Positions 1 through 48,713 of a DNA stretch of 48,713 bases are shown here, piece by piece. The notes under the pieces were generated by a model. That model ran no database searches, was not told the DNA's origin, and saw only the letters and a program-made list of their open reading frames with translations. The stretch covers positions 1 to 48,713 of IMG/VR virus record IMGVR_UViG_3300035698_003393, one strand, 5' to 3'. How positions within the stretch are numbered: position 1 is the stretch's first letter; each line of letters begins with the position of its first letter. Made by a program: the position numbers and the translations under genes. The stretch comes from a virus.

Positions 1-127
1 CCAGCCTGACGAACAAAGCTCTTGCGGGGTTGTGAACCAAGTCTGCTCTGGTTATTTCGTCACGATAGAATGGAGTATCGTCACCACCCCCATCCTCATT
101 GGTAAAGTGGGCTGTTCTGAATGGAAA
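1..127. repeat. 127-bp exact terminal direct repeat (contig join)
   Basis: Bases 1-127 are identical to 48587-48713. A reading frame on the minus strand (start 178, stop 48474-48476) continues in frame through this join. The simplest reading is a circular assembly whose ends overlap by one k-mer of 127. A true 127-bp terminal redundancy cannot be excluded from sequence alone, but the exact value 127 is a common assembler k. Confidence 0.93.
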
Positions 128-178
128 ACCCAATTCCTTTTCCAATACTTTTATGTCACCCTTTGTTGGTAACGGCAT
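1..178 (-). CDS. Hypothetical protein, N-terminal part (gene crosses the contig join)
   Basis: The gene starts at ATG 176-178, preceded on the minus strand by AGGAAAGGATATAGACA, and begins MPLPTKGDIKVLEKELGF. It leaves the window at base 1 and continues at 48586, ending at 48474. The joined protein is 96 residues. The middle part is acidic and glycine-rich (EDGGGDD) and the C-terminal half is basic. I do not recognise a family. Its start overlaps the end of the next upstream gene (156-323). It is useful mainly as proof that the contig is circular. Confidence 0.75.
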   Translation of the reverse strand, partial: MPLPTKGDIKVLEKELGFPFRTAHFTNEDGGGDDTPFYRDEITRADLVHNPARALFVRL

Positions 179-323
179 TGTCTATATCCTTTCCTGTACA
201 GTAAACAGGGCACGCATCAGGTTCATGATCCCAATAGTCTTTAACTTCAGCATTCTCACAGTGTATCACTGAAGTGAAGCCATCTCCCACAAGCGTCCAT
301 CCACAAATAGGGCACGTACCCAT
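156..323 (-). CDS. Small cysteine-rich (zinc-ribbon-like) protein
   Basis: A 55-residue protein starting MGTCPICGWTLVGDG. It has CPIC near the N-terminus and later single cysteines (HCEN, ACPVYC) that could complete a zinc site. The start codon overlaps the stop of the upstream gene as TAATG, behind GGAGGTAAATA, so the two are probably translationally coupled. Role unknown. Such short zinc-ribbon proteins are common in phage early regions, and this genome has several. Confidence 0.7.
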   Translation of the reverse strand: MGTCPICGWTLVGDGFTSVIHCENAEVKDYWDHEPDACPVYCTGKDIDNAVTNKG

Positions 324-526
324 TATTTACCTCCAAATAGTACTTTCTGTTGTTGTTTAGTTAGTTCAGTGGTGGTGACATACTGAAACATTATACGCCT
401 GACTCTCATGTAGATCCCGGCGAATCTAGTTAACACAGTGTCATCATCATACTTATCATACACCCTCAGCACCCGTGTGTTGCCGCTAGCGAACACGACT
501 TTAATTTTCTCAGTCGGTACAGACAT
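323..526 (-). CDS. Hypothetical basic protein
   Basis: A 67-residue protein beginning MSVPTEKIKVVFAS, rich in Arg, Lys, Val and Thr, ending KQQQKVLFGGK. I chose the ATG at 526 because GGGTGG lies a few bases upstream; a longer in-frame start at 535 lacks such a site. It overlaps the end of the preceding gene (510-971) by 17 bases and is coupled by TAATG to the next. No recognised domain. It belongs to a tightly packed run of leftward genes. Confidence 0.65.
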   Translation of the reverse strand: MSVPTEKIKVVFASGNTRVLRVYDKYDDDTVLTRFAGIYMRVRRIMFQYVTTTELTKQQQKVLFGGK

Positions 527-971
527 ACGAACCACCCAGTGTACCTTTCTTCTGGATGACAGCTATCCGATACATAACGAATCGCAGTCGTTTATCATCT
601 ATAAACTTTCCGAAGTCCATGACCTTGTAGTTGGCCTCATCCTTTGCATCGGCACAGTAAATGATCTGATCCAGTCGCGTTTCTTTGAAACGTTTCTGTG
701 CTTTAGCCCATGCCTTACCTAGTGGTGACGTTTTCCAGTCCACCATAGTCATCCCAAGCTTCTGGCCTGGAAAGTGGTGCGGCGGGCCACCAGGGAGCTG
801 TTTTAGTTTAACTGCACCCCGGTCTTTCTTTTTAAAGGTAGCCTTACCAAGGGTAGGCGGGCCAGGTCGGCATACACGTGGCTTGCTAAGTATCAATGGT
901 ATGCCGAGCTTTGGTGGTCCCCCTAGCTTGGGGGGGCCTGGTCTTTTAACAGTAAGTTTCGGAGGTCCCAT
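510..971 (-). CDS. Proline-rich GPP-repeat protein
   Basis: A 153-residue protein. The first roughly 75 residues hold five GPP tripeptides, mostly as GPPKLG or GPPTLGK, in a basic Pro/Gly/Lys/Leu background. The rest looks folded (WKTSPLGKAWAKAQKRF, then a Lys/Asp-rich region). The start has a good ribosome site (GAAAGGAGTAAA-ATG) and lies 49 bases inside the upstream gene. I do not recognise the folded part. The same GPP motif occurs once in several replication proteins of this phage, so this may be a multivalent binding partner or a competitor for a common target; that is inference. Confidence 0.75.
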   Translation of the reverse strand: MGPPKLTVKRPGPPKLGGPPKLGIPLILSKPRVCRPGPPTLGKATFKKKDRGAVKLKQLPGGPPHHFPGQKLGMTMVDWKTSPLGKAWAKAQKRFKETRLDQIIYCADAKDEANYKVMDFGKFIDDKRLRFVMYRIAVIQKKGTLGGSYVCTD

Positions 972-1267
972 TTTACTCCTTTCATATGTTCTTCAAGTTC
1001 ATTGTTTTGCCTCACATGATCATAACAGCACATGGCTTTAGCATACATGAATGCTTTCCACAGCAGATCTAACTGTACCAATGTCACACCAATATAGGTA
1101 CGCCCATTTGGTGATTTCATATGTACCAGTTTCGGTGCTGAGGATCTCTTCTCATCCAATATATCAGTAAGCTTCTCCATCATTGGGCTGTTATTGACCA
1201 GGTCCTGCACACAGGAATTTTTATAATGCATGGCCTGTACATGAAATTTACCGCCACCCTTTGGCAT
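923..1267 (-). CDS. Hypothetical protein
   Basis: A 114-residue protein beginning MPKGGGKFHVQAMHYKN and ending LLLKDQAPPS, with mixed alpha/beta character and no recognisable domain. An AGGGGGTGACAC-ATG start gives a clear ribosome site. It is preceded by the RecG-like helicase gene (stop at 1278) and its end overlaps the start of the GPP-repeat gene. Position suggests a role alongside the helicase, but nothing in the sequence shows it. Confidence 0.7.
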   Translation of the reverse strand: MPKGGGKFHVQAMHYKNSCVQDLVNNSPMMEKLTDILDEKRSSAPKLVHMKSPNGRTYIGVTLVQLDLLWKAFMYAKAMCCYDHVRQNNELEEHMKGVKWDLRNLLLKDQAPPS

Positions 1268-1277
1268 GTGTCACCCC

Positions 1278-3257
1278 CTAATTTGCAAAAAAGTTATCAG
1301 TGTCAGTTATCTTGGCAGTAAACCAAGAGTTTAGCATGAGGTGCCCGATCTTTTTTAATCCAGGGTCACGCCTCAGTAGTGTCTCTGCCCTGCCTTTCAT
1401 TTCGACTAGCAAACTGTAGTCGCTAATAATATCAGCATACTCCAGGTCGGGTATACCATGTTGTTCGGTTCCGAATATAGCACCGGGTCCACGCAATTTC
1501 AGATCAAGTTGTGCAATCTCTTCACCACAATCACAAGCACAGAACTGTTTTAGCCTGTCCCAGGCCCCATCTGAAACATCCTCCTCACAGGTATACAGTA
1601 GGCAGTATCCTTTATGTCCAGATCTGCCCACCCTACCACGTAGCTGATGTAACTGAGCCAGTCCGAATCTGTCGGGATCAGTGACTACCATAAGCGTAGC
1701 ATTCTCAACATGTAACCCTACTTCAATCACAGTAGTACAGCACAGCACATCAATTCTACCGCTTTTAAAATCATCCAGCGTATCCTCACAACGTCCCTTG
1801 GTCATTTGTCCATGAGCAATACAAGTACACCAGGGATTAGCTAGGGAGTTGAGATACTCAGACCATTTCTCCAAATCCTCCACGTTACTGCACACTATGT
1901 ATACCTGTTCACCCCGGTTCACGGTCTCTCGTATCTCGTACTCTACCGAAGCTAATTCATCAGTCGTCCAGGTCTCACGGTCTGGCTCCACCCATGGCTC
2001 CAGCCTGCTGTGATCCATATCACCCAAAGCACTAACCAACAGCGTCCTGGGTATCGGTGTGGCTGTCATCGTCAACACATGGGGACTATGTCCTGCTATA
2101 CGCCTCTGATTCATGCCGAACTTATGCTGCTCATCGAACACAATCAGCCTTAGATCTTTATACCCCAAGTCAGCGAACTGTACAGCTGTGGTCCCCACTA
2201 TGTACTGAATCTTTCCAGTGGCAATGCAGTGTAATGTGCTGGCTGATGGCTTACTGCTACCAGCTATCAGTACGACTTTATCAGTACCAACGAGGTCAAC
2301 CAGTGCACCGTACTGCTGTAGTGCCAGCACTGCGGTAGGCAGTATCATCACTGATTGACCACCGTTGCTCATCGCTGCCAACTGCATGGCGTAAAATGCC
2401 ACTGCCGTCTTACCTGATCCCACATCACCTACTACTAGCCGATTCATCGGTGTACGATTCCCCATATCCTCACGTATATTAGCCATGGCATCACTTTGTG
2501 AATCTGTCAACCCGAAGCCAAACTTCTGTTTAATCATGAGTTGGTCGATGAATGGTATGCAGCATTCCTTAGCATCATGACGCACTGTGTTATTCTGCCT
2601 ACGCTTAGCAATAGCCAGCTGCCACAGTAACAGCTCTTTCATCTTGAAATGCTTTAGTGCCAGCTTCAGTTGCTCCCTGTCATGTGGAAAGTGTAATATC
2701 TCCAACATACTCTGTTCGAAACCTATCGCAAATTCAGCTGGTACAATGTCCGCTACCGTCACTTCATTAAGACACTTACGAATGATGGCTTTTATTGTGG
2801 TGCTTGGCATGCCCTTACTTGCAGGGTACACGCTACCAGCAACCTCAGACAGGTCATCATTCACACCGTACAGACTGGGGTTAACCATCTGCCGCGATCC
2901 CCTGTACGTTGACACCTTGCCGTATACATACATGCCACCACATGGAACCCCACCAAATCTGTTAAAGAACGTGATTCGTATGGTCTTGTGTCCCCCACTG
3001 GTTAACCTGCATGTAATTCGTTTCTGTCCATTCGTATGAACATACTCCACGTCAGATAGCACCCCACGGAATAGGTACATGGTCTTGTCATCAGCCCTGG
3101 CGTCATCCATGGCAGTGACATTTGGTACGAATTCCCAGTCACGTGGCTTGTAATACACAGCGTCACGCACTGTTTCTATACCCAGCTTGGCAAGCAGCTT
3201 GACCTTCTTGGGTCCAACGCCCTTCACGAAGCGGATACTGTCGTTTAGCTTAATCAT
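1278..3257 (-). CDS. recG: RecG-like ATP-dependent DNA helicase
   Basis: A 659-residue superfamily 2 helicase with the whole RecG architecture. A helix-hairpin-helix-like start (KGVGPKKVKLLAKLG) and a wedge/OB region (about 45-150) are followed by motor domain 1 with Walker A GDVGSGKT (about 277-284), DEQHKFG (about 375-381) and TATPIPRTL. Motor domain 2 ends in QLHQLRGRVGRSG and is followed by a RecG-type C-terminal segment. RecG reverses stalled forks and branch-migrates junctions, and length is close to cellular RecG (about 690). I start at the second methionine (MIKLNDS) because AGAGGTG lies upstream; a GTG six codons earlier is possible. Likely acts in fork restart or recombination-dependent replication with the Sak4-like ATPase and nucleases. 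Confidence 0.92.
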   Translation of the reverse strand: MIKLNDSIRFVKGVGPKKVKLLAKLGIETVRDAVYYKPRDWEFVPNVTAMDDARADDKTMYLFRGVLSDVEYVHTNGQKRITCRLTSGGHKTIRITFFNRFGGVPCGGMYVYGKVSTYRGSRQMVNPSLYGVNDDLSEVAGSVYPASKGMPSTTIKAIIRKCLNEVTVADIVPAEFAIGFEQSMLEILHFPHDREQLKLALKHFKMKELLLWQLAIAKRRQNNTVRHDAKECCIPFIDQLMIKQKFGFGLTDSQSDAMANIREDMGNRTPMNRLVVGDVGSGKTAVAFYAMQLAAMSNGGQSVMILPTAVLALQQYGALVDLVGTDKVVLIAGSSKPSASTLHCIATGKIQYIVGTTAVQFADLGYKDLRLIVFDEQHKFGMNQRRIAGHSPHVLTMTATPIPRTLLVSALGDMDHSRLEPWVEPDRETWTTDELASVEYEIRETVNRGEQVYIVCSNVEDLEKWSEYLNSLANPWCTCIAHGQMTKGRCEDTLDDFKSGRIDVLCCTTVIEVGLHVENATLMVVTDPDRFGLAQLHQLRGRVGRSGHKGYCLLYTCEEDVSDGAWDRLKQFCACDCGEEIAQLDLKLRGPGAIFGTEQHGIPDLEYADIISDYSLLVEMKGRAETLLRRDPGLKKIGHLMLNSWFTAKITDTDNFFAN

Positions 3258-3408
3258 GATCTTGGCACCTCTCACATAAGTTGCGATACCACCTAGTGTG
3301 TTTGACTAACTCAGAAGGTCGAAGCCTACACTGGCAATTCGAACACCTGGGCATCACATCTTTCTTCTTGGTCCTGTCTATCCAGGCCCACAATTTTAAC
3401 TCACACAT
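3250..3408 (-). CDS. Small zinc-ribbon protein
   Basis: A 52-residue protein beginning MCELKLWAWIDRTKKK. It carries a CSNCQCR...LCERCQDHD pattern, that is two CxxC pairs about 20 residues apart, the usual form of a zinc ribbon. Preceded by AGGAGGTATTAT-ATG, and by a perfect 8-bp hairpin just upstream (3426-3454). Its end overlaps the RecG start by eight bases, so the two are probably coupled. The fold is predicted from the cysteines alone. Confidence 0.75.
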   Translation of the reverse strand: MCELKLWAWIDRTKKKDVMPRCSNCQCRLRPSELVKHTRWYRNLCERCQDHD

Positions 3409-3425
3409 ATAATACCTCCTAATGG

Positions 3426-3454
3426 GGGGCTGTACCAGAATATAGCACAGCCCC
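3426..3454 (-). other. Hairpin upstream of ribosome site
   Basis: GGGGCTGT (3426-3433) and ACAGCCCC (3447-3454) form a perfect 8-bp stem with a 13-nt loop. No T-run follows on the minus strand, so it is unlikely to be a simple terminator. It sits 10-20 bases before the AGGAGG of the zinc-ribbon gene and could be a processing or translation-control hairpin. Confidence 0.55.
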
Positions 3455-3468
3455 ACGTTATGAAAGGA

Positions 3469-3681
3469 TTATTTGATCTTCTTGATACGGTGACACTCCA
3501 GTGTCAGTCCAGTCTCACCTGTTGTCACTTTGTAGGGCAGTGCCTTACGAGACGTTGATGGATGATGCACCACCATAGGTTCGTGACCTTCCCCTTTGGG
3601 GTAGGCACTACTTTCGGTGAACTCCTCATACGTCTGTGTTCCACGCTTGATGGGTTCGGATGTCTTTTTATTCGTGGGCAT
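3469..3681 (-). CDS. Hypothetical protein
   Basis: A 70-residue protein (MPTNKKTSEPIKRGTQTY...) that is polar and basic, ending in HRIKKIK. The start follows GGGGGGTTGCATTGAT, a ribosome site similar to that of the next gene upstream. It lies one base from the upstream gene (stop at 3683). No domain recognised. Confidence 0.6.
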   Translation of the reverse strand: MPTNKKTSEPIKRGTQTYEEFTESSAYPKGEGHEPMVVHHPSTSRKALPYKVTTGETGLTLECHRIKKIK

Positions 3682-3682
3682 A

Positions 3683-3931
3683 TCAATGCAACCCCCCTAT
3701 ATATTTTCCTGGATTGTTAGCATACAACTTACGTACTGCGGTACGACAGTCTGATCGTGTGTTGAACCAAGTATCGTCACCACTTTGTGCTATGTAACCT
3801 GATGCGGTTACAAACGTATGACCCTCCTTAGGTCTTACCACCGGAAGGCGTACGAACCAAGTACGTCCGTCTGGCCGTAGCCGTTTATCCCAATGGTGCG
3901 TTGACAGCACAATCTTTTTAGCCTTGGGCAT
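3683..3931 (-). CDS. Hypothetical protein
   Basis: An 82-residue protein beginning MPKAKKIVLSTHHWDK. I chose this start because GAGGGGGACAATTGAT precedes it and the upstream stop (3933-3935) lies just before it. The protein has the look of a small beta-rich domain with conserved-looking aromatic residues (TWFVRLPVVRP, TWFNTRSDC). No family recognised. Confidence 0.6.
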   Translation of the reverse strand: MPKAKKIVLSTHHWDKRLRPDGRTWFVRLPVVRPKEGHTFVTASGYIAQSGDDTWFNTRSDCRTAVRKLYANNPGKYIGGLH

Positions 3932-3932
3932 A

Positions 3933-4064
3933 TCAATTGTCCCCCTCTTCTTTTTCCATCTCCTCCAGGTATTCCCCATAGGTCATACCATTCTGATTCT
4001 TGGCTGTCGGTGTACCATCTACCAACTCTGCTACGCTGTCATCATGATCCACTTTGTTACGCAT
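3933..4064 (-). CDS. Small acidic protein
   Basis: A 43-residue, strongly acidic protein (MRNKVDHDDSVAELVDGT... ending EEMEKEEGDN). It starts behind AAAGGTATGCAGT and stops two bases before the ATG of the next gene, so coupling is likely. It is the first gene after the promoter at 4111-4139. Small acidic early proteins of phages sometimes act as DNA mimics or inhibitors; nothing here shows that specifically. Confidence 0.6.
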   Translation of the reverse strand: MRNKVDHDDSVAELVDGTPTAKNQNGMTYGEYLEEMEKEEGDN

Positions 4065-4110
4065 ACTGCATACCTTTCAAAAAGAAACTTTCGATTTTCG
4101 CTACTTATAA

Positions 4111-4139
4111 AGTATACAACACATTTTTCAGCTTGCAAA
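4111..4139 (-). promoter_or_regulatory. Leftward sigma70-type promoter with palindromic operator
   Basis: On the minus strand TTGCAA (4134-4139) is followed after exactly 17 bp by TATACT (4111-4116). The -35 box lies inside the inverted repeat GCAAAT-taatt-ATTTGC (4135-4151), which would suit a regulator binding site. The surrounding A/T-rich stretch 4065-4168 has no gene. The promoter would drive 4064 and everything to its left. Confidence 0.65.
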
Positions 4140-4168
4140 TTAATTATTTGCATTTTGTGAAAATAGCA

Positions 4169-4297
4169 TTATAGGACGCTAATTGCCTCCACGTCTCTTA
4201 TGTCAAACCAGGTAAATACGCATCCAGTATCCAGTAATATCTGGTCATCCATCATACAAACTATCGGGAATACTTCACGTGTTGCTAGTCTAGCCAT
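4169..4297 (-). CDS. Small hypothetical protein
   Basis: A 42-residue protein (MARLATREVFPIVCMMDD...) with two cysteines and an acidic C-terminal half. The start follows AAGAGGTAGTA, the GAGG coming from the last codons of the upstream membrane-protein gene. It is the last gene before the internal promoter at 4111-4139. No family recognised. Confidence 0.55.
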   Translation of the reverse strand: MARLATREVFPIVCMMDDQILLDTGCVFTWFDIRDVEAISVL

Positions 4298-4299
4298 TA

Positions 4300-4458
4300 C
4301 TACCTCTTGAAAATAAAGCCTTTACGTCTACGTCTACGTAGTATCAGGACGTCGGCAGCCACTACCACAAGGTAGAAGCCGATAATCCCTAGGACTACTA
4401 CAATTGCACTCATCAAGATAAACAAAGTACAGATTACGGCACTTAATCCTGGACTCAT
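4300..4458 (-). CDS. Small inner-membrane protein
   Basis: A 52-residue protein with one or two hydrophobic segments (about residues 5-37, ICTLFILMSAIVVVLGII then FYLVVVAADVLI) followed by a very basic tail RRRRRKGFIFKR. By the positive-inside rule the tail should be cytoplasmic. Its ATG overlaps the TGA of the upstream gene (ATGA) and has GGAGGTAGAAAA in front. Possible roles include a superinfection-exclusion or holin-like peptide, but no family is recognisable. Confidence 0.65.
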   Translation of the reverse strand: MSPGLSAVICTLFILMSAIVVVLGIIGFYLVVVAADVLILRRRRRKGFIFKR

Positions 4459-4664
4459 TTTTCTACCTCCTCTATATTGACGTCTACCACTTCACAGAAT
4501 GGCTTATGTTGATTCCCGAACTCTGCCTCAGTCCCAGAGGTGAAATCCCATGCAATATGAAACCAGGACCTGACTACCTTACGTGACTTGGTTCTAAGAT
4601 AAACATGGTCATCCATCTTAAAGAATGTCCCTGGATGTATGTCCTGTACCTTCTTTAGCATCAT
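4455..4664 (-). CDS. Hypothetical protein
   Basis: A 69-residue protein starting MMLKKVQDIHPGTFFKMDDHVYLRT, a short beta-rich domain with an acidic tail (VNIEEVEK). Its ATG overlaps the TGA of the upstream gene (ATGA), with GGGAGGA just ahead, and its own TGA overlaps the next ATG, so three genes form a coupled chain. Function unknown. Confidence 0.6.
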   Translation of the reverse strand: MMLKKVQDIHPGTFFKMDDHVYLRTKSRKVVRSWFHIAWDFTSGTEAEFGNQHKPFCEVVDVNIEEVEK

Positions 4665-5242
4665 TCCTCCCATAACATAGGCTGGTTGATTTCATTCATG
4701 GCACCAACAAAGGATGTGGGTTTCTTACCCCATGCCATCCGTATTATATGCCATACAACAGCTTGATACTCGCATGGTGCCAGACCGTACTGTTTTGCTT
4801 CCCGTATAATCTTCTTCTCCAGATTAACATATACCTTTGCAGTTAACTTCTTATGCTCCACACCGTAAGCTCTACAGATCCACACATCCACTGTCACCAC
4901 ATCCATATCCCCCCGCAAGTTTGCAGCGAAGCGACTAACCTTGGGGCCTGACAATTCTTCACGGTTTAAAGCTCTCACAATGTTCGGAATGTGAGCTGGT
5001 AAGAAGCCAGCGGAGTGCAGGAACTTTCCGTTCTCTTGCCACTGTTTGAATGCATTCTCTGCAAGTCGATAATTCTTCTTCACTGCTACCCTTGGAGAAG
5101 TTGCAGCCAATAAGTCGCAGAACAGATCTGTATTCGTACCATACACATTGAATATTGCCTTTCTCGCATCTTTGTACCATCCTGCGAATCTCCTTATTGA
5201 CAGCTTATCCACGTCTACTTTACGTCTTAAATATATTCTCAT
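4661..5242 (-). CDS. Hypothetical protein with nitrogenase/terminase-unrelated DNA-processing look
   Basis: A 193-residue mostly helical protein starting MRIYLRRKVDVDK behind AGGGGGTTTTAT. It carries a segment typical of phage proteins that act on crop-up substrates in pathways I cannot name (NEINQPMLWEE at the end, GVEHKKLTAKVYVNLEKK in the middle). The region from about residue 30 to 100 is basic and aromatic-rich. I do not recognise the family; the label should be read as hypothetical protein. It is the largest product in the 4.2-5.8 kb run. Confidence 0.6.
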   Translation of the reverse strand: MRIYLRRKVDVDKLSIRRFAGWYKDARKAIFNVYGTNTDLFCDLLAATSPRVAVKKNYRLAENAFKQWQENGKFLHSAGFLPAHIPNIVRALNREELSGPKVSRFAANLRGDMDVVTVDVWICRAYGVEHKKLTAKVYVNLEKKIIREAKQYGLAPCEYQAVVWHIIRMAWGKKPTSFVGAMNEINQPMLWEE

Positions 5243-5315
5243 ATAAAACCCCCTATGGGACACACCAGGGCTTTCAACCGCTTGATACTTGTTTCAGTGT
5301 GCCACGTAGGTTATT

Positions 5316-5525
5316 TTACATAAAGGCCATCATGAAATCAGGTTCTAGGCCAAAGAACTCTTCACAGATATCCCGTGCCCTACCAAGGTCACCCTCTTCC
5401 ACATACTCGTCGAACTGATCCTGGGCCTGTTCGATTACACGATCTGCATCTTCAGCATGCATCTCGTCACGCTCCATAAGCACACGTTTAATGTGTGCCT
5501 TGTCATATGTGTCCTCTTCTGGCAT
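5316..5525 (-). CDS. Small acidic helical protein
   Basis: A 69-residue protein starting MPEEDTYDKAHIKRVLMERDE. Almost all residues are helix formers with high Asp/Glu content, ending EFFGLEPDFMMAFM. The start at 5525 follows AGGGGGTAGT directly after the upstream stop; an earlier in-frame ATG has no ribosome site. It resembles a small helical binding protein or DNA mimic only in composition. Confidence 0.6.
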   Translation of the reverse strand: MPEEDTYDKAHIKRVLMERDEMHAEDADRVIEQAQDQFDEYVEEGDLGRARDICEEFFGLEPDFMMAFM

Positions 5526-5526
5526 A

Positions 5527-5796
5527 CTACCCCCTAAAATCGGCCTGTACATTCTCAATCACGACCATGCAGTTAGCTTGCTCATTCAAAGCACAGATCT
5601 GTTTGCACAACGTATCCACATGTCTGTTCAATGTAGGATAATCGTCCAGGATCACCTCTATTACCACAGACTTTTCTGGTTTGCCGTGCCATATCCCGTC
5701 AATCTTGTATACTGAAAAACAGTCCCAATGCTTTTGGACAAGATACTCTATTCCTTTCAAACGCTTATTCTCCGTATAGATTCGAACTCTAGTCAC
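5527..5796 (-). CDS. Hypothetical protein
   Basis: An 89-residue protein that starts at GTG (5794-5796) behind AGAAAGGGTAGGT. Sequence MTRVRIYTENKRLKGIEYL suggests a beta-alpha fold, with an amphipathic helix near the C-terminal part (ICALNEQANCMVVIENV). Its start region carries AAGTCC 10 bases before the ribosome site, the arrangement seen before most genes up to 8.7 kb. It is the left edge of the GACTT-rich interval. Confidence 0.6.
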   Translation of the reverse strand: MTRVRIYTENKRLKGIEYLVQKHWDCFSVYKIDGIWHGKPEKSVVIEVILDDYPTLNRHVDTLCKQICALNEQANCMVVIENVQADFRG

Positions 5797-5814
5797 ACCT
5801 ACCCTTTCTGGACT

Positions 5815-6108
5815 TTAGATTTCTTGAACAAAGTTAGTGCTACCGTTACTATTTCGGACTTCGATCTTAAACTTCCCACCTCCAAACGCACCCTTTGTGG
5901 AACTGAATGTTATTACTGACATTTCACTATCAAGGTCCCCATGCCCATACAGTAGGACTTGACCCTCAATTAATTTCTTACAGGCTGTGCCATCACATCC
6001 AGGGCATAGATGATCAGACCCGTGGACTTCCACCGCACAGTCTGAGACTTCTCTTGGGGGTTCCACTATTATGTGGTGTATGTTCCCCAAGTTCAGAGTT
6101 ATTCCCAT
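5815..6108 (-). CDS. Cysteine-containing hypothetical protein
   Basis: A 97-residue protein starting MGITLNLGNIHHIIVEPP. I use the ATG at 6108 because AAGAAAGGACAAAT precedes it; the longer frame (to 6162) would run through the stem-loop at 6140-6190. It contains CPGCDGTACKKL (about 36-45), a possible metal site, and a glycine-rich beta region near the end. Function unknown. Confidence 0.65.
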   Translation of the reverse strand: MGITLNLGNIHHIIVEPPREVSDCAVEVHGSDHLCPGCDGTACKKLIEGQVLLYGHGDLDSEMSVITFSSTKGAFGGGKFKIEVRNSNGSTNFVQEI

Positions 6109-6139
6109 ATTTGTCCTTTCTTGAACTAAAATATCCAGA

Positions 6140-6190
6140 GGGATACACTCGGAGCATGCCACTGTGCAGCCTTTTCATCGAGTGTATCTC
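6140..6190 (+). ncRNA. Stem-loop E0 (GACTT-associated family)
   Basis: GGGATACACTCG (6140-6151) pairs with CGAGTGTATCTC (6179-6190) over 12 bp, with one G-U pair if the + strand is read, around a 27-nt loop that can form a small GCA/TGC hairpin. A GAGACTT follows at the right edge. It sits between two leftward genes. Structure is visible; transcription is inferred. Confidence 0.55.
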
Positions 6191-6204
6191 ACTTGAGACT
6201 TCAG

Positions 6205-6219
6205 TTAGTGTTTACGCAT
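6205..6219 (-). CDS. Four-codon minigene MRKH with a perfect ribosome site
   Basis: AGGAGGTGA (minus strand, 6224-6232) is followed four bases later by ATG CGT AAA CAC TAA. The site is as strong as any in the genome, yet the frame is only four codons. It could be a minigene that traps ribosomes or tRNA, a leader peptide coupled to stem-loop E0, or the relic of a deleted gene. It lies directly after the radical SAM stop codon. Confidence 0.35.
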   Translation of the reverse strand: MRKH

Positions 6220-6230
6220 AGGGTCACCTC

Positions 6231-6737
6231 CTAATCATACCGCATAAACTCTTCCCCGTCGGGAAGCGGACAATCCTCTGGCTCCAGCCATTTCAGCTCT
6301 GTTACGGTCCAATTCGCCAGAGGTAATCGTAACCTGTAATCAATACCTTCAAACACACAGAGTTTCATTGACTTGCCAGAACAGTGTCCGTTCTGTACAA
6401 GCTCCATGAAGCATCGGCATTCTTGTACGTCTTTCTGGTCATGCAGAGTGAGTGTTATCCCGTCTATCAGTTTCATGATACACAACAGTGGATGAGCACA
6501 ATCTGCCTTTGCAGTGTACAGGTAAATCTTTACAGTGGGGTTGACTTTACGTATTATACGTACAGCCTTAATGACCTTGAGCGGGTCTAGCATTGGTTCA
6601 CCACCTGTAAGACTTATTGCATGATAGCCAGTGAAATCAGTGGCCAGTGGCAGACTTGCTAAGTCAAACACCTTATTGCAGCATTTCTCACAATTTCGGT
6701 TACATACTGGACTCATTAGTAGTCGCAGTTTATCCAT
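6231..6737 (-). CDS. Small radical SAM protein
   Basis: A 168-residue protein with the radical SAM CxxxCxxC cluster motif as VCNRNCEKCC (Cys 12, 16, 19) and the SAM-binding glycine motif LTGGEPMLDP (about 44-53). Only about half of a full TIM barrel is present, similar in size to NrdG-type activases (about 155-200). Radical SAM enzymes use a 4Fe-4S cluster and SAM to make a 5'-deoxyadenosyl radical. No anaerobic ribonucleotide reductase or queuosine genes are in the genome, so the substrate is unknown. Start behind AGAAAGGATAAAT. It lies inside the GACTT-rich cassette. Confidence 0.85.
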   Translation of the reverse strand: MDKLRLLMSPVCNRNCEKCCNKVFDLASLPLATDFTGYHAISLTGGEPMLDPLKVIKAVRIIRKVNPTVKIYLYTAKADCAHPLLCIMKLIDGITLTLHDQKDVQECRCFMELVQNGHCSGKSMKLCVFEGIDYRLRLPLANWTVTELKWLEPEDCPLPDGEEFMRYD

Positions 6738-6770
6738 ATTTATCCTTTCTCGGACTTAAATTAACTTAGA

Positions 6771-6853
6771 CTTTCATGCAGGGGGACCTTAGTCCTTGGA
6801 CCCAATCCACGTAGTGTACCTGCCGTTTATGGCAAGGTCCCCTTGTATGAGAG
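6771..6853 (+). ncRNA. Stem-loop E1 (GACTT-associated family)
   Basis: CTTTCATGCAGGGGGACCTT (6771-6790) pairs with 6834-6853 over 20 bp. On the + strand 17 pairs are Watson-Crick and three are G-U; on the minus strand the three would be A-C mismatches. The 43-nt inner part can form CAC-gta-GTG and GCC-gtttat-GGC hairpins. AGACTT borders it on both sides. The outer arm is shared with E2 and E3; the inner arm differs with compensating changes. Confidence 0.7.
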
Positions 6854-6861
6854 ACTTAGCT

Positions 6862-7089
6862 CTATTTAGTGGATCTGCCTTCCCACTGATGGAGTTCGTA
6901 TACCCTATACCAGTACCCTCGGCATATGTATCCACAGTGGTGAGACTTGCCGCACACATCGTCTTCGTACATCAGCTTTATGGACTTCGTACCGCAATAG
7001 TTCTGGAGAACTATTCTGGGAGACTTCCCACACAGCTTGAGAGTTCCAGCGTACTGATCCTCAAAGATCCACAAAGAATCTTCTTTCAT
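6862..7089 (-). CDS. Cysteine-rich small protein
   Basis: A 75-residue protein starting MKEDSLWIFEDQYAG. Cysteines at LCGK, YCGT, VCGKSHHCGYICRGY suggest a zinc-binding domain. AGAAAGGG lies seven bases upstream; the earlier in-frame ATG is too close to it. The gene lies between stem-loops E1 and E2 and contains several AAGTC copies. No family recognised. Confidence 0.65.
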   Translation of the reverse strand: MKEDSLWIFEDQYAGTLKLCGKSPRIVLQNYCGTKSIKLMYEDDVCGKSHHCGYICRGYWYRVYELHQWEGRSTK

Positions 7090-7127
7090 ATTCATCCCTT
7101 TCTGGACTTAATTTAACTTTACTTAGA

Positions 7128-7206
7128 CTTTCATGCAGGGGGACTCTGTGAGCGTAGCATGTCGTTTATAATAGCGACCACTTCAGAGAGTCCCCTTGTG
7201 TGAGAG
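7128..7206 (+). ncRNA. Stem-loop E2 (GACTT-associated family)
   Basis: CTTTCATGCAGGGGGACTCT (7128-7147) pairs with 7187-7206. The outer half matches E1, while the inner half is changed on both sides (ACTCT with AGAGT in place of ACCTT with AAGGT). All four non-Watson-Crick pairs are G-U on the + strand. The loop can form GTCG...CGAC. Bordered by AGACTT left and GAGACTT right. Confidence 0.7.
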
Positions 7207-7208
7207 AC

Positions 7209-7496
7209 TTAGTGTAATCTCATTGCTCTGACCAAAGCTGGCCTACCACCATAACGCTCATGCCATGGTAGCCCTAGACTTTCCTTGTACCGGACTTGTC
7301 CAGTGTCTGAGTCATGGGACATGTACCAGTACTTGTCACCATTGTACAGCAGAGCATCCGGGAATCCGAGTACAGACTTGTCAAATGGCAGAGACTTATC
7401 ATATTCAAACCATAGCCACTTGACACCGTCCTGGTCAGTCCAGACCATCTTCGGGCAGACTTCACGTACTGGGTACGCCTTGTCTTGCTCGAACAT
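7209..7496 (-). CDS. Hypothetical protein
   Basis: A 95-residue, tryptophan- and tyrosine-rich protein (MFEQDKAYPVREVCPKMVW, then LWFEYDKSLP, NGDKYWYMSHD). Starts behind AGAAAGGTGTAAAT. Function unknown. It is the best place to see that the AAGTC motif ignores the reading frame: five copies fall in three different frames. Confidence 0.65.
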   Translation of the reverse strand: MFEQDKAYPVREVCPKMVWTDQDGVKWLWFEYDKSLPFDKSVLGFPDALLYNGDKYWYMSHDSDTGQVRYKESLGLPWHERYGGRPALVRAMRLH

Positions 7497-7525
7497 ATTT
7501 ACACCTTTCTGTGTATAGACTTAGA

Positions 7526-7611
7526 CTTTCATGCAGGGACTGTACGCCGACCGAGGTGCGACCATCGGCTCCTTACGGTATTTAACAGCTAATACAGTCC
7601 TTGTATGAGAG
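7526..7611 (+). ncRNA. Stem-loop E3 (GACTT-associated family)
   Basis: The arm CTTTCATGCAG of E1 and E2 recurs, followed by a different inner arm: GGACTGTA (7537-7544) pairs with TACAGTCC (7593-7600). The total stem is 19 bp with G-U pairs only on the + strand. The 48-nt inner part forms GCCGA...TCGGC with GGT-gcg-ACC inside. AGACTT borders it on both sides. Confidence 0.7.
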
Positions 7612-7613
7612 AC

Positions 7614-7757
7614 TTAGCTTGTACGCTTTGTGGTTCTGTGGTGCCAGCCCTTTTCATGGGACTCGACATTTCCACACCGTATGTGCAGACCACATTTGGC
7701 ACAGGTCTCGTACTTGGACTGCCCATTGGGATTCAGTCCTGGTTTTTTCTTGCTCAT
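7614..7757 (-). CDS. Small zinc-ribbon protein
   Basis: A 47-residue protein starting MSKKKPGLNPNGQSKYETC. It has TCAKCGLHIRCG and a His-rich end (SHEKGWHHRT), a likely CxxC...C/H zinc knuckle. The start follows AAGAAAGGGCGAAT, the standard ribosome site of this cassette. Its stop lies inside the right flank of stem-loop E3. Confidence 0.65.
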   Translation of the reverse strand: MSKKKPGLNPNGQSKYETCAKCGLHIRCGNVESHEKGWHHRTTKRTS

Positions 7758-7792
7758 ATTCGCCCTTTCTTGGACTTTAGACTTTGCTTGAC

Positions 7793-7996
7793 TTAACCTC
7801 TCTGGATGGTTATGTCACCATCAGACAGCCAGACTTCTTCTGTAATCATGGACTCCATCGTTAGGACTGCATCATCCCTATCGTCGGTGTGATAGTCCCG
7901 AGACTCTGCACGGACTCCATCTACCCAGACACGAATTATCCATTCATTCCAGACATTGTCCTTTACACGTTTAAATCTTACGTGCTTAGACTTCAT
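7793..7996 (-). CDS. Hypothetical protein
   Basis: A 67-residue protein (MKSKHVRFKRVKDNVWNEW...) with a basic N-terminus, a short beta region (IIRVWVDGVRAESRDY) and an acidic middle (HTDDRDDAVL). Starts behind AGAAAGGGGTTAAT. No stem-loop separates it from the next gene, unlike its neighbours. Family unknown. Confidence 0.65.
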   Translation of the reverse strand: MKSKHVRFKRVKDNVWNEWIIRVWVDGVRAESRDYHTDDRDDAVLTMESMITEEVWLSDGDITIQRG

Positions 7997-8030
7997 ATTA
8001 ACCCCTTTCTGGGTATAGTAATCTTAAATC

Positions 8031-8135
8031 AAGAGAGAACACGTGCTTTCAATGGGACTTGCACCCAGCCGTATGGTTTCAGTGGACGTACTGTCCCCTG
8101 ATAAGAGCATACAAAGACTTAGTATGTTCTCTCTT
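8031..8135 (+). ncRNA. Structured element E4 (cloverleaf-like)
   Basis: AAGAGAGAACA (8031-8041) pairs perfectly with TGTTCTCTCTT (8125-8135). Inside, GTGCT (8044-8048) pairs with AGCAT (8106-8110). Three hairpins follow: TGGG-acttgca-CCCA, AGCC-gtat-GGTT and GGAC-gtact-GTCC. The first hairpin loop holds the GACTT core. AAGACTT lies at its right edge. It resembles a cloverleaf but does not meet tRNA rules. Confidence 0.55.
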
Positions 8136-8147
8136 CAGCTAAGACTT

Positions 8148-8221
8148 CTACGTAGTGGGTCTCACTAATACCTGTTGGTATAGACTTCGACCGCCATGGT
8201 TCATCGAGACCCACTATGTGG
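8148..8221 (+). ncRNA. Stem-loop E5 (three-way junction)
   Basis: CTACGTAGTGGGTCTC (8148-8163) pairs with 8206-8221 over 16 bp, with one G-U and one U-G on the + strand. The inner 42 nt forms two hairpins, ATACC-tgtt-GGTAT and GACC-gccat-GGTT. AGACTT lies at both edges and once in the junction. The stem sequence is unrelated to E1-E3 but the layout is the same. Confidence 0.65.
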
Positions 8222-8226
8222 TAGAC

Positions 8227-8361
8227 TTAACTTGCAGGCATTAGTTCTAGAGAACATGCCTGGTATACCTCGGAGATTTGACCATTCGTCATTCCACCGA
8301 TTTCATGTGGTGCAAACCCAAACTCTGTATAGAGAGCGTCTGCCATATCCTGGATAGTCAT
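8227..8361 (-). CDS. Small hypothetical protein
   Basis: A 44-residue protein, MTIQDMADALYTEFGFAPHE..., mostly helical with no hydrophobic segment. Ribosome site GAAAGGAAGTCT lies directly before the ATG and itself carries AAGTCT. It sits between E5 and E6. No family recognised. Confidence 0.55.
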   Translation of the reverse strand: MTIQDMADALYTEFGFAPHEIGGMTNGQISEVYQACSLELMPAS

Positions 8362-8405
8362 AGACTTCCTTTCAATTAGGTGCTTATTTAGTTGTTTTTA
8401 TTCAA

Positions 8406-8465
8406 GAGGTCTCGGTGGACTTGCACCACCTTGCGAGTGACCTACTGTCATTGTCACAGACCTTG
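8406..8465 (+). ncRNA. Structured element E6 (three-way junction)
   Basis: GAGGTCT pairs with AGACCTT around two hairpins, GGTGG-acttgca-CCACC and GTGAC...GTCAC. The first has the same ACTTGCA loop as a hairpin in E4. On the minus strand this hairpin resembles a tRNA T-arm, but no matching D or anticodon arm exists. It lies just after the stop of the 8475-8714 gene. Confidence 0.5.
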
Positions 8466-8474
8466 TACTCCGAC

Positions 8475-8714
8475 CTACTTTTTCTTGTACACATTCACGC
8501 CCATACTGTAGACTACATTGTCCACTGATATAGGCTTGTTACCATGTGTGCTTGCATGGATTAGCGAGGTGCCTTTGCTTGAATCTTTACCCACTGCATT
8601 CCACGGAAGACTGATAATCAAACGGCCGTTTTGCACCTCAGAATAGATGTTAGTGTCAACAGGTGATGTTTTCGGACTTGACAACGAAGGTGCACTGTTC
8701 TTGGCTTTACTCAT
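8475..8714 (-). CDS. Hypothetical protein
   Basis: A 79-residue protein with a Ser/Pro/Lys-rich, probably disordered start (MSKAKNSAPSLSSPKTSP) and a beta-rich C-terminal half (RLIISLPWNAVGKD, NVVYSMGVNVYKKK). Starts behind GAAAGGGAATTGAT. Function unknown. It is the rightmost gene with dense GACTT neighbours. Confidence 0.65.
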   Translation of the reverse strand: MSKAKNSAPSLSSPKTSPVDTNIYSEVQNGRLIISLPWNAVGKDSSKGTSLIHASTHGNKPISVDNVVYSMGVNVYKKK

Positions 8715-8732
8715 ATCAATTCCCTTTCAAGG

Positions 8733-8804
8733 AAAAGAGTCTCTGCGTAGTGACATTATGGGACTTCCCATTGCCACATTTCGCAGTTAAATTGTCAAAG
8801 AGCA
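8733..8804 (-). promoter_or_regulatory. BoxA-like site followed by a long hairpin (E7)
   Basis: The minus strand reads TGCTCTTTGACAATTTAA (8787-8804), a near match to the boxA of gammaproteobacterial rRNA operons (TGCTCTTTAACAATTTA). It runs straight into a hairpin: CTGCG, GTGGCA and ATGGG pair with CCCAT, TGTCAC and CGCAG around an AAGT tetraloop. BoxA next to a hairpin is the layout of Nus-dependent antitermination sites. The first gene downstream is 8475-8714. Confidence 0.55.
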
Positions 8805-8875
8805 GTTTAGAGTATCCCTGTGTGCATCATTATCGGCCTTGCATTCAGTTAAAATGGTTGAACTAGGTCTGATAA

Positions 8876-9184
8876 CTAAGCGTAGACTTTACAGTCCTTG
8901 TATGTCGTGTCACATTCTAGGGGTGTCAACTTCTTGACTACCCATTCAACACCGCCTAAGTCCACTAAAAACGTCTTATTTGGTTTATACACCATGGATG
9001 CTTTTCGGAATCGTCCCTCTATAATCATTCCAAGGACTCCAAATGCGTCCCATAATGCATCTACCACGTTTTCAGCACGTACAACTCTGATATCATGACG
9101 TGCACCATGTTTCCATACTGCATAGTCTGATAACGTTGCCTTGCGTACCTTGACAGCTTGTGGTTTATCGGTCGTCTTGATCAT
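8876..9184 (-). CDS. Hypothetical protein
   Basis: A 102-residue protein (MIKTTDKPQAVKVRKATLSDY...), basic N-terminus followed by an alpha/beta region. Its start overlaps the upstream stop as TAATG behind AGGGGGCTATA, so the two are coupled. No family recognised. It is second in the leftward transcription unit. Confidence 0.65.
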   Translation of the reverse strand: MIKTTDKPQAVKVRKATLSDYAVWKHGARHDIRVVRAENVVDALWDAFGVLGMIIEGRFRKASMVYKPNKTFLVDLGGVEWVVKKLTPLECDTTYKDCKVYA

Positions 9185-9354
9185 TATAGCCCCCTAGAAC
9201 GAAGTAACCCTGAAAGTGTTTTGTACTCACATGCTGGTAAATTATCTAGATCCTGAGACCCGAATATTATACCATACCTTTCAACGTCGTCGTCATACCA
9301 GATATGGGCTATGACCTGTCGTCCTATGGGTGTGAAGCTAAATAGCTTTTTCAT
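9184..9354 (-). CDS. Small protein, first clear gene of the leftward unit
   Basis: A 56-residue protein. I start at ATG 9354 (MKKLFSFTPIGRQVIAHIW) because GAGG lies five bases upstream; a GTG at 9387 has no ribosome site. The protein is acidic in the middle (DDDVERYG). It follows the tandem promoters at 9.48-9.83 kb and a boxA-like site, and should be among the first genes expressed. Function unknown. Confidence 0.55.
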   Translation of the reverse strand: MKKLFSFTPIGRQVIAHIWYDDDVERYGIIFGSQDLDNLPACEYKTLSGLLRSRGL

Positions 9355-9400
9355 ATAGGCCTCATTTTCTAAGACCGATAATGACACACACAGTTTTACT

Positions 9401-9420
9401 TCTAAATTGTTAAAAGAGCA
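9401..9420 (-). promoter_or_regulatory. BoxA-like antitermination site
   Basis: The minus strand reads TGCTCTTTTAACAATTTAGA, identical to rrn-type boxA plus one extra T. It lies between the promoter at 9478-9506 and the first leftward gene, where an antitermination site would act on host RNA polymerase with NusB/NusE. Confidence 0.55.
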
Positions 9421-9477
9421 TACTACTTGTTTCCCCTATCCGTAGTGTTTTGTTTTCGTCATTCCCTTGCTACCTAA

Positions 9478-9506
9478 AGTATACATCATAACCAAACACA
9501 TGCCAA
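9478..9506 (-). promoter_or_regulatory. Leftward sigma70-type promoter P1
   Basis: Minus strand TTGGCA (9501-9506), 17 bp, TATACT (9478-9483). The upstream bases AATTCATTTGGCA are the same as at the promoter 9798-9826, so the two form a repeated promoter module. Confidence 0.75.
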
Positions 9507-9569
9507 ATGAATTCCAAACATTTTCTCGTTTTTCTTCATTTGTCACAGTTTAGGCAGAATAGCACAGCC

Positions 9570-9597
9570 ATTATAGGACAATGCTATTCAGTGTAAA
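9570..9597 (-). promoter_or_regulatory. Leftward sigma70-type promoter P2
   Basis: Minus strand TTTACA (9592-9597), 16 bp, TATAAT (9570-9575). The -35 lies inside GTGTAAACTGT (9591-9601), a sequence that recurs at 10827-10838 and inverted at 10587-10598, which could be an operator. Confidence 0.65.
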
Positions 9598-9609
9598 CTG
9601 TGCCATTCG

Positions 9610-9711
9610 TTAACACAATACAAGATACGCAAAACAAGCCAATACCCATACATATGATGGTAGGCCCCAGATGCGTATGCTTGCACACAGCCGATTTAAT
9701 GGCCTGTACAT
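9610..9711 (-). CDS. Possible 33-residue membrane peptide
   Basis: ATG at 9711 behind AGAGGTGTTACT encodes MYRPLNRLCASIRIWG followed by a hydrophobic segment (YVWVLACFAYLVLC) to the stop. It lies between promoters P3 and P2. The good ribosome site and amphiphilic layout support it; its small size and lack of relatives do not. Tentative. Confidence 0.35.
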   Translation of the reverse strand: MYRPLNRLCASIRIWGLPSYVWVLACFAYLVLC

Positions 9712-9730
9712 AGTAACACCTCTATTCTTG

Positions 9731-9742
9731 TATTAAAGAGCA
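9731..9742 (-). promoter_or_regulatory. Partial boxA-like site
   Basis: Minus strand TGCTCTTTAATA, matching the first ten bases of rrn-type boxA (TGCTCTTTAACA) with one difference in twelve. It lies downstream of promoter P3, as the other boxA-like site lies downstream of P1. Confidence 0.4.
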
Positions 9743-9797
9743 TACACGTAATACTGTGAACATACACGATACACTGTGTCATTCACTTGACCCCTAT

Positions 9798-9826
9798 AGT
9801 ATAATTCATGAAGTACGGTGTGCCAA
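9798..9826 (-). promoter_or_regulatory. Leftward sigma70-type promoter P3
   Basis: Minus strand TTGGCA (9821-9826), 17 bp, TATACT (9798-9803), followed by ATAGGGG. The bases upstream of the -35 match promoter P1. The iteron field begins 35 bp further upstream. Confidence 0.75.
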
Positions 9827-9860
9827 ATGAATTTAATGTAATTCGTGAAGATTGTGAATT

Positions 9861-10154
9861 CTAGGTAAATAAGTGTAGTATTCATAAGCACTTAGATGTT
9901 TTACCTAGGTAACAATAAAGTTACCTAGTCCACGTAAGTGTAGTAGTTATAGACGTTTATGTATTTTATTCTAGGTAACCTATGTAAAAAAACTCACACT
10001 AATCATTAGGGAACTAATAATATAATCAAAGTAGCTTTTAAGGTACCATAGTTCCAGTACAAAACAGTGCCAGATATTACCTAGAATACCTAGTTACCTA
10101 GAATTAATTGTTGTAAGTCCTATAATAATAAAAGCTTATGATTATTCTAGGTAA
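9861..10154. repeat. TTACCTAG iterons
   Basis: Nine copies of TTACCTAG or its complement: 9861-9868, 9901-9908 with 9905-9912 (a palindrome), 9921-9928, 9971-9978, 10077-10084, 10086-10093 (one change), 10094-10101 and 10147-10154. Several extend to TTACCTAGAAT. The field is A/T-rich. Such arrays are typical of replication initiator or regulator binding. I cannot tell which. Confidence 0.75.
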
Positions 10155-10252
10155 CATGCTACCAGGTAGCACAGTTGTGTAATGTGTCCCATCCTACTAT
10201 CAGTACTTACCCATTCCCCCTATCCCAATATAGAGGAGATACCGGGAACTCA

Positions 10253-10377
10253 CACACACGTACGACCTATAATAACATAGGTACACAGGCCCCTGGTGGT
10301 ACGTCCTGGCCCCATAACCATGAATTTACTATCAGACCATGGCTGGCACACCATGTGTGTTAGACAGTACGTGTGTG
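10253..10377. repeat. Long-range inverted repeat CACACACGTAC / GTACGTGTGTG
   Basis: CACACACGTAC (10253-10263) and GTACGTGTGTG (10367-10377) are perfect complements 103 bp apart, each within a longer CA/TG-rich stretch. It could extrude as a cruciform or mark a protein-binding pair in the control region. Confidence 0.5.
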
Positions 10378-10893
10378 CGTGTGTGCTTGTTATGCATGTC
10401 GTGAGTGAGGCATGTCCGATAACGTGTGAGTCCAATAATAACATCCAAATAAACTCTTCAATGTCCACATTATCGGACCTGGATGCATTATCGGACCCCC
10501 ACCTGGCACCCTCTCGCTCCATACTCAACGCTCGAAGCTCTCTCTTCTTGGAACCCGGATGTCATATATTTGGGGTTACTAGGGTGACAGTTTACACAAG
10601 TTACACAGCGTACAATATGTCCCCAGTTATGGACAAATGGTAACAGTTTGTAAGGAAAAGTACCCCACTTTTTCCAACAAGCACTACGTATACGTGGTAG
10701 AAACCCGGGCATCTCACTACATATAGGTAGTATCGCGGGGCACAAAATATATTTTTACTAGGATATGCCTTTTTAGCCCAAAAAACGCTATGGCCAATAT
10801 ATTTTCACTAAATTAAAAGATTTAGCTGTGTAAACTGTCCCATTTCAGCGGGAATCGTAGGCATCCGACCGTAATTATAGAGGAGTGCAGGTT

Positions 10894-10995
10894 TTTGTCT
10901 TCAGAGAGGGACACCTCCCGCCTGTAGGAGCGATCGATTCTTGACGTGGACGCATGTACGGATTTCCAAGGGGGCTGTGTCTCTCTGAAGACAAA
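10894..10995 (+). promoter_or_regulatory. Structured 5' leader of the rightward operon
   Basis: TTTGTCTTC plus GAGAGGGACAC-type bases at 10894-10914 pair with 10977-10995 over about 19 bp with one two-base bulge and one G-U. The inner 62 nt hold a CTCC...GGAG hairpin and CGATCG. The element ends 18 bases before the first rightward start codon (11014). Its design, a long closing stem with a small inner hairpin, resembles the E-elements of the leftward side, but without the GACTT borders. Confidence 0.6.
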
Positions 10996-11013
10996 TATAA
11001 AAGAGGATATGCC

Positions 11014-11274
11014 ATGAGTAATAAATCACCACGCCTACGTAAAGGCGACAAAATAGAGATTGTGTGGGAAGATATCATATCTGACGCCACATGGCTCGAA
11101 GATGCAGAGGCAGCAAAGAAGGGCACTTGCACATGTCACACGATTGGCTACTACGTCAATAGAGACACAAAGGTTGTACGTGTCAGTCACTGCTTCAATG
11201 CGGAGAAACAGCGGTCAGTGGATGTTATACCACGTGGCTGCATTACGAGGATAACGAAGTTAATTGGAGTTTGA
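11014..11274 (+). CDS. Hypothetical protein, first gene of the rightward operon
   Basis: An 86-residue protein starting MSNKSPRLRKGDKIEIVWED behind AGAGGATATGCC. It looks like a small beta-barrel with a CTCHTIGYY segment and a final basic part (PRGCITRITKLIGV). The pattern KGDKIEIVWED...R.SH resembles small phage proteins of unknown role. It directly follows the structured leader. Confidence 0.65.
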   Translation: MSNKSPRLRKGDKIEIVWEDIISDATWLEDAEAAKKGTCTCHTIGYYVNRDTKVVRVSHCFNAEKQRSVDVIPRGCITRITKLIGV

Positions 11275-11276
11275 AT

Positions 11277-11672
11277 ATGTGGAACTGGATGGCAATAGGG
11301 CTCAACGTTCTAGGCTTGTTCGTGATCGCAGGGTTTTTTAGTTACTCGCGTGCTATTAAACTACAAGTGTTGGACTTGCAGACTAAACTGGATGACACCG
11401 AGGTGGATCAGATGCTTGTAATTGAGCAGATGAAGATCGAGTATGACGCCTGCCTAATACAAGCCAACAAGGTAGCATATGAGGCGAGCAAGCTTCTAGT
11501 AGACCGTGACTCTGCACGTAAGCGACATGAGAATGCCCGACTTGACAGCATACGTCGGGGTAAGATAATAGGCCTACTGCATGTAAATGTCGAGGCAGCA
11601 CATGCTGCAAACATAGTGCTCAAGAAGGAAAACGATACGCTACGGAGGCAACTACCATGTGTGACAGACTAG
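11277..11672 (+). CDS. Single-TM coiled-coil membrane protein (spanin-like layout)
   Basis: A 131-residue protein with an N-terminal membrane segment (about 5-24, AIGLNVLGLFVIAGFF) and then a long charged helix (about 30-128) with heptad-like spacing. I start at MWNW because GGAG lies eight bases upstream. The layout fits an inner-membrane spanin, or a scaffold-type membrane protein. Its position before a membrane-anchored protease is unusual for a spanin. Family not proven. Confidence 0.6.
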   Translation: MWNWMAIGLNVLGLFVIAGFFSYSRAIKLQVLDLQTKLDDTEVDQMLVIEQMKIEYDACLIQANKVAYEASKLLVDRDSARKRHENARLDSIRRGKIIGLLHVNVEAAHAANIVLKKENDTLRRQLPCVTD

Positions 11673-12199
11673 ATATGACTGACCAACTCAGAGCATTAGC
11701 ATTCCTGCAAAACCAACATGATGAGGCGATTACAGCACACATTAAGCGTAAAGCTGTTGTAGGGAATCCTTCGGTTGATTGGTATAATTTGATGGTATAT
11801 AATGATGCGGATATTATGCCACCTACGCAGCCAGTGGAGCCCTTCTGCGAAACACACCTGAAGGATGGGTATCCTGTCAAGCCCCGCGAGACTCATTCAT
11901 TGGAGTATTACCGATTAGAGGATAACAGCACTATAGGGGAAGCATCCTTTACTGAAACTGTTGATCTTACAGACAGTAAGTTTGTCAAGTGCATCGGGGT
12001 AGAGTTTATAGTGCAGTATCGACCTGGTGACTGTGTAATACTGCGTGGCAAAGCACGCTGCAATCCCAATGAAGAATATGATTTTAGGGTCGGGGCAAAG
12101 ATTGCCCTCGGCAGAGCTATAAGAAGCAACCCCACGTGGGGCAAGGAAGAACGAGCATTAATATGGGATAGTATCCGACGAGATAACCCAACATGGTAA
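11657..12199 (+). CDS. Hypothetical protein
   Basis: A 180-residue protein starting MCDRLDMTDQLRALAFLQNQ behind GGAGGCAACTACC, overlapping the end of the upstream gene by 16 bases. The first third is helical; the rest is mixed with paired cysteines (FCETH, KCIGVEF, DCVILRGKARCN). No family recognised. Lies between the coiled-coil protein and the protease. Confidence 0.65.
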   Translation: MCDRLDMTDQLRALAFLQNQHDEAITAHIKRKAVVGNPSVDWYNLMVYNDADIMPPTQPVEPFCETHLKDGYPVKPRETHSLEYYRLEDNSTIGEASFTETVDLTDSKFVKCIGVEFIVQYRPGDCVILRGKARCNPNEEYDFRVGAKIALGRAIRSNPTWGKEERALIWDSIRRDNPTW

Positions 12200-12216
12200 G
12201 TTAGGAAGTGACGACG

Positions 12217-12888
12217 ATGAAAAGATTCTGGATAGTTGTACTGTTACTGGTAGCACTGTTAGTTGGAAGTATTGTATTTGATGTCCTATCATCGCCGAAG
12301 CACGAGACACTTGCCGTACAAAATACAGTGAGTGATTTATACGCCTATCAACTCAGCTGCACCGTGCGAATACATAGCAACGGTGGATGGGGATCAGGTG
12401 TGTGGGTTACTCCTAATATTATATTGACCGCTAAACATGTAGTGGACACAGGTACTGAGTTTGAAATCGAGCTTTATAATGGTCGGAAGGTACCAGCCAC
12501 CCAGGTAGTCCTGGATGCTGATGACGATCTCGCCCTGGTCTTCGTGAACTACACGTCCAAATACTTCGCTACCCTCGGGAGCAAACCTCTGGTTGGACAG
12601 GAAGTCACGATGGTCGGAACACCCCTAGACGACATGTGCGGATTCAATCTAACAAAGGGACATATATCAGCATTGATACGTGACGAGATTGAGGAGTATG
12701 AAGTATATGGAACACCACATTTTATCGTTGATTGCTTTGGGGCTCCTGGTAACTCAGGTGGACCTGTCTTCCGGGACAAAGAAGTTATTGGCTTGTGTAT
12801 CTGGGGTATGGCTAGCAATGGCCAGTCGATGGTACTGATTGCCGATGTCACGCACTTGGATAAGTGCCTGGCTAGCGTATTAAAATAG
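12217..12888 (+). CDS. Membrane-anchored trypsin-like serine protease
   Basis: A 223-residue protein with an N-terminal signal-anchor (about residues 4-22) and a compact chymotrypsin/HtrA-type domain. The catalytic triad is visible: His in LTAKHVV (about 74), Asp in DDDLALV (about 104), Ser in GAPGNSGGPVF (about 180). No PDZ domain follows. Start at the second in-frame methionine (MKRFWIV), behind TTAGGAAGTG. If exported, the domain would face the periplasm. It lies far from the capsid genes and lacks the form of a head-maturation protease, so a role in the host envelope (superinfection control, lysis, or cleavage of a host factor) is more likely; that is inference. Confidence 0.88.
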   Translation: MKRFWIVVLLLVALLVGSIVFDVLSSPKHETLAVQNTVSDLYAYQLSCTVRIHSNGGWGSGVWVTPNIILTAKHVVDTGTEFEIELYNGRKVPATQVVLDADDDLALVFVNYTSKYFATLGSKPLVGQEVTMVGTPLDDMCGFNLTKGHISALIRDEIEEYEVYGTPHFIVDCFGAPGNSGGPVFRDKEVIGLCIWGMASNGQSMVLIADVTHLDKCLASVLK

Positions 12889-12931
12889 AAGTTCAAAGGG
12901 TCAGACACAGATACTGATGTCGGCCCTGAAC

Positions 12932-13016
12932 GGCGGGGTATTTCAGTGGCTAGAAATTCCGTAAACGGCCTGAGTGCTATCACGGATACGCGTGGGTTCG
13001 ATCCCCACTCCCGCTA
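12932..13016 (+). ncRNA. tRNA-like RNA with an enlarged anticodon loop
   Basis: A near-canonical tRNA fold: acceptor 12932-12938 with 13009-13015 (one mismatch, two G-U), T8 and A9, D-arm TTTC-agtggcta-GAAA, anticodon stem TCCGT/ACGGA, five-base variable loop, and a perfect T-arm GTGGG-TTCGATC-CCCAC. The anticodon loop is 19 nt (12963-12981) rather than 7, and lacks T33 in the usual place. CCA is not encoded. It could be a decayed tRNA, one carrying a 12-nt insertion, or a tRNA mimic. Confidence 0.6.
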
Positions 13017-13022
13017 GTTTAG

Positions 13023-13147
13023 CAGTCGGAAGTGGTATTGACCGGCGTCCCGAAAGGGGTAGCGTACCCGACTGTGGCTCTTTGATAATCACAGATATGG
13101 CCCAGCTTTAGATCAAAAAGCACCGCACTGATAACGCGGGGGCCGCG
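13023..13147 (+). promoter_or_regulatory. Structured leader of the 13174 gene
   Basis: CAGTCGG (13023-13029) pairs with CCGACTG (13068-13074) around a CCC-GAAA-GGG tetraloop hairpin. A boxA-like GCTCTTTGATAATC (13077-13090) follows, and then CGCGG-ggg-CCGCG (13135-13147). No gene fits here. The set resembles a leader with antitermination or translation control of the capsid operon, but could also include remnants of a second tRNA-like gene. Confidence 0.45.
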
Positions 13148-13173
13148 TAAACAAACTCTTAAGAGGATTCAAT

Positions 13174-13609
13174 ATGGCATTTAACGCAACGAAAAACGAA
13201 GAGATCACGGTTCGTTTTTCGTGTACCTCGGGGATTCGTCACCACTGACAAGACACTGAAGATGGATGTATTCGATCACCTGGACGTAGCTGATGCTCCA
13301 CAGAGCGTAGCGATGGACCAAATCGGTACGCATAATAAGTACAGAGCAAGCTTCACCCCAAGTGCTAACGGTCAATGGACAGTGGTGTGTTACTGGGAAC
13401 ATAACACCACAAGTGTTATTGAGCTTGAGAAACAACTGGTATTCAATGTCGGTGACTACAATGTCAATGCTGTTGGTGCGATTGTTTCAACTAATGAGGC
13501 TAAACTGGATGCTGTTGGTGTACTAACCACAGCCATGGACGTAAAACTGGACTCGCTGCACACGAAGGTGGATAACCTCAATGTCGGTGAAGCCCCGGAT
13601 GTAGGTTAA
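13174..13609 (+). pseudogene. Structural-type protein gene with an apparent +1 frameshift
   Basis: The only good ribosome site (AGAGGATTCAAT) belongs to ATG 13174, whose frame stops after 24 codons (13246-13248). Omitting one base near the T-run 13215-13219 joins MAFNATKNEEITVRF to RVPRGFVTTDKTLK and then to the open frame that reaches 13609 (MDVFDHLDVADAPQ...). The ATG at 13262 has no ribosome site. The full product would be about 144 residues with a beta-sandwich-like start and a helical C-terminal part. It may be a true mutation, a programmed +1 frameshift or an assembly error. The next gene starts in its stop (TAATG). Confidence 0.6.
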
Positions 13610-13899
13610 TGAGATTACTTTTCCCTCTAGGATGGAGCACTATATTTTACCGTGCGAGTAACTGGACAGAGGGACTGGCAGTGACGTACACGGTAAAACT
13701 ACCCAGTGGCGTGACATCCTCGCCGATTACTATGAAGGACGCAGGTGACGGAGTATACACAGCTGAGAGAGATTTTACATTTGAAGGTGAGTTCTTATTT
13801 ATCTTCAGAGAGAACGGAACAAAGAAGAAGATGGCATCGGTAGATACTCGACGTAGAACCGGGATTCACTATCTTCATAAACCAAGTATTGGAGAGTAA
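13609..13899 (+). CDS. Hypothetical beta-rich protein
   Basis: A 96-residue protein starting MRLLFPLGWSTIFYRASNW. The sequence TVKLPSGVTSSPITMKDAGDGVYTAERDFTFEGEFLFIF reads like one immunoglobulin-like or baseplate-type beta-sandwich. Start codon overlaps the previous stop (TAATG), so it should be coupled to it and expressed with it. Probably a virion-associated domain protein; family not named. Confidence 0.65.
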   Translation: MRLLFPLGWSTIFYRASNWTEGLAVTYTVKLPSGVTSSPITMKDAGDGVYTAERDFTFEGEFLFIFRENGTKKKMASVDTRRRTGIHYLHKPSIGE

Positions 13900-13904
13900 A
13901 GAGT

Positions 13905-14240
13905 ATGAAATTAACAGCCTTACATGATAATGTCGTATTACGTCACATCCCTGTTAAAGAACAACAGACTGATGCTGGACTGTTCTTGCCGAAGGGTGCC
14001 AAGGGTTTGAAGAATCAGATCTCTGCATTCGAGGTAGTGAGCGTCGGGGCAAAAGCCATAGGTGTAGTGAAGGGCGATATCGTACTGGCACCAGACGCAT
14101 TCAAGATGATGCACAAGCCTGGTGCGAAGGGTATGACTTCTGTGCTGTTACCTGACCTGCTCGACGAAAACGGGGTCTCCTTCATCGTTGTACAAGACAT
14201 CGATTGCAAGGCTATAATCGGAGGCATAGATCTTGACTAA
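13905..14240 (+). CDS. GroES-like co-chaperonin
   Basis: A 111-residue protein with the GroES start pattern (LTALHDNVVLRHIPVKEQQTDAG), a GLFLP mobile-loop region, the FEVVSVG core strand and GDIVLAP. GroES caps the GroEL chamber; phage versions such as T4 gp31 adapt host GroEL for capsid protein folding. The mobile loop (about 22-34) would contact GroEL. Start behind GGAGAGTAAAGAGT. No GroEL gene is in the genome, so it would use the host chamber. It lies upstream of the packaging and capsid genes, fitting a role in capsid folding. Confidence 0.88.
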   Translation: MKLTALHDNVVLRHIPVKEQQTDAGLFLPKGAKGLKNQISAFEVVSVGAKAIGVVKGDIVLAPDAFKMMHKPGAKGMTSVLLPDLLDENGVSFIVVQDIDCKAIIGGIDLD

Positions 14241-14460
14241 CGAAGCGGTATACATAAATGGTGTATTCTGCGGAATTAAACATAGTGGCGGTACAGAGTG
14301 GGTCCCATACATGATGGCCTACTTTGCTACCACACCTATGCTTATGCGACTGGCACTTAGAAAGTGGATGGCAACAATACACAAACCCAACAAACACACA
14401 CCACGCCACACACGGCATGGCAATAGAAAGAGAGAACACAATGGAACAACACGTATATAA
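14233..14460 (+). CDS. Small basic hypothetical protein
   Basis: A 75-residue protein starting at TTG (14233-14235), behind GGAGGCATAGATC inside the end of the GroES gene. It begins MTNEAVYINGVFCGIKHSGG and ends in a His/Arg/Lys-rich tail (PRHTRHGNRKREHNG). It overlaps the start of the next gene by 20 bases. The TTG start and overlaps make it less sure than its neighbours. Confidence 0.5.
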   Translation: MTNEAVYINGVFCGIKHSGGTEWVPYMMAYFATTPMLMRLALRKWMATIHKPNKHTPRHTRHGNRKREHNGTTRI

Positions 14461-15211
14461 ACCACTGACTGCCATCACCACTGCCCATGCGGTACTTAGT
14501 GTGGCACAAAGATCTGTACGCAGTCTTGCGGATGTATTGTCGGACGGTGAATATGCCATCCATGAAGTCGAGATGAACACGCGAGCTTTCGAGTTGCGAG
14601 TCATCACCGATGGCACTGCCGATGATGAAAATGATATCGAAGTGTATAAAGCCCGTGGCCGAAATGACGATTGGGTGCATGCTGGACAAATCAAAACGAC
14701 CCAGGGCTTGCAGCAACGCGGTTCGAAATTTTACGTTGATACTATGGTCATCACATCAGTTGATACCGACACGCTGTTAGAAGCTGGACCACAGGCACTT
14801 GACGGTGTATGTCGGGCCACAGTAAAAACTGGCGGCTACGATAGGTTCTTGTTTATCGTATCGACGAAGGCATCAGGCACGACTAACGTACGAATTCAGA
14901 CAGCTGAAGTTGATGCTGCTGAGTTGGAGTTGCAGCACGACATGTCACTCAACAGTAATCGTGGCGGCACAGGCCAGATGGTTTTAGCTGATGATGCTGA
15001 TTCAGCACTCGCTTCAATCACTGTTAAATCAGTGCTGGTATGGACAGCACTCGCGGGCGTGTATTTGCATATTGGTGCAACGGCGGCTGCCAGTAATTTC
15101 CTATTGCCGACAAGCCAGATGGTCCCGGTTCCTGTTGATAACTTGAATTTGGTGAACATCCATAATGCAGGCGGCGAAGAGGCCACTGTGTATTACATGT
15201 ACAGGAGATAA
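14441..15211 (+). CDS. Putative virion-associated protein
   Basis: A 256-residue protein starting MEQHVYKPLTAITTAHAVLS behind AAGAGAGAACACA. It is Ala/Thr/Val/Asp-rich with few charged clusters and alternating hydrophobic residues, as in phage structural proteins that form beta-sandwich domains. Between the GroES-like gene and a fibre-like gene, so a capsid decoration or tail role is likely, but I do not recognise a named family. Confidence 0.65.
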   Translation: MEQHVYKPLTAITTAHAVLSVAQRSVRSLADVLSDGEYAIHEVEMNTRAFELRVITDGTADDENDIEVYKARGRNDDWVHAGQIKTTQGLQQRGSKFYVDTMVITSVDTDTLLEAGPQALDGVCRATVKTGGYDRFLFIVSTKASGTTNVRIQTAEVDAAELELQHDMSLNSNRGGTGQMVLADDADSALASITVKSVLVWTALAGVYLHIGATAAASNFLLPTSQMVPVPVDNLNLVNIHNAGGEEATVYYMYRR

Positions 15212-15216
15212 TACCC

Positions 15217-15774
15217 ATGGCAGACGTACTGAAGGAAACGTATACCGGCGTGGCAGCTGGAGGCTTTAACTATGCTCGATCTGGCTATTATCTGAGTGAG
15301 AGTTTCACTGCTTCAGAGACGTATTCAGTAACGCTATGTAAGATCCCACTGTATCGTGGCGGAAGTGAACTTGATCCTGGTAACTGCACTGTAGAAATAA
15401 GAGCCGTTGATGAGTTAAGAAAACCAACAGGTGCCGCCCTTGCCACATCTGATGTTGTTAATCTCTCTGCCTTGACCCTGGACACGGGCGGAACTGAGAC
15501 CACCTTTGCATTCTCGACTCCCTACGAAGTGACATCAGGTACAGAGTACTGCTTAGTCATTATATCAGCTGGTGGTTCCGGGTCACTGATTTGGATTGGA
15601 ACGTCTGCGGATAAAGTCACCTATGCTGGAATAAGTTGGAGAGGTGGAGTCCCTAACTGGTATGAGAATACGGGTGATGTATTTTTTGGCACCTATGGCG
15701 AAGGTTCAGGTGGTGCAGTGACACGTTCGCCAATGCTGATGGATCGTAACATGCCCAATGGTTGGGGATTCTGA
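15217..15774 (+). CDS. Putative fibre or decoration protein (beta-sandwich)
   Basis: A 185-residue protein starting MADVLKETYTGVAAGGFNYARSG behind AGGAGATAATACCC. The region SFTASETYSVTLCKIPLYRGG ... TSGTEYCLVIISAGG is typical of carbohydrate-binding-like beta-sandwich domains found in phage fibres and bacterial surface proteins. The C-terminus is rich in aromatics and glycine (NWYENTGDVFFG). Likely a virion surface protein. Its stop overlaps the next start (TGATG). Confidence 0.7.
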   Translation: MADVLKETYTGVAAGGFNYARSGYYLSESFTASETYSVTLCKIPLYRGGSELDPGNCTVEIRAVDELRKPTGAALATSDVVNLSALTLDTGGTETTFAFSTPYEVTSGTEYCLVIISAGGSGSLIWIGTSADKVTYAGISWRGGVPNWYENTGDVFFGTYGEGSGGAVTRSPMLMDRNMPNGWGF

Positions 15775-15902
15775 TGATCAAAGCACTATACATGAAGCTA
15801 AAGCAGCTTCATTTAGACAGGAATAGACTGTCACTGGCTTTTGTAGCAGTGGCGGTTTGCTGTTATTTATACAAGGCATTGAGGTGGTTAAATGGCTGGT
15901 AA
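15774..15902 (+). CDS. Small single-TM protein
   Basis: A 42-residue protein: basic N-terminus (MIKALYMKLKQLHLDRNR), one membrane segment (about 20-34, LAFVAVAVCCYLY), short tail KALRWLNGW. The start overlaps the previous stop (TGATG) and its end overlaps the next gene. Position just before the terminase genes is a common place for holins in some podoviruses, so a pinholin-like or spanin role is possible. Confidence 0.55.
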   Translation: MIKALYMKLKQLHLDRNRLSLAFVAVAVCCYLYKALRWLNGW

Positions 15903-16428
15903 GAAGAGCACTATGGCAGCAATAACGCCCTATCTGGCGGCTATAGGTAACGCAGAAGGTGCGATTACGATTCATGGTTCTAAGACTAACTATGAACTAC
16001 TGGCAGAACAGATGTGGAATTGGGCAATGGGCTGGACTGAGGAAGTTCCAGTAATTGAAGAGGGAGTTGTGGTAAAACACAAATCCGTATACCACCCGCC
16101 TGATAAGAATATCGCCAAAGAGATCTATGCACGTATGGAAGGCAAGCCCAAGCAGACCGCAACTGATGTTGCTGAGGAGCTTCGGGCTAAGGTTGTTCCA
16201 TTAACTAGAAAACTTGACGACCAGCTGAAATCAAGACTTAACTTCTATGGGGCCTCACATGTCAATGAATCTAACGGATCAAGACCAAGCTCTGAAGCGG
16301 CTACAGAATCTAAAGAAGATTCAGCCGATTCTATCGACCCCATTCCCGGTCCGCCAAGAGTTGTGGGAGTGCAGCAAGACAGGCCTAGTGCTGCCAAAAG
16401 ATCCCCTAAAAAACCTTGCCTACCGTAG
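15892..16428 (+). CDS. terS: Putative terminase small subunit with GPP tail
   Basis: A 178-residue protein starting MAGKKSTMAAITPYLAAIGNAEGA behind GAGGTGGTTAA. Helical N-terminal half, position directly before the large terminase and length fit the DNA-recognising small subunit. The C-terminal third (about 120-178) is disordered-looking and ends in a PGPPRVVG segment and basic residues; it lies entirely inside the large-subunit gene in another frame (16247-16428). Family assignment is by position and size; the HTH is not obvious. Confidence 0.65.
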   Translation: MAGKKSTMAAITPYLAAIGNAEGAITIHGSKTNYELLAEQMWNWAMGWTEEVPVIEEGVVVKHKSVYHPPDKNIAKEIYARMEGKPKQTATDVAEELRAKVVPLTRKLDDQLKSRLNFYGASHVNESNGSRPSSEAATESKEDSADSIDPIPGPPRVVGVQQDRPSAAKRSPKKPCLP

Positions 16429-18235
16429 CAAGTTACTTCATGACGCAGAGAACGACGAGAAGCTTCAGGAAGACATCCTAGTTGCATGTAAGGAGTCATA
16501 CCTGTATTGGACAAATACCTTCGCCTGGACGTACCACCAGTTCGATGTGGACCCAGCGACGGGTGAGAAGATAGAAGCCAAATGGCCGCACGTACCATTC
16601 ATTACCTGGGACATCCAGGATGTAATGTTTGATGAATTGCACTGGAGCGTGACTAATGGTAAAGACATTATCATAAACAAGTCACGTGACATGGGTGCCA
16701 GTTGGTGCTGTCTTGATTACATACACTGGGAATGGCTGTTCCATGAAGGCGGGCAGTATCTTGAGATGTCACGTACAAAGGGCTACGTAGACGAATATGG
16801 AAACATGAAAGCCCTGTTGCCGAAACATGATTATATTAATTCGTGGTTGCCTTACTGGATGCTTCCCCCTGGAGTACTCCCTGGCGGTAAGAACCGCAAA
16901 TGCATGCACATGAAGAATGAACTTAATGGAGCATGTATAGATGGTGAGTCAACGACAGAACATGCTGCCTCTGGTGATAGACGTAGGATCATCTTGCTTG
17001 ATGAGTTTGCCAAGGTCAAGTACGGTAAACAGATGCGAAACGCCACCAGAGATGCAGCCCTCTGTCGATTCATAAACAGTACTGTGGCTGGTCCAGGTAC
17101 TGAGTATTCGAAGATGAAAAAAGAGCGAAGGACAAAGATCTTTTCTCTTATGTATTGGGACCACCCGGACAAGGGTTCAGGTCGATACGTTAAGCAGGAC
17201 CCACTTACAAAAAATTGGGAAATCAGATCCCCCTGGTTTGACCGTGAAGAGCAGGAACGATCCTCGACAGAACTGGCCCAGGAAGTACTGGCCCAGGACA
17301 TCGAGTCTGGTGACGTGTTCTTCGAGCTTAGCAACGTCGATACACACACAGCCCTGTTCTGCTATGATCCCATTATCCGATTGAATATAGGCTTCGTACG
17401 TGGTGTTGCTGACGATGGTATCGGTGATATCATTCGTAGCAGTCGAACGCTCAAACGACTCCACCCCAAGGTCAAAGCTGTCGTCCATCCAAAGGGCACG
17501 CTTAGAGTCTGGGCAGAACTTATTGATGGACGCCTCGATCAATCATACACGTATTCTATAGGTGGTGACATATCAAAGGGGCATGGTGCATCCAACTCAG
17601 TGCTCTCTGTCATCTGTAACGAGACCAAGGAGAAGGTAGCAGAGTGGAAGGATTCCCACACGCCACCGTTCATGATGGCACGACAAGCGGCAGCACTGGC
17701 CATTTGGGTAGGGGGCAGAGCACCCAAGGCGTTACCCTTCCTTATCTGGGAGAAGAACGGCCCTGGTAAAGACTTCGGCCAACAACTCGTAACCGTTTAT
17801 CGGTATCCATACTTCTACCGCACGCCCAAGCGAGAAGGTACAACGTTTGATGGTGTAGGTAAAAAGTACGGGTGGCAATCAACCCGTGAATCAAAGCAGC
17901 TATTGTTGCGTAACTATGACAGGGCTATTGCCCAGGGCAACTTCATTAACCATTCGCTTTATGGCATGACTGAAATGAAGTCTTACATCTACTACACCGA
18001 TGGAGGTATAGGACCCTCCGAGTTACTCGAAGATGGTCAAGGGGCACGAGAGACACATGGTGACATAGTCATTGCTGATGCCTTGTGTCTGCTTGGGAGT
18101 AAGAAAACAAAACGTCAAGCGGCAGATGCAGACGTGCCTGAGACATGTAGGAGTGCGGCCTGGCGTAAGGCTCATGCCCGCAACAAGAAAAAGAAAACTC
18201 ATAATAACTGGCGTACGCCATATGACAATACATAG
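16247..18235 (+). CDS. terL: Terminase large subunit (packaging ATPase/nuclease)
   Basis: A 662-residue protein. It has a Walker A variant KSRDMGAS (about 145-152), Walker B with catalytic acid RIILLDEFA (about 247-255), and a C-terminal nuclease part with GGDISKGHGAS (first metal-binding Asp) and DIVIADALC near the end. It drives DNA into the prohead and cuts the concatemer. No strong ribosome site precedes any of the first three Met codons (1, 5, 7), so translation may be coupled to the small subunit it overlaps by 182 bases. The Walker A form resembles that of T7-like and phiKMV-like terminases. Confidence 0.92.
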   Translation: MGPHMSMNLTDQDQALKRLQNLKKIQPILSTPFPVRQELWECSKTGLVLPKDPLKNLAYRSKLLHDAENDEKLQEDILVACKESYLYWTNTFAWTYHQFDVDPATGEKIEAKWPHVPFITWDIQDVMFDELHWSVTNGKDIIINKSRDMGASWCCLDYIHWEWLFHEGGQYLEMSRTKGYVDEYGNMKALLPKHDYINSWLPYWMLPPGVLPGGKNRKCMHMKNELNGACIDGESTTEHAASGDRRRIILLDEFAKVKYGKQMRNATRDAALCRFINSTVAGPGTEYSKMKKERRTKIFSLMYWDHPDKGSGRYVKQDPLTKNWEIRSPWFDREEQERSSTELAQEVLAQDIESGDVFFELSNVDTHTALFCYDPIIRLNIGFVRGVADDGIGDIIRSSRTLKRLHPKVKAVVHPKGTLRVWAELIDGRLDQSYTYSIGGDISKGHGASNSVLSVICNETKEKVAEWKDSHTPPFMMARQAAALAIWVGGRAPKALPFLIWEKNGPGKDFGQQLVTVYRYPYFYRTPKREGTTFDGVGKKYGWQSTRESKQLLLRNYDRAIAQGNFINHSLYGMTEMKSYIYYTDGGIGPSELLEDGQGARETHGDIVIADALCLLGSKKTKRQAADADVPETCRSAAWRKAHARNKKKKTHNNWRTPYDNT

Positions 18236-18243
18236 GAGCAATC

Positions 18244-20031
18244 ATGGCAATTGAAGTATTTCCACGGCAACTTATGGAAGCTGTGAAGCAAGGCTTCGAC
18301 AGATTGAAAGGGGTACGTAAGACTAGGGCTATGTATGTCAAGCAGTATGCTGGTCAGTATTATATTGAACAGCAAGGCCTGACAGGTGCGGAACCCCTGA
18401 ATCTTATCTACCAAACAGTAAAAGCAACCGTGCCTATGCTGGTATCCAAAAACCCAGTGACACTAGTGACGTCCCCTCTGGTAGAAATGCAAGATTATGC
18501 ATGGCTACTCGGCAAGGGACTTGATGAAATAAATCGCAAGATCAACATGAAAGAGCTGATGCGTATCGGTATTGTAGACGCACTATTTACTATGGGTGTG
18601 TTTAAGACTGGTATCACGGCCAGTAATTCCATTATGGATTTCGGGAACTTTGATCTTGACAACGGACAGATCTTTACTGAGACCGTCAGCCTGGACGATT
18701 TTGTATTCGACTCAGACTGTAAGAGACTCGACAAGGCTTCATTCGTCGGCGACGCTATATGTGTTCCCAGACAGTTACTTCTCGACGACGACAGCTACAA
18801 CCATGATGAGGTGATAGCATTGCCAAAGTCTGGCAGTGCTGACGCAGTTGATAAGCTGGCTTCGCTGTCTACCAAGGTAAGCCACAGCGAGATAGCTGAG
18901 TTACAAGATTTTGTTGATGTGGTTACTCTGTGGATTCCTGGTGCTGACTCACTCGTCACCATGGCTGACCCACGCATACACAGCTGTGACAAGTTCTTAT
19001 CCATTCAAGAGTACCATGGTCCCAAGTCTGGACCCTATTCGTACCTATCATTAAGCCAACCCGTGCCTGACAATCCTATGCCGATTGCACCGATAGGGGT
19101 CTGGTTTGATCTCCACTTACTGGCCAATCGCACCATGCGTAAAACCATGGACCAAGTTGATGCTCGTAAGACTATCTTGGCGTATGATCCATCCCAGGTT
19201 GACGAGGTTCAGTCAGCAAAGAACGCTGAAGAGGGTGATTTGATTGCCTGCAATCCTGAATCTATAAAGGCTATGACCATCGGTGGAGAACGCACAGAGG
19301 ACAGTCTAGCAGTGCTGGGACAAGTGCAGTACTGGGCAAACTACATGGCAGGTAATCCTGATGCAGCTTCTGGATCACAGCCTAATACCGACGTTGCCAC
19401 TGTCGCCAATATAATGCAATCGAATGCATCTGTTGGTATCAATGACTCCATTGACAAGGTTTACGCCTGTGCCCAGGACATTAAAGAGAAACAAGCCTGG
19501 TATTTCCACCATGATCCCTGGATCAATATCCCGATCTCGCATCGTATGAATAACGGTGAACAGGTACAACTGCGGTTGACACCTGAGCAGAGACAGGGTG
19601 ACTTCGAGAATCTGGTCTTCGAAATAAAGGCACGCTCAATGAAAGCCAGCGATCCCGCTGTGCAGGCAAAGAAGGTACTCGACTTTGCCACCAACGTCTT
19701 GACCAATGTCACGCAGTCAGCTATGGTGCTTAATCAAGCTGGATTCGAATTCAATCCAGTAGTATGTATCAAACAGGTAGCTGAACTTACTGGTATTGAT
19801 GATGACATAAGCGGCTGGTTTAACGACCCGCAGCATGATCGTCGTATGATGATGCTAATGCAGATGGGCAACAAGCCCAGTGGTAAAGCTGATGGTGGCC
19901 AAGGTGGTATGCAGGGTGCAGCTAGTCCTGGCGGCAGCAACAGAAACATCCCCTCGCAACAGACTGATATGAGAGCAGAGTTTCAGCAAGGGGCAAACCA
20001 ACGACAGAGTATGGACCAAGGAGTAAGATAA
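18244..20031 (+). CDS. Portal protein
   Basis: A 595-residue protein starting MAIEVFPRQLMEAVKQGFDRLK behind GGAGCAATC. Position (just after the large terminase, before the capsid), length and helical content with an MYVKQYAGQYY-type start identify the head-tail connector. The C-terminal 50 residues are Gly/Gln/Met-rich and disordered-looking. Twelve copies form the ring at the packaging vertex. Stop overlaps the next start as TAATG. Confidence 0.82.
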   Translation: MAIEVFPRQLMEAVKQGFDRLKGVRKTRAMYVKQYAGQYYIEQQGLTGAEPLNLIYQTVKATVPMLVSKNPVTLVTSPLVEMQDYAWLLGKGLDEINRKINMKELMRIGIVDALFTMGVFKTGITASNSIMDFGNFDLDNGQIFTETVSLDDFVFDSDCKRLDKASFVGDAICVPRQLLLDDDSYNHDEVIALPKSGSADAVDKLASLSTKVSHSEIAELQDFVDVVTLWIPGADSLVTMADPRIHSCDKFLSIQEYHGPKSGPYSYLSLSQPVPDNPMPIAPIGVWFDLHLLANRTMRKTMDQVDARKTILAYDPSQVDEVQSAKNAEEGDLIACNPESIKAMTIGGERTEDSLAVLGQVQYWANYMAGNPDAASGSQPNTDVATVANIMQSNASVGINDSIDKVYACAQDIKEKQAWYFHHDPWINIPISHRMNNGEQVQLRLTPEQRQGDFENLVFEIKARSMKASDPAVQAKKVLDFATNVLTNVTQSAMVLNQAGFEFNPVVCIKQVAELTGIDDDISGWFNDPQHDRRMMMLMQMGNKPSGKADGGQGGMQGAASPGGSNRNIPSQQTDMRAEFQQGANQRQSMDQGVR

Positions 20032-20426
20032 TGCCCAGGAAAAAAGAATCTAAGTGGATGAAAGAGCATAAGGATAAAGCTGCAAAGGATGCTGTAGAGC
20101 ATGGGAAGAAAATGGAGGAGGCTACTAAAGGCACAGACAATTTAACAGTCATGCAAGTACGTGCCAGAGACCGTGTGGCAGCAGAGAAAGCCAAAGCTAG
20201 GCTGGGTAAGTATAAGGCTGAGGCGGCACTCAAGGCGGCTATTAAAGCGGCACCGAAGAAATCGAAATCCACCCCCAAAGCTAAGCCCAAGGCCAAGAAA
20301 AAGTCATGGGTCAGTAAGCTGAAGGCTGGAGTAAGGAAAGCCATGTCAAGTAAGCATGACTCTGACGATAGTAAATTGCGTAAGAACATGACAAAGGAGG
20401 AGCTGAAGAAACTGAAGAAGAAATAA
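20031..20426 (+). CDS. Lysine/alanine-rich basic protein
   Basis: A 131-residue very basic protein (MPRKKESKWMKEHKDKAAK ... PKKSKSTPKAKPKAKKKSW ... LKKLKKK). The middle resembles the tails of bacterial histone-like proteins. Located between portal and scaffold, with TAATG coupling to the portal gene. It may bind the packaged DNA or the acidic scaffold (20861-22042); that pairing is inference from charge. Confidence 0.65.
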   Translation: MPRKKESKWMKEHKDKAAKDAVEHGKKMEEATKGTDNLTVMQVRARDRVAAEKAKARLGKYKAEAALKAAIKAAPKKSKSTPKAKPKAKKKSWVSKLKAGVRKAMSSKHDSDDSKLRKNMTKEELKKLKKK

Positions 20427-20458
20427 TTGAAGTCAACCTTCAACGAGAAAGGATAGCG

Positions 20459-20818
20459 ATGCCTATCTACAGATTTAAGTGTAAGGAATGTGGCAGTGAG
20501 CTTGAGAAAACCTTACCGATGTCACAATGCCAAAACACTCCCGAATGTGAACAATGTAATAACATGATGATACGAGACTATGGTGCTGAGCATGCTCATG
20601 CTTCGGCTGATAGTTATGATAAACCGCTGCACTCTGATTCACTGGCAATCACTCCGGCTCAAGTAGAAGAGCATCAAAGCTTGTTCCCGGACATTGAAAT
20701 TGACAGACAATGCAGACCAGTGTTTCATAACTTCAGAGAACATGACAAGTATCTCGAAGCCACAGGTTTCGTCAAGCAAACAGCCAAAGGCAAAGGCCCA
20801 GGCAAACGAATCCGCTAA
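20459..20818 (+). CDS. FmdB-like zinc-ribbon protein
   Basis: A 119-residue protein with the FmdB-type N-terminus MPIYRFKCKECGSELEKTLPMSQ and a second C...C pair (PECEQCNNM). The family is named after a regulator of formamidase and is also frequent in phage head operons. The rest is acidic then basic (KGKGPGKRIR). Starts behind GAGAAAGGATAGCG. Specific role in the phage unknown. Confidence 0.75.
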   Translation: MPIYRFKCKECGSELEKTLPMSQCQNTPECEQCNNMMIRDYGAEHAHASADSYDKPLHSDSLAITPAQVEEHQSLFPDIEIDRQCRPVFHNFREHDKYLEATGFVKQTAKGKGPGKRIR

Positions 20819-20860
20819 CCTACCCCTGCTATGCAGGCAGCTTAAAGGAAGAGTAAAATT

Positions 20861-22042
20861 ATGGCAGCAAATGACAAAAGCAGGACAATACCCCTAGCAG
20901 AAGAGCTCGGTGATGATAAGCTGGACGAACTAGCGACAAAACTAGAAAGTGGTTTTGATTCACTGCTTAATGCAGAATTCAATGATGATGATCCTACCCT
21001 TCAAGATGATCCTGAAGAAGGAGAAGCTGAAGCAGATGAATCTGAATTAGATGACGACGGGAAATCTATTGAGTCTGAAGAGGAGTCTGAAGAGGAGTCT
21101 GAAGAGGAACCTGAAGAGGAACCTGAGCTAGATGATGACGGGAAACCTATTGAGCCCGAACCCAAAAAGGATGAAGCAGCTAAAGAAGTCGAGGGTATAC
21201 CTGATAACATAATCAGAAGTGCCCTGCACAGTGACTGGACTATGGAGGATATCCGCGAGATGTACGCGGCCAATCCTAAGCTAACACTCAAGACTCTTAC
21301 GAAGCAATACGAGGATGGCCTGAATCTTACAAAGGCATTCTCTGAAATGGGTAGGCAGAAAAAGCAGGCTCCTCCAGCCACGGCAACCGTACCGGAAGTA
21401 TCGAAGAAGAAGCGACTTGAACTTAACATGCCCACAGCTGAGAAGCTCAGGGCGGACTATGCAAACGATGCAATAGTTGATGATGTCGTACTGCCAATGC
21501 AAGAGCAGATGAAACAGATGGCGGACGTCATTAATGAGCTTACCGACAAGGCTGAAAATGGAGCAACTGATCAAGAGCTGGCTGTTAATGACGCGAGACA
21601 GGTTGGCGAGGACACGGCAACGCAGGCCATGATTAATGCCTTCTTCGAGAACAACACCATGAATCAGTTCTCACCGATCTATGGTGAACGAAAGATGGGC
21701 GAAGATTGGCAAGCATTGTCAGCCTCACAGCGATCAAATCGGTTGAAGGTATGCGAGTTAGGCGAAGATATCTTTCTCGGAGCACAGGCCTACGGGCGTC
21801 CTTTGACAACCGAACAAGCCCTGATTAAGGCACATCTTGTTATTACTGATGAATATCGTGAGAAGATCATGCGTGAAGATCTTGTTACGAAAACGAAGAA
21901 ACGAAGTAAGGGTTTGCAGCTCAAACCCTCAGATGGAAAACGCACTATAGTTAAAGGTTCTGGAAACGGAAAGCCGGGTACACAAACAGAACTAGAAGCT
22001 AAAGTGAAAAATAAAATGAAAAGTGTGCTCGGCAATTTATAA
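20861..22042 (+). CDS. Capsid scaffolding protein
   Basis: A 393-residue protein directly upstream of the capsid gene. The first 110 residues are extremely acidic with degenerate repeats (ESEEESEEESEEEPEEEPE and two copies of LDDDGK.IE), the middle is helical, and the C-terminal 30 residues are basic (KVKNKMKSVLGNL). Acid start, helical middle and basic capsid-binding end are the usual scaffold design. Starts behind AAAGGAAGAGTAAAATT. Confidence 0.8.
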   Translation: MAANDKSRTIPLAEELGDDKLDELATKLESGFDSLLNAEFNDDDPTLQDDPEEGEAEADESELDDDGKSIESEEESEEESEEEPEEEPELDDDGKPIEPEPKKDEAAKEVEGIPDNIIRSALHSDWTMEDIREMYAANPKLTLKTLTKQYEDGLNLTKAFSEMGRQKKQAPPATATVPEVSKKKRLELNMPTAEKLRADYANDAIVDDVVLPMQEQMKQMADVINELTDKAENGATDQELAVNDARQVGEDTATQAMINAFFENNTMNQFSPIYGERKMGEDWQALSASQRSNRLKVCELGEDIFLGAQAYGRPLTTEQALIKAHLVITDEYREKIMREDLVTKTKKRSKGLQLKPSDGKRTIVKGSGNGKPGTQTELEAKVKNKMKSVLGNL

Positions 22043-22054
22043 TGGAGATACATT

Positions 22055-23158
22055 ATGGCAGTAAAAAATGCAGATCTTGCTGATCTTCTCGCAACCACTA
22101 TTGAGGATCTTCCTCAGCAAGAATTCGAAGTGGGCTGGGATAATCCCGACTACGAATTCTGTAGGATCTACCAGAAAGAGCGAGTCGAGATTGACGGCGG
22201 AACTAAGATCGTCCGTAAGGTAATGCTGTCCAATACTGGCAATGCTCGCTATCGTCGACACTATGACAGTGACGAACCCGCAGTGGCAGATGTGATGCAA
22301 ACAATCGAGGTCCCTTGGGTACAACTCGGTACTCACTACAGTTGGGATAAGCTCGAAATCCTGCGTCAGAAAAGTTCTGTTAAGGGCTTCATCAAGCTCT
22401 TGTCTGTCCGTCGAATCGATGGTCTCTGGGCTATGGCTGAGCTGGTCGAAGACCGTGCTTGGATGACTCCCACGAATGCAGCCGATGACCTCTATCCTTA
22501 CGGTGTACCATATTACATCAACATGGTTGATGCAGATAGTACCACGGGTGGCTTTGTTGGTCAGACTATCCGCTATCAAGACGGAAGTACTGGCACTCTA
22601 TGTGCTGGCCTGGATGCAAGCACCAACGCCAAGTGGCGTAACTATGCTGATACCTATACAGCAGTCAACAACGACTTGCTGAAGAAGTTCCGTATCGCAT
22701 TCATGCGTACGAAGTTCCGTGCTCCTCTGTTCGTTGACGACCCCTCAAAGAGTCGATCTGCTCAGAAGAGAATCTATGCCGGTTACAACACTGTAGCCGA
22801 GCTGATGGACCTGGCTGATGCCAAAGATGATAACCACACTGGCAAAGACGTGCTCGGCAACCTGCGTGTTGATGATAGTGGCCTGGTTATGATCAACCGT
22901 ATCCCTGTCCAGTATATCCCGCAACTCGATGGTGTAGCTGATCCCGTCACGAATGACGAGACAGATCCCATCTACTGTGTCAATTACGCGAAGTTCATCC
23001 CCTTCGTCCAGTCTGACTATTGGATGGAAGAGACTGAGCCCATGTATGATCGTAGTCAACATACGACCTACACCGTGTTCCTTGATGGTTGTCATAACAA
23101 CCTGGTTACGAATCGTCGTGAATGCGGCTTCGTAATTCACAAACCTATCACTGCATAA
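22055..23158 (+). CDS. Major capsid protein
   Basis: A 367-residue protein starting MAVKNADLADLLATTIEDLPQ behind GGAGATACATT, right after the scaffold. Position, size and composition are those of an HK97-fold capsid protein. The E-loop/spine region is roughly residues 35-110. Two hairpins follow the gene (23165-23189 and 23211-23237), which could stabilise the mRNA or partly end transcription so that this gene is made in excess. Confidence 0.8.
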   Translation: MAVKNADLADLLATTIEDLPQQEFEVGWDNPDYEFCRIYQKERVEIDGGTKIVRKVMLSNTGNARYRRHYDSDEPAVADVMQTIEVPWVQLGTHYSWDKLEILRQKSSVKGFIKLLSVRRIDGLWAMAELVEDRAWMTPTNAADDLYPYGVPYYINMVDADSTTGGFVGQTIRYQDGSTGTLCAGLDASTNAKWRNYADTYTAVNNDLLKKFRIAFMRTKFRAPLFVDDPSKSRSAQKRIYAGYNTVAELMDLADAKDDNHTGKDVLGNLRVDDSGLVMINRIPVQYIPQLDGVADPVTNDETDPIYCVNYAKFIPFVQSDYWMEETEPMYDRSQHTTYTVFLDGCHNNLVTNRRECGFVIHKPITA

Positions 23159-23164
23159 TCCTAG

Positions 23165-23237
23165 ATACTAAATCCGAGTGGATTAGTATTAGATTAGTAG
23201 TTCAATTAATGAGTGACCTAGTCTACCTGGGTCACTC
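23165..23237 (+). terminator. Two tandem hairpins after the capsid gene
   Basis: ATACTAAATCC/GGATTAGTAT (23165-23189, one-base bulge) and a perfect GAGTGACC/GGTCACTC (23211-23237). Neither has a T-run, so they are weak or factor-dependent terminators or mRNA-stabilising structures between capsid and decoration genes. Confidence 0.5.
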
Positions 23238-23265
23238 TATTGGGGTCAAACCCTAGGAGGATTTT

Positions 23266-24507
23266 ATGAGCGTTATTCGTTATAACAATGAGAAGCTGAC
23301 TGAGAAGCGTGTTCGGTTCACCGCAGCCGCAACTGAGATTCTGAAGGCTGGCTACCCGTTCTGCTACAACTGGGACAAGGGAACCGCCACCGCCGAAGAT
23401 GGTGAACGAGCTATGTTCGTTGAGAAACCCGCAGCTGCTAACCTCGTACACTTCGCCGGTTGGCTGAAGGAAGAGCATGCTGGTAAGAAAGTAATCTCTG
23501 GTGAAACCTACATGCTAACACTCGTTGTGCCCCAGTCTCGTGGTCAGAAGATCCCGGTGTTCACCGACTTGAGTACCACACAGGGAACAACTGAATTGCA
23601 TATCACCTCTGGTTCCTGGTTGCACAGTGATGCAGGCAAAGTCGTTGGCTTGGCCGTACAGACTGTTGACCGTTCGACAACGAATGGTACAGTTCAGGCT
23701 CTCGTATATGGTCCTGTTGGCAATGCACTGCCTACCCAGTCTGCCCGTAGCCGTGCTGTCACAGCACTGCCTACTGCTGCTATCTGGGACAACTTTGATC
23801 TTGATAGTATGCGTAAGGACCCATTTGCTGGATCTCTGCTTGAGGCCGACTTCACACACGCGAATGAGCGTCCCGATAATATGTTTATTGACGCGACCTA
23901 TGCCGCATCCGCCGCTGGTAAGACTCCGACAGAATTGGTATTCGGTGGGACCGAAGCGGTTGGTGAACTTACACTGTTCACTACTACTGATAACCAAGCA
24001 GCTGAGGGTCAGTGGAGTGTCCCTATCACTGTATCTGGTGGCAATAAATGGGGCTTCGAGGCCCGTATCAAACAGAGCACAATCACTGACACTAAGATCA
24101 ATTGGTTCTGTGGTTTGATGCTTGCCTACGGGCTAACTGGTGACTTGATTGCTGATGGTGCTGCTCTTGCTGATGTTGGTAGCATTGGCTATCAAATGAA
24201 GGAAGGCGATGGCAATTCTATTGACTTCGTGTATGATGAAGACGGCCAGGCTCAGAACGAGCATGACACTGACATCTACGTTCCTGCTGTAGATACTTAC
24301 AACACAATTGGCATGTACTTCAATGGCACAACTATCCAGATGTATGTAGATGGTGTGGCATCAGGTACGGCTGTCAGTGCAGTAGATATTGCTGCTGTTG
24401 ATTTCCCCACTGCTGCAGTCCTAGTTCCTACGATTGCAATGAAGGGTGGCCATGCTGATGATGGCGATATTTCCCTTGACTGGATTCGTGTTGCTCAGCC
24501 TGCATAA
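23266..24507 (+). CDS. Putative head decoration protein with a lectin-like domain
   Basis: A 413-residue protein starting MSVIRYNNEKLTEKRVRFTAAATE behind AGGAGGATTTT. The N-terminal 140 residues resemble small capsid decoration proteins (KAGYPFCYNWDKG, then a beta-rich part). The last 200 residues read as a concanavalin/LamG-type fold (NKWGFEARIKQ ... YNTIGMYFNGTTIQMYVDGVASG). Such surface domains may bind glycans. A clear terminator follows. Assignment by position and fold pattern. Confidence 0.65.
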   Translation: MSVIRYNNEKLTEKRVRFTAAATEILKAGYPFCYNWDKGTATAEDGERAMFVEKPAAANLVHFAGWLKEEHAGKKVISGETYMLTLVVPQSRGQKIPVFTDLSTTQGTTELHITSGSWLHSDAGKVVGLAVQTVDRSTTNGTVQALVYGPVGNALPTQSARSRAVTALPTAAIWDNFDLDSMRKDPFAGSLLEADFTHANERPDNMFIDATYAASAAGKTPTELVFGGTEAVGELTLFTTTDNQAAEGQWSVPITVSGGNKWGFEARIKQSTITDTKINWFCGLMLAYGLTGDLIADGAALADVGSIGYQMKEGDGNSIDFVYDEDGQAQNEHDTDIYVPAVDTYNTIGMYFNGTTIQMYVDGVASGTAVSAVDIAAVDFPTAAVLVPTIAMKGGHADDGDISLDWIRVAQPA

Positions 24508-24522
24508 TTAACACAACCATGG

Positions 24523-24553
24523 CTACTACCCCAGCTGGGGTAGTGGTCTTTTT
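24523..24553 (+). terminator. Rho-independent terminator after the head genes
   Basis: CTACTACCCC and GGGGTAGTGG pair over ten bases around a four-base loop (24523-24546), followed by TCTTTTTTT. It separates the capsid genes from the tail genes, so tail transcription needs read-through (fits boxA sites) or another promoter. Confidence 0.85.
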
Positions 24554-24565
24554 TTGAGGTGACAA

Positions 24566-25627
24566 ATGGCAGAACCTACAGGAGTACTAACAACTGAAGA
24601 GCTGTTGTTGCGTGTCTCTGAAAAGATGGATATGTCTTCATATGATGCTAATGGTCTTGAATATGTCACCACCTCGCAGCCTAACCTGAATATGTTCCTA
24701 CGTATTATCAACAACGGAATAAAAATGTTCATGCACGCCACACCGCAGCCCTCGGGTAAATGGAACTGGATGAAGCGTGATCATACAGTGTTATTCGTTC
24801 CAGCTGGTGATGGTGTTACTAACATTGACAGTGATGCAGCTAGATACTTGCTGCCAGCCGAATTCAACGGCCAGATTGCGGGTGACATAAAGTACAAGGC
24901 AGAGACCGGACATTCAACACGGATCGAATGGTGCCACCCAGACGATATCGCTGAGTATCGTAGGACGACTATCTCAACTGGATACCCAACACGTGCCGCA
25001 CTAAAACGGTACTCTCCAGCAGGCCCAGGTCTTGGCACAGCCAGACAATGGGAGATCATCTTCGATCCACAACCAAGTGCGGCTAACACAGTTGTGTTCC
25101 CGTACATTGTTTATTTCAACGCACTACAAGCAGTATCAGGCTCAGCCTCTGCGGCTGATGACACGACGCTTACAGCCACCGGCCTAAGTGCTCGATATCC
25201 TGATGACTATTTCAATGACTGGATCATAAAAATCACGTCAGGTACCGGCGAGGGCAGCTACGCATCAGTAACGGATTTTGCACAAAGCACTGGGATATTC
25301 ACTGTGGCCGATTGGCTCGATATATCTGGTGCCGCCGGTGGTACTGACCCTAGTGCCAGCTCAACCTTCTTACTTCTTCCGCAGTACAGCCAACACCCAG
25401 CAGGCCATGGCTTTGATGACGCAGTGTTGTCAGCATGCCTGGCACGTGCTGAGATGGAGGACCAGGACGAATTACAGGACAACCACTGGACACAAGACTA
25501 TATGTCACGTGCCCTCCCAGCTGCATGGAAGCATGATCTTTTGTCGGCTCCACGACAGCTCGGTAATATTTTAGACAAACGCCCACACAGGAGGATTCGT
25601 GGGGTAATCACTTACGATACATTATAA
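24566..25627 (+). CDS. Head-tail adaptor-like protein
   Basis: A 353-residue protein starting MAEPTGVLTTEELLLRVSEKMDMSS behind GAGGTGACAA. It has a helical N-terminal part followed by beta-rich segments (WNWMKRDHTVLFVPAG ... KYKAETGHSTRIEW) and a C-terminal helical part. First gene after the head terminator and upstream of tail proteins, consistent with the adaptor family of podoviruses. No unique motif proves it. Confidence 0.6.
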   Translation: MAEPTGVLTTEELLLRVSEKMDMSSYDANGLEYVTTSQPNLNMFLRIINNGIKMFMHATPQPSGKWNWMKRDHTVLFVPAGDGVTNIDSDAARYLLPAEFNGQIAGDIKYKAETGHSTRIEWCHPDDIAEYRRTTISTGYPTRAALKRYSPAGPGLGTARQWEIIFDPQPSAANTVVFPYIVYFNALQAVSGSASAADDTTLTATGLSARYPDDYFNDWIIKITSGTGEGSYASVTDFAQSTGIFTVADWLDISGAAGGTDPSASSTFLLLPQYSQHPAGHGFDDAVLSACLARAEMEDQDELQDNHWTQDYMSRALPAAWKHDLLSAPRQLGNILDKRPHRRIRGVITYDTL

Positions 25628-25638
25628 GGAGGCTTCAC

Positions 25639-25899
25639 ATGGCCAATAACAGAGAATTCCTTGGGCGAGATCTTAACGAGATGCGTCCAGCTCCAGCAGG
25701 CACCACAGTTGTCAAGGTTATTTATAAATCAATTGATGGCATACTCGATTGTTACGGTAAAACCATGCCTGCGGACGGATCAGCAGGCTACGCAATTGGC
25801 TGTACTTTTCGACACGTGGACGGGACAGATGGTTCTGCCCTATACGTGAATGAAGGCACCGCAACATCCAGTGATTTTAATTTGATCATGGTTGCATAA
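25639..25899 (+). CDS. Small beta-rich virion protein
   Basis: An 86-residue protein starting MANNREFLGRDLNEMRPAPAG behind AAGGAGGCTTCAC. The segment YAIGCTFRHVDGTDGSALYVNEGTATSSDFNLI is typical of short phage structural proteins that sit beside capsid or tail genes. Role unknown. A hairpin with U-containing tail follows (25911-25935). Confidence 0.65.
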   Translation: MANNREFLGRDLNEMRPAPAGTTVVKVIYKSIDGILDCYGKTMPADGSAGYAIGCTFRHVDGTDGSALYVNEGTATSSDFNLIMVA

Positions 25900-25910
25900 A
25901 TGAAAGGTAT

Positions 25911-25943
25911 GTTCCCTGGCTAACAACCAGGGGACTTTACTTC
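25911..25943 (+). terminator. Terminator-like hairpin
   Basis: GTTCCCTGG (25911-25919) pairs with CCAGGGGAC (25927-25935) over nine bases including one U-G, followed by TTTACTTC. The T-run is short, so it is at best partial. It also supplies the AGGGGA that may serve as ribosome site of the next gene. Confidence 0.45.
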
Positions 25944-25944
25944 T

Positions 25945-26178
25945 ATGGCTGAACTATTATTTCCGCATGCAGGCTACCATAAAGGGTCAGCCTCTAGCAC
26001 ACAACCACAGAATACATCACCAGACTTGATGAACGTGAGGCCATTGGATAACCTTGATGACAGGTTTCGAGGGGGGCAGAGGCCGGGTTTGGATAAATGG
26101 TCAAGCATAGATATCTCGGGAGGTGTCATTAGCCCCGTGGTGGCTATGTGTACAGTAACTATCGTGGAGGCCATCTAA
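25945..26178 (+). CDS. N-terminal tail-protein segment (split gene)
   Basis: A 77-residue protein starting MAELLFPHAGYHKGSASSTQ. The pattern SPDLMNVRPLDNLDDRFRGGQRPGLDKW is what usually opens the large tail-tube or nozzle-type protein of many podoviruses, fused to the rest. Here it ends after IVEAI and a new start overlaps the stop (TAATG, GGAGGCCATCTA). It is either a natural gene split or the result of a small insertion. Tail nozzle role inferred from the motif. Confidence 0.6.
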   Translation: MAELLFPHAGYHKGSASSTQPQNTSPDLMNVRPLDNLDDRFRGGQRPGLDKWSSIDISGGVISPVVAMCTVTIVEAI

Positions 26179-28796
26179 TGAGTTTATACTATTATGCAAC
26201 AGCTGGAATAAATTCAGACTCAGACTCCATACGGCTTTGTTCATATTCCGATGTATACGCTGAGTTTACTTCAATACTTGCCAAGGATGCCTACGCTGCA
26301 CTTAATGATTCCACAGCTGTGTGCAGCGATACAGCCGGGAATTACTATGTATTTAGCGGCAACCAATATGTCACATCCTTTGATTCCTCCTTTGCCTTAC
26401 GTGACACTTGGGCTACCAGCGGAACGTATTCTTTTGACGGGACGACCCATTGCAATCATATGCTTGTGCATCCTACAACAGATCAACTACTCATCATAAC
26501 TAATGGCAATGCCAGAGTACTTGATTCCGATGGAGATCTTGAGTTTAATTGTACACTACCAGCTTCGCAGTTTCCGTACTACGCCCAGACACAAGCATAC
26601 GTGTCCGCTGATAACGCAGAATTTGTATTCTGTTGCCTCGGCGGAACATACGGATGCATCATAAGAAACTCCGTAACTGACGGTACACTGATAGGGTATT
26701 ATAAAAACCAACGGAGTAATTACACAGCCCAGACAGTGTGCTTGGCAGCAGCCGGAACACACGGCTATTATACAGAAAAGAATCTGTCCCATGCAGTCGT
26801 GCTGTACAAGACCACGTTTCCTGCCGACGGAGCTACCTGGTATCAAGCGTTAGGAACCTCCAGTAGCCAGATTGGTACGCACATACTTGAAAGTTCAGAT
26901 GCAACTGCCGTATATGTAAATGAGGGAACCTCGATTGTAAAGCGGTCAGCAACAGACGGGACTGTGTTATTTTCATACGACATAGGCGAGTACATAACTG
27001 GCATTGTGATTGCAGCTGCTGACGTGGTTATGGTATTCTGCACGAACTCAGGAACTGATGAGGATGGTGACGTTGGAAACGTACGAGTATTCTCAGCTGA
27101 TCTAACTAAACTAGCCACTGATTCTCTGGGTGATCAACCCTACGACGCTTCCGCCGGTGCCATTGTAACGCCGATAAGTCCTGATTCAGAGTCACGCTAC
27201 ACCAAAAGATTGGTGGCAGCTTGTCAAGATACCATATGGACTGGCGTATCATCTGCTACCATGGCGAAGTTGTCAGCTTCTATAGATGGAATTGATTGCT
27301 CTCAACCCCTATCTTTGGCTGAGCACACCAGTAAAGTATTTGTAGCCAACGGTTCAAATAAATTTGTAGCCGACTTTGGAAACAGTAAATTAAACACCAC
27401 AGATCTGGTTGGCGGAGACGGTATTCCGTCGCGTGAAACTGTACTTGCTGGTGGCACATCCGGGGCACAGTTGATTGTTGATTATATCGATGCTTCAACT
27501 GGAGCTTGTGCAATATACGGTAAACGAATCACGGAAGCAACATTCAGTGCTGGGGAAACTGTGACTGGCACAAATGCTGATGACGAAGCTGTCTCATTCG
27601 TTTTATCAGCTGCTGAAACGGCAGCACCACACTGGTATGCCTGGACATCCTACGCGAATGACTCGGATACGTACGGATCACTTCCAGCTAAGATTGATAA
27701 GGTATTCGTTACGCAAGGCCGGGTGGGCGTTAGCCTGAACAAACAGTACCCGCACCAGTGGTATCTATCACGCCAGTTAAATCCCTGGGATTGGACATAT
27801 GGAGAAGATGATGCACAGTCAGCGGTAGCCGGTAATAATACCGACGCTGGTGAGGTTGGTGATATAATTGTTGACGTGTTCCCGTACAAGGATGCGTACG
27901 TAATCTTTGGTTGTGTAGAATCTTTTTGGTATCTCACAGGGAACCCGTGTCAGGGCGGCACTATAAATGAGTTGGATCTAACCGCGGGCCTACTTGGACC
28001 TGGTGCCTGGTGCTGGGATGATGCGGATAACCTATACGCTGTTACAACGAAAGGACTCGTCAGATTCTTAGCCGGTTTTGCTGGGCAAGAGAACCTGACT
28101 ATCGGCACATACCCAGATCTTATTAAGGACCTGGCTTTCAATAGATCGACGCAGCGAATGACACTCAGCTATGACAGAGAGCGTAATGGGGTGCTTATCA
28201 ATATAGTGACACTGGAAAATGGTGCTAATACTAACTGGTGGTACGACCTCACTTCTAAAGGGTTATTTCCAGAAGCGTACCCTACAGCAGCTTCCATTTA
28301 TTGCACAGCTTTTTTTAGTGCTACTGATCCAGCTGACACCGCCATGGTCTTAGGTGGGGCTGATGGTTACTTGCGAGAGTTTTCGCACACTGCAAAGAGT
28401 GATGATGGCGGTGCCGCTGATGTGGCTATAGATAGCTACGTGTCCTTCGGGGCCATACCACTTACCACAGATGCCCGGCATGATGGTACTCTTGGTGCTG
28501 TCGATCTTATCACTGGAGGTGGTAACGAGTCAGCAACAGCTGAAGATTCAGATGCTATTACCATGACGGTCTTTGCGGAACGAACCTCGGAGCAGGTAGT
28601 CAAATCAGCTGTTAATAACACGAACGCGAAGCTTACTAAGATCATAACTGGTCCTGGAGTGTCGCGTGGTAGTGTCGAGAAACGAAGGGCACGTGGCAGA
28701 GCTGGAGTTATTAAACTCCGCAACGCTACTATAGCTCAGAGCTGGGCACTGGAACATCTAAACTTTAACATCAAGAAATCGGGCAAGGTGAGATAA
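26178..28796 (+). CDS. Large tail protein (tail nozzle/tubular B-like)
   Basis: An 872-residue, almost all beta protein starting MSLYYYATAGINSDSDSIRL, with repeated blades (YYVFSGNQYVTSF, LLIITNGNARVLD, AVYVNEGTSIVKRSATDG) like a beta-propeller, followed by a region found in nozzle proteins (QYPHQWYLSRQLNPWDWTYG, NGVLINIVTLENG). Size and position fit T7 gp12-type tail proteins. Its usual N-terminal segment is encoded by the previous gene. Ends with a basic helical part and overlaps the next start. Confidence 0.7.
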   Translation: MSLYYYATAGINSDSDSIRLCSYSDVYAEFTSILAKDAYAALNDSTAVCSDTAGNYYVFSGNQYVTSFDSSFALRDTWATSGTYSFDGTTHCNHMLVHPTTDQLLIITNGNARVLDSDGDLEFNCTLPASQFPYYAQTQAYVSADNAEFVFCCLGGTYGCIIRNSVTDGTLIGYYKNQRSNYTAQTVCLAAAGTHGYYTEKNLSHAVVLYKTTFPADGATWYQALGTSSSQIGTHILESSDATAVYVNEGTSIVKRSATDGTVLFSYDIGEYITGIVIAAADVVMVFCTNSGTDEDGDVGNVRVFSADLTKLATDSLGDQPYDASAGAIVTPISPDSESRYTKRLVAACQDTIWTGVSSATMAKLSASIDGIDCSQPLSLAEHTSKVFVANGSNKFVADFGNSKLNTTDLVGGDGIPSRETVLAGGTSGAQLIVDYIDASTGACAIYGKRITEATFSAGETVTGTNADDEAVSFVLSAAETAAPHWYAWTSYANDSDTYGSLPAKIDKVFVTQGRVGVSLNKQYPHQWYLSRQLNPWDWTYGEDDAQSAVAGNNTDAGEVGDIIVDVFPYKDAYVIFGCVESFWYLTGNPCQGGTINELDLTAGLLGPGAWCWDDADNLYAVTTKGLVRFLAGFAGQENLTIGTYPDLIKDLAFNRSTQRMTLSYDRERNGVLINIVTLENGANTNWWYDLTSKGLFPEAYPTAASIYCTAFFSATDPADTAMVLGGADGYLREFSHTAKSDDGGAADVAIDSYVSFGAIPLTTDARHDGTLGAVDLITGGGNESATAEDSDAITMTVFAERTSEQVVKSAVNNTNAKLTKIITGPGVSRGSVEKRRARGRAGVIKLRNATIAQSWALEHLNFNIKKSGKVR

Positions 28797-29680
28797 TGAC
28801 GACGACCGACACACCAGCATATGTCAATATTTTTGAAGAAGCAAAGAACATGTACAAGCCTGGTGGATCTTATGAAACATCAGGCGTGGCTAATGTCAAG
28901 GCAGGCGTGAAGAAAGCCAAGGCTGGTGGTAAGGCATCAGCTATCTCTTCTGGCCTTGGTGGCACAACTGTGATGGGCGGCATCGACGTAGCTTCGGCCC
29001 GTAGTGAAGCCCGTGACATACAGACTGTTAAGTCAGACGCATCAAGCAAGCTCGGTAGTATCTCCATGCAGATGGCAGGCATTGGTGAGAGTGCTAGACA
29101 AGCAGACCTGGGACGTGAGTTTGCAGGTGACGAGAATGCGATGAACCGCGAGACACAGCGATACATTGCCGATCAAAACAATGCGAGCACAACTAGGGGT
29201 CTTGATCAACGCGAGTGGGAGCTTAACCAGGGTCTGAAAGAAAGAACAGACGCACAGACAGCAGCTAACTGGGCGAATACTCGTGACACTTGGGGTAACA
29301 GTGGCAGTGCCAATAGCTCGGGTAGTACCGGTAATTATGGTGCGGCACCTGACCTATTTGCAGCACAACCAGCAGGTGGCGGTGGTGGCGGAAGTTCAAC
29401 ACCTGTACCTGGGTCTTCATCCTCATCCCAAGGCGGTGCAATGTCGTTCGAAGCCTGGAAGAATTCCCCTGAGGCCCGAGGTAAGAACTTCCTCACGGAT
29501 GATTCAATCAGTCGTGGGTATCAACAATACGCAACCGCAGCTAACAGAGAGGCAGAGGCACAGAAGAATGCGACTGCCGCAGCTGGTGGGCTGAAGAAAT
29601 CCTTTGGCTCCTGGTTAGATGGTGCAGCTGACACAGACAGTTCAAGAGCATCCTACATGCAGTACTGGGGTAACTCATAA
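28796..29680 (+). CDS. Putative internal virion protein
   Basis: A 294-residue Ala/Gly/Ser-rich protein starting MTTTDTPAYVNIFEEAKNMYKPG, behind AAGGTGAGATA. Helical first half, then a Ser/Gly-rich linker (GGGGGSSTPVPGSSSSS), then a short helical end. No enzymatic motif. Placed after the large tail protein, where podoviruses encode their internal core or ejection proteins. Confidence 0.55.
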   Translation: MTTTDTPAYVNIFEEAKNMYKPGGSYETSGVANVKAGVKKAKAGGKASAISSGLGGTTVMGGIDVASARSEARDIQTVKSDASSKLGSISMQMAGIGESARQADLGREFAGDENAMNRETQRYIADQNNASTTRGLDQREWELNQGLKERTDAQTAANWANTRDTWGNSGSANSSGSTGNYGAAPDLFAAQPAGGGGGGSSTPVPGSSSSSQGGAMSFEAWKNSPEARGKNFLTDDSISRGYQQYATAANREAEAQKNATAAAGGLKKSFGSWLDGAADTDSSRASYMQYWGNS

Positions 29681-29690
29681 GGAGATAATG

Positions 29691-30926
29691 ATGGGTAGTT
29701 GGCAAAATCCGGGGATCAAAATACCAGGTCCTCAAGCAGCTCATACTGAAGTGCGTAGAGCATTTCAGCAGATCATTCAGAAGCTTGGTATCTCAAGCAA
29801 CAACATGGTATTCGGACAGCCTATATCTACCGCTACTGCCCTACGATTCTTAGCAACCTCAGCAGACAAAAGCGTGGTCACAATTGCCCTGAGTGATAGA
29901 CTGAATGATACAGCTAATCAAGTAATACTAACAGATAACAGCGATGGAACATTCACGCTATCACTACCCCAGGACATTCATTCTGGGGCCACGCCTACGT
30001 TTGCTGGGATGACAGTCACAGGATTCACAGGAGTCCTAAAGGCTGTGGCTGGTGTATTGACCAGTGACGCAGACCACGCTGATCTCAAGAACATCACTTC
30101 CGATCAACATCACGCTCAGTTACATTCAATAGCTAGCCATGATGACACGACTGCTACAGGGGCAGAGCTTGAGACGCTGACGAACAGTAGCGATGCTGAC
30201 GCACTGCATACACATTCACATGCTAACCTCACAGGTGTGGTGGCTGATCAGCATATTGATTGGACAAGTACGACAGAGAATCTTGAAACAACTGGTGATG
30301 TTCAAGCAGGCAGTGCAGCCTTTGGTGATGTGGCTGGCGGTGATTACACTGAATTTGAAATAGATGGGTCCATGGAGTTTCATGGTGACGCAACCGTATG
30401 GGATGACAAAGAGGGTGACCTTTTATCGAACCAGCGGTTAAACCCATCTGCTCACATAGCACTGGACAGTGCTGAAGCAGCTGTGACATTCAAAACTACT
30501 TGTGACACTGGGGATTATGTCTACATGAAACCACAGATACCACATCAGTGGAAACTTGGATCAAGTATTTATCCCCATGTGCACTGGTGGCAGACAACAG
30601 CAGCTCAACCGAACTGGTTGGTGCAATACAGATGGCAGCGTAATGGTCAAGCCAAAACTACAGTGTGGACAGACTACCCACTAAATACTAATCAATATAC
30701 ATGGGAGTCCGGGACGCTTATTCAACTGACCTATGGAGCTGCCTTAGCTCCACCAGCAAACTACAGCATGTCAGATATTATACAGCTACGACTTATACGG
30801 GACGTCGCTAATACTCAAGGTGAGTTTGTAGGTGCAGAGTCTAGCTCTGTAGATGCAGATGCTTTGAGTCTTGATTTTCATTACGAAATTGACACTTCGG
30901 GTTCACGTGCCCAGTATACTAAATAA
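29691..30926 (+). CDS. Tail fibre-like protein
   Basis: A 411-residue protein starting MGSWQNPGIKIPGPQAAHTEVR; AAGGAG lies six bases upstream. It has the His/Asp-rich collar motif of phage fibres (HADLKNITSDQHHAQLHS, DALHTHSHANLTGVVADQHIDW), and a C-terminal beta-rich domain (about 260-411) likely for trimer contact or receptor binding (HVHWWQTTAAQPNWLVQYRW). Probably attached to the tail. Receptor unknown. Confidence 0.75.
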   Translation: MGSWQNPGIKIPGPQAAHTEVRRAFQQIIQKLGISSNNMVFGQPISTATALRFLATSADKSVVTIALSDRLNDTANQVILTDNSDGTFTLSLPQDIHSGATPTFAGMTVTGFTGVLKAVAGVLTSDADHADLKNITSDQHHAQLHSIASHDDTTATGAELETLTNSSDADALHTHSHANLTGVVADQHIDWTSTTENLETTGDVQAGSAAFGDVAGGDYTEFEIDGSMEFHGDATVWDDKEGDLLSNQRLNPSAHIALDSAEAAVTFKTTCDTGDYVYMKPQIPHQWKLGSSIYPHVHWWQTTAAQPNWLVQYRWQRNGQAKTTVWTDYPLNTNQYTWESGTLIQLTYGAALAPPANYSMSDIIQLRLIRDVANTQGEFVGAESSSVDADALSLDFHYEIDTSGSRAQYTK

Positions 30927-30935
30927 GGAGACATC

Positions 30936-31790
30936 ATGCCAACAGGACGACCAAACACAGTACTACCTGGAGCCGAGGCACCAACAGCAAGAGGCATGGC
31001 CCAGATGGCCTACCAAAAACAGGCCCAGTATGTACAGGATACCTTTAAAAAGCAGTGGGATTCCATAGCTGGTAAATCAAAAAAGCTCGGTGATAAGACC
31101 ACACGTGATCTATTGAATAAGCTACAACAGAAAGCTGGCGTAGCAGCACAGCGAATGACAAAGCAATTCAATGAGCAAAGCATGTACCTCGACCAGATAC
31201 AGTCGCTCTCCGATGCAGGCATGATATCAAATGGTGATGAGCTTATGTGGCGAGCAGTGGCTGGTAACGATGTAGCCAGGTCAATGTATCCTTCCCAAAA
31301 ACCGCAGTCGAGTATGGACAAGTTCAAACAAGAAGAGCAGAAGGGACGTATGCTTGATCGGGAACTGGAAAGATTCCAGGAGTCCGACACCAGAGGACGC
31401 TTCGCTAAGTGGCATGGTTTCGGTGGTGCTAAGACAGAGACCCAAACACAGACGTGGAATCCTGATAAGGGGAAGAGCGGTGGCTGGGACTGGAAGAAAT
31501 CCACTGCCTCAGAGGATTCATATTTTAAGCAGCTCAAGGGTATGCGTAAGCAGAATGAGTCCTTAAAACAGATCCTCCTATCTGGCGGTAAGCTGTCACG
31601 TAATGCAGCAACGATGGCACTCAAGCCGGGCAACCATAGTTCTTTCGTGGACAAGACCATATCACAGAGCATACAGCAGACGCCACCACCCAAGCCTCCT
31701 TCTCGTAGTGAGAAGCTGGCTGAGTATAGGCGGCTTGGTGGAAGTCAATCAGAGGCTGGCAGACAGTTTGCCGATAAACACTTGAGGTAA
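30936..31790 (+). CDS. Putative internal virion protein
   Basis: A 284-residue helical, Gln/Lys-rich protein starting MPTGRPNTVLPGAEAPTARGMAQ behind AAGGAGACATC. The C-terminal part has a Pro-rich stretch (QTPPPKPPSRSEK) and a final helix (AEYRRLGGSQSEAGRQFADKHL). Together with the 1209-residue protein after it, this fits the ejection-protein position of podoviruses. No family recognised. Confidence 0.55.
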   Translation: MPTGRPNTVLPGAEAPTARGMAQMAYQKQAQYVQDTFKKQWDSIAGKSKKLGDKTTRDLLNKLQQKAGVAAQRMTKQFNEQSMYLDQIQSLSDAGMISNGDELMWRAVAGNDVARSMYPSQKPQSSMDKFKQEEQKGRMLDRELERFQESDTRGRFAKWHGFGGAKTETQTQTWNPDKGKSGGWDWKKSTASEDSYFKQLKGMRKQNESLKQILLSGGKLSRNAATMALKPGNHSSFVDKTISQSIQQTPPPKPPSRSEKLAEYRRLGGSQSEAGRQFADKHLR

Positions 31791-31793
31791 CAA

Positions 31794-34700
31794 ATGGCTA
31801 TTAACTGGGATGACCTAGACAAAGAGGCGGGGATCAACTATTCTGATCTCGATAACGAAGCAGGGATTGCCCCTGTACCAACAGCATCCAAAATGTTAAA
31901 GGATGAAACGGTGCGGACCCAAGCTGCTGTTGAGGAAGTTCAGACGGAAGATCCCAGACAAAAAGAAATCGATGATGCACAACGACAGAACCTAATGCCC
32001 CGCAGTCTAATGCGATTGCCGGGCAGACAGGCACGTTATGCTAAAGTAGGACGTACCGAGAACGAGCAGTTCAAGGATGAACTCCGTACCGTACGGGACA
32101 CACAGGATGGCCCGGAACAAAAAGCAGCTAAAGTACGGGCTATCACAAAGCAACGTCTATCAGAAAAGGCAGAGAGATTCCAAGAAGTTATCCAATCTCC
32201 CTACGAGCTACAGGTTATGCTTGACGACGCGAAGGAACTTGATACACGTGGTAAGAAAATGTCACGTAGGCTAGATCGTGGTCTAGTTATGCTGGCTGGT
32301 GGTGGTGCCCATGTGCTTGAAGAACTTCAGAGCTGGGCCAAGGACGAAGTTACCTTCGGGGAAGAGGCCGGTAACTTAGCACGTGACATGCATAAGCTGA
32401 TAAACTCCCCATACATGCAGCCACGGGTTGATGACTGGGTAGACAAGTACCTTGGTGGTACAGTCGAATCAGGACCCTACATGGCAGCAGGACTGGCAGC
32501 AGCCGTAGTGACCAGAGGCAAGAGCATACCTGCATTGATCTCTGGTGCAATGGTTGCGTATGGGGTAGAGGGAAATTCTATATATCAAGACAATCTGGAT
32601 CAAGGACGTAGCGAAAAGGAATCACGTATCAGAGGTATGGTCGGTGGTTCTCTATCAGCCGGGGTAGAAGTCCTGGGCGGATCTGGTGCCAAGTACTTTG
32701 GCAAGGTCCAAACGAAAGTTGTAGGCAAGCTGGCTCGGGTCAAGCGTATGACGAGAGGGATCGTTGTCAATGCTTTGAAGGAAGGGATCGTTGAAGAGCT
32801 ACCCCAGGAGGTCATCGGTATGGTTATGGGTGGGAATCCCCCACGCAACGCTGATGGCTCCATCGACTACGATGGCATAGCCAACCAGCTGTTTGATGCT
32901 GCGGCCATTGGGACGTTCTCTGGTGGCTTCATCGATGTGTCCACCCGATCTATTACGGGTGCCAATCAGAATCTGAAGAAACGTGCCCTCATGGCTGAGG
33001 TCAAGGATATGAAAGCAGCTGAGGAAGCAAAAGCGGAGGCGGCTAAGGCAGAGCGTGAGGCAATAGTGGCTGAGCAAACCCAGGTTCAGGAGGACCATAG
33101 GTCGGATACAGTGGATCGCAAGGCACAGGCGGTCCTGGAGGCTTCAGCAGCCAAGAGTCTTGGCATGTCAGTTGAGCAATTCCGGGAAATTAGCCCGCAA
33201 ATGCAGCAAGAAGCTGTGAAACTTGTGCAACCTGTGCAAGTTGAGAACCAAGAAGGCACTGATATGCCTACAGAAGTGAAGACAGCTCATGACGCTGAGG
33301 CCGCACAGGCAGTAGGTATGACCCTCGAAGAGGCCACTGAGCTGCTTACCTACACCGATAAGGCCGGTGCCGTACAAACACCCAAACCTGGTTCGATCTC
33401 CAAGGCACGGCTGCTGACAAGTCCTCTGTATGCCGCGAATAAGGAGGGCAAGCTGAGTCCTACGCAACGGCTGAATCGGAAAGGTGTGATGAGCTTCGTT
33501 GATAAAATCAAACGCGGTGTCAGCACCATCAATGATTCCTTCACTACCGTGGAACGTATGCTTGAGCGACTGGATAATAAAGAGGGCGGACCACTACACA
33601 CATATTTCATGGGCCTACGTGACACAGCATACGAGCGTAAGGAAACCACGCAGGTTGCAGTGATGAATGCAGAGAAGGCACTGAGGGACATGGGTTTTAA
33701 GGCTGAGTGGATGTCTGATATTATGTCTATAAGAGAAGGCCTTGAACTTACCACTGCCAATAAGATGGGTGTGGCCATGTTGGCTAAGAATGATAAGGGT
33801 CGAAGGCAGGTCATAGAAGGAATGAAGTTGACCGAGGAGGAAGTAGATGGTATGGAAGCGTCACTCACTCCTGAGCAACAGAGCATAGTAAGCTACATGG
33901 AGGATATCTATGAGCGTCAGTGGGAGGATATTACTGAAGCTGCTATGGCGGCAGGTATGAATCCCAAGGACTTGCTGAAAGAAGCCTGGTACTCTCCTAT
34001 CGTACGTACAGATGTTGACTCTAGTGAACAGCACAACCTAGTGACAATGCTCACCAACCAGTTCACTCAAGAAAGCAAAATGCCGGACAAGAAGAATCTG
34101 GAGAAACGTAAGAACACAGCTGGCGAGATTGAGCTAGATGCGATATCCATGTTCATGCAAAACATTGCGATGGTAGAAGCTTTCAAAGCTATGGCACCCC
34201 TGGTAGCTGACATTAACAAAGTGACGTCTGATCAGAAGTTCGTCAAGGGATTGAATAGAGCCACACATGGGCAGGGTTCAAGGATACTGAACAAATGGAT
34301 CTCTGATACAGTGCGTGGACAGTCAGTTGATTCAGCACAGACAGCAGCAAAGATCAGTAAGCACCTGCGACACAAATCTATGGTGTACCTGTTGAATCAT
34401 AATATCATGATCTCTAGTAAGCAATGGATCTCTGTCTTCCAAGCTATGGCAGCAGACAAAGGCGTAGGACCGGCAATGATTGCCAACATGCCTGCGATCA
34501 TGAAGAACTTCAAAGAAGTGCAAGCTGAGGTTAAGGGCAAGTCACGTATGGTAAGGACCCGTGATTTTGATCGTGAGTTTCAACGTAAGGTAGATGCTGA
34601 ATCTATCAAGCGTACCATGGAAGGCAAGAAACGAGCTGATGAGAATGCAGTGAAGTGGATCAAAGACATCGATAACATTACAGTTGTACTGACATGGAAG

Positions 34701-35423
34701 TCACTGTACGATGTAAAGATGGCCAAGACTAAAGGAGACGAAGCCGCCTCAGTTAAGTATGCCGATAAGTGGGTAGCACGGACGCAGCCTATGGGTGACG
34801 CAGTTGACTTACCTGATTTCTTTAGAGGTGGTGAGCTGGCTAAGGTGTTGACATCCTTCCAACGTATGCCTAACCAGGTGTGGAACCTCGTCGCTCATGA
34901 CATCGTGGGTGCAACACAACGTGGTGACATTACGAAAACAGAAGCAGGGCGAAGGGCTCTGGTAAGTATAGTTATACCAGCACTGGTATTTGGTTTGATG
35001 CGAAGAGGAAGACCACAGAAGGATTGGGAGGAGCTGGTTGAGGATATGCTGTTGTACCCATTGGGTATCGTACCGCTAATTGGTAGTGCAGCTTCTGCCG
35101 CAGTGAAGGGATTCTCGGGACAAAGCTTCGTAGGCATGTTAGGATTCGAGGAGTTGGTAAAGGCTGCTAGGTCAGCAGTCGGTGGTAAAGCTAAGGATAC
35201 CCTGCTACATGGAGCTAAGTCAGTAGGGGCATTCACAGGAAAAATCGGAGCACAGGCGATGAGAACAGCCGAGGGGATTTATGATCTAGCGACAGATGAG
35301 ACCGATGATCCTCGCCGGTTGTTGTACAGTGAGTATGCTCTTAATGATAAAGATAAAAGCACATCAGGGTCAAGCTCCAGTCGAAGACCTCGACGCAAGA
35401 GCAGGCCATCAAGACGAAAGTAG
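31794..35423 (+). CDS. Large internal virion/ejection protein
   Basis: A 1209-residue protein starting MAINWDDLDKEAGINYSDLDNEAG, with a tandem duplicated 12-residue unit at the very start (INWDDLDKEAG / INYSDLDNEAG). Long helical middle with coiled-coil stretches (about 380-450), hydrophobic segments near 230-260 and 1060-1110, and a basic Arg/Ser tail. Size, helical content and position just before the lysis end fit proteins ejected into the cell with the DNA (like T7 gp16). I see no lysozyme motif. Confidence 0.65.
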   Translation: MAINWDDLDKEAGINYSDLDNEAGIAPVPTASKMLKDETVRTQAAVEEVQTEDPRQKEIDDAQRQNLMPRSLMRLPGRQARYAKVGRTENEQFKDELRTVRDTQDGPEQKAAKVRAITKQRLSEKAERFQEVIQSPYELQVMLDDAKELDTRGKKMSRRLDRGLVMLAGGGAHVLEELQSWAKDEVTFGEEAGNLARDMHKLINSPYMQPRVDDWVDKYLGGTVESGPYMAAGLAAAVVTRGKSIPALISGAMVAYGVEGNSIYQDNLDQGRSEKESRIRGMVGGSLSAGVEVLGGSGAKYFGKVQTKVVGKLARVKRMTRGIVVNALKEGIVEELPQEVIGMVMGGNPPRNADGSIDYDGIANQLFDAAAIGTFSGGFIDVSTRSITGANQNLKKRALMAEVKDMKAAEEAKAEAAKAEREAIVAEQTQVQEDHRSDTVDRKAQAVLEASAAKSLGMSVEQFREISPQMQQEAVKLVQPVQVENQEGTDMPTEVKTAHDAEAAQAVGMTLEEATELLTYTDKAGAVQTPKPGSISKARLLTSPLYAANKEGKLSPTQRLNRKGVMSFVDKIKRGVSTINDSFTTVERMLERLDNKEGGPLHTYFMGLRDTAYERKETTQVAVMNAEKALRDMGFKAEWMSDIMSIREGLELTTANKMGVAMLAKNDKGRRQVIEGMKLTEEEVDGMEASLTPEQQSIVSYMEDIYERQWEDITEAAMAAGMNPKDLLKEAWYSPIVRTDVDSSEQHNLVTMLTNQFTQESKMPDKKNLEKRKNTAGEIELDAISMFMQNIAMVEAFKAMAPLVADINKVTSDQKFVKGLNRATHGQGSRILNKWISDTVRGQSVDSAQTAAKISKHLRHKSMVYLLNHNIMISSKQWISVFQAMAADKGVGPAMIANMPAIMKNFKEVQAEVKGKSRMVRTRDFDREFQRKVDAESIKRTMEGKKRADENAVKWIKDIDNITVVLTWKSLYDVKMAKTKGDEAASVKYADKWVARTQPMGDAVDLPDFFRGGELAKVLTSFQRMPNQVWNLVAHDIVGATQRGDITKTEAGRRALVSIVIPALVFGLMRRGRPQKDWEELVEDMLLYPLGIVPLIGSAASAAVKGFSGQSFVGMLGFEELVKAARSAVGGKAKDTLLHGAKSVGAFTGKIGAQAMRTAEGIYDLATDETDDPRRLLYSEYALNDKDKSTSGSSSSRRPRRKSRPSRRK

Positions 35424-35433
35424 GTTCAACACC

Positions 35434-35613
35434 ATGTTGGAAGATGCAAAAGAACATGGAGGACACAAATGTGCCCTCCACGATATTGTCATTACGAAAC
35501 TACAGACTGATATGACCTGGGTGATCCATGCATTGGATACACAGAACAAGCACCTATGGGGTATCACTCTCGGGATCGTTTTGATTATGATCAAGGTCAT
35601 CATGTTCCCATAA
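35434..35613 (+). CDS. XhlA-like small membrane protein (lysis-associated)
   Basis: A 59-residue protein starting MLEDAKEHGGHKCALHDIVITK, with an N-terminal amphipathic helix and a C-terminal membrane segment (about 43-58, LWGITLGIVLIMIKVIMFP). This layout is that of XhlA-type hemolysin/holin-associated peptides. Weak ribosome site, so coupling to the upstream gene is possible. It is the last gene of the rightward operon; its end overlaps the convergent gene. Confidence 0.55.
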   Translation: MLEDAKEHGGHKCALHDIVITKLQTDMTWVIHALDTQNKHLWGITLGIVLIMIKVIMFP

Positions 35614-35916
35614 ATTCTCAGTACTCTCATAGCTGAAGTGATGTGCTTTGAGGTGGAGCTGCACAGCTTGATCAAGCAACACAATTAGGGGTTTAAGATT
35701 TAACCCTGTCTTATATACTTGTTCATGTGCTCGGCGGGTTTGATAGATCCGCCGGGCATTTTTTATAACTGAAAAAGGAACTAGGTAAAGTTCATCTTGA
35801 TACTCCCAAATCAATGGCTTCTTTGTAGGGCACAGAGCGTTCGAGTATTCAAGCTGTGGCTCTGTAGTCCGTACCCAGTGAACGTCGATCTTCCCTGACC
35901 CGTTAGTGTCGATCAT
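35554..35916 (-). CDS. Hypothetical protein with an EF-hand-like loop
   Basis: A 120-residue protein starting MIDTNGSGKIDVHWVRTTEP. The first 14 residues form a near-perfect calcium-loop pattern (D-T-N-G-S-G-K-I-D), though only one loop is present and it lies at the extreme N-terminus. The rest is mixed helical and ends acidic (DDLDHNQNDPESD). Start behind GGAGAAATAGC. The rightward terminator (35729-35764) and the end of 35434-35613 lie inside it on the opposite strand. Last gene of the leftward block. Confidence 0.6.
   Translation of the reverse strand: MIDTNGSGKIDVHWVRTTEPQLEYSNALCPTKKPLIWEYQDELYLVPFSVIKNARRIYQTRRAHEQVYKTGLNLKPLIVLLDQAVQLHLKAHHFSYESTENLWEHDDLDHNQNDPESDTP
35729..35764 (+). 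terminator. Rho-independent terminator of the rightward block
   Basis: GCTCGGCGG (35729-35737) pairs with CCGCCGGGC (35749-35757) over nine bases with one U-G, followed by ATTTTTT. It ends transcripts arriving from the virion genes and lies inside the convergent gene 35554-35916. Confidence 0.88.
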
Positions 35917-35917
35917 G

Positions 35918-36154
35918 CTATTTCTCCAGATCTGCCAGAAACTTCTGTACCCAGCCCTTGGTTGTGTACTTTGTTCCAGCTTTCATTTCCGTCTTGAGTA
36001 TAGTGACCTCGCCACTATAATTTAGTCGCCCAGTATAGGCCCAGTTGTATACCGTCTTACGGCTCTTTTTAACCCCAGTCAACTTCTTGATAAGGGCGGG
36101 GACCTCGCTAAGACGAATCTTCTGAACTATACTAGGGATCGGTGGTGTACTCAT
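35918..36154 (-). CDS. Small HTH (excisionase/MerR-like) DNA-binding protein
   Basis: A 78-residue protein starting MSTPPIPSIVQKIRLSEVPALIKKLTG behind AAGGGGAGCAC. The region SEVPALIKKLTGVKKSRKTVYNWAYTGRL reads as a helix-turn-helix with a wing (about 14-43), like small excisionase or Cox-type regulators. No integrase is present, so it is more likely a transcription regulator. Placed with other late-leftward genes. Confidence 0.7.
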   Translation of the reverse strand: MSTPPIPSIVQKIRLSEVPALIKKLTGVKKSRKTVYNWAYTGRLNYSGEVTILKTEMKAGTKYTTKGWVQKFLADLEK

Positions 36155-36431
36155 GTGCTCCCCTTGAATCATATAGATTTGGTTCTTTGTTCTGGATTAC
36201 CAGCACAGTTTCCCGTGGCGGTTTACCAACGACTACTGTTATCCAAATAGGTCGCTTACATCGTAGCGACTCCACCCGTATGCATTTCCCAATACCAAAA
36301 TTAGTCTGGCGACTTCCGAGATAATCGTAGTTGTCATATTCAAGAGCCTCCAGGATGGTTGGCCGATTGCGTAGGTGGCTTGTGATGTACTCCACCACGT
36401 CATGCTCAGTACGAAGATGTACTCCCTTCAT
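36132..36431 (-). CDS. Hypothetical protein
   Basis: A 99-residue protein (MKGVHLRTEHDVVEYITSHLRNRPTI...), mixed alpha/beta with a central KCIRVESLRCKRPIWITVVVG strand-rich part. Ribosome site is weak (AAGG ten bases upstream). It overlaps the membrane-protein gene by 26 bases and the HTH gene by 23. Unknown family. Confidence 0.6.
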   Translation of the reverse strand: MKGVHLRTEHDVVEYITSHLRNRPTILEALEYDNYDYLGSRQTNFGIGKCIRVESLRCKRPIWITVVVGKPPRETVLVIQNKEPNLYDSRGAHEYTTDP

Positions 36432-36978
36432 TGGGCACCATGCCTTTCTTGATAGTCAGTACCTGGGCTGTGACATCAGGCGTTTGAGCCTTAGCCACAA
36501 TGTCAGTGATCTCTGAGCGAACAACACCCTCCTCACGAACAAGATCAGGGACAAGGTCCTTGACGTTCTCGATACCTTGCACCAACTGCTTCTTGAACTT
36601 TCTGTTCCCAAGTAGTGCGAAGGCACCGACAGCAATCATTGCCACCACAGACAGCAGGCCTAGCAGCCAGGCGTACTTAATCACAGCCAGTGACATAGCC
36701 AGGGCACAACCTCCAGCTGCACCCACTGCCATACCAAGCTTAGGGTTGCCAATGAAGGCAATGAACACGGCCCCACTGATGGCTATGATCCCAAGATATG
36801 GAATGCTTGTCACTGACACCAGGGCAGTTAAGATACTACCAGGTGTAGCCCCCGAGGGAGCTGTGATACTTGGTGGACTTATGCCGTGACATCCCGAACA
36901 TGTTATACCTGCTGTTATTATGGCCATAGCCAGCAGTATCCATATAATGTAGGCAATGATTCTTTCTAGTCTATTCAT
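36406..36978 (-). CDS. Multi-pass membrane protein
   Basis: A 190-residue protein starting MNRLERIIAYIIWILLAMAIITAG. Four hydrophobic segments are visible (about 6-26, 50-72, 77-98, 100-121), followed by a charged cytoplasmic-type tail (about 125-190). The first segment ends in ITCSGCHG, which has a possible lipid-attachment Cys but a poor lipobox. Could be a holin-like or superinfection-exclusion protein. Its start overlaps the primase-helicase stop (TAATG). Confidence 0.65.
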   Translation of the reverse strand: MNRLERIIAYIIWILLAMAIITAGITCSGCHGISPPSITAPSGATPGSILTALVSVTSIPYLGIIAISGAVFIAFIGNPKLGMAVGAAGGCALAMSLAVIKYAWLLGLLSVVAMIAVGAFALLGNRKFKKQLVQGIENVKDLVPDLVREEGVVRSEITDIVAKAQTPDVTAQVLTIKKGMVPNEGSTSSY

Positions 36979-39299
36979 TATTCACCTCCATCGAATTTGT
37001 TTAGGGCATATTCATTTAGTTTTATGCCCTTATAGATATATTCTTTTGATGACAACCTTCCTTGCACGATACGTCCCATAGCAGCTGACTTCAGTTTCCT
37101 ACCAAAGTGTACCTTAACGCCAGCCTTATACCCAGAGTCGTCGGCCCACTTGGTCCACATATCAAACAGCTTGTCCTTTGATACATTAGAACCTTTCTCA
37201 TACTCACAACACTCCTCTATGAACGTCGCTACAGGTGACGCCATCTCAATAAAGTCTTCCATGGTTTCACGCCCTGTCTTTGGCTCTGTGAAACGTCCCT
37301 GTTGTCGAAGGTCAGCAAGTCCACGCAGTGCATAATTCATCAGCAGCCCTGCACCTGCTTCGTTTCGTAACCGTCCACGCAGTGTGAAATCTTCACGTCC
37401 TATGTAGCTCTTATTGAAATCAAGTATAAGCATCCTTGCAGCCATAGCATTTGAGCTATCAATAAAAAATGGAAGCTCGTTCATAGCGAACGTGAATCTA
37501 ACCTTAAGTTGAACAGAAGCAAGGGCATCTATTCGCTTACGGTTTACGCCAACGGTATCCTCACCGATGATACGTAGTAGTTGTTCCATTGATATTCCAG
37601 CCACGCCTTTGCCTGGTGAACGAGTGTCACCAATAAAACAACACTGCTTATTCAGCATCGGTTGACGCCCGAACTCGGTAGCCAGGTCTTCGAATCGGAT
37701 AGCACAGCACTGATCAATCCCGACCATGTGCTGGATCATCTCTACAATGGTGCTCTTCCCTGATCGTGGCACACCCTGCATAAGCATAAACTTTTGTTGG
37801 CTTGTGTCAGCTACCAGATTGTAACCGAACCACTGTTGCATTAACCGTATCCTTTCTTTGTCACCCTCGAATACATCCTCGAAGAAACTCTCAGCAAGTG
37901 GTGACTCTTTCGATTCATCGAAGTCGTAAGGTAGTGCGAATGCTGAGAAGTATCGTGGATCAGGTTTGTATAGTACAATCTCACCCTTGCAGTATTTGTC
38001 AACATCAAGTAACCCATTATTGAATGCTATAAGACTATGCACTTCAGGCATATCAGCTACCCCGTCTATCCATGATGGCATCTGTCCTGTCACCGGGCAG
38101 CTCTTACTGAATGCATCAATGACATCTGATACCCTGCGTGCTGATGATTTTAACGGTACAACTTTAGGATCTCCATTTTGTCCTAACACGATTGCCTGCT
38201 TACCTTCCAGGAAATTGTAGATCCCACCACGTAGCACGGACTTGTGAATTTCCTTGTAACTTTTGCCGTCCCAACCGAGAAACAACCCCTTGAAGTCACG
38301 TAAGGTTAGAATCTCATCCACTGTGTATCTACTTTGCAAGAATTTGTCAGCGATTAATGATGGGTCATCTGACTCCAATACAGTGTCGGGCAGGTCCGTC
38401 ATAGTGACTGCATGTTCTTCAATGTATGCCAGCAACTCTTCCTGAGTGAGGCCAGCCTGCACCCATCCACGCAGATCCTTATGCTCTTCGGGTGGCATTA
38501 TCATTTTAATAGTGGTTAGATCCCTCAATTCCACGCACGCTTTCTGTACACCATCGTAACCCGGCCAGATCTCCTTACCTATCTTGGTTACTTGCTTATC
38601 GTTCTCACCCACCATGATGAGGACATGACCACGCAACGGCATCTTACGCAGCTCAGCTATGCCGCCCGTATTCGACGGCCTACCGATTGTCACGAAGCCA
38701 ATTGAATGGCCAGCAATTACATCTGACCCACCTTCAACACTCAGGTAGGGCATCTTAGTATCAGGTAGCACAGTGGACGTCACTCCAAGCTTATCACCAC
38801 CTGTCTTTAGTTCATGAATCCATCCATTCGATGTGGATCTCTTCGATCCTTTCCCCACCTTTGTACACAGCACAATAGCTGGGTCCCTCGGATTATCACG
38901 ATCTACCATACAGAATTTACTCTTACCACAGATCGGGCATGGTAGTGCTGCGGTGGTTCTAGTCCAGTTATGGGAACCAGGCTTAAACGCTCCAGTGGTT
39001 TTAGCATAGTGTGGATTGAACACGAATGTTAACCCACGCTTACTGCCTTTCGCACAGAGCTTTTGCCCCGTATCAATATGCCGGTATTGAAAACCAACGA
39101 TGTCACCCTTAGCATTCCGCTCTGGAAATACCCATGAGTGACGATCCGGGTGATAGCCTATACCTAAATCCTTTATTGCATCGATACTGAGTGAGTCCCC
39201 TAGTGTGACTCGTAGTAACTCAAGTAATCCTGGGAAGGCTACGGCATTCGCTTGGTACAGTTCGTACAGTTCAGCCATCCCTAGTTTTTTCTTTGCCAT
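36978..39299 (-). CDS. Primase-helicase (D5/P4-like, Toprim plus SF3)
   Basis: A 773-residue protein. The N-terminal half has a zinc site (CPICGKSKFC, about 121-130) and a Toprim-like fold (LSVEGGSDVIAG 186-197, VLIMVGEND 226-234) for primer synthesis. The C-terminal half is a superfamily 3 helicase: Walker A GVPRSGKST (509-517), a Walker B-type CCFIGDTRSPGKG, and the motif C asparagine FTFAMNELP. It would unwind the fork and prime the lagging strand for the family A polymerase. Ribosome site lies behind the hairpin 39317-39343. Confidence 0.88.
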   Translation of the reverse strand: MAKKKLGMAELYELYQANAVAFPGLLELLRVTLGDSLSIDAIKDLGIGYHPDRHSWVFPERNAKGDIVGFQYRHIDTGQKLCAKGSKRGLTFVFNPHYAKTTGAFKPGSHNWTRTTAALPCPICGKSKFCMVDRDNPRDPAIVLCTKVGKGSKRSTSNGWIHELKTGGDKLGVTSTVLPDTKMPYLSVEGGSDVIAGHSIGFVTIGRPSNTGGIAELRKMPLRGHVLIMVGENDKQVTKIGKEIWPGYDGVQKACVELRDLTTIKMIMPPEEHKDLRGWVQAGLTQEELLAYIEEHAVTMTDLPDTVLESDDPSLIADKFLQSRYTVDEILTLRDFKGLFLGWDGKSYKEIHKSVLRGGIYNFLEGKQAIVLGQNGDPKVVPLKSSARRVSDVIDAFSKSCPVTGQMPSWIDGVADMPEVHSLIAFNNGLLDVDKYCKGEIVLYKPDPRYFSAFALPYDFDESKESPLAESFFEDVFEGDKERIRLMQQWFGYNLVADTSQQKFMLMQGVPRSGKSTIVEMIQHMVGIDQCCAIRFEDLATEFGRQPMLNKQCCFIGDTRSPGKGVAGISMEQLLRIIGEDTVGVNRKRIDALASVQLKVRFTFAMNELPFFIDSSNAMAARMLILDFNKSYIGREDFTLRGRLRNEAGAGLLMNYALRGLADLRQQGRFTEPKTGRETMEDFIEMASPVATFIEECCEYEKGSNVSKDKLFDMWTKWADDSGYKAGVKVHFGRKLKSAAMGRIVQGRLSSKEYIYKGIKLNEYALNKFDGGE

Positions 39300-39316
39300 A
39301 TTTCACCAGAAGGAAG

Positions 39317-39343
39317 GAGGAGGGAAGAGGTTCCCCCCTCCTC
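39317..39343 (-). promoter_or_regulatory. Hairpin between ssDNA-binding and primase genes
   Basis: GAGGAGGG/CCCTCCTC (39317-39324 with 39336-39343) form a perfect 8-bp purine/pyrimidine stem. No T-run follows. It lies 15-45 bases before the primase-helicase start and could lower its translation relative to the gene before it. Confidence 0.5.
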
Positions 39344-39357
39344 AGTATCATTGACGT

Positions 39358-40377
39358 TTAGTTAGCAGGTGAGTCGAGAAGATCATTGATCTCAGTGAGT
39401 GCGATATCACGAACTTCAGCCCACTGTGCATCAGTGACAGCCTCCAGCTGGTCATCACTTTTCAGATCACCAACAACAGCGAATACTGAATTACGATAGG
39501 CTTCTTCAGCAACACCCTCACCGAGTCCAGCATTCTCACGTGCTTCCACCATCGCATCCCAGGCCTCAGTATGAGTACAGGCGGCAACGTCTTCGTCTTC
39601 AGCAGGACTCTTCTTGCCACTGACAGCGGGAGGACCAGTCTTCTTCCCGGCTTTCTTGGCAGCAGCACTGGCTTCACGTTTGTCCTTAGCGGCTTGACGT
39701 TTGGCAACCTTGGCTTGCTCACGTGCATCACGTTCTTCAGCATCAGCAGCAACATGTGCATCAACATCTGCATTTGCTTGGACTTTATCCTTTGTGGATG
39801 CACCAGGTCTCAGTTTCTTACCTGCTACTGGTTTTGTCGGAGGGGTTTTCTTACCTCCAGCCTTATTACTCTTGGCCGCAGTTGGTTTCTTTTTACCAGC
39901 AAGTACAGCACCAAACATCTTATCCAGATCCTTGACGGCATCGGCATCCAACTGTCTCAGCTCACGGGTTGGTGGTGCGTCGAAGAGATAGACACCTTGG
40001 AGTTTGTAGTCAAACTTGGCTTGCTCATAGTCATCCTCGACCATGCGGAACTGCAAGGGGTATCCATCACCTTGTCCGATTGCTGCAAGAATATTTTGCA
40101 GTGTGGCGAACGATGCACCATCCCATTCAAACACATCCTTGACATTGTCATAGGAGAATGTCGTAATAGCATCGCCATCCTTCTGGCCCATCAAGCACAG
40201 GTAGCCAGTGCAACCCATCTCGTAGTCCCATTCCTTCCATTCAGCTTCGGCCTCATCATACAGTTCAGTAGCCACGACCTTCAGCACAACCTGGGGAAAA
40301 CCATTCGTTGTCTGACCAAGTGTACCATCAACTGCTACTCCACGAAACAAACCAGCTCTGTCAAATTTTTCACTCAT
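39358..40377 (-). CDS. Putative single-stranded DNA-binding protein
   Basis: A 339-residue protein starting MSEKFDRAGLFRGVAVDGTLGQ. The first about 150 residues are a beta-rich domain like phage single-strand-binding proteins found next to Sak4 ATPases. The middle (about 160-250) is Lys/Ala-rich and disordered, with a GKKTGPPAVSGKK segment. The final part is acidic, as in many SSB tails that recruit partners. Identification rests on position and domain order, not on a proven motif. Confidence 0.6.
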   Translation of the reverse strand: MSEKFDRAGLFRGVAVDGTLGQTTNGFPQVVLKVVATELYDEAEAEWKEWDYEMGCTGYLCLMGQKDGDAITTFSYDNVKDVFEWDGASFATLQNILAAIGQGDGYPLQFRMVEDDYEQAKFDYKLQGVYLFDAPPTRELRQLDADAVKDLDKMFGAVLAGKKKPTAAKSNKAGGKKTPPTKPVAGKKLRPGASTKDKVQANADVDAHVAADAEERDAREQAKVAKRQAAKDKREASAAAKKAGKKTGPPAVSGKKSPAEDEDVAACTHTEAWDAMVEARENAGLGEGVAEEAYRNSVFAVVGDLKSDDQLEAVTDAQWAEVRDIALTEINDLLDSPAN

Positions 40378-40395
40378 AGTAATGTGTTACCCTTC

Positions 40396-40683
40396 TTAAT
40401 TATTAAGCTCTTCATATTTGTTGAACACAGCCATCTCAAGATAGTTGTGAAATGTAGTGCCCCCAATTACTTTGAGGAAATCTGGCACTACCGTCCCCTG
40501 AATAAAGTCATCCCTGTCCTGCGATTCCATCAATCCTTTTTTAACTTTCGTTTCTGCAACCTCAGCTAGAAATACTAGCCTGGACACATGAAGTGAAAGT
40601 GCTTTCTTTGCTCCGTCACCGTGGCACCATTTGGTTTTAAGTCCTGAGCCACACTCGCACGGTTTGTTACGTCCATTAGGCAT
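40396..40683 (-). CDS. SEC-C motif zinc protein
   Basis: A 95-residue protein starting MPNGRNKPCECGSGLKTKWCHGD behind GGGGAGGACTACG. CxCGSG...KWCHG is the SEC-C zinc-binding motif known from the end of SecA. The rest is a helical segment (VKKGLMESQDRDDF ...). It overlaps the stop of the Sak4-like gene by eight bases. In phages such domains are usually unattached. A role in protein contacts is likely. Confidence 0.8.
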   Translation of the reverse strand: MPNGRNKPCECGSGLKTKWCHGDGAKKALSLHVSRLVFLAEVAETKVKKGLMESQDRDDFIQGTVVPDFLKVIGGTTFHNYLEMAVFNKYEELNN

Positions 40684-41617
40684 CGTAGTCCTCCCCAAAC
40701 AATTCAATCCATAGCGAGTCATCGTCTGGTGTTGCGAAGGATATGACTCTTGTGTCGATGTCAAGGGTTCTGGATTTAGCCATGAACCCCACTTCCGGGT
40801 GTACGAAAACAGCATATCCATCACCGATTGCGGAAGCTTTTTTCTTCTTAGAATTAATCGACAACCCTTCGTGGTCGATCTTGAATACATGGTCACACCA
40901 CCCACACCACTTGTTACACACATTGGCATTGTTCCTTACTTGAAGTTCAGGACAAGCACGTCGGTAGTCGCCACCGTCCATGTTCTCTAATGCCTGGTGA
41001 CATATGATTATGATGTTTTTACCACGACGAACCAACTCATCAAACTCGCCGAGGGGATGCATCATTGTATCAAATATGTGGCGGTATCCCTTACCCCAGC
41101 CATACTCTTCCAGCTGTGTCACCCATCCATCAGGTCCCTTGATGGTGTCCATCACTGTATCACAGGCCAGTTCTTCAAGGCGTGTCCCTGTGTCTACCAC
41201 GATGGTATCGTACGGGTCGAACTTATCATACTGTGACAGCACGTTGATCACTTGTGAGAAGGTAGACAGTACCTTGCCAGTTTCGTCCATGACAACCTGT
41301 GGCCGTTCGCCTGTCTTTGGGTGCCTTAGATGTCTAGCACCATCATCCAGGCCGATGAACACAGGATTGGGTGCCATCATAGCTAGGGTTGATTTGCCCA
41401 TGCCTGGAGGAGCATACAGCATAATCTTTTGCCCTTCAGCTGAGGCATCCCATGCACCCATATTGAAACTCATCGGGGCCGCTTTCTCTTTGCTCTTCTT
41501 ACCCTTGCTAGGCGGTGCGGCAGTTGGCTTGGGTGGTCCAGGCCTGGGCTTCACATTACTTTTTGCCTTACCCCTTTTTGTTGGAGGCGGCAGTGGTCTT
41601 TTTAATGCTGGAGGCAT
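40676..41617 (-). CDS. Sak4-like RecA-fold ATPase (annealing/recombination)
   Basis: A 313-residue protein starting MPPALKRPLPPPTKRGKAK behind AGAAAGGAAATCC. The first about 50 residues are Pro/Lys-rich and include RPGPPKPTAAPP. Then a RecA-type core: Walker A APPGMGKSTLAMM, Walker B DTIVVDTGTRLEE, and a conserved His/Gln-type segment IIICHQALENM. Sak4 proteins assist single-strand annealing together with the phage SSB, encoded next. The 5' end overlaps the nuclease gene by 50 bases. Confidence 0.82.
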   Translation of the reverse strand: MPPALKRPLPPPTKRGKAKSNVKPRPGPPKPTAAPPSKGKKSKEKAAPMSFNMGAWDASAEGQKIMLYAPPGMGKSTLAMMAPNPVFIGLDDGARHLRHPKTGERPQVVMDETGKVLSTFSQVINVLSQYDKFDPYDTIVVDTGTRLEELACDTVMDTIKGPDGWVTQLEEYGWGKGYRHIFDTMMHPLGEFDELVRRGKNIIIICHQALENMDGGDYRRACPELQVRNNANVCNKWCGWCDHVFKIDHEGLSINSKKKKASAIGDGYAVFVHPEVGFMAKSRTLDIDTRVISFATPDDDSLWIELFGEDYDA

Positions 41618-42842
41618 TAGGATTTCCTTTCTCATGGAAGATACATTTATATCCAGTGGGCACATCATCTTGCCCAACTGACAGGTCCTCATAGCAGATC
41701 GTTCTGCTGTCGCATCCACCATAATCATCACACGTTGATGAGTCTTGGTAGAAACAATCCATTGAGATCATGTGACGCATGGTTCGTGTCACTCTAACCA
41801 TCTGTTGCTCGAACTTGGCAAGGTCCTGTGTTGTCCTTGTAATCTCACGTCGAGCAAAGTATTTGTCCGGGTCCGTGGTCATGTCTTGCATGAGTCTGGC
41901 CCCAAACATTCTCTGGGTTTCTTGAATCTGACAGCCCGTGCCCTTGGCATTGGGGTACCTCGGTGTCTCCTCACCGTTTATCTTAATAATATTCTCGTCA
42001 GCTGTTGCTTCAACTTCGAACTGTTCATCACAGTACATGCCTGATGTGATCAGCTCCTTGGCCAGTGCTGCTGTTAGCTTCTTCGGCTTCGACTTTGGTT
42101 TTCTCCACACGTCATAGTACACAGTAGTGACAGGTGCATCAGTCTCCTTTACTTTGAACCGTCGAAGCTCACCCTTGGCCTGCATGTCACGTAATGCCCA
42201 AGGGTACAACGTAGTCTGAGGATCGAACCGCAGCTTGTTCCAGAACAATGAGTCAACACCGATGTCTTGTGACGTTGACTTGTGCTCCATCATACTAAGC
42301 TTTTTGCTCTTCAGCTTTAGAAGCTTGTCTATTACACCGACAACATTTACACGGGCAAAAGGATTGCCAGTCACTGAATTGATAAGTTGTGTATCAAATC
42401 TCAATTCACATGCCAGCACCTTTGCGATTGCGTCATCATCTTGCCACCGCCAGGCATATGCAGCCAGGCTGTATAGTATTATGGTGCGTTTCGTTTCCAT
42501 CTTAGTGACAGCATCCTGTGATAACGAACCATAGGTACTGTACTTGTACACAACCATTCGGGTACATACTTCCATCGGTGTACCCACCATGAAGGTTGTG
42601 CCCTGACAAAAATAACAATCCGGGTCAGCCTTGCTCTTATCTGCACAGTGTTCACATACTGATTCTTCAGGGAAGCTTAGTATCTCTACCCCCCTATGCC
42701 ACACACCACCATCATACAGTGCTTCAGCCTGCTGCTCAGGACGTATGCCCCATAGGTAAGCGATCATCCATGCCCAAGGGCATCGCTTAAAACAGGCGAT
42801 AGCTGAGTGTGATAGCTTAATCCACGGCGGTTTCTTACCCAT
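41568..42842 (-). CDS. RecB/Cas4-like PD-(D/E)XK nuclease
   Basis: A 424-residue protein starting MGKKPPWIKLSHSAIACFKRCP behind AAGGAGACAATAGCG. The opening (SHSAIACFKRCPWAW) is the first Cys-containing motif of Cas4/AddB-type nucleases, followed by the GGVWHRG-type His, a CEHCADKSK...CYFC zinc-like insertion, the catalytic E-x-K (LSMMEHKS), and a C-terminal cysteine cluster (about 380-410) likely to bind a 4Fe-4S cluster. It would process DNA ends for the Sak4/SSB recombination pair. Confidence 0.85.
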   Translation of the reverse strand: MGKKPPWIKLSHSAIACFKRCPWAWMIAYLWGIRPEQQAEALYDGGVWHRGVEILSFPEESVCEHCADKSKADPDCYFCQGTTFMVGTPMEVCTRMVVYKYSTYGSLSQDAVTKMETKRTIILYSLAAYAWRWQDDDAIAKVLACELRFDTQLINSVTGNPFARVNVVGVIDKLLKLKSKKLSMMEHKSTSQDIGVDSLFWNKLRFDPQTTLYPWALRDMQAKGELRRFKVKETDAPVTTVYYDVWRKPKSKPKKLTAALAKELITSGMYCDEQFEVEATADENIIKINGEETPRYPNAKGTGCQIQETQRMFGARLMQDMTTDPDKYFARREITRTTQDLAKFEQQMVRVTRTMRHMISMDCFYQDSSTCDDYGGCDSRTICYEDLSVGQDDVPTGYKCIFHEKGNPNASSIKKTTAASNKKG

Positions 42843-43020
42843 CGCTATTGTCTCCTTGATATTCAAATTCTGGTACGCTAAATAACTTACCGCATTCAGG
42901 TACGTTCTGGCATGAATAGGTTTCACTCACATAGTAATCCCCACCACATTGCCCGTTCCTGCATGTCACATTATATGCACCGCAAAATGGACAGTGCAGT
43001 TCTACATGAGTGCCCTTCAA
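42835..43020 (-). CDS. Small zinc-ribbon protein (TTG start)
   Basis: A 61-residue protein starting at TTG behind AGGAGGTGACATA: MKGTHVELHCPFCGAYNVTCRNG. CPFCG plus TCRNGQC and a second pair (SCQNVPECG) suggest two zinc sites. Its end overlaps the nuclease start by eight bases. Alternative ATG starts in frame lie too far inside. Confidence 0.65.
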   Translation of the reverse strand: MKGTHVELHCPFCGAYNVTCRNGQCGGDYYVSETYSCQNVPECGKLFSVPEFEYQGDNSDG

Positions 43021-43024
43021 TATG

Positions 43025-43528
43025 TCACCTCCTAAATTTAATGTTTTGGGCTGCTACCTCCTTAGTGAGATACTCCCAGCCATTTTCGTAATACCATTTC
43101 AGTTCGGGTACTCCATGTACCACAACAAATATTGCATTGTCATCCCAGCAATCATTGAATCTATCTTGCTGATCCTTACTGAGCCTGCCGCCTGCACCTC
43201 TCTTTAATTCAATTTCAATGTGCCTGCCACTGTCCTTCAGCCAGCCAAGATAGTCACTACCCCCCTTGATACCATAGGCACCATAGTTGGGGCTGTGCTC
43301 GAACTTCCCTTCGCCATTGTTAAGCCGCTTCATTACGCAACCGTAGCGTCTGAACAGGGGTTCTACTGCATTATCGACTGCACTTTCTGGCACATCAATG
43401 CAAGGCAAGAATGGTTTCGTCGGCACTGCACCGTCAAATGCTACCCGTGGGGTCTTGCCCTGTTTGATCAGGTTCAGTCCCAGTGCCAGTCTCTCGTTCT
43501 GCCACGCTTTACTTATACGTTTAGCCAT
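43025..43528 (-). CDS. VRR-NUC-like PD-(D/E)XK nuclease
   Basis: A 167-residue protein starting MAKRISKAWQNERLALGLNL. The core GGSDYLGWLKDSGRHIEIELKRGAGGRLSKDQQDRFND has the D...E-x-K catalytic pattern of the VRR-NUC family (Holliday-junction-type or nicking nucleases in phage). It lies directly after the polymerase gene, where junction resolution would be useful. Substrate unknown. Confidence 0.8.
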   Translation of the reverse strand: MAKRISKAWQNERLALGLNLIKQGKTPRVAFDGAVPTKPFLPCIDVPESAVDNAVEPLFRRYGCVMKRLNNGEGKFEHSPNYGAYGIKGGSDYLGWLKDSGRHIEIELKRGAGGRLSKDQQDRFNDCWDDNAIFVVVHGVPELKWYYENGWEYLTKEVAAQNIKFRR

Positions 43529-43534
43529 AACACC

Positions 43535-45649
43535 TCATTTCTTATAGTGCTCGCTGGTTTCACCCTCAACATCAATCGGCATGCCCTTGGCCCACTTAGG
43601 TACTTCACGCATTACTGCCATAAGCAATGCAAGCTTGGCTGCACCACATTCTACCAGACTCATGCTTACGATCTCATCATGCACAGTCAGTAGCACAGGT
43701 AAGCCCTCTTCTTTGCAGCGTAGCATCCAGAAGCAGATGAGGTCACGGCAAAAGGACTGTATAATATTCTCAGTCAGTGTCCCACCCCATAGCTTACCGT
43801 GCCGATACTTCAGGCCGCTTGGTGTACACACTGCATTGCGATATCGCAACCGCCTACCTGATGGCAGCTTGATGAAGGTTGTCGTACCATCACGGGTGAA
43901 CTCAAGGCATAGCATAGTACCAGGTATCAACAGCTTCTTAACGCCGCCGTACCTAGTGACTGATGTGAACTTGCCCTCTACCAGTGACCAGAACTTGACG
44001 ATCTTTTTGTACTTGTTACGGTACGTATTGATAACCTTCTTACAGAACGCTGCGTCATACTCACCTGACTCAAACCTAGGCAGCAGCTCATCATTCTCAA
44101 GGCACGTGCCATGAAATCTCTCATCACCCATGCCGTAGCCACCACCAAGGATTCCACCTTTTCCAAAGTCACGTTGTCCCTTCACCTTATCCTTGTGACC
44201 TTTGTATTCTTCTTTCTGATCACGCCACTTGAACACAGGTGTACCAAACAACGATTCAGCAAAGCTGGAGTACACGTCACCACCTGTAGCGAACAGATGA
44301 ACCAACTCTTTCTCCCCTGCCATCCAGGCTAAACCACGTGCTTCTATCTGGGCTGAGTCAGCAATCAATAATACTTGACCCTTCGGAGCACGGAACAGGT
44401 GACGTACTAGTCCAAGCAGCTTAGATGCTGCTGTCTTACCCAGCTTCGCCATGTTCTGCGGGTTGATACCTTGTGTACCTGACCACCTGTGGGTATGAGC
44501 ACCACAGTATTTCAATGGTATCCATATCAATCCACCCAATGCCTTAGCCTGATCGACCAGCACCTGAAAGCGTTTGATATGCAGTGGCCAGGATTTCTCA
44601 GCCATACGTGCCTTAATTAATTCACGCACCAGCCGGACTGGATGAACCTGCAACCATTTGCACCCTTGGTCTTTCTTCGAGCAAGCCAGGATCTTTCCAT
44701 CCCCGGTTATCGGAAGCATATTCTTACTTGGCTTGCCCTTCTTTAGTGGTAGCTTCTGCCATGGAGGTAACATACTCCGTAATTTCTTAGCGAATTCAAT
44801 ACCACTGCGTAACATCTCAGCACTGTAGTCACCAATATCTAGCTCACGTTGCTCGGACATAGCTAGGATGGTATCAATGGCGAGGTCATGATCGAACACA
44901 AACTTAGGATCGAGGTACATCTGGTGTGTCATGTTAGCAATCACCAGCTCCTCACCTGGCACGTCCAGATAGGGGAAGAAGTAATCAAACACAACACACT
45001 GCGTTTCAATGTCACGCTTGGTGTACTTAATGTGTGCCAACCACAACTCTGATGTGGCATGTATGTCCTCTAAGTGCTTGCCTTTGAATTGTACCGTCTG
45101 TCCCTTGGGCGGAGCACCAATCATGTCGGCTACCTTACCCAAGCTCTGTTCCATACGAGCATCATAGTACCTGGTAAGATCCTCAATATCAATGACATAC
45201 TTGGGCGTGATACCGAACACCAACTTCAGTATCATCATATCGAACTTGCAGTTCTTTGCGACCCATACCACGTTGTCATTATCCTGCTTGCTAATAATTG
45301 CAAGTTCGCTGGCTTGGTAGTAGCTAGGCGTACTCCAACCATCAGCCGGGTGCCACCAGGCCATCCCAGCAGCTGACAACTCAAATCGTTCATCAGTTAT
45401 GTAGATTGGGTATGTCATTCTGCTTAGACCATAGTCCTTATCATAGTAACATTCAAAGTCCACCATCACCATCGTCGTCGGGAACTGTGCTCCCTCCAGT
45501 GCCGTTTGAATCGTCTTCAACAGAGTCAAGTCCAGCTCCGAATGTGAAGTCTTCGTCAACGATGACGATGTCGTGGCTTTCTCCTCTGGCTTCGGCCCCA
45601 CATCCCAGGGAGGGGGGGCCTGCTTTTTTATCAGATTCGGTGGTCCCAT
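43535..45649 (-). CDS. polA: Family A DNA polymerase with 3'-5' exonuclease
   Basis: A 704-residue protein. Exonuclease motifs: VDFECYYD (Asp64, Glu66), NCKFDM (Asp137), YTKRDIETQ (Asp213). Polymerase motifs: A at LLIADSAQIEAR (Asp431), B as RDFGKGGILGGGYG (Arg493, Lys497, Tyr505), C at TVHDE (657-659). The residue equal to E. coli Phe762 is Leu501. The first 58 residues precede the exonuclease, are Pro-rich (MGPPNLIKKQAPPPW) and overlap the upstream gene in another frame; AAGGAG seven bases before the ATG supports this long start. It is the phage replicase, working with the primase-helicase. Confidence 0.93.
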   Translation of the reverse strand: MGPPNLIKKQAPPPWDVGPKPEEKATTSSSLTKTSHSELDLTLLKTIQTALEGAQFPTTMVMVDFECYYDKDYGLSRMTYPIYITDERFELSAAGMAWWHPADGWSTPSYYQASELAIISKQDNDNVVWVAKNCKFDMMILKLVFGITPKYVIDIEDLTRYYDARMEQSLGKVADMIGAPPKGQTVQFKGKHLEDIHATSELWLAHIKYTKRDIETQCVVFDYFFPYLDVPGEELVIANMTHQMYLDPKFVFDHDLAIDTILAMSEQRELDIGDYSAEMLRSGIEFAKKLRSMLPPWQKLPLKKGKPSKNMLPITGDGKILACSKKDQGCKWLQVHPVRLVRELIKARMAEKSWPLHIKRFQVLVDQAKALGGLIWIPLKYCGAHTHRWSGTQGINPQNMAKLGKTAASKLLGLVRHLFRAPKGQVLLIADSAQIEARGLAWMAGEKELVHLFATGGDVYSSFAESLFGTPVFKWRDQKEEYKGHKDKVKGQRDFGKGGILGGGYGMGDERFHGTCLENDELLPRFESGEYDAAFCKKVINTYRNKYKKIVKFWSLVEGKFTSVTRYGGVKKLLIPGTMLCLEFTRDGTTTFIKLPSGRRLRYRNAVCTPSGLKYRHGKLWGGTLTENIIQSFCRDLICFWMLRCKEEGLPVLLTVHDEIVSMSLVECGAAKLALLMAVMREVPKWAKGMPIDVEGETSEHYKK

Positions 45650-46133
45650 CAGCCAGCTCCTTTCCGTCAGCTTCTATTTTCCAGCCATGCACCATGTCAC
45701 CTGTTACATGCAAGGACTCAGCATGTAATTGCCATAGTAACCAGACATCTAGAATGCCAACAATATCAGTTTCAATTTTCAAGACCTCTTCAAATTTGTC
45801 TTGATCTTCCAGTGCCACAGCGAATTGCCAGTACTTGTAGACCACATCAGCCACTGACTCACATATAAGATGCAGCACTGTGGCCTGCTCCGGTGGATGC
45901 ACAGCCAGGTATAAGCTTCCTCGGTCGTTGCTTTTCAGGCTTAGCACACTGATATGACGCTGTACCAACTCATGAAATACAACCCGTCTTGTATGCTTAC
46001 CAAGGTACGGCAATTGTATCCCCATCAGGCTTCGAAGGGCCAATACAATACGCTGGCGGAACCTCTTGTCACGTAACTTCTGACTACCCTTTGTAAACTC
46101 GTTCCTCTTAACCGGAGGGATGTTTTCGCACAT
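45453..46133 (-). CDS. Hypothetical protein with acidic tail overlapping polymerase
   Basis: A 226-residue protein starting MCENIPPVKRNEFTKGSQKLR behind AAGGAAGACTGAAC. Helical domain to about 150, then a disordered, acidic Gly/Asp/Ser tail carrying KKAGPPSLG and ending DDDGDGG. The tail (45453-45649) is read in a second frame as the polymerase N-terminus; this 197-base overlap includes A-AAA-AAG (pol frame), a canonical -1 slip sequence. Function unknown; a polymerase partner is possible. Confidence 0.7.
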   Translation of the reverse strand: MCENIPPVKRNEFTKGSQKLRDKRFRQRIVLALRSLMGIQLPYLGKHTRRVVFHELVQRHISVLSLKSNDRGSLYLAVHPPEQATVLHLICESVADVVYKYWQFAVALEDQDKFEEVLKIETDIVGILDVWLLWQLHAESLHVTGDMVHGWKIEADGKELADGTTESDKKAGPPSLGCGAEARGESHDIVIVDEDFTFGAGLDSVEDDSNGTGGSTVPDDDGDGGL

Positions 46134-46275
46134 GTTCAGTCTTCCTTATCTGTTCAAGACGTTGCTCAAACTCAGTTAATGTCATATCTGTTTCACCGTA
46201 CTCCCATCGTAGGTCACGCTCCGCCCGGCTAACTTGTGGTAGCCGGGGTCCACTATCCTTACGCCAATTTACCAT
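46108..46275 (-). CDS. Small hypothetical protein
   Basis: A 55-residue protein starting MVNWRKDSGPRLPQVSRAERD, behind AAAGGATAAC. Charged and helical near the end (LTEFEQRLEQIRKTEHVRK). A longer frame upstream lacks a ribosome site. Its 3' part overlaps the 45453-46133 gene by 26 bases. Unknown role. Confidence 0.55.
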   Translation of the reverse strand: MVNWRKDSGPRLPQVSRAERDLRWEYGETDMTLTEFEQRLEQIRKTEHVRKHPSG

Positions 46276-46276
46276 G

Positions 46277-46975
46277 TTATCCTTTGCTGAACCGTGATTT
46301 ATGCCAGCGTTCACCGATGCCACATGGCATGATGAAGTGCTGCGGGATACCATCGAGGATCACAGCAGCTGACAGCACAGGTCGTCTACCTATGTGCTTT
46401 CCGTATGCGAACTGCCAGGCATCTACATCGATACCACATCCAGTATCAAGCCCGAAAATCCTTTTTCGTTTCTGGGTACACCATTTTATCCCTGATGCAG
46501 AGTGGATGTGACCCATCACCACTGACATAAGCTCTGTCTTAGTGGCATTGATAGCAGGATACAAACCGCCCCGGCCCGTCCCGTGAAAATAGTATACGTC
46601 ATCAATGACGACATCGTGTACCCATTTCCACTTCTTCAGGCCGAGTACTTCATTATAGTCTCGTATGTATCTGGCATTAATATTGACTGACTCAGCCAGT
46701 CGCAGCACACGCTCATCGTGGTTGCCTATGGTGACTACAGCATTCGGGAATGCCCTGTACCACTTTCGAATCTTCTGCTGTGTTAGCAGGAACTCATCAT
46801 CAGGACCAGGACAGTTCGGATTAGCAGCATGAAAACTGATACCATGGTTATCGATTATGTCACCGATAATAACTGTCTTGGTACATTTGTATTTGTTGAA
46901 CAACCATTTCAGCCAGGGTAGGTATCCTGGATGTGCTACTGGTTCATGTGGATCACCTGAGACTAGTATTTTCAC
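46277..46975 (-). CDS. Calcineurin-like metallophosphoesterase
   Basis: A 232-residue protein starting at GTG (46973-46975): MKILVSGDPHEPVAHPGY. All five motifs of the family are visible in order: SGDPHE (D-x-H), GDIIDNHG (GDxxD), GNHDE, the FHGTG His, and MGHIHS (GHxH). It would hydrolyse phosphodiesters or phosphomonoesters with two metal ions, on nucleotides, DNA or RNA; phage relatives include Mre11-type and 2',3'-cyclic phosphodiesterases. Start overlaps the upstream stop; same block as the nucleotide-acting fusion protein before it. Confidence 0.85.
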   Translation of the reverse strand: MKILVSGDPHEPVAHPGYLPWLKWLFNKYKCTKTVIIGDIIDNHGISFHAANPNCPGPDDEFLLTQQKIRKWYRAFPNAVVTIGNHDERVLRLAESVNINARYIRDYNEVLGLKKWKWVHDVVIDDVYYFHGTGRGGLYPAINATKTELMSVVMGHIHSASGIKWCTQKRKRIFGLDTGCGIDVDAWQFAYGKHIGRRPVLSAAVILDGIPQHFIMPCGIGERWHKSRFSKG

Positions 46976-47946
46976 AGCGTACCTGCTTTCTTATCAACTG
47001 CCAAACTATTTAATATTGACCGAGCTGATGTCAGGGGGCAGAATTCTGACCCATCCGACTTGTACTCGCTTACGTAGCGTGTATTTGTCCCCATGGTATG
47101 ACGATGCTCAACTAGCATGCCTCTTGACATGAACCCATCAGGGTTGAAGAACAGTGCCGCATCACAATCATCCAGAATCTTGCAATCAACCTCAAGAATA
47201 GAAGCTTCATTAATGAAGCCACTTTTGAAGGCTAGGTTTACGAACTCTTCATGATCGGCTGGTACATAGAAATCTACTGTGGGGCACGCTTCACGCATCT
47301 CAGCCACATACTGTTTCGCCAGTAGGCAGTTCGCAGCCATTTGTTCATCTGTTGCATTAATACCATACCTACCACGGATACTGTGGCTTACATACACACG
47401 CAGTGGTTCGGATTCAGGTTCTTCAGGACAGGAGCCACATACAGCAGCTACTGGATCGATTGCATAGCTTTTTGCCCAGCCGACCTTGCCAGTTGGGACA
47501 ACAGCCCTGGTCGGAGTAGGTGGTAGTAGGGGCATATTCCGGTCGGCCTGTGGATCTTCAAAATCATCATCATACTCGGGTTGCTTAGCATACTTCGGCA
47601 TATCATCCAACTCAGGTGACAGCACACCGAGTGCTATCATTTCTTCGAAGTGGATGGCGAAGCCCAGGTTTGTACGTGCTTGAGCCAAGTGATCTTCATC
47701 AGTCAACCCCATTTTGTATGCCATGATGTGACGTTCGCAGGAGGCAATACAATCACTGATCGGCATGCCCTTTTCCCAATTGCGTGTCTCGTACTTCACG
47801 GCACCCTTGCCCAGCACAACACCCTCACGTTTGGCAGTATAGGGTGAAATGAGGTCGGGCCTTGGTTTGTCACCACCCCGATCACGTACTGCACCAGTAC
47901 CGAATGTTCTACGAGCACCACTGTCTTTCAATTCATAATCATCCAT
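46972..47946 (-). CDS. dATP/dGTP diphosphohydrolase-like N-domain fused to DUF4406-like C-domain
   Basis: A 324-residue protein behind AAGGAGAAATTCTA. Residues about 20-115 match the all-helical dATP/dGTP diphosphohydrolase N-domain family (KPRPDLISPYT ... KYETRNWEKGMP ... CERHIMAYKMG). Residues about 185-310 match a nucleoside-2-deoxyribosyltransferase/DUF4406-like Rossmann domain (VYVSHSIRGRYG ... DCDAALFFNPDGFMSRGMLVEHRH). The linker (about 120-180) is Pro/Asp-rich. The two halves suggest control of the dNTP pool during replication. No PurZ or DatZ gene is present. Confidence 0.75.
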   Translation of the reverse strand: MDDYELKDSGARRTFGTGAVRDRGGDKPRPDLISPYTAKREGVVLGKGAVKYETRNWEKGMPISDCIASCERHIMAYKMGLTDEDHLAQARTNLGFAIHFEEMIALGVLSPELDDMPKYAKQPEYDDDFEDPQADRNMPLLPPTPTRAVVPTGKVGWAKSYAIDPVAAVCGSCPEEPESEPLRVYVSHSIRGRYGINATDEQMAANCLLAKQYVAEMREACPTVDFYVPADHEEFVNLAFKSGFINEASILEVDCKILDDCDAALFFNPDGFMSRGMLVEHRHTMGTNTRYVSEYKSDGSEFCPLTSARSILNSLAVDKKAGTL

Positions 47947-48335
47947 TAGAATTTCTCCTTGATCTGATTGTCCATTGAACTTTCGTAGGATACCACAGCC
48001 ACTGCGTCGGGCACTGACTCAAGGCATCCCTTATTACGTAATGTCACTAATACATTACTCACCGTGCTGCATGAGATCTTCAGCAGCTGGGCCATCTGTG
48101 CATTAGTTAACCCCAGTCTGACCATAGTGCGAACTCTGTGCTGGCGTGGCGTTAGAATCGGAAACAATTGGGGGGCGAGTACCTCCATCTCGGACAGCCG
48201 ATCAAGTACCCAATCCTCTGACCTGCCCATAAGGTCTGCCACTTCTTGCACTGTCCATCCAGCATGGTCATGGTGACACATACGGAACACAGTGACCAGC
48301 TCCTGTGGTATTACTCTTTTGCAGTCAGCTGGCAT
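47946..48335 (-). CDS. HTH transcription regulator (sigma-70 region 4/LuxR-like)
   Basis: A 129-residue protein starting MPADCKRVIPQELVTVFRMCH behind AAGGGGGATATGCG. It has two HTH-like segments: WTVQEVADLMGRSEDWVLDRLSEM (about 28-51) and LTPRQHRVRTMVRLGLTNAQMAQLLKISCSTVSNVLVTL (about 60-100). The second matches the LuxR/sigma-4 type. Its start lies 25 bases inside the end of the upstream gene. It may control late transcription of the phage or host genes. Confidence 0.78.
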   Translation of the reverse strand: MPADCKRVIPQELVTVFRMCHHDHAGWTVQEVADLMGRSEDWVLDRLSEMEVLAPQLFPILTPRQHRVRTMVRLGLTNAQMAQLLKISCSTVSNVLVTLRNKGCLESVPDAVAVVSYESSMDNQIKEKF

Positions 48336-48508
48336 CGCATATCCCCCTTGATCATAAATTTCATGAACCCAGGAACATATTTCAGCAGCCATCTGCCAAA
48401 ACTATATTGGGTAAGTAGCATGAACCAGGCTTTGAACTTGTTTAACTTCGGTCGGCGTTTGTCAGCTCTGGCTTTAGAGCGTCTCATCGTACGTAATACA
48501 TTGCTCAT
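48311..48508 (-). CDS. Small basic membrane-associated protein
   Basis: A 65-residue protein starting MSNVLRTMRRSKARADKRRPK behind GAGGATAGATACA. The N-terminal 25 residues are very basic; the middle is a weak hydrophobic/aromatic helix (FKAWFMLLTQYSFGRWLLKYV), amphipathic rather than a clear membrane segment. It overlaps the junction gene and the HTH gene at its ends. Confidence 0.6.
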   Translation of the reverse strand: MSNVLRTMRRSKARADKRRPKLNKFKAWFMLLTQYSFGRWLLKYVPGFMKFMIKGDMRCQLTAKE

Positions 48509-48713
48509 TGTATCTATCCTCTGCTTGATTGTTAAGTTCAATAAATCGTTTACTCATCACGGCATTGGCAGATATACGTTTACGTGCCAGCCTGACGAAC
48601 AAAGCTCTTGCGGGGTTGTGAACCAAGTCTGCTCTGGTTATTTCGTCACGATAGAATGGAGTATCGTCACCACCCCCATCCTCATTGGTAAAGTGGGCTG
48701 TTCTGAATGGAAA
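48474..48713 (-). CDS. Hypothetical protein, C-terminal part (gene crosses the contig join)
   Basis: Right-hand part of the gene that starts at 178 on the other side of the join; stop TAA at 48474-48476. The C-terminal half reads ARKRISANAVMSKRFIELNNQAEDR, basic and helical. Bases 48587-48713 repeat 1-127. Circularising the contig gives one 97-codon frame (96 residues). Confidence 0.75.
   Translation of the reverse strand, partial: FPFRTAHFTNEDGGGDDTPFYRDEITRADLVHNPARALFVRLARKRISANAVMSKRFIELNNQAEDRYNEQCITYDETL
48587..48713. repeat. 127-bp terminal repeat, second copy
   Basis: Identical to bases 1-127. See the first copy for interpretation as a circular-assembly overlap. Confidence 0.93.

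Follow-up and report, generated by a model that had tools for sequence, protein, structure and literature searches.

The window (the whole stretch of DNA that was analysed, 48,713 nucleotides) is the 48.7-kb genome of an unclassified phage, in which a block of small early genes is marked by a word array. Genes of the block, in the order of leftward transcription (all minus strand): 8475–8714, small, conserved in the related phages G014 and G011, placed within the word block here, towards its upstream end, and just upstream of the block in G014; 8227–8361, 44 aa, no family, stop codon within TTAAGTCT; 7793–7996, 67 aa, phrog_7884, of unknown function; 7614–7757, 47 aa, stop codon within TAAGTCT; 7209–7496, 95 aa, no relatives, stop codon likewise within TAAGTCT; 6862–7095, 77 aa, no family; 6231–6737, a radical-SAM-like small protein (HxsC-like; CxxxCxxC, GGEP), orthologous to G014 8523–9056; 5815–6108, 97 aa, leader AAGAAAGGACAAATATG; 5527–5796, small, the gene furthest downstream, with the last word of the block at 5673. 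Two layers of cis-signals, words and hairpins, occupy the first approx. 3.2 kb of the small genes of this operon.

Among promoter matches for the leftward early operon, the best is TTTACA-16-TATAAT (9570–9597, minus strand), which lies inside a dyad (9541–9605). Two minus-strand sites in the leader resemble the rrn-type boxA (TGCTCTTTNACAATTTA-like), TGCTCTTTGACAATTTA (8795–8804) and TGCTCTTTTAACAATTTA (9411–9420), and were accompanied by a shorter form, TGCTCTTTAATACA (9733–9742, minus strand); in all, 3 boxA-like sites fall within 1 kb, versus 0.37 expected genome-wide. Such sites, predicted from sequence, may assist passage of the polymerase through the hairpins.

Hairpins between the small genes

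Long hairpins were found in seven of the eight gaps of the block, each after the stop codon of the upstream gene and before the next ribosome-binding site; the statement of an earlier note, that long stem-loops fill most gaps between these small minus-strand genes, was thereby borne out, with refined positions. E0 (6132–6196) lies between genes 6231–6737 and 5815–6108, with AAGTCT (6201) at its mRNA 5′ foot; E1 (6765–6859) between 6862–7095 and 6231–6737, with AGACTT at both feet; E2 (7120–7214) between 7209–7496 and 6862–7095; E3 (7515–7620) between 7614–7757 and 7209–7496; E5 (8137–8232) has diverged arms. AAGTCT is present at the 5′ foot of E0–E5; E0–E3 and E5 stand directly upstream of ribosome-binding sites, in most cases with AAGTCY in between. 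The E stems extend over 20–34 positions on the plus strand and contain mismatches on the coding strand. Stem scores (plus strand): E3 28.1, E2 27.6, E1 24.5, E5 23.5, E0 19.3 (best of the shuffled genome, 18.9); these are five of the seven top-scoring plus-strand stems of the genome. Fold z (plus/minus strand): E1 −5.1/−2.8; E2 −8.5/−4.3; E3 −5.6/−4.2; E5 −5.0/−5.2; E0 −2.9/−2.4; E4 −2.1/−1.6; E6 −1.7/−2.3.

Seven elements, E0–E6, had been counted earlier; E0–E3 and E5 proved strong, E4 and E6 were weak, and a hairpin ahead of gene 8475–8714 had been missed (E7, 8742–8788, minus strand; apical loop AAGU; z −5.4). E4 (approx. 8030–8132) has a weak overall fold, an 11-bp closing stem and a minus-strand hairpin with the loop UGCAAGU; E6 (8407–8464, minus strand) is a small three-way junction with a T-arm-like hairpin, GGTGG-UGCAAGU-CCACC. 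A tRNA origin of E4 and E6 was discarded, as no tRNA was found by ARAGORN; Rfam gave no match above the gathering score. No sigma-70-like promoter was found on the minus strand within the E gaps by a scan for this type, and no U-tract follows the E stems, the sequence there being GAAAGUCUAAG.

E1–E3 have borders of 20 nt and 19 nt in common; their inner arms diverge in sequence yet pair, with p from 5 × 10−5 to 2.5 × 10−4 for each element beyond the conserved 13 bp. The common outer arms were found exactly as the earlier note had claimed, and so were the inner arms with their compensating changes (CCTT/AAGG, TCT/AGA, TGTA/TACA). A covariance model built on E1–E3, with E5 left out, recovered E5 in register as the fourth member; among its 13 pairs were 4 two-sided compensatory changes, 2 one-sided changes and 1 mismatch. 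A shuffle control on the model alignment gave no information, since it also took in reverse-strand matches of these elements. The model gave no such element in the six relatives searched with it. Mobile host repeats were also discarded, the pattern of both arms giving in GTDB 2 chance matches that lacked AGACTT and inner pairing, and none in IMG/VR; patterns of the border and of the ribosome-binding site gave zero or unrelated lone matches in IMG/VR. The search for homologues enlarged the family by E5, a membership that the earlier reader had not noticed, and yielded no copies in IMG/VR or GTDB; a hairpin family with compensating changes is supported in this genome, with no statistical covariation beyond it.

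Spread of the hairpins as mobile or module-shuffling joints (PeSL-, REP/MITE- or cassette-site-like), by duplication and exchange of small genes and with AGACTT at both feet as a leftover direct repeat, would suit the borders of E1–E3 (approx. 20 identical bases each, around different small genes) and their AGACTT on both sides in direct orientation. The compensatory arm changes, however, argue for selection on pairing and against recent copying; no transposase family was found (Pfam scan, 41 further ORFs), other genomes (IMG/VR, GTDB) gave no copies, no sigma-70-like promoter and no PeSL-like U-tract were found in the E gaps, and the words within genes would be left unexplained. Such an origin is considered quite unlikely.

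Of the 52 pairs of E1–E3 and E5, 51 are standard on the plus strand and 39 on the coding strand, a count over related elements with few independent events; G-U pairs on the plus strand correspond to A·C on the minus strand. As proof of the functional strand this wobble asymmetry was rejected, being not decisive when counted for all stems. That the plus strand itself functions, as an antisense or structured RNA or as ssDNA that contains RGACTT words and unbroken E stems, in regulation or replication, is decidedly improbable: the G-U pairs, the stronger plus-strand fold and, on that strand, a slight excess in openness of the word sites over controls (p 0.006) agree with it, but the asymmetry comes from about five columns of a single family, with E0 balanced, the block has no strong plus-strand promoter, and the genes and ribosome-binding sites are all on the minus strand. 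It is also very unlikely that the hairpins are simply early-mRNA processing sites, cut by RNase III as in T7, with the word array unrelated. Their place in seven of eight gaps, after a stop codon and before a ribosome-binding site, stems of approx. 20 bp and a strong hairpin (10894–10995) before the first rightward gene are consistent with such sites; coincidence of the word block with the hairpin block, the AAGTCT at the 5′ feet of E0–E5 and conserved A·C mismatches in the coding-strand stems speak against them.

Word array

AGACTT had been taken for a border of the hairpins; of the 27 copies within the block only approx. 9 adjoin a hairpin, and the pentamer is spread over genes and gaps alike between 5673 and 8889. 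The supposed border motif is a distinct feature, both stronger and more unusual: a regional word array, within which the hairpins fall. It contains 43 AAGTC in mRNA sense (minus strand; GACTT on the plus strand), versus approx. 2.4 expected, about one per 75 bases; by sixth base, 27 AAGTCT, 13 AAGTCC, 3 AAGTCA and 0 AAGTCG. Strand bias in 5000–10000: 43 GACTT and 4 AAGTC on the plus strand. AAGTC(T/C) occurs also around stop codons and ribosome-binding sites, within and between genes. Inside genes 21 copies were counted, versus 6.9 ± 2.1 in synonymous shuffles, an approx. threefold excess, with all three reading frames used (8/9/4); codon usage as the source of the excess was ruled out by such shuffles in the window phage and in G014. 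Word spacing is slightly evener than random (p 0.016), without helical or codon phase. The word as a loop signal was rejected (9 of 43 copies in small hairpin loops; 14 of 63 for control pentamers).

An operator array at the DNA level, at which a repressor or other DNA-binding protein would block transcription of the early block as at stoperators, the hairpins being incidental or separate, is possible but unlikely. Known stoperators are approx. 13 bp long, longer than the words here. The sites in question have just 5–6 bp (7 in G014), are very dense, stand half in genes and in all frames, are spaced without helical phasing, and their array ends inside the operon; all this counts against operators. 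In their favour, the asymmetric sites keep a single orientation relative to transcription (43 versus 4; G014, 12 versus 0), the region upstream is regulatory and divergent and contains promoters and dyads, the proteins of the window gave an HTH/sigma-region-4-like match, and oriented multi-copy phage-specific sites that differ between relatives are a hallmark of cluster A stoperators (PMC6550527).

Related phages

In G014 the word is AACGTGG, present in 12 unique contexts within 1.03 kb (0.11 expected; other strand, 0). The interval is flanked by orthologues of window genes 8475–8714 and 6231–6737, and its remaining small genes are unrelated to those of the window. In-gene ACGTGG: 11 copies versus 3.0 ± 1.4 shuffled (0 of 2000 shuffles; frames 4/4/3). 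No hairpin family of the E type was found in G014 despite its word, so that the two layers need not be a single system.

No word was found in the 1.8 kb available of G011, an incomplete contig that has the conserved upstream gene. Two close relatives, L201 and L202, have capsid identities of 93% and 84%. A word in all relatives was ruled out: among approx. 30 long genomes of the clade, none but the window and G014 is conspicuous. In a survey of 116 further contigs the top score was 14.8 (L130) and the rest did not exceed 12; the L130 array, nine copies in 330 bases at the contig end, is probably a tandem repeat, and L051, G005 and G007 were discarded for low complexity. The CTCAC cluster of G001 was borderline, and a tandem 15-bp repeat at the G001 ends, at first sight similar to a word array, was rejected; separately, the window protein encoded at 47946–48392 is similar to an HTH-like protein of G001. 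Low-complexity and repeat cases aside, none of the surveyed contigs matched the arrays of the window and G014.

Proposed function

We favour, tentatively, an array of oriented words specific to the phage, which probably acts on early mRNA, together with leader hairpins by which the small genes would be processed or insulated. Repeated in many copies, the word would tag the early message for recognition, and its reader might be an RNA-binding protein or endoribonuclease of 5–7-base specificity, phage-encoded or phage-recruited, that controls stability or translation of just these early messages. The hairpins would cut or insulate the polycistronic message, by RNase III-type processing or 5′-end protection, and processing could provide a separate leader for each small gene. 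Against this reading, the word sites are no more exposed than controls in predicted minus-strand RNA folds, and pairing in E1–E3 and E5 is better on the plus strand, opposite to the genes; the missing word in the available part of G011 and the lack of E-type hairpins in G014 also count against it. No RegB-, MazF- or RelE-like nuclease was found in the Pfam scan, nor in the best 25 of 36 PHROGs families.

The different word of G014 at the matching block suggests an undescribed labelling of early messages; evolving specificity of the reader may have produced it. It is conceivable, if somewhat doubtful, that in some members of this clade the messages (or the DNA) of a single variable early block are tagged, each phage having its own short oriented word, spread over coding and non-coding sequence alike, and a rapidly diversifying phage factor as its reader. 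An early-transcript identity tag at the sequence level may, with similar reserve, be previously undescribed. Short words that occupy coding sequence on a single strand of a single operon, and that a relative replaces by another word at the matching locus, point to strong local selection by a reader. Its discovery would reveal a further layer of control over early phage genes and would make regional, oriented word enrichment a computable signature for numerous genomes not yet characterised. The hairpin family is a compact test case of structure-conserving evolution between genes whose proteins lack relatives.

Comparison with known systems

The nearest analogues are SAS/ESAS, stoperators, T7 RNase III sites and PeSLs, and none of them fits. 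In T7, RNase III sites are hairpins between small early genes of a single polycistronic message, likewise inter-gene hairpins, but without a word array and of different sequence. No array enrichment is known for RegB sites, unlike the words here. The GGAG targets of T4 RegB are a short linear RNA motif of early messages read by a phage factor, mostly at translation starts and in some cases in genes (PMC3014915); the motif differs from the present words, and no RegB-like protein was found here (Pfam; best 25 of 36 PHROGs families). PeSLs of T4-type phages (Arbiol 2010, Comeau 2014, as summarized in PMC4503421) consist, in that summary, of an early promoter and a terminator-like stem-loop; as described there, they resemble the present hairpins in being stem-loops that separate small genes within a variable early region (PMC4503421), whereas in the E gaps neither a sigma-70-like promoter nor a U-tract was found. 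Cluster A stoperators likewise are many asymmetric sites in one orientation, with a motif that varies between related phages; they are longer, repressor-bound DNA sites distributed genome-wide (PMC6550527), whereas the words are restricted to a single 3.2-kb early block, half of them in genes.

SAS of cluster K mycobacteriophages are 13-bp GGGATAGGAGCCC-like asymmetric motifs in a single orientation, adjoining the start codons of numerous small genes; in roughly half of these instances hairpin-forming inverted repeats directly precede the motif, the SAS/ESAS repeat consensus varies by subcluster, and the function is unknown (PMC3203893). Each start has a single 13-bp motif with a conserved 17-bp inverted repeat and a spacer of 4–13 bp (PMC3203893), whereas the word here has 5–6 bases and extends across coding sequence in every frame, and the hairpins have approx. 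95–105 nt with variable inner arms. The likeness lies in a short asymmetric oriented motif combined with hairpins at small-gene starts, E0–E3 and E5 being inverted repeats just upstream of ribosome-binding sites, in most cases with the word in between.

Genome and early region

Both ends of the window (48,713 bases) repeat each other; it is therefore probably a complete circular map. Its replication genes encode a PolA-like polymerase, a D5/P4-like primase, a RecG-like helicase and a RecB-like nuclease; like the structural genes, they are divergent from those of known phages, the DNA polymerase standing at 28% to the closest GenBank phage and at 37–41% to IMG/VR relatives. Many IMG/VR contigs stand at 60–93% to a conserved 367-aa protein (22055–23158). 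No DNA-level match was found for the early region, whose genes run leftward on the minus strand out of a regulatory region at ~9.4–10.9 kb. The RecG-like helicase (1278–3275, minus strand) is phage-encoded, unusual in a 49-kb genome, and was not found in seven relatives checked. The gene at 6231–6737 (minus strand) encodes a minimal radical-SAM protein that resembles the HxsC of crAss001-type phages.

Word array

The early genes carry an oriented, frame-independent array: AAGTC (mRNA sense) occurs 43 times within 5673–8889, the next base being T in 27 copies, C in 13, A in 3 and G in none; outside this block it was found at background rate on both strands. Chance is excluded (~5e-34 once all words and windows are corrected for). 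Copies wholly inside genes number 21, in all frames, vs 6.9 ± 2.1 in synonymous shuffles; flanking bases hold little information. Copies frequently include a stop codon (TAAGTC, four genes) or stand directly ahead of ribosome-binding sites (AAGTCC-N1-3-GAAAGG). The intergenic hairpins E0–E7 all lie inside the block, with AAGTCT at the mRNA 5' foot of E0–E5. AGACTT, described in the earlier note as a hairpin border, is present there, as a small share of the wider array. A DUF7178 protein directly downstream of the block (4661–5263, minus strand) is kept in the related contigs G001 and G003.

Hairpin elements

The left borders of E1 (6765–6859), E2 (7120–7214) and E3 (7515–7620) have 20 bases in common and their right borders 19 (one variable); the interiors between do not align. 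Directly inside 13 conserved pairs, 7, 7 and 6 extra Watson–Crick pairs are built from different letters (shuffle p 5e-5, 1e-4 and 2.5e-4), two pairs being lost on both sides in E3; common outer arms with differing yet pairing inner arms, as proposed earlier, were thus borne out. A covariance model made from E1–E3 alone recovered E5 (8137–8232) in register over its full length (26.8 bits; E ~1e-3 in 269 kb, 2e-5 locally). Compared with E1–E3, E5 has four pairs altered on both sides, two altered on one side in a consistent way, and a single mismatch. Pairing is conserved in these four elements. The model gave no match in the clade genomes searched with it; hairpin searches gave no match in Rfam, no copies in IMG/VR and nothing beyond chance in GTDB genomes. 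Core standard pairs number 51/52 on the plus strand vs 39/52 on the coding strand, because plus-strand wobble pairs become A·C on the minus; the difference comes from few independent events, and E0 (6132–6196) is balanced.

In an independent whole-genome stem scan, the top seven plus-strand stems were, in order, E3, E2, a hairpin at 10894–10995, E1, E5, a promoter dyad (9541–9605) and E0 (scores 19.3–28.1 vs a maximum of 18.9 in a shuffled genome). Fold z-scores backed E1, E2, E3, E5 and an extra element (E7, 8742–8788); E0 was moderate, E4 (~8030–8132) and E6 (8407–8464) weak; minus-strand folds also beat shuffles. Both E4 and E6 contain a minus-strand hairpin (8050–8065 and 8410–8430) that is reminiscent of a T-arm; the two have the loop UGCAAGU in common and differ in their stems. 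At the first rightward gene (11014), the ribosome-binding site is immediately preceded by the 10894–10995 hairpin (plus strand; −48 kcal/mol, z −5.2). This very stable hairpin has the design of the E-elements; its sequence is unrelated to theirs.

Second array in a relative

About 30 long clade genomes were scanned for words concentrated in one region, in one orientation and in unique contexts. The window (AGACTT, z 23.7) and G014 (IMGVR_UViG_3300022696_000018, 49,199 bp; AACGTGG, z 18.5) were clear outliers, each with zero copies on the opposite strand; the remainder stood at or below 12. A wider pentamer scan additionally flagged low-complexity cases; of 116 further contigs none exceeded 12 bar L130, whose nine copies all sit in the 330 bases next to a contig end. 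The G014 array begins at a promoter-like TTGCAA ... TATACT (~4000–4020) and continues across small genes, unrelated to those of the window, to ~5.1 kb; in-gene copies number 11 vs 3.0 ± 1.4 (frames 4/4/3). Orthologues of window genes 8475–8714 (40% identity) and 6231–6737 (41%) flank it, so the same kind of array, with a different word, stands at the matching place. G014 is without E-type hairpins, and the truncated contig G011, upstream gene present, showed no word in 1.8 kb. In G001 (L094), CTCAC occurs 17 times on one strand of early genes (1839–4314), borderline against the null. A word-block gap of G014 (locus L288, 4555–4715) holds a degenerate-initiator-tRNA-like sequence (T-arm GTAGGGTTCAATTCCCTAC, CTCATAA loop); ARAGORN called no tRNA there.

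Leader and proposed mechanism

The early leader (8795–9742, minus strand) contains three boxA-like sites, TGCTCTTTNA, at 9742, 9420 and 8804, vs 0.37 expected genome-wide. Two extend to ACAATTTA, a type that resembles the E. coli rrn boxA. In rRNA operons boxA recruits NusB/NusE (PMC4807359). The 24-position dyad at 9541–9605, across the best leftward promoter (TTTACA-16-TATAAT), is probably an operator. Several operator-like CTAGGTAA/TTACCTAG copies in both orientations occupy the regulatory region at 9860–10160; TACCTAG clusters occur also in the relative G025 (5564–5849).

The main rival, a stoperator-like array acting at DNA level, would have to employ sites shorter and more densely packed than a typical DNA operator allows. 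For that reason, and because the sites also extend across coding sequence and occupy the same block as leader hairpins that follow antitermination-type sites, the favoured reading is that the word would serve as an RNA-level tag, with hairpins that would process or insulate. Since no reader protein for the word was identified among the families listed by Pfam and PHROGs scans of the window (25 of 36 for PHROGs), this mechanism is one that we infer. The observations themselves comprise the word pattern, how it behaves by strand and frame, its return at the matching locus in the form of another word, and the conserved pairing of E1–E3/E5.

Comparison with known systems

In the open-licence papers searched, no account was found of a short oriented word that runs across the genes of a single early block. 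T7 RNase III sites have some features in common with the arrangement in the window. The same holds for SAS/ESAS (PMC3203893), stoperators (PMC6550527), RegB sites (PMC3014915) and PeSLs (PMC4503421), each of which likewise has some features in common with it.
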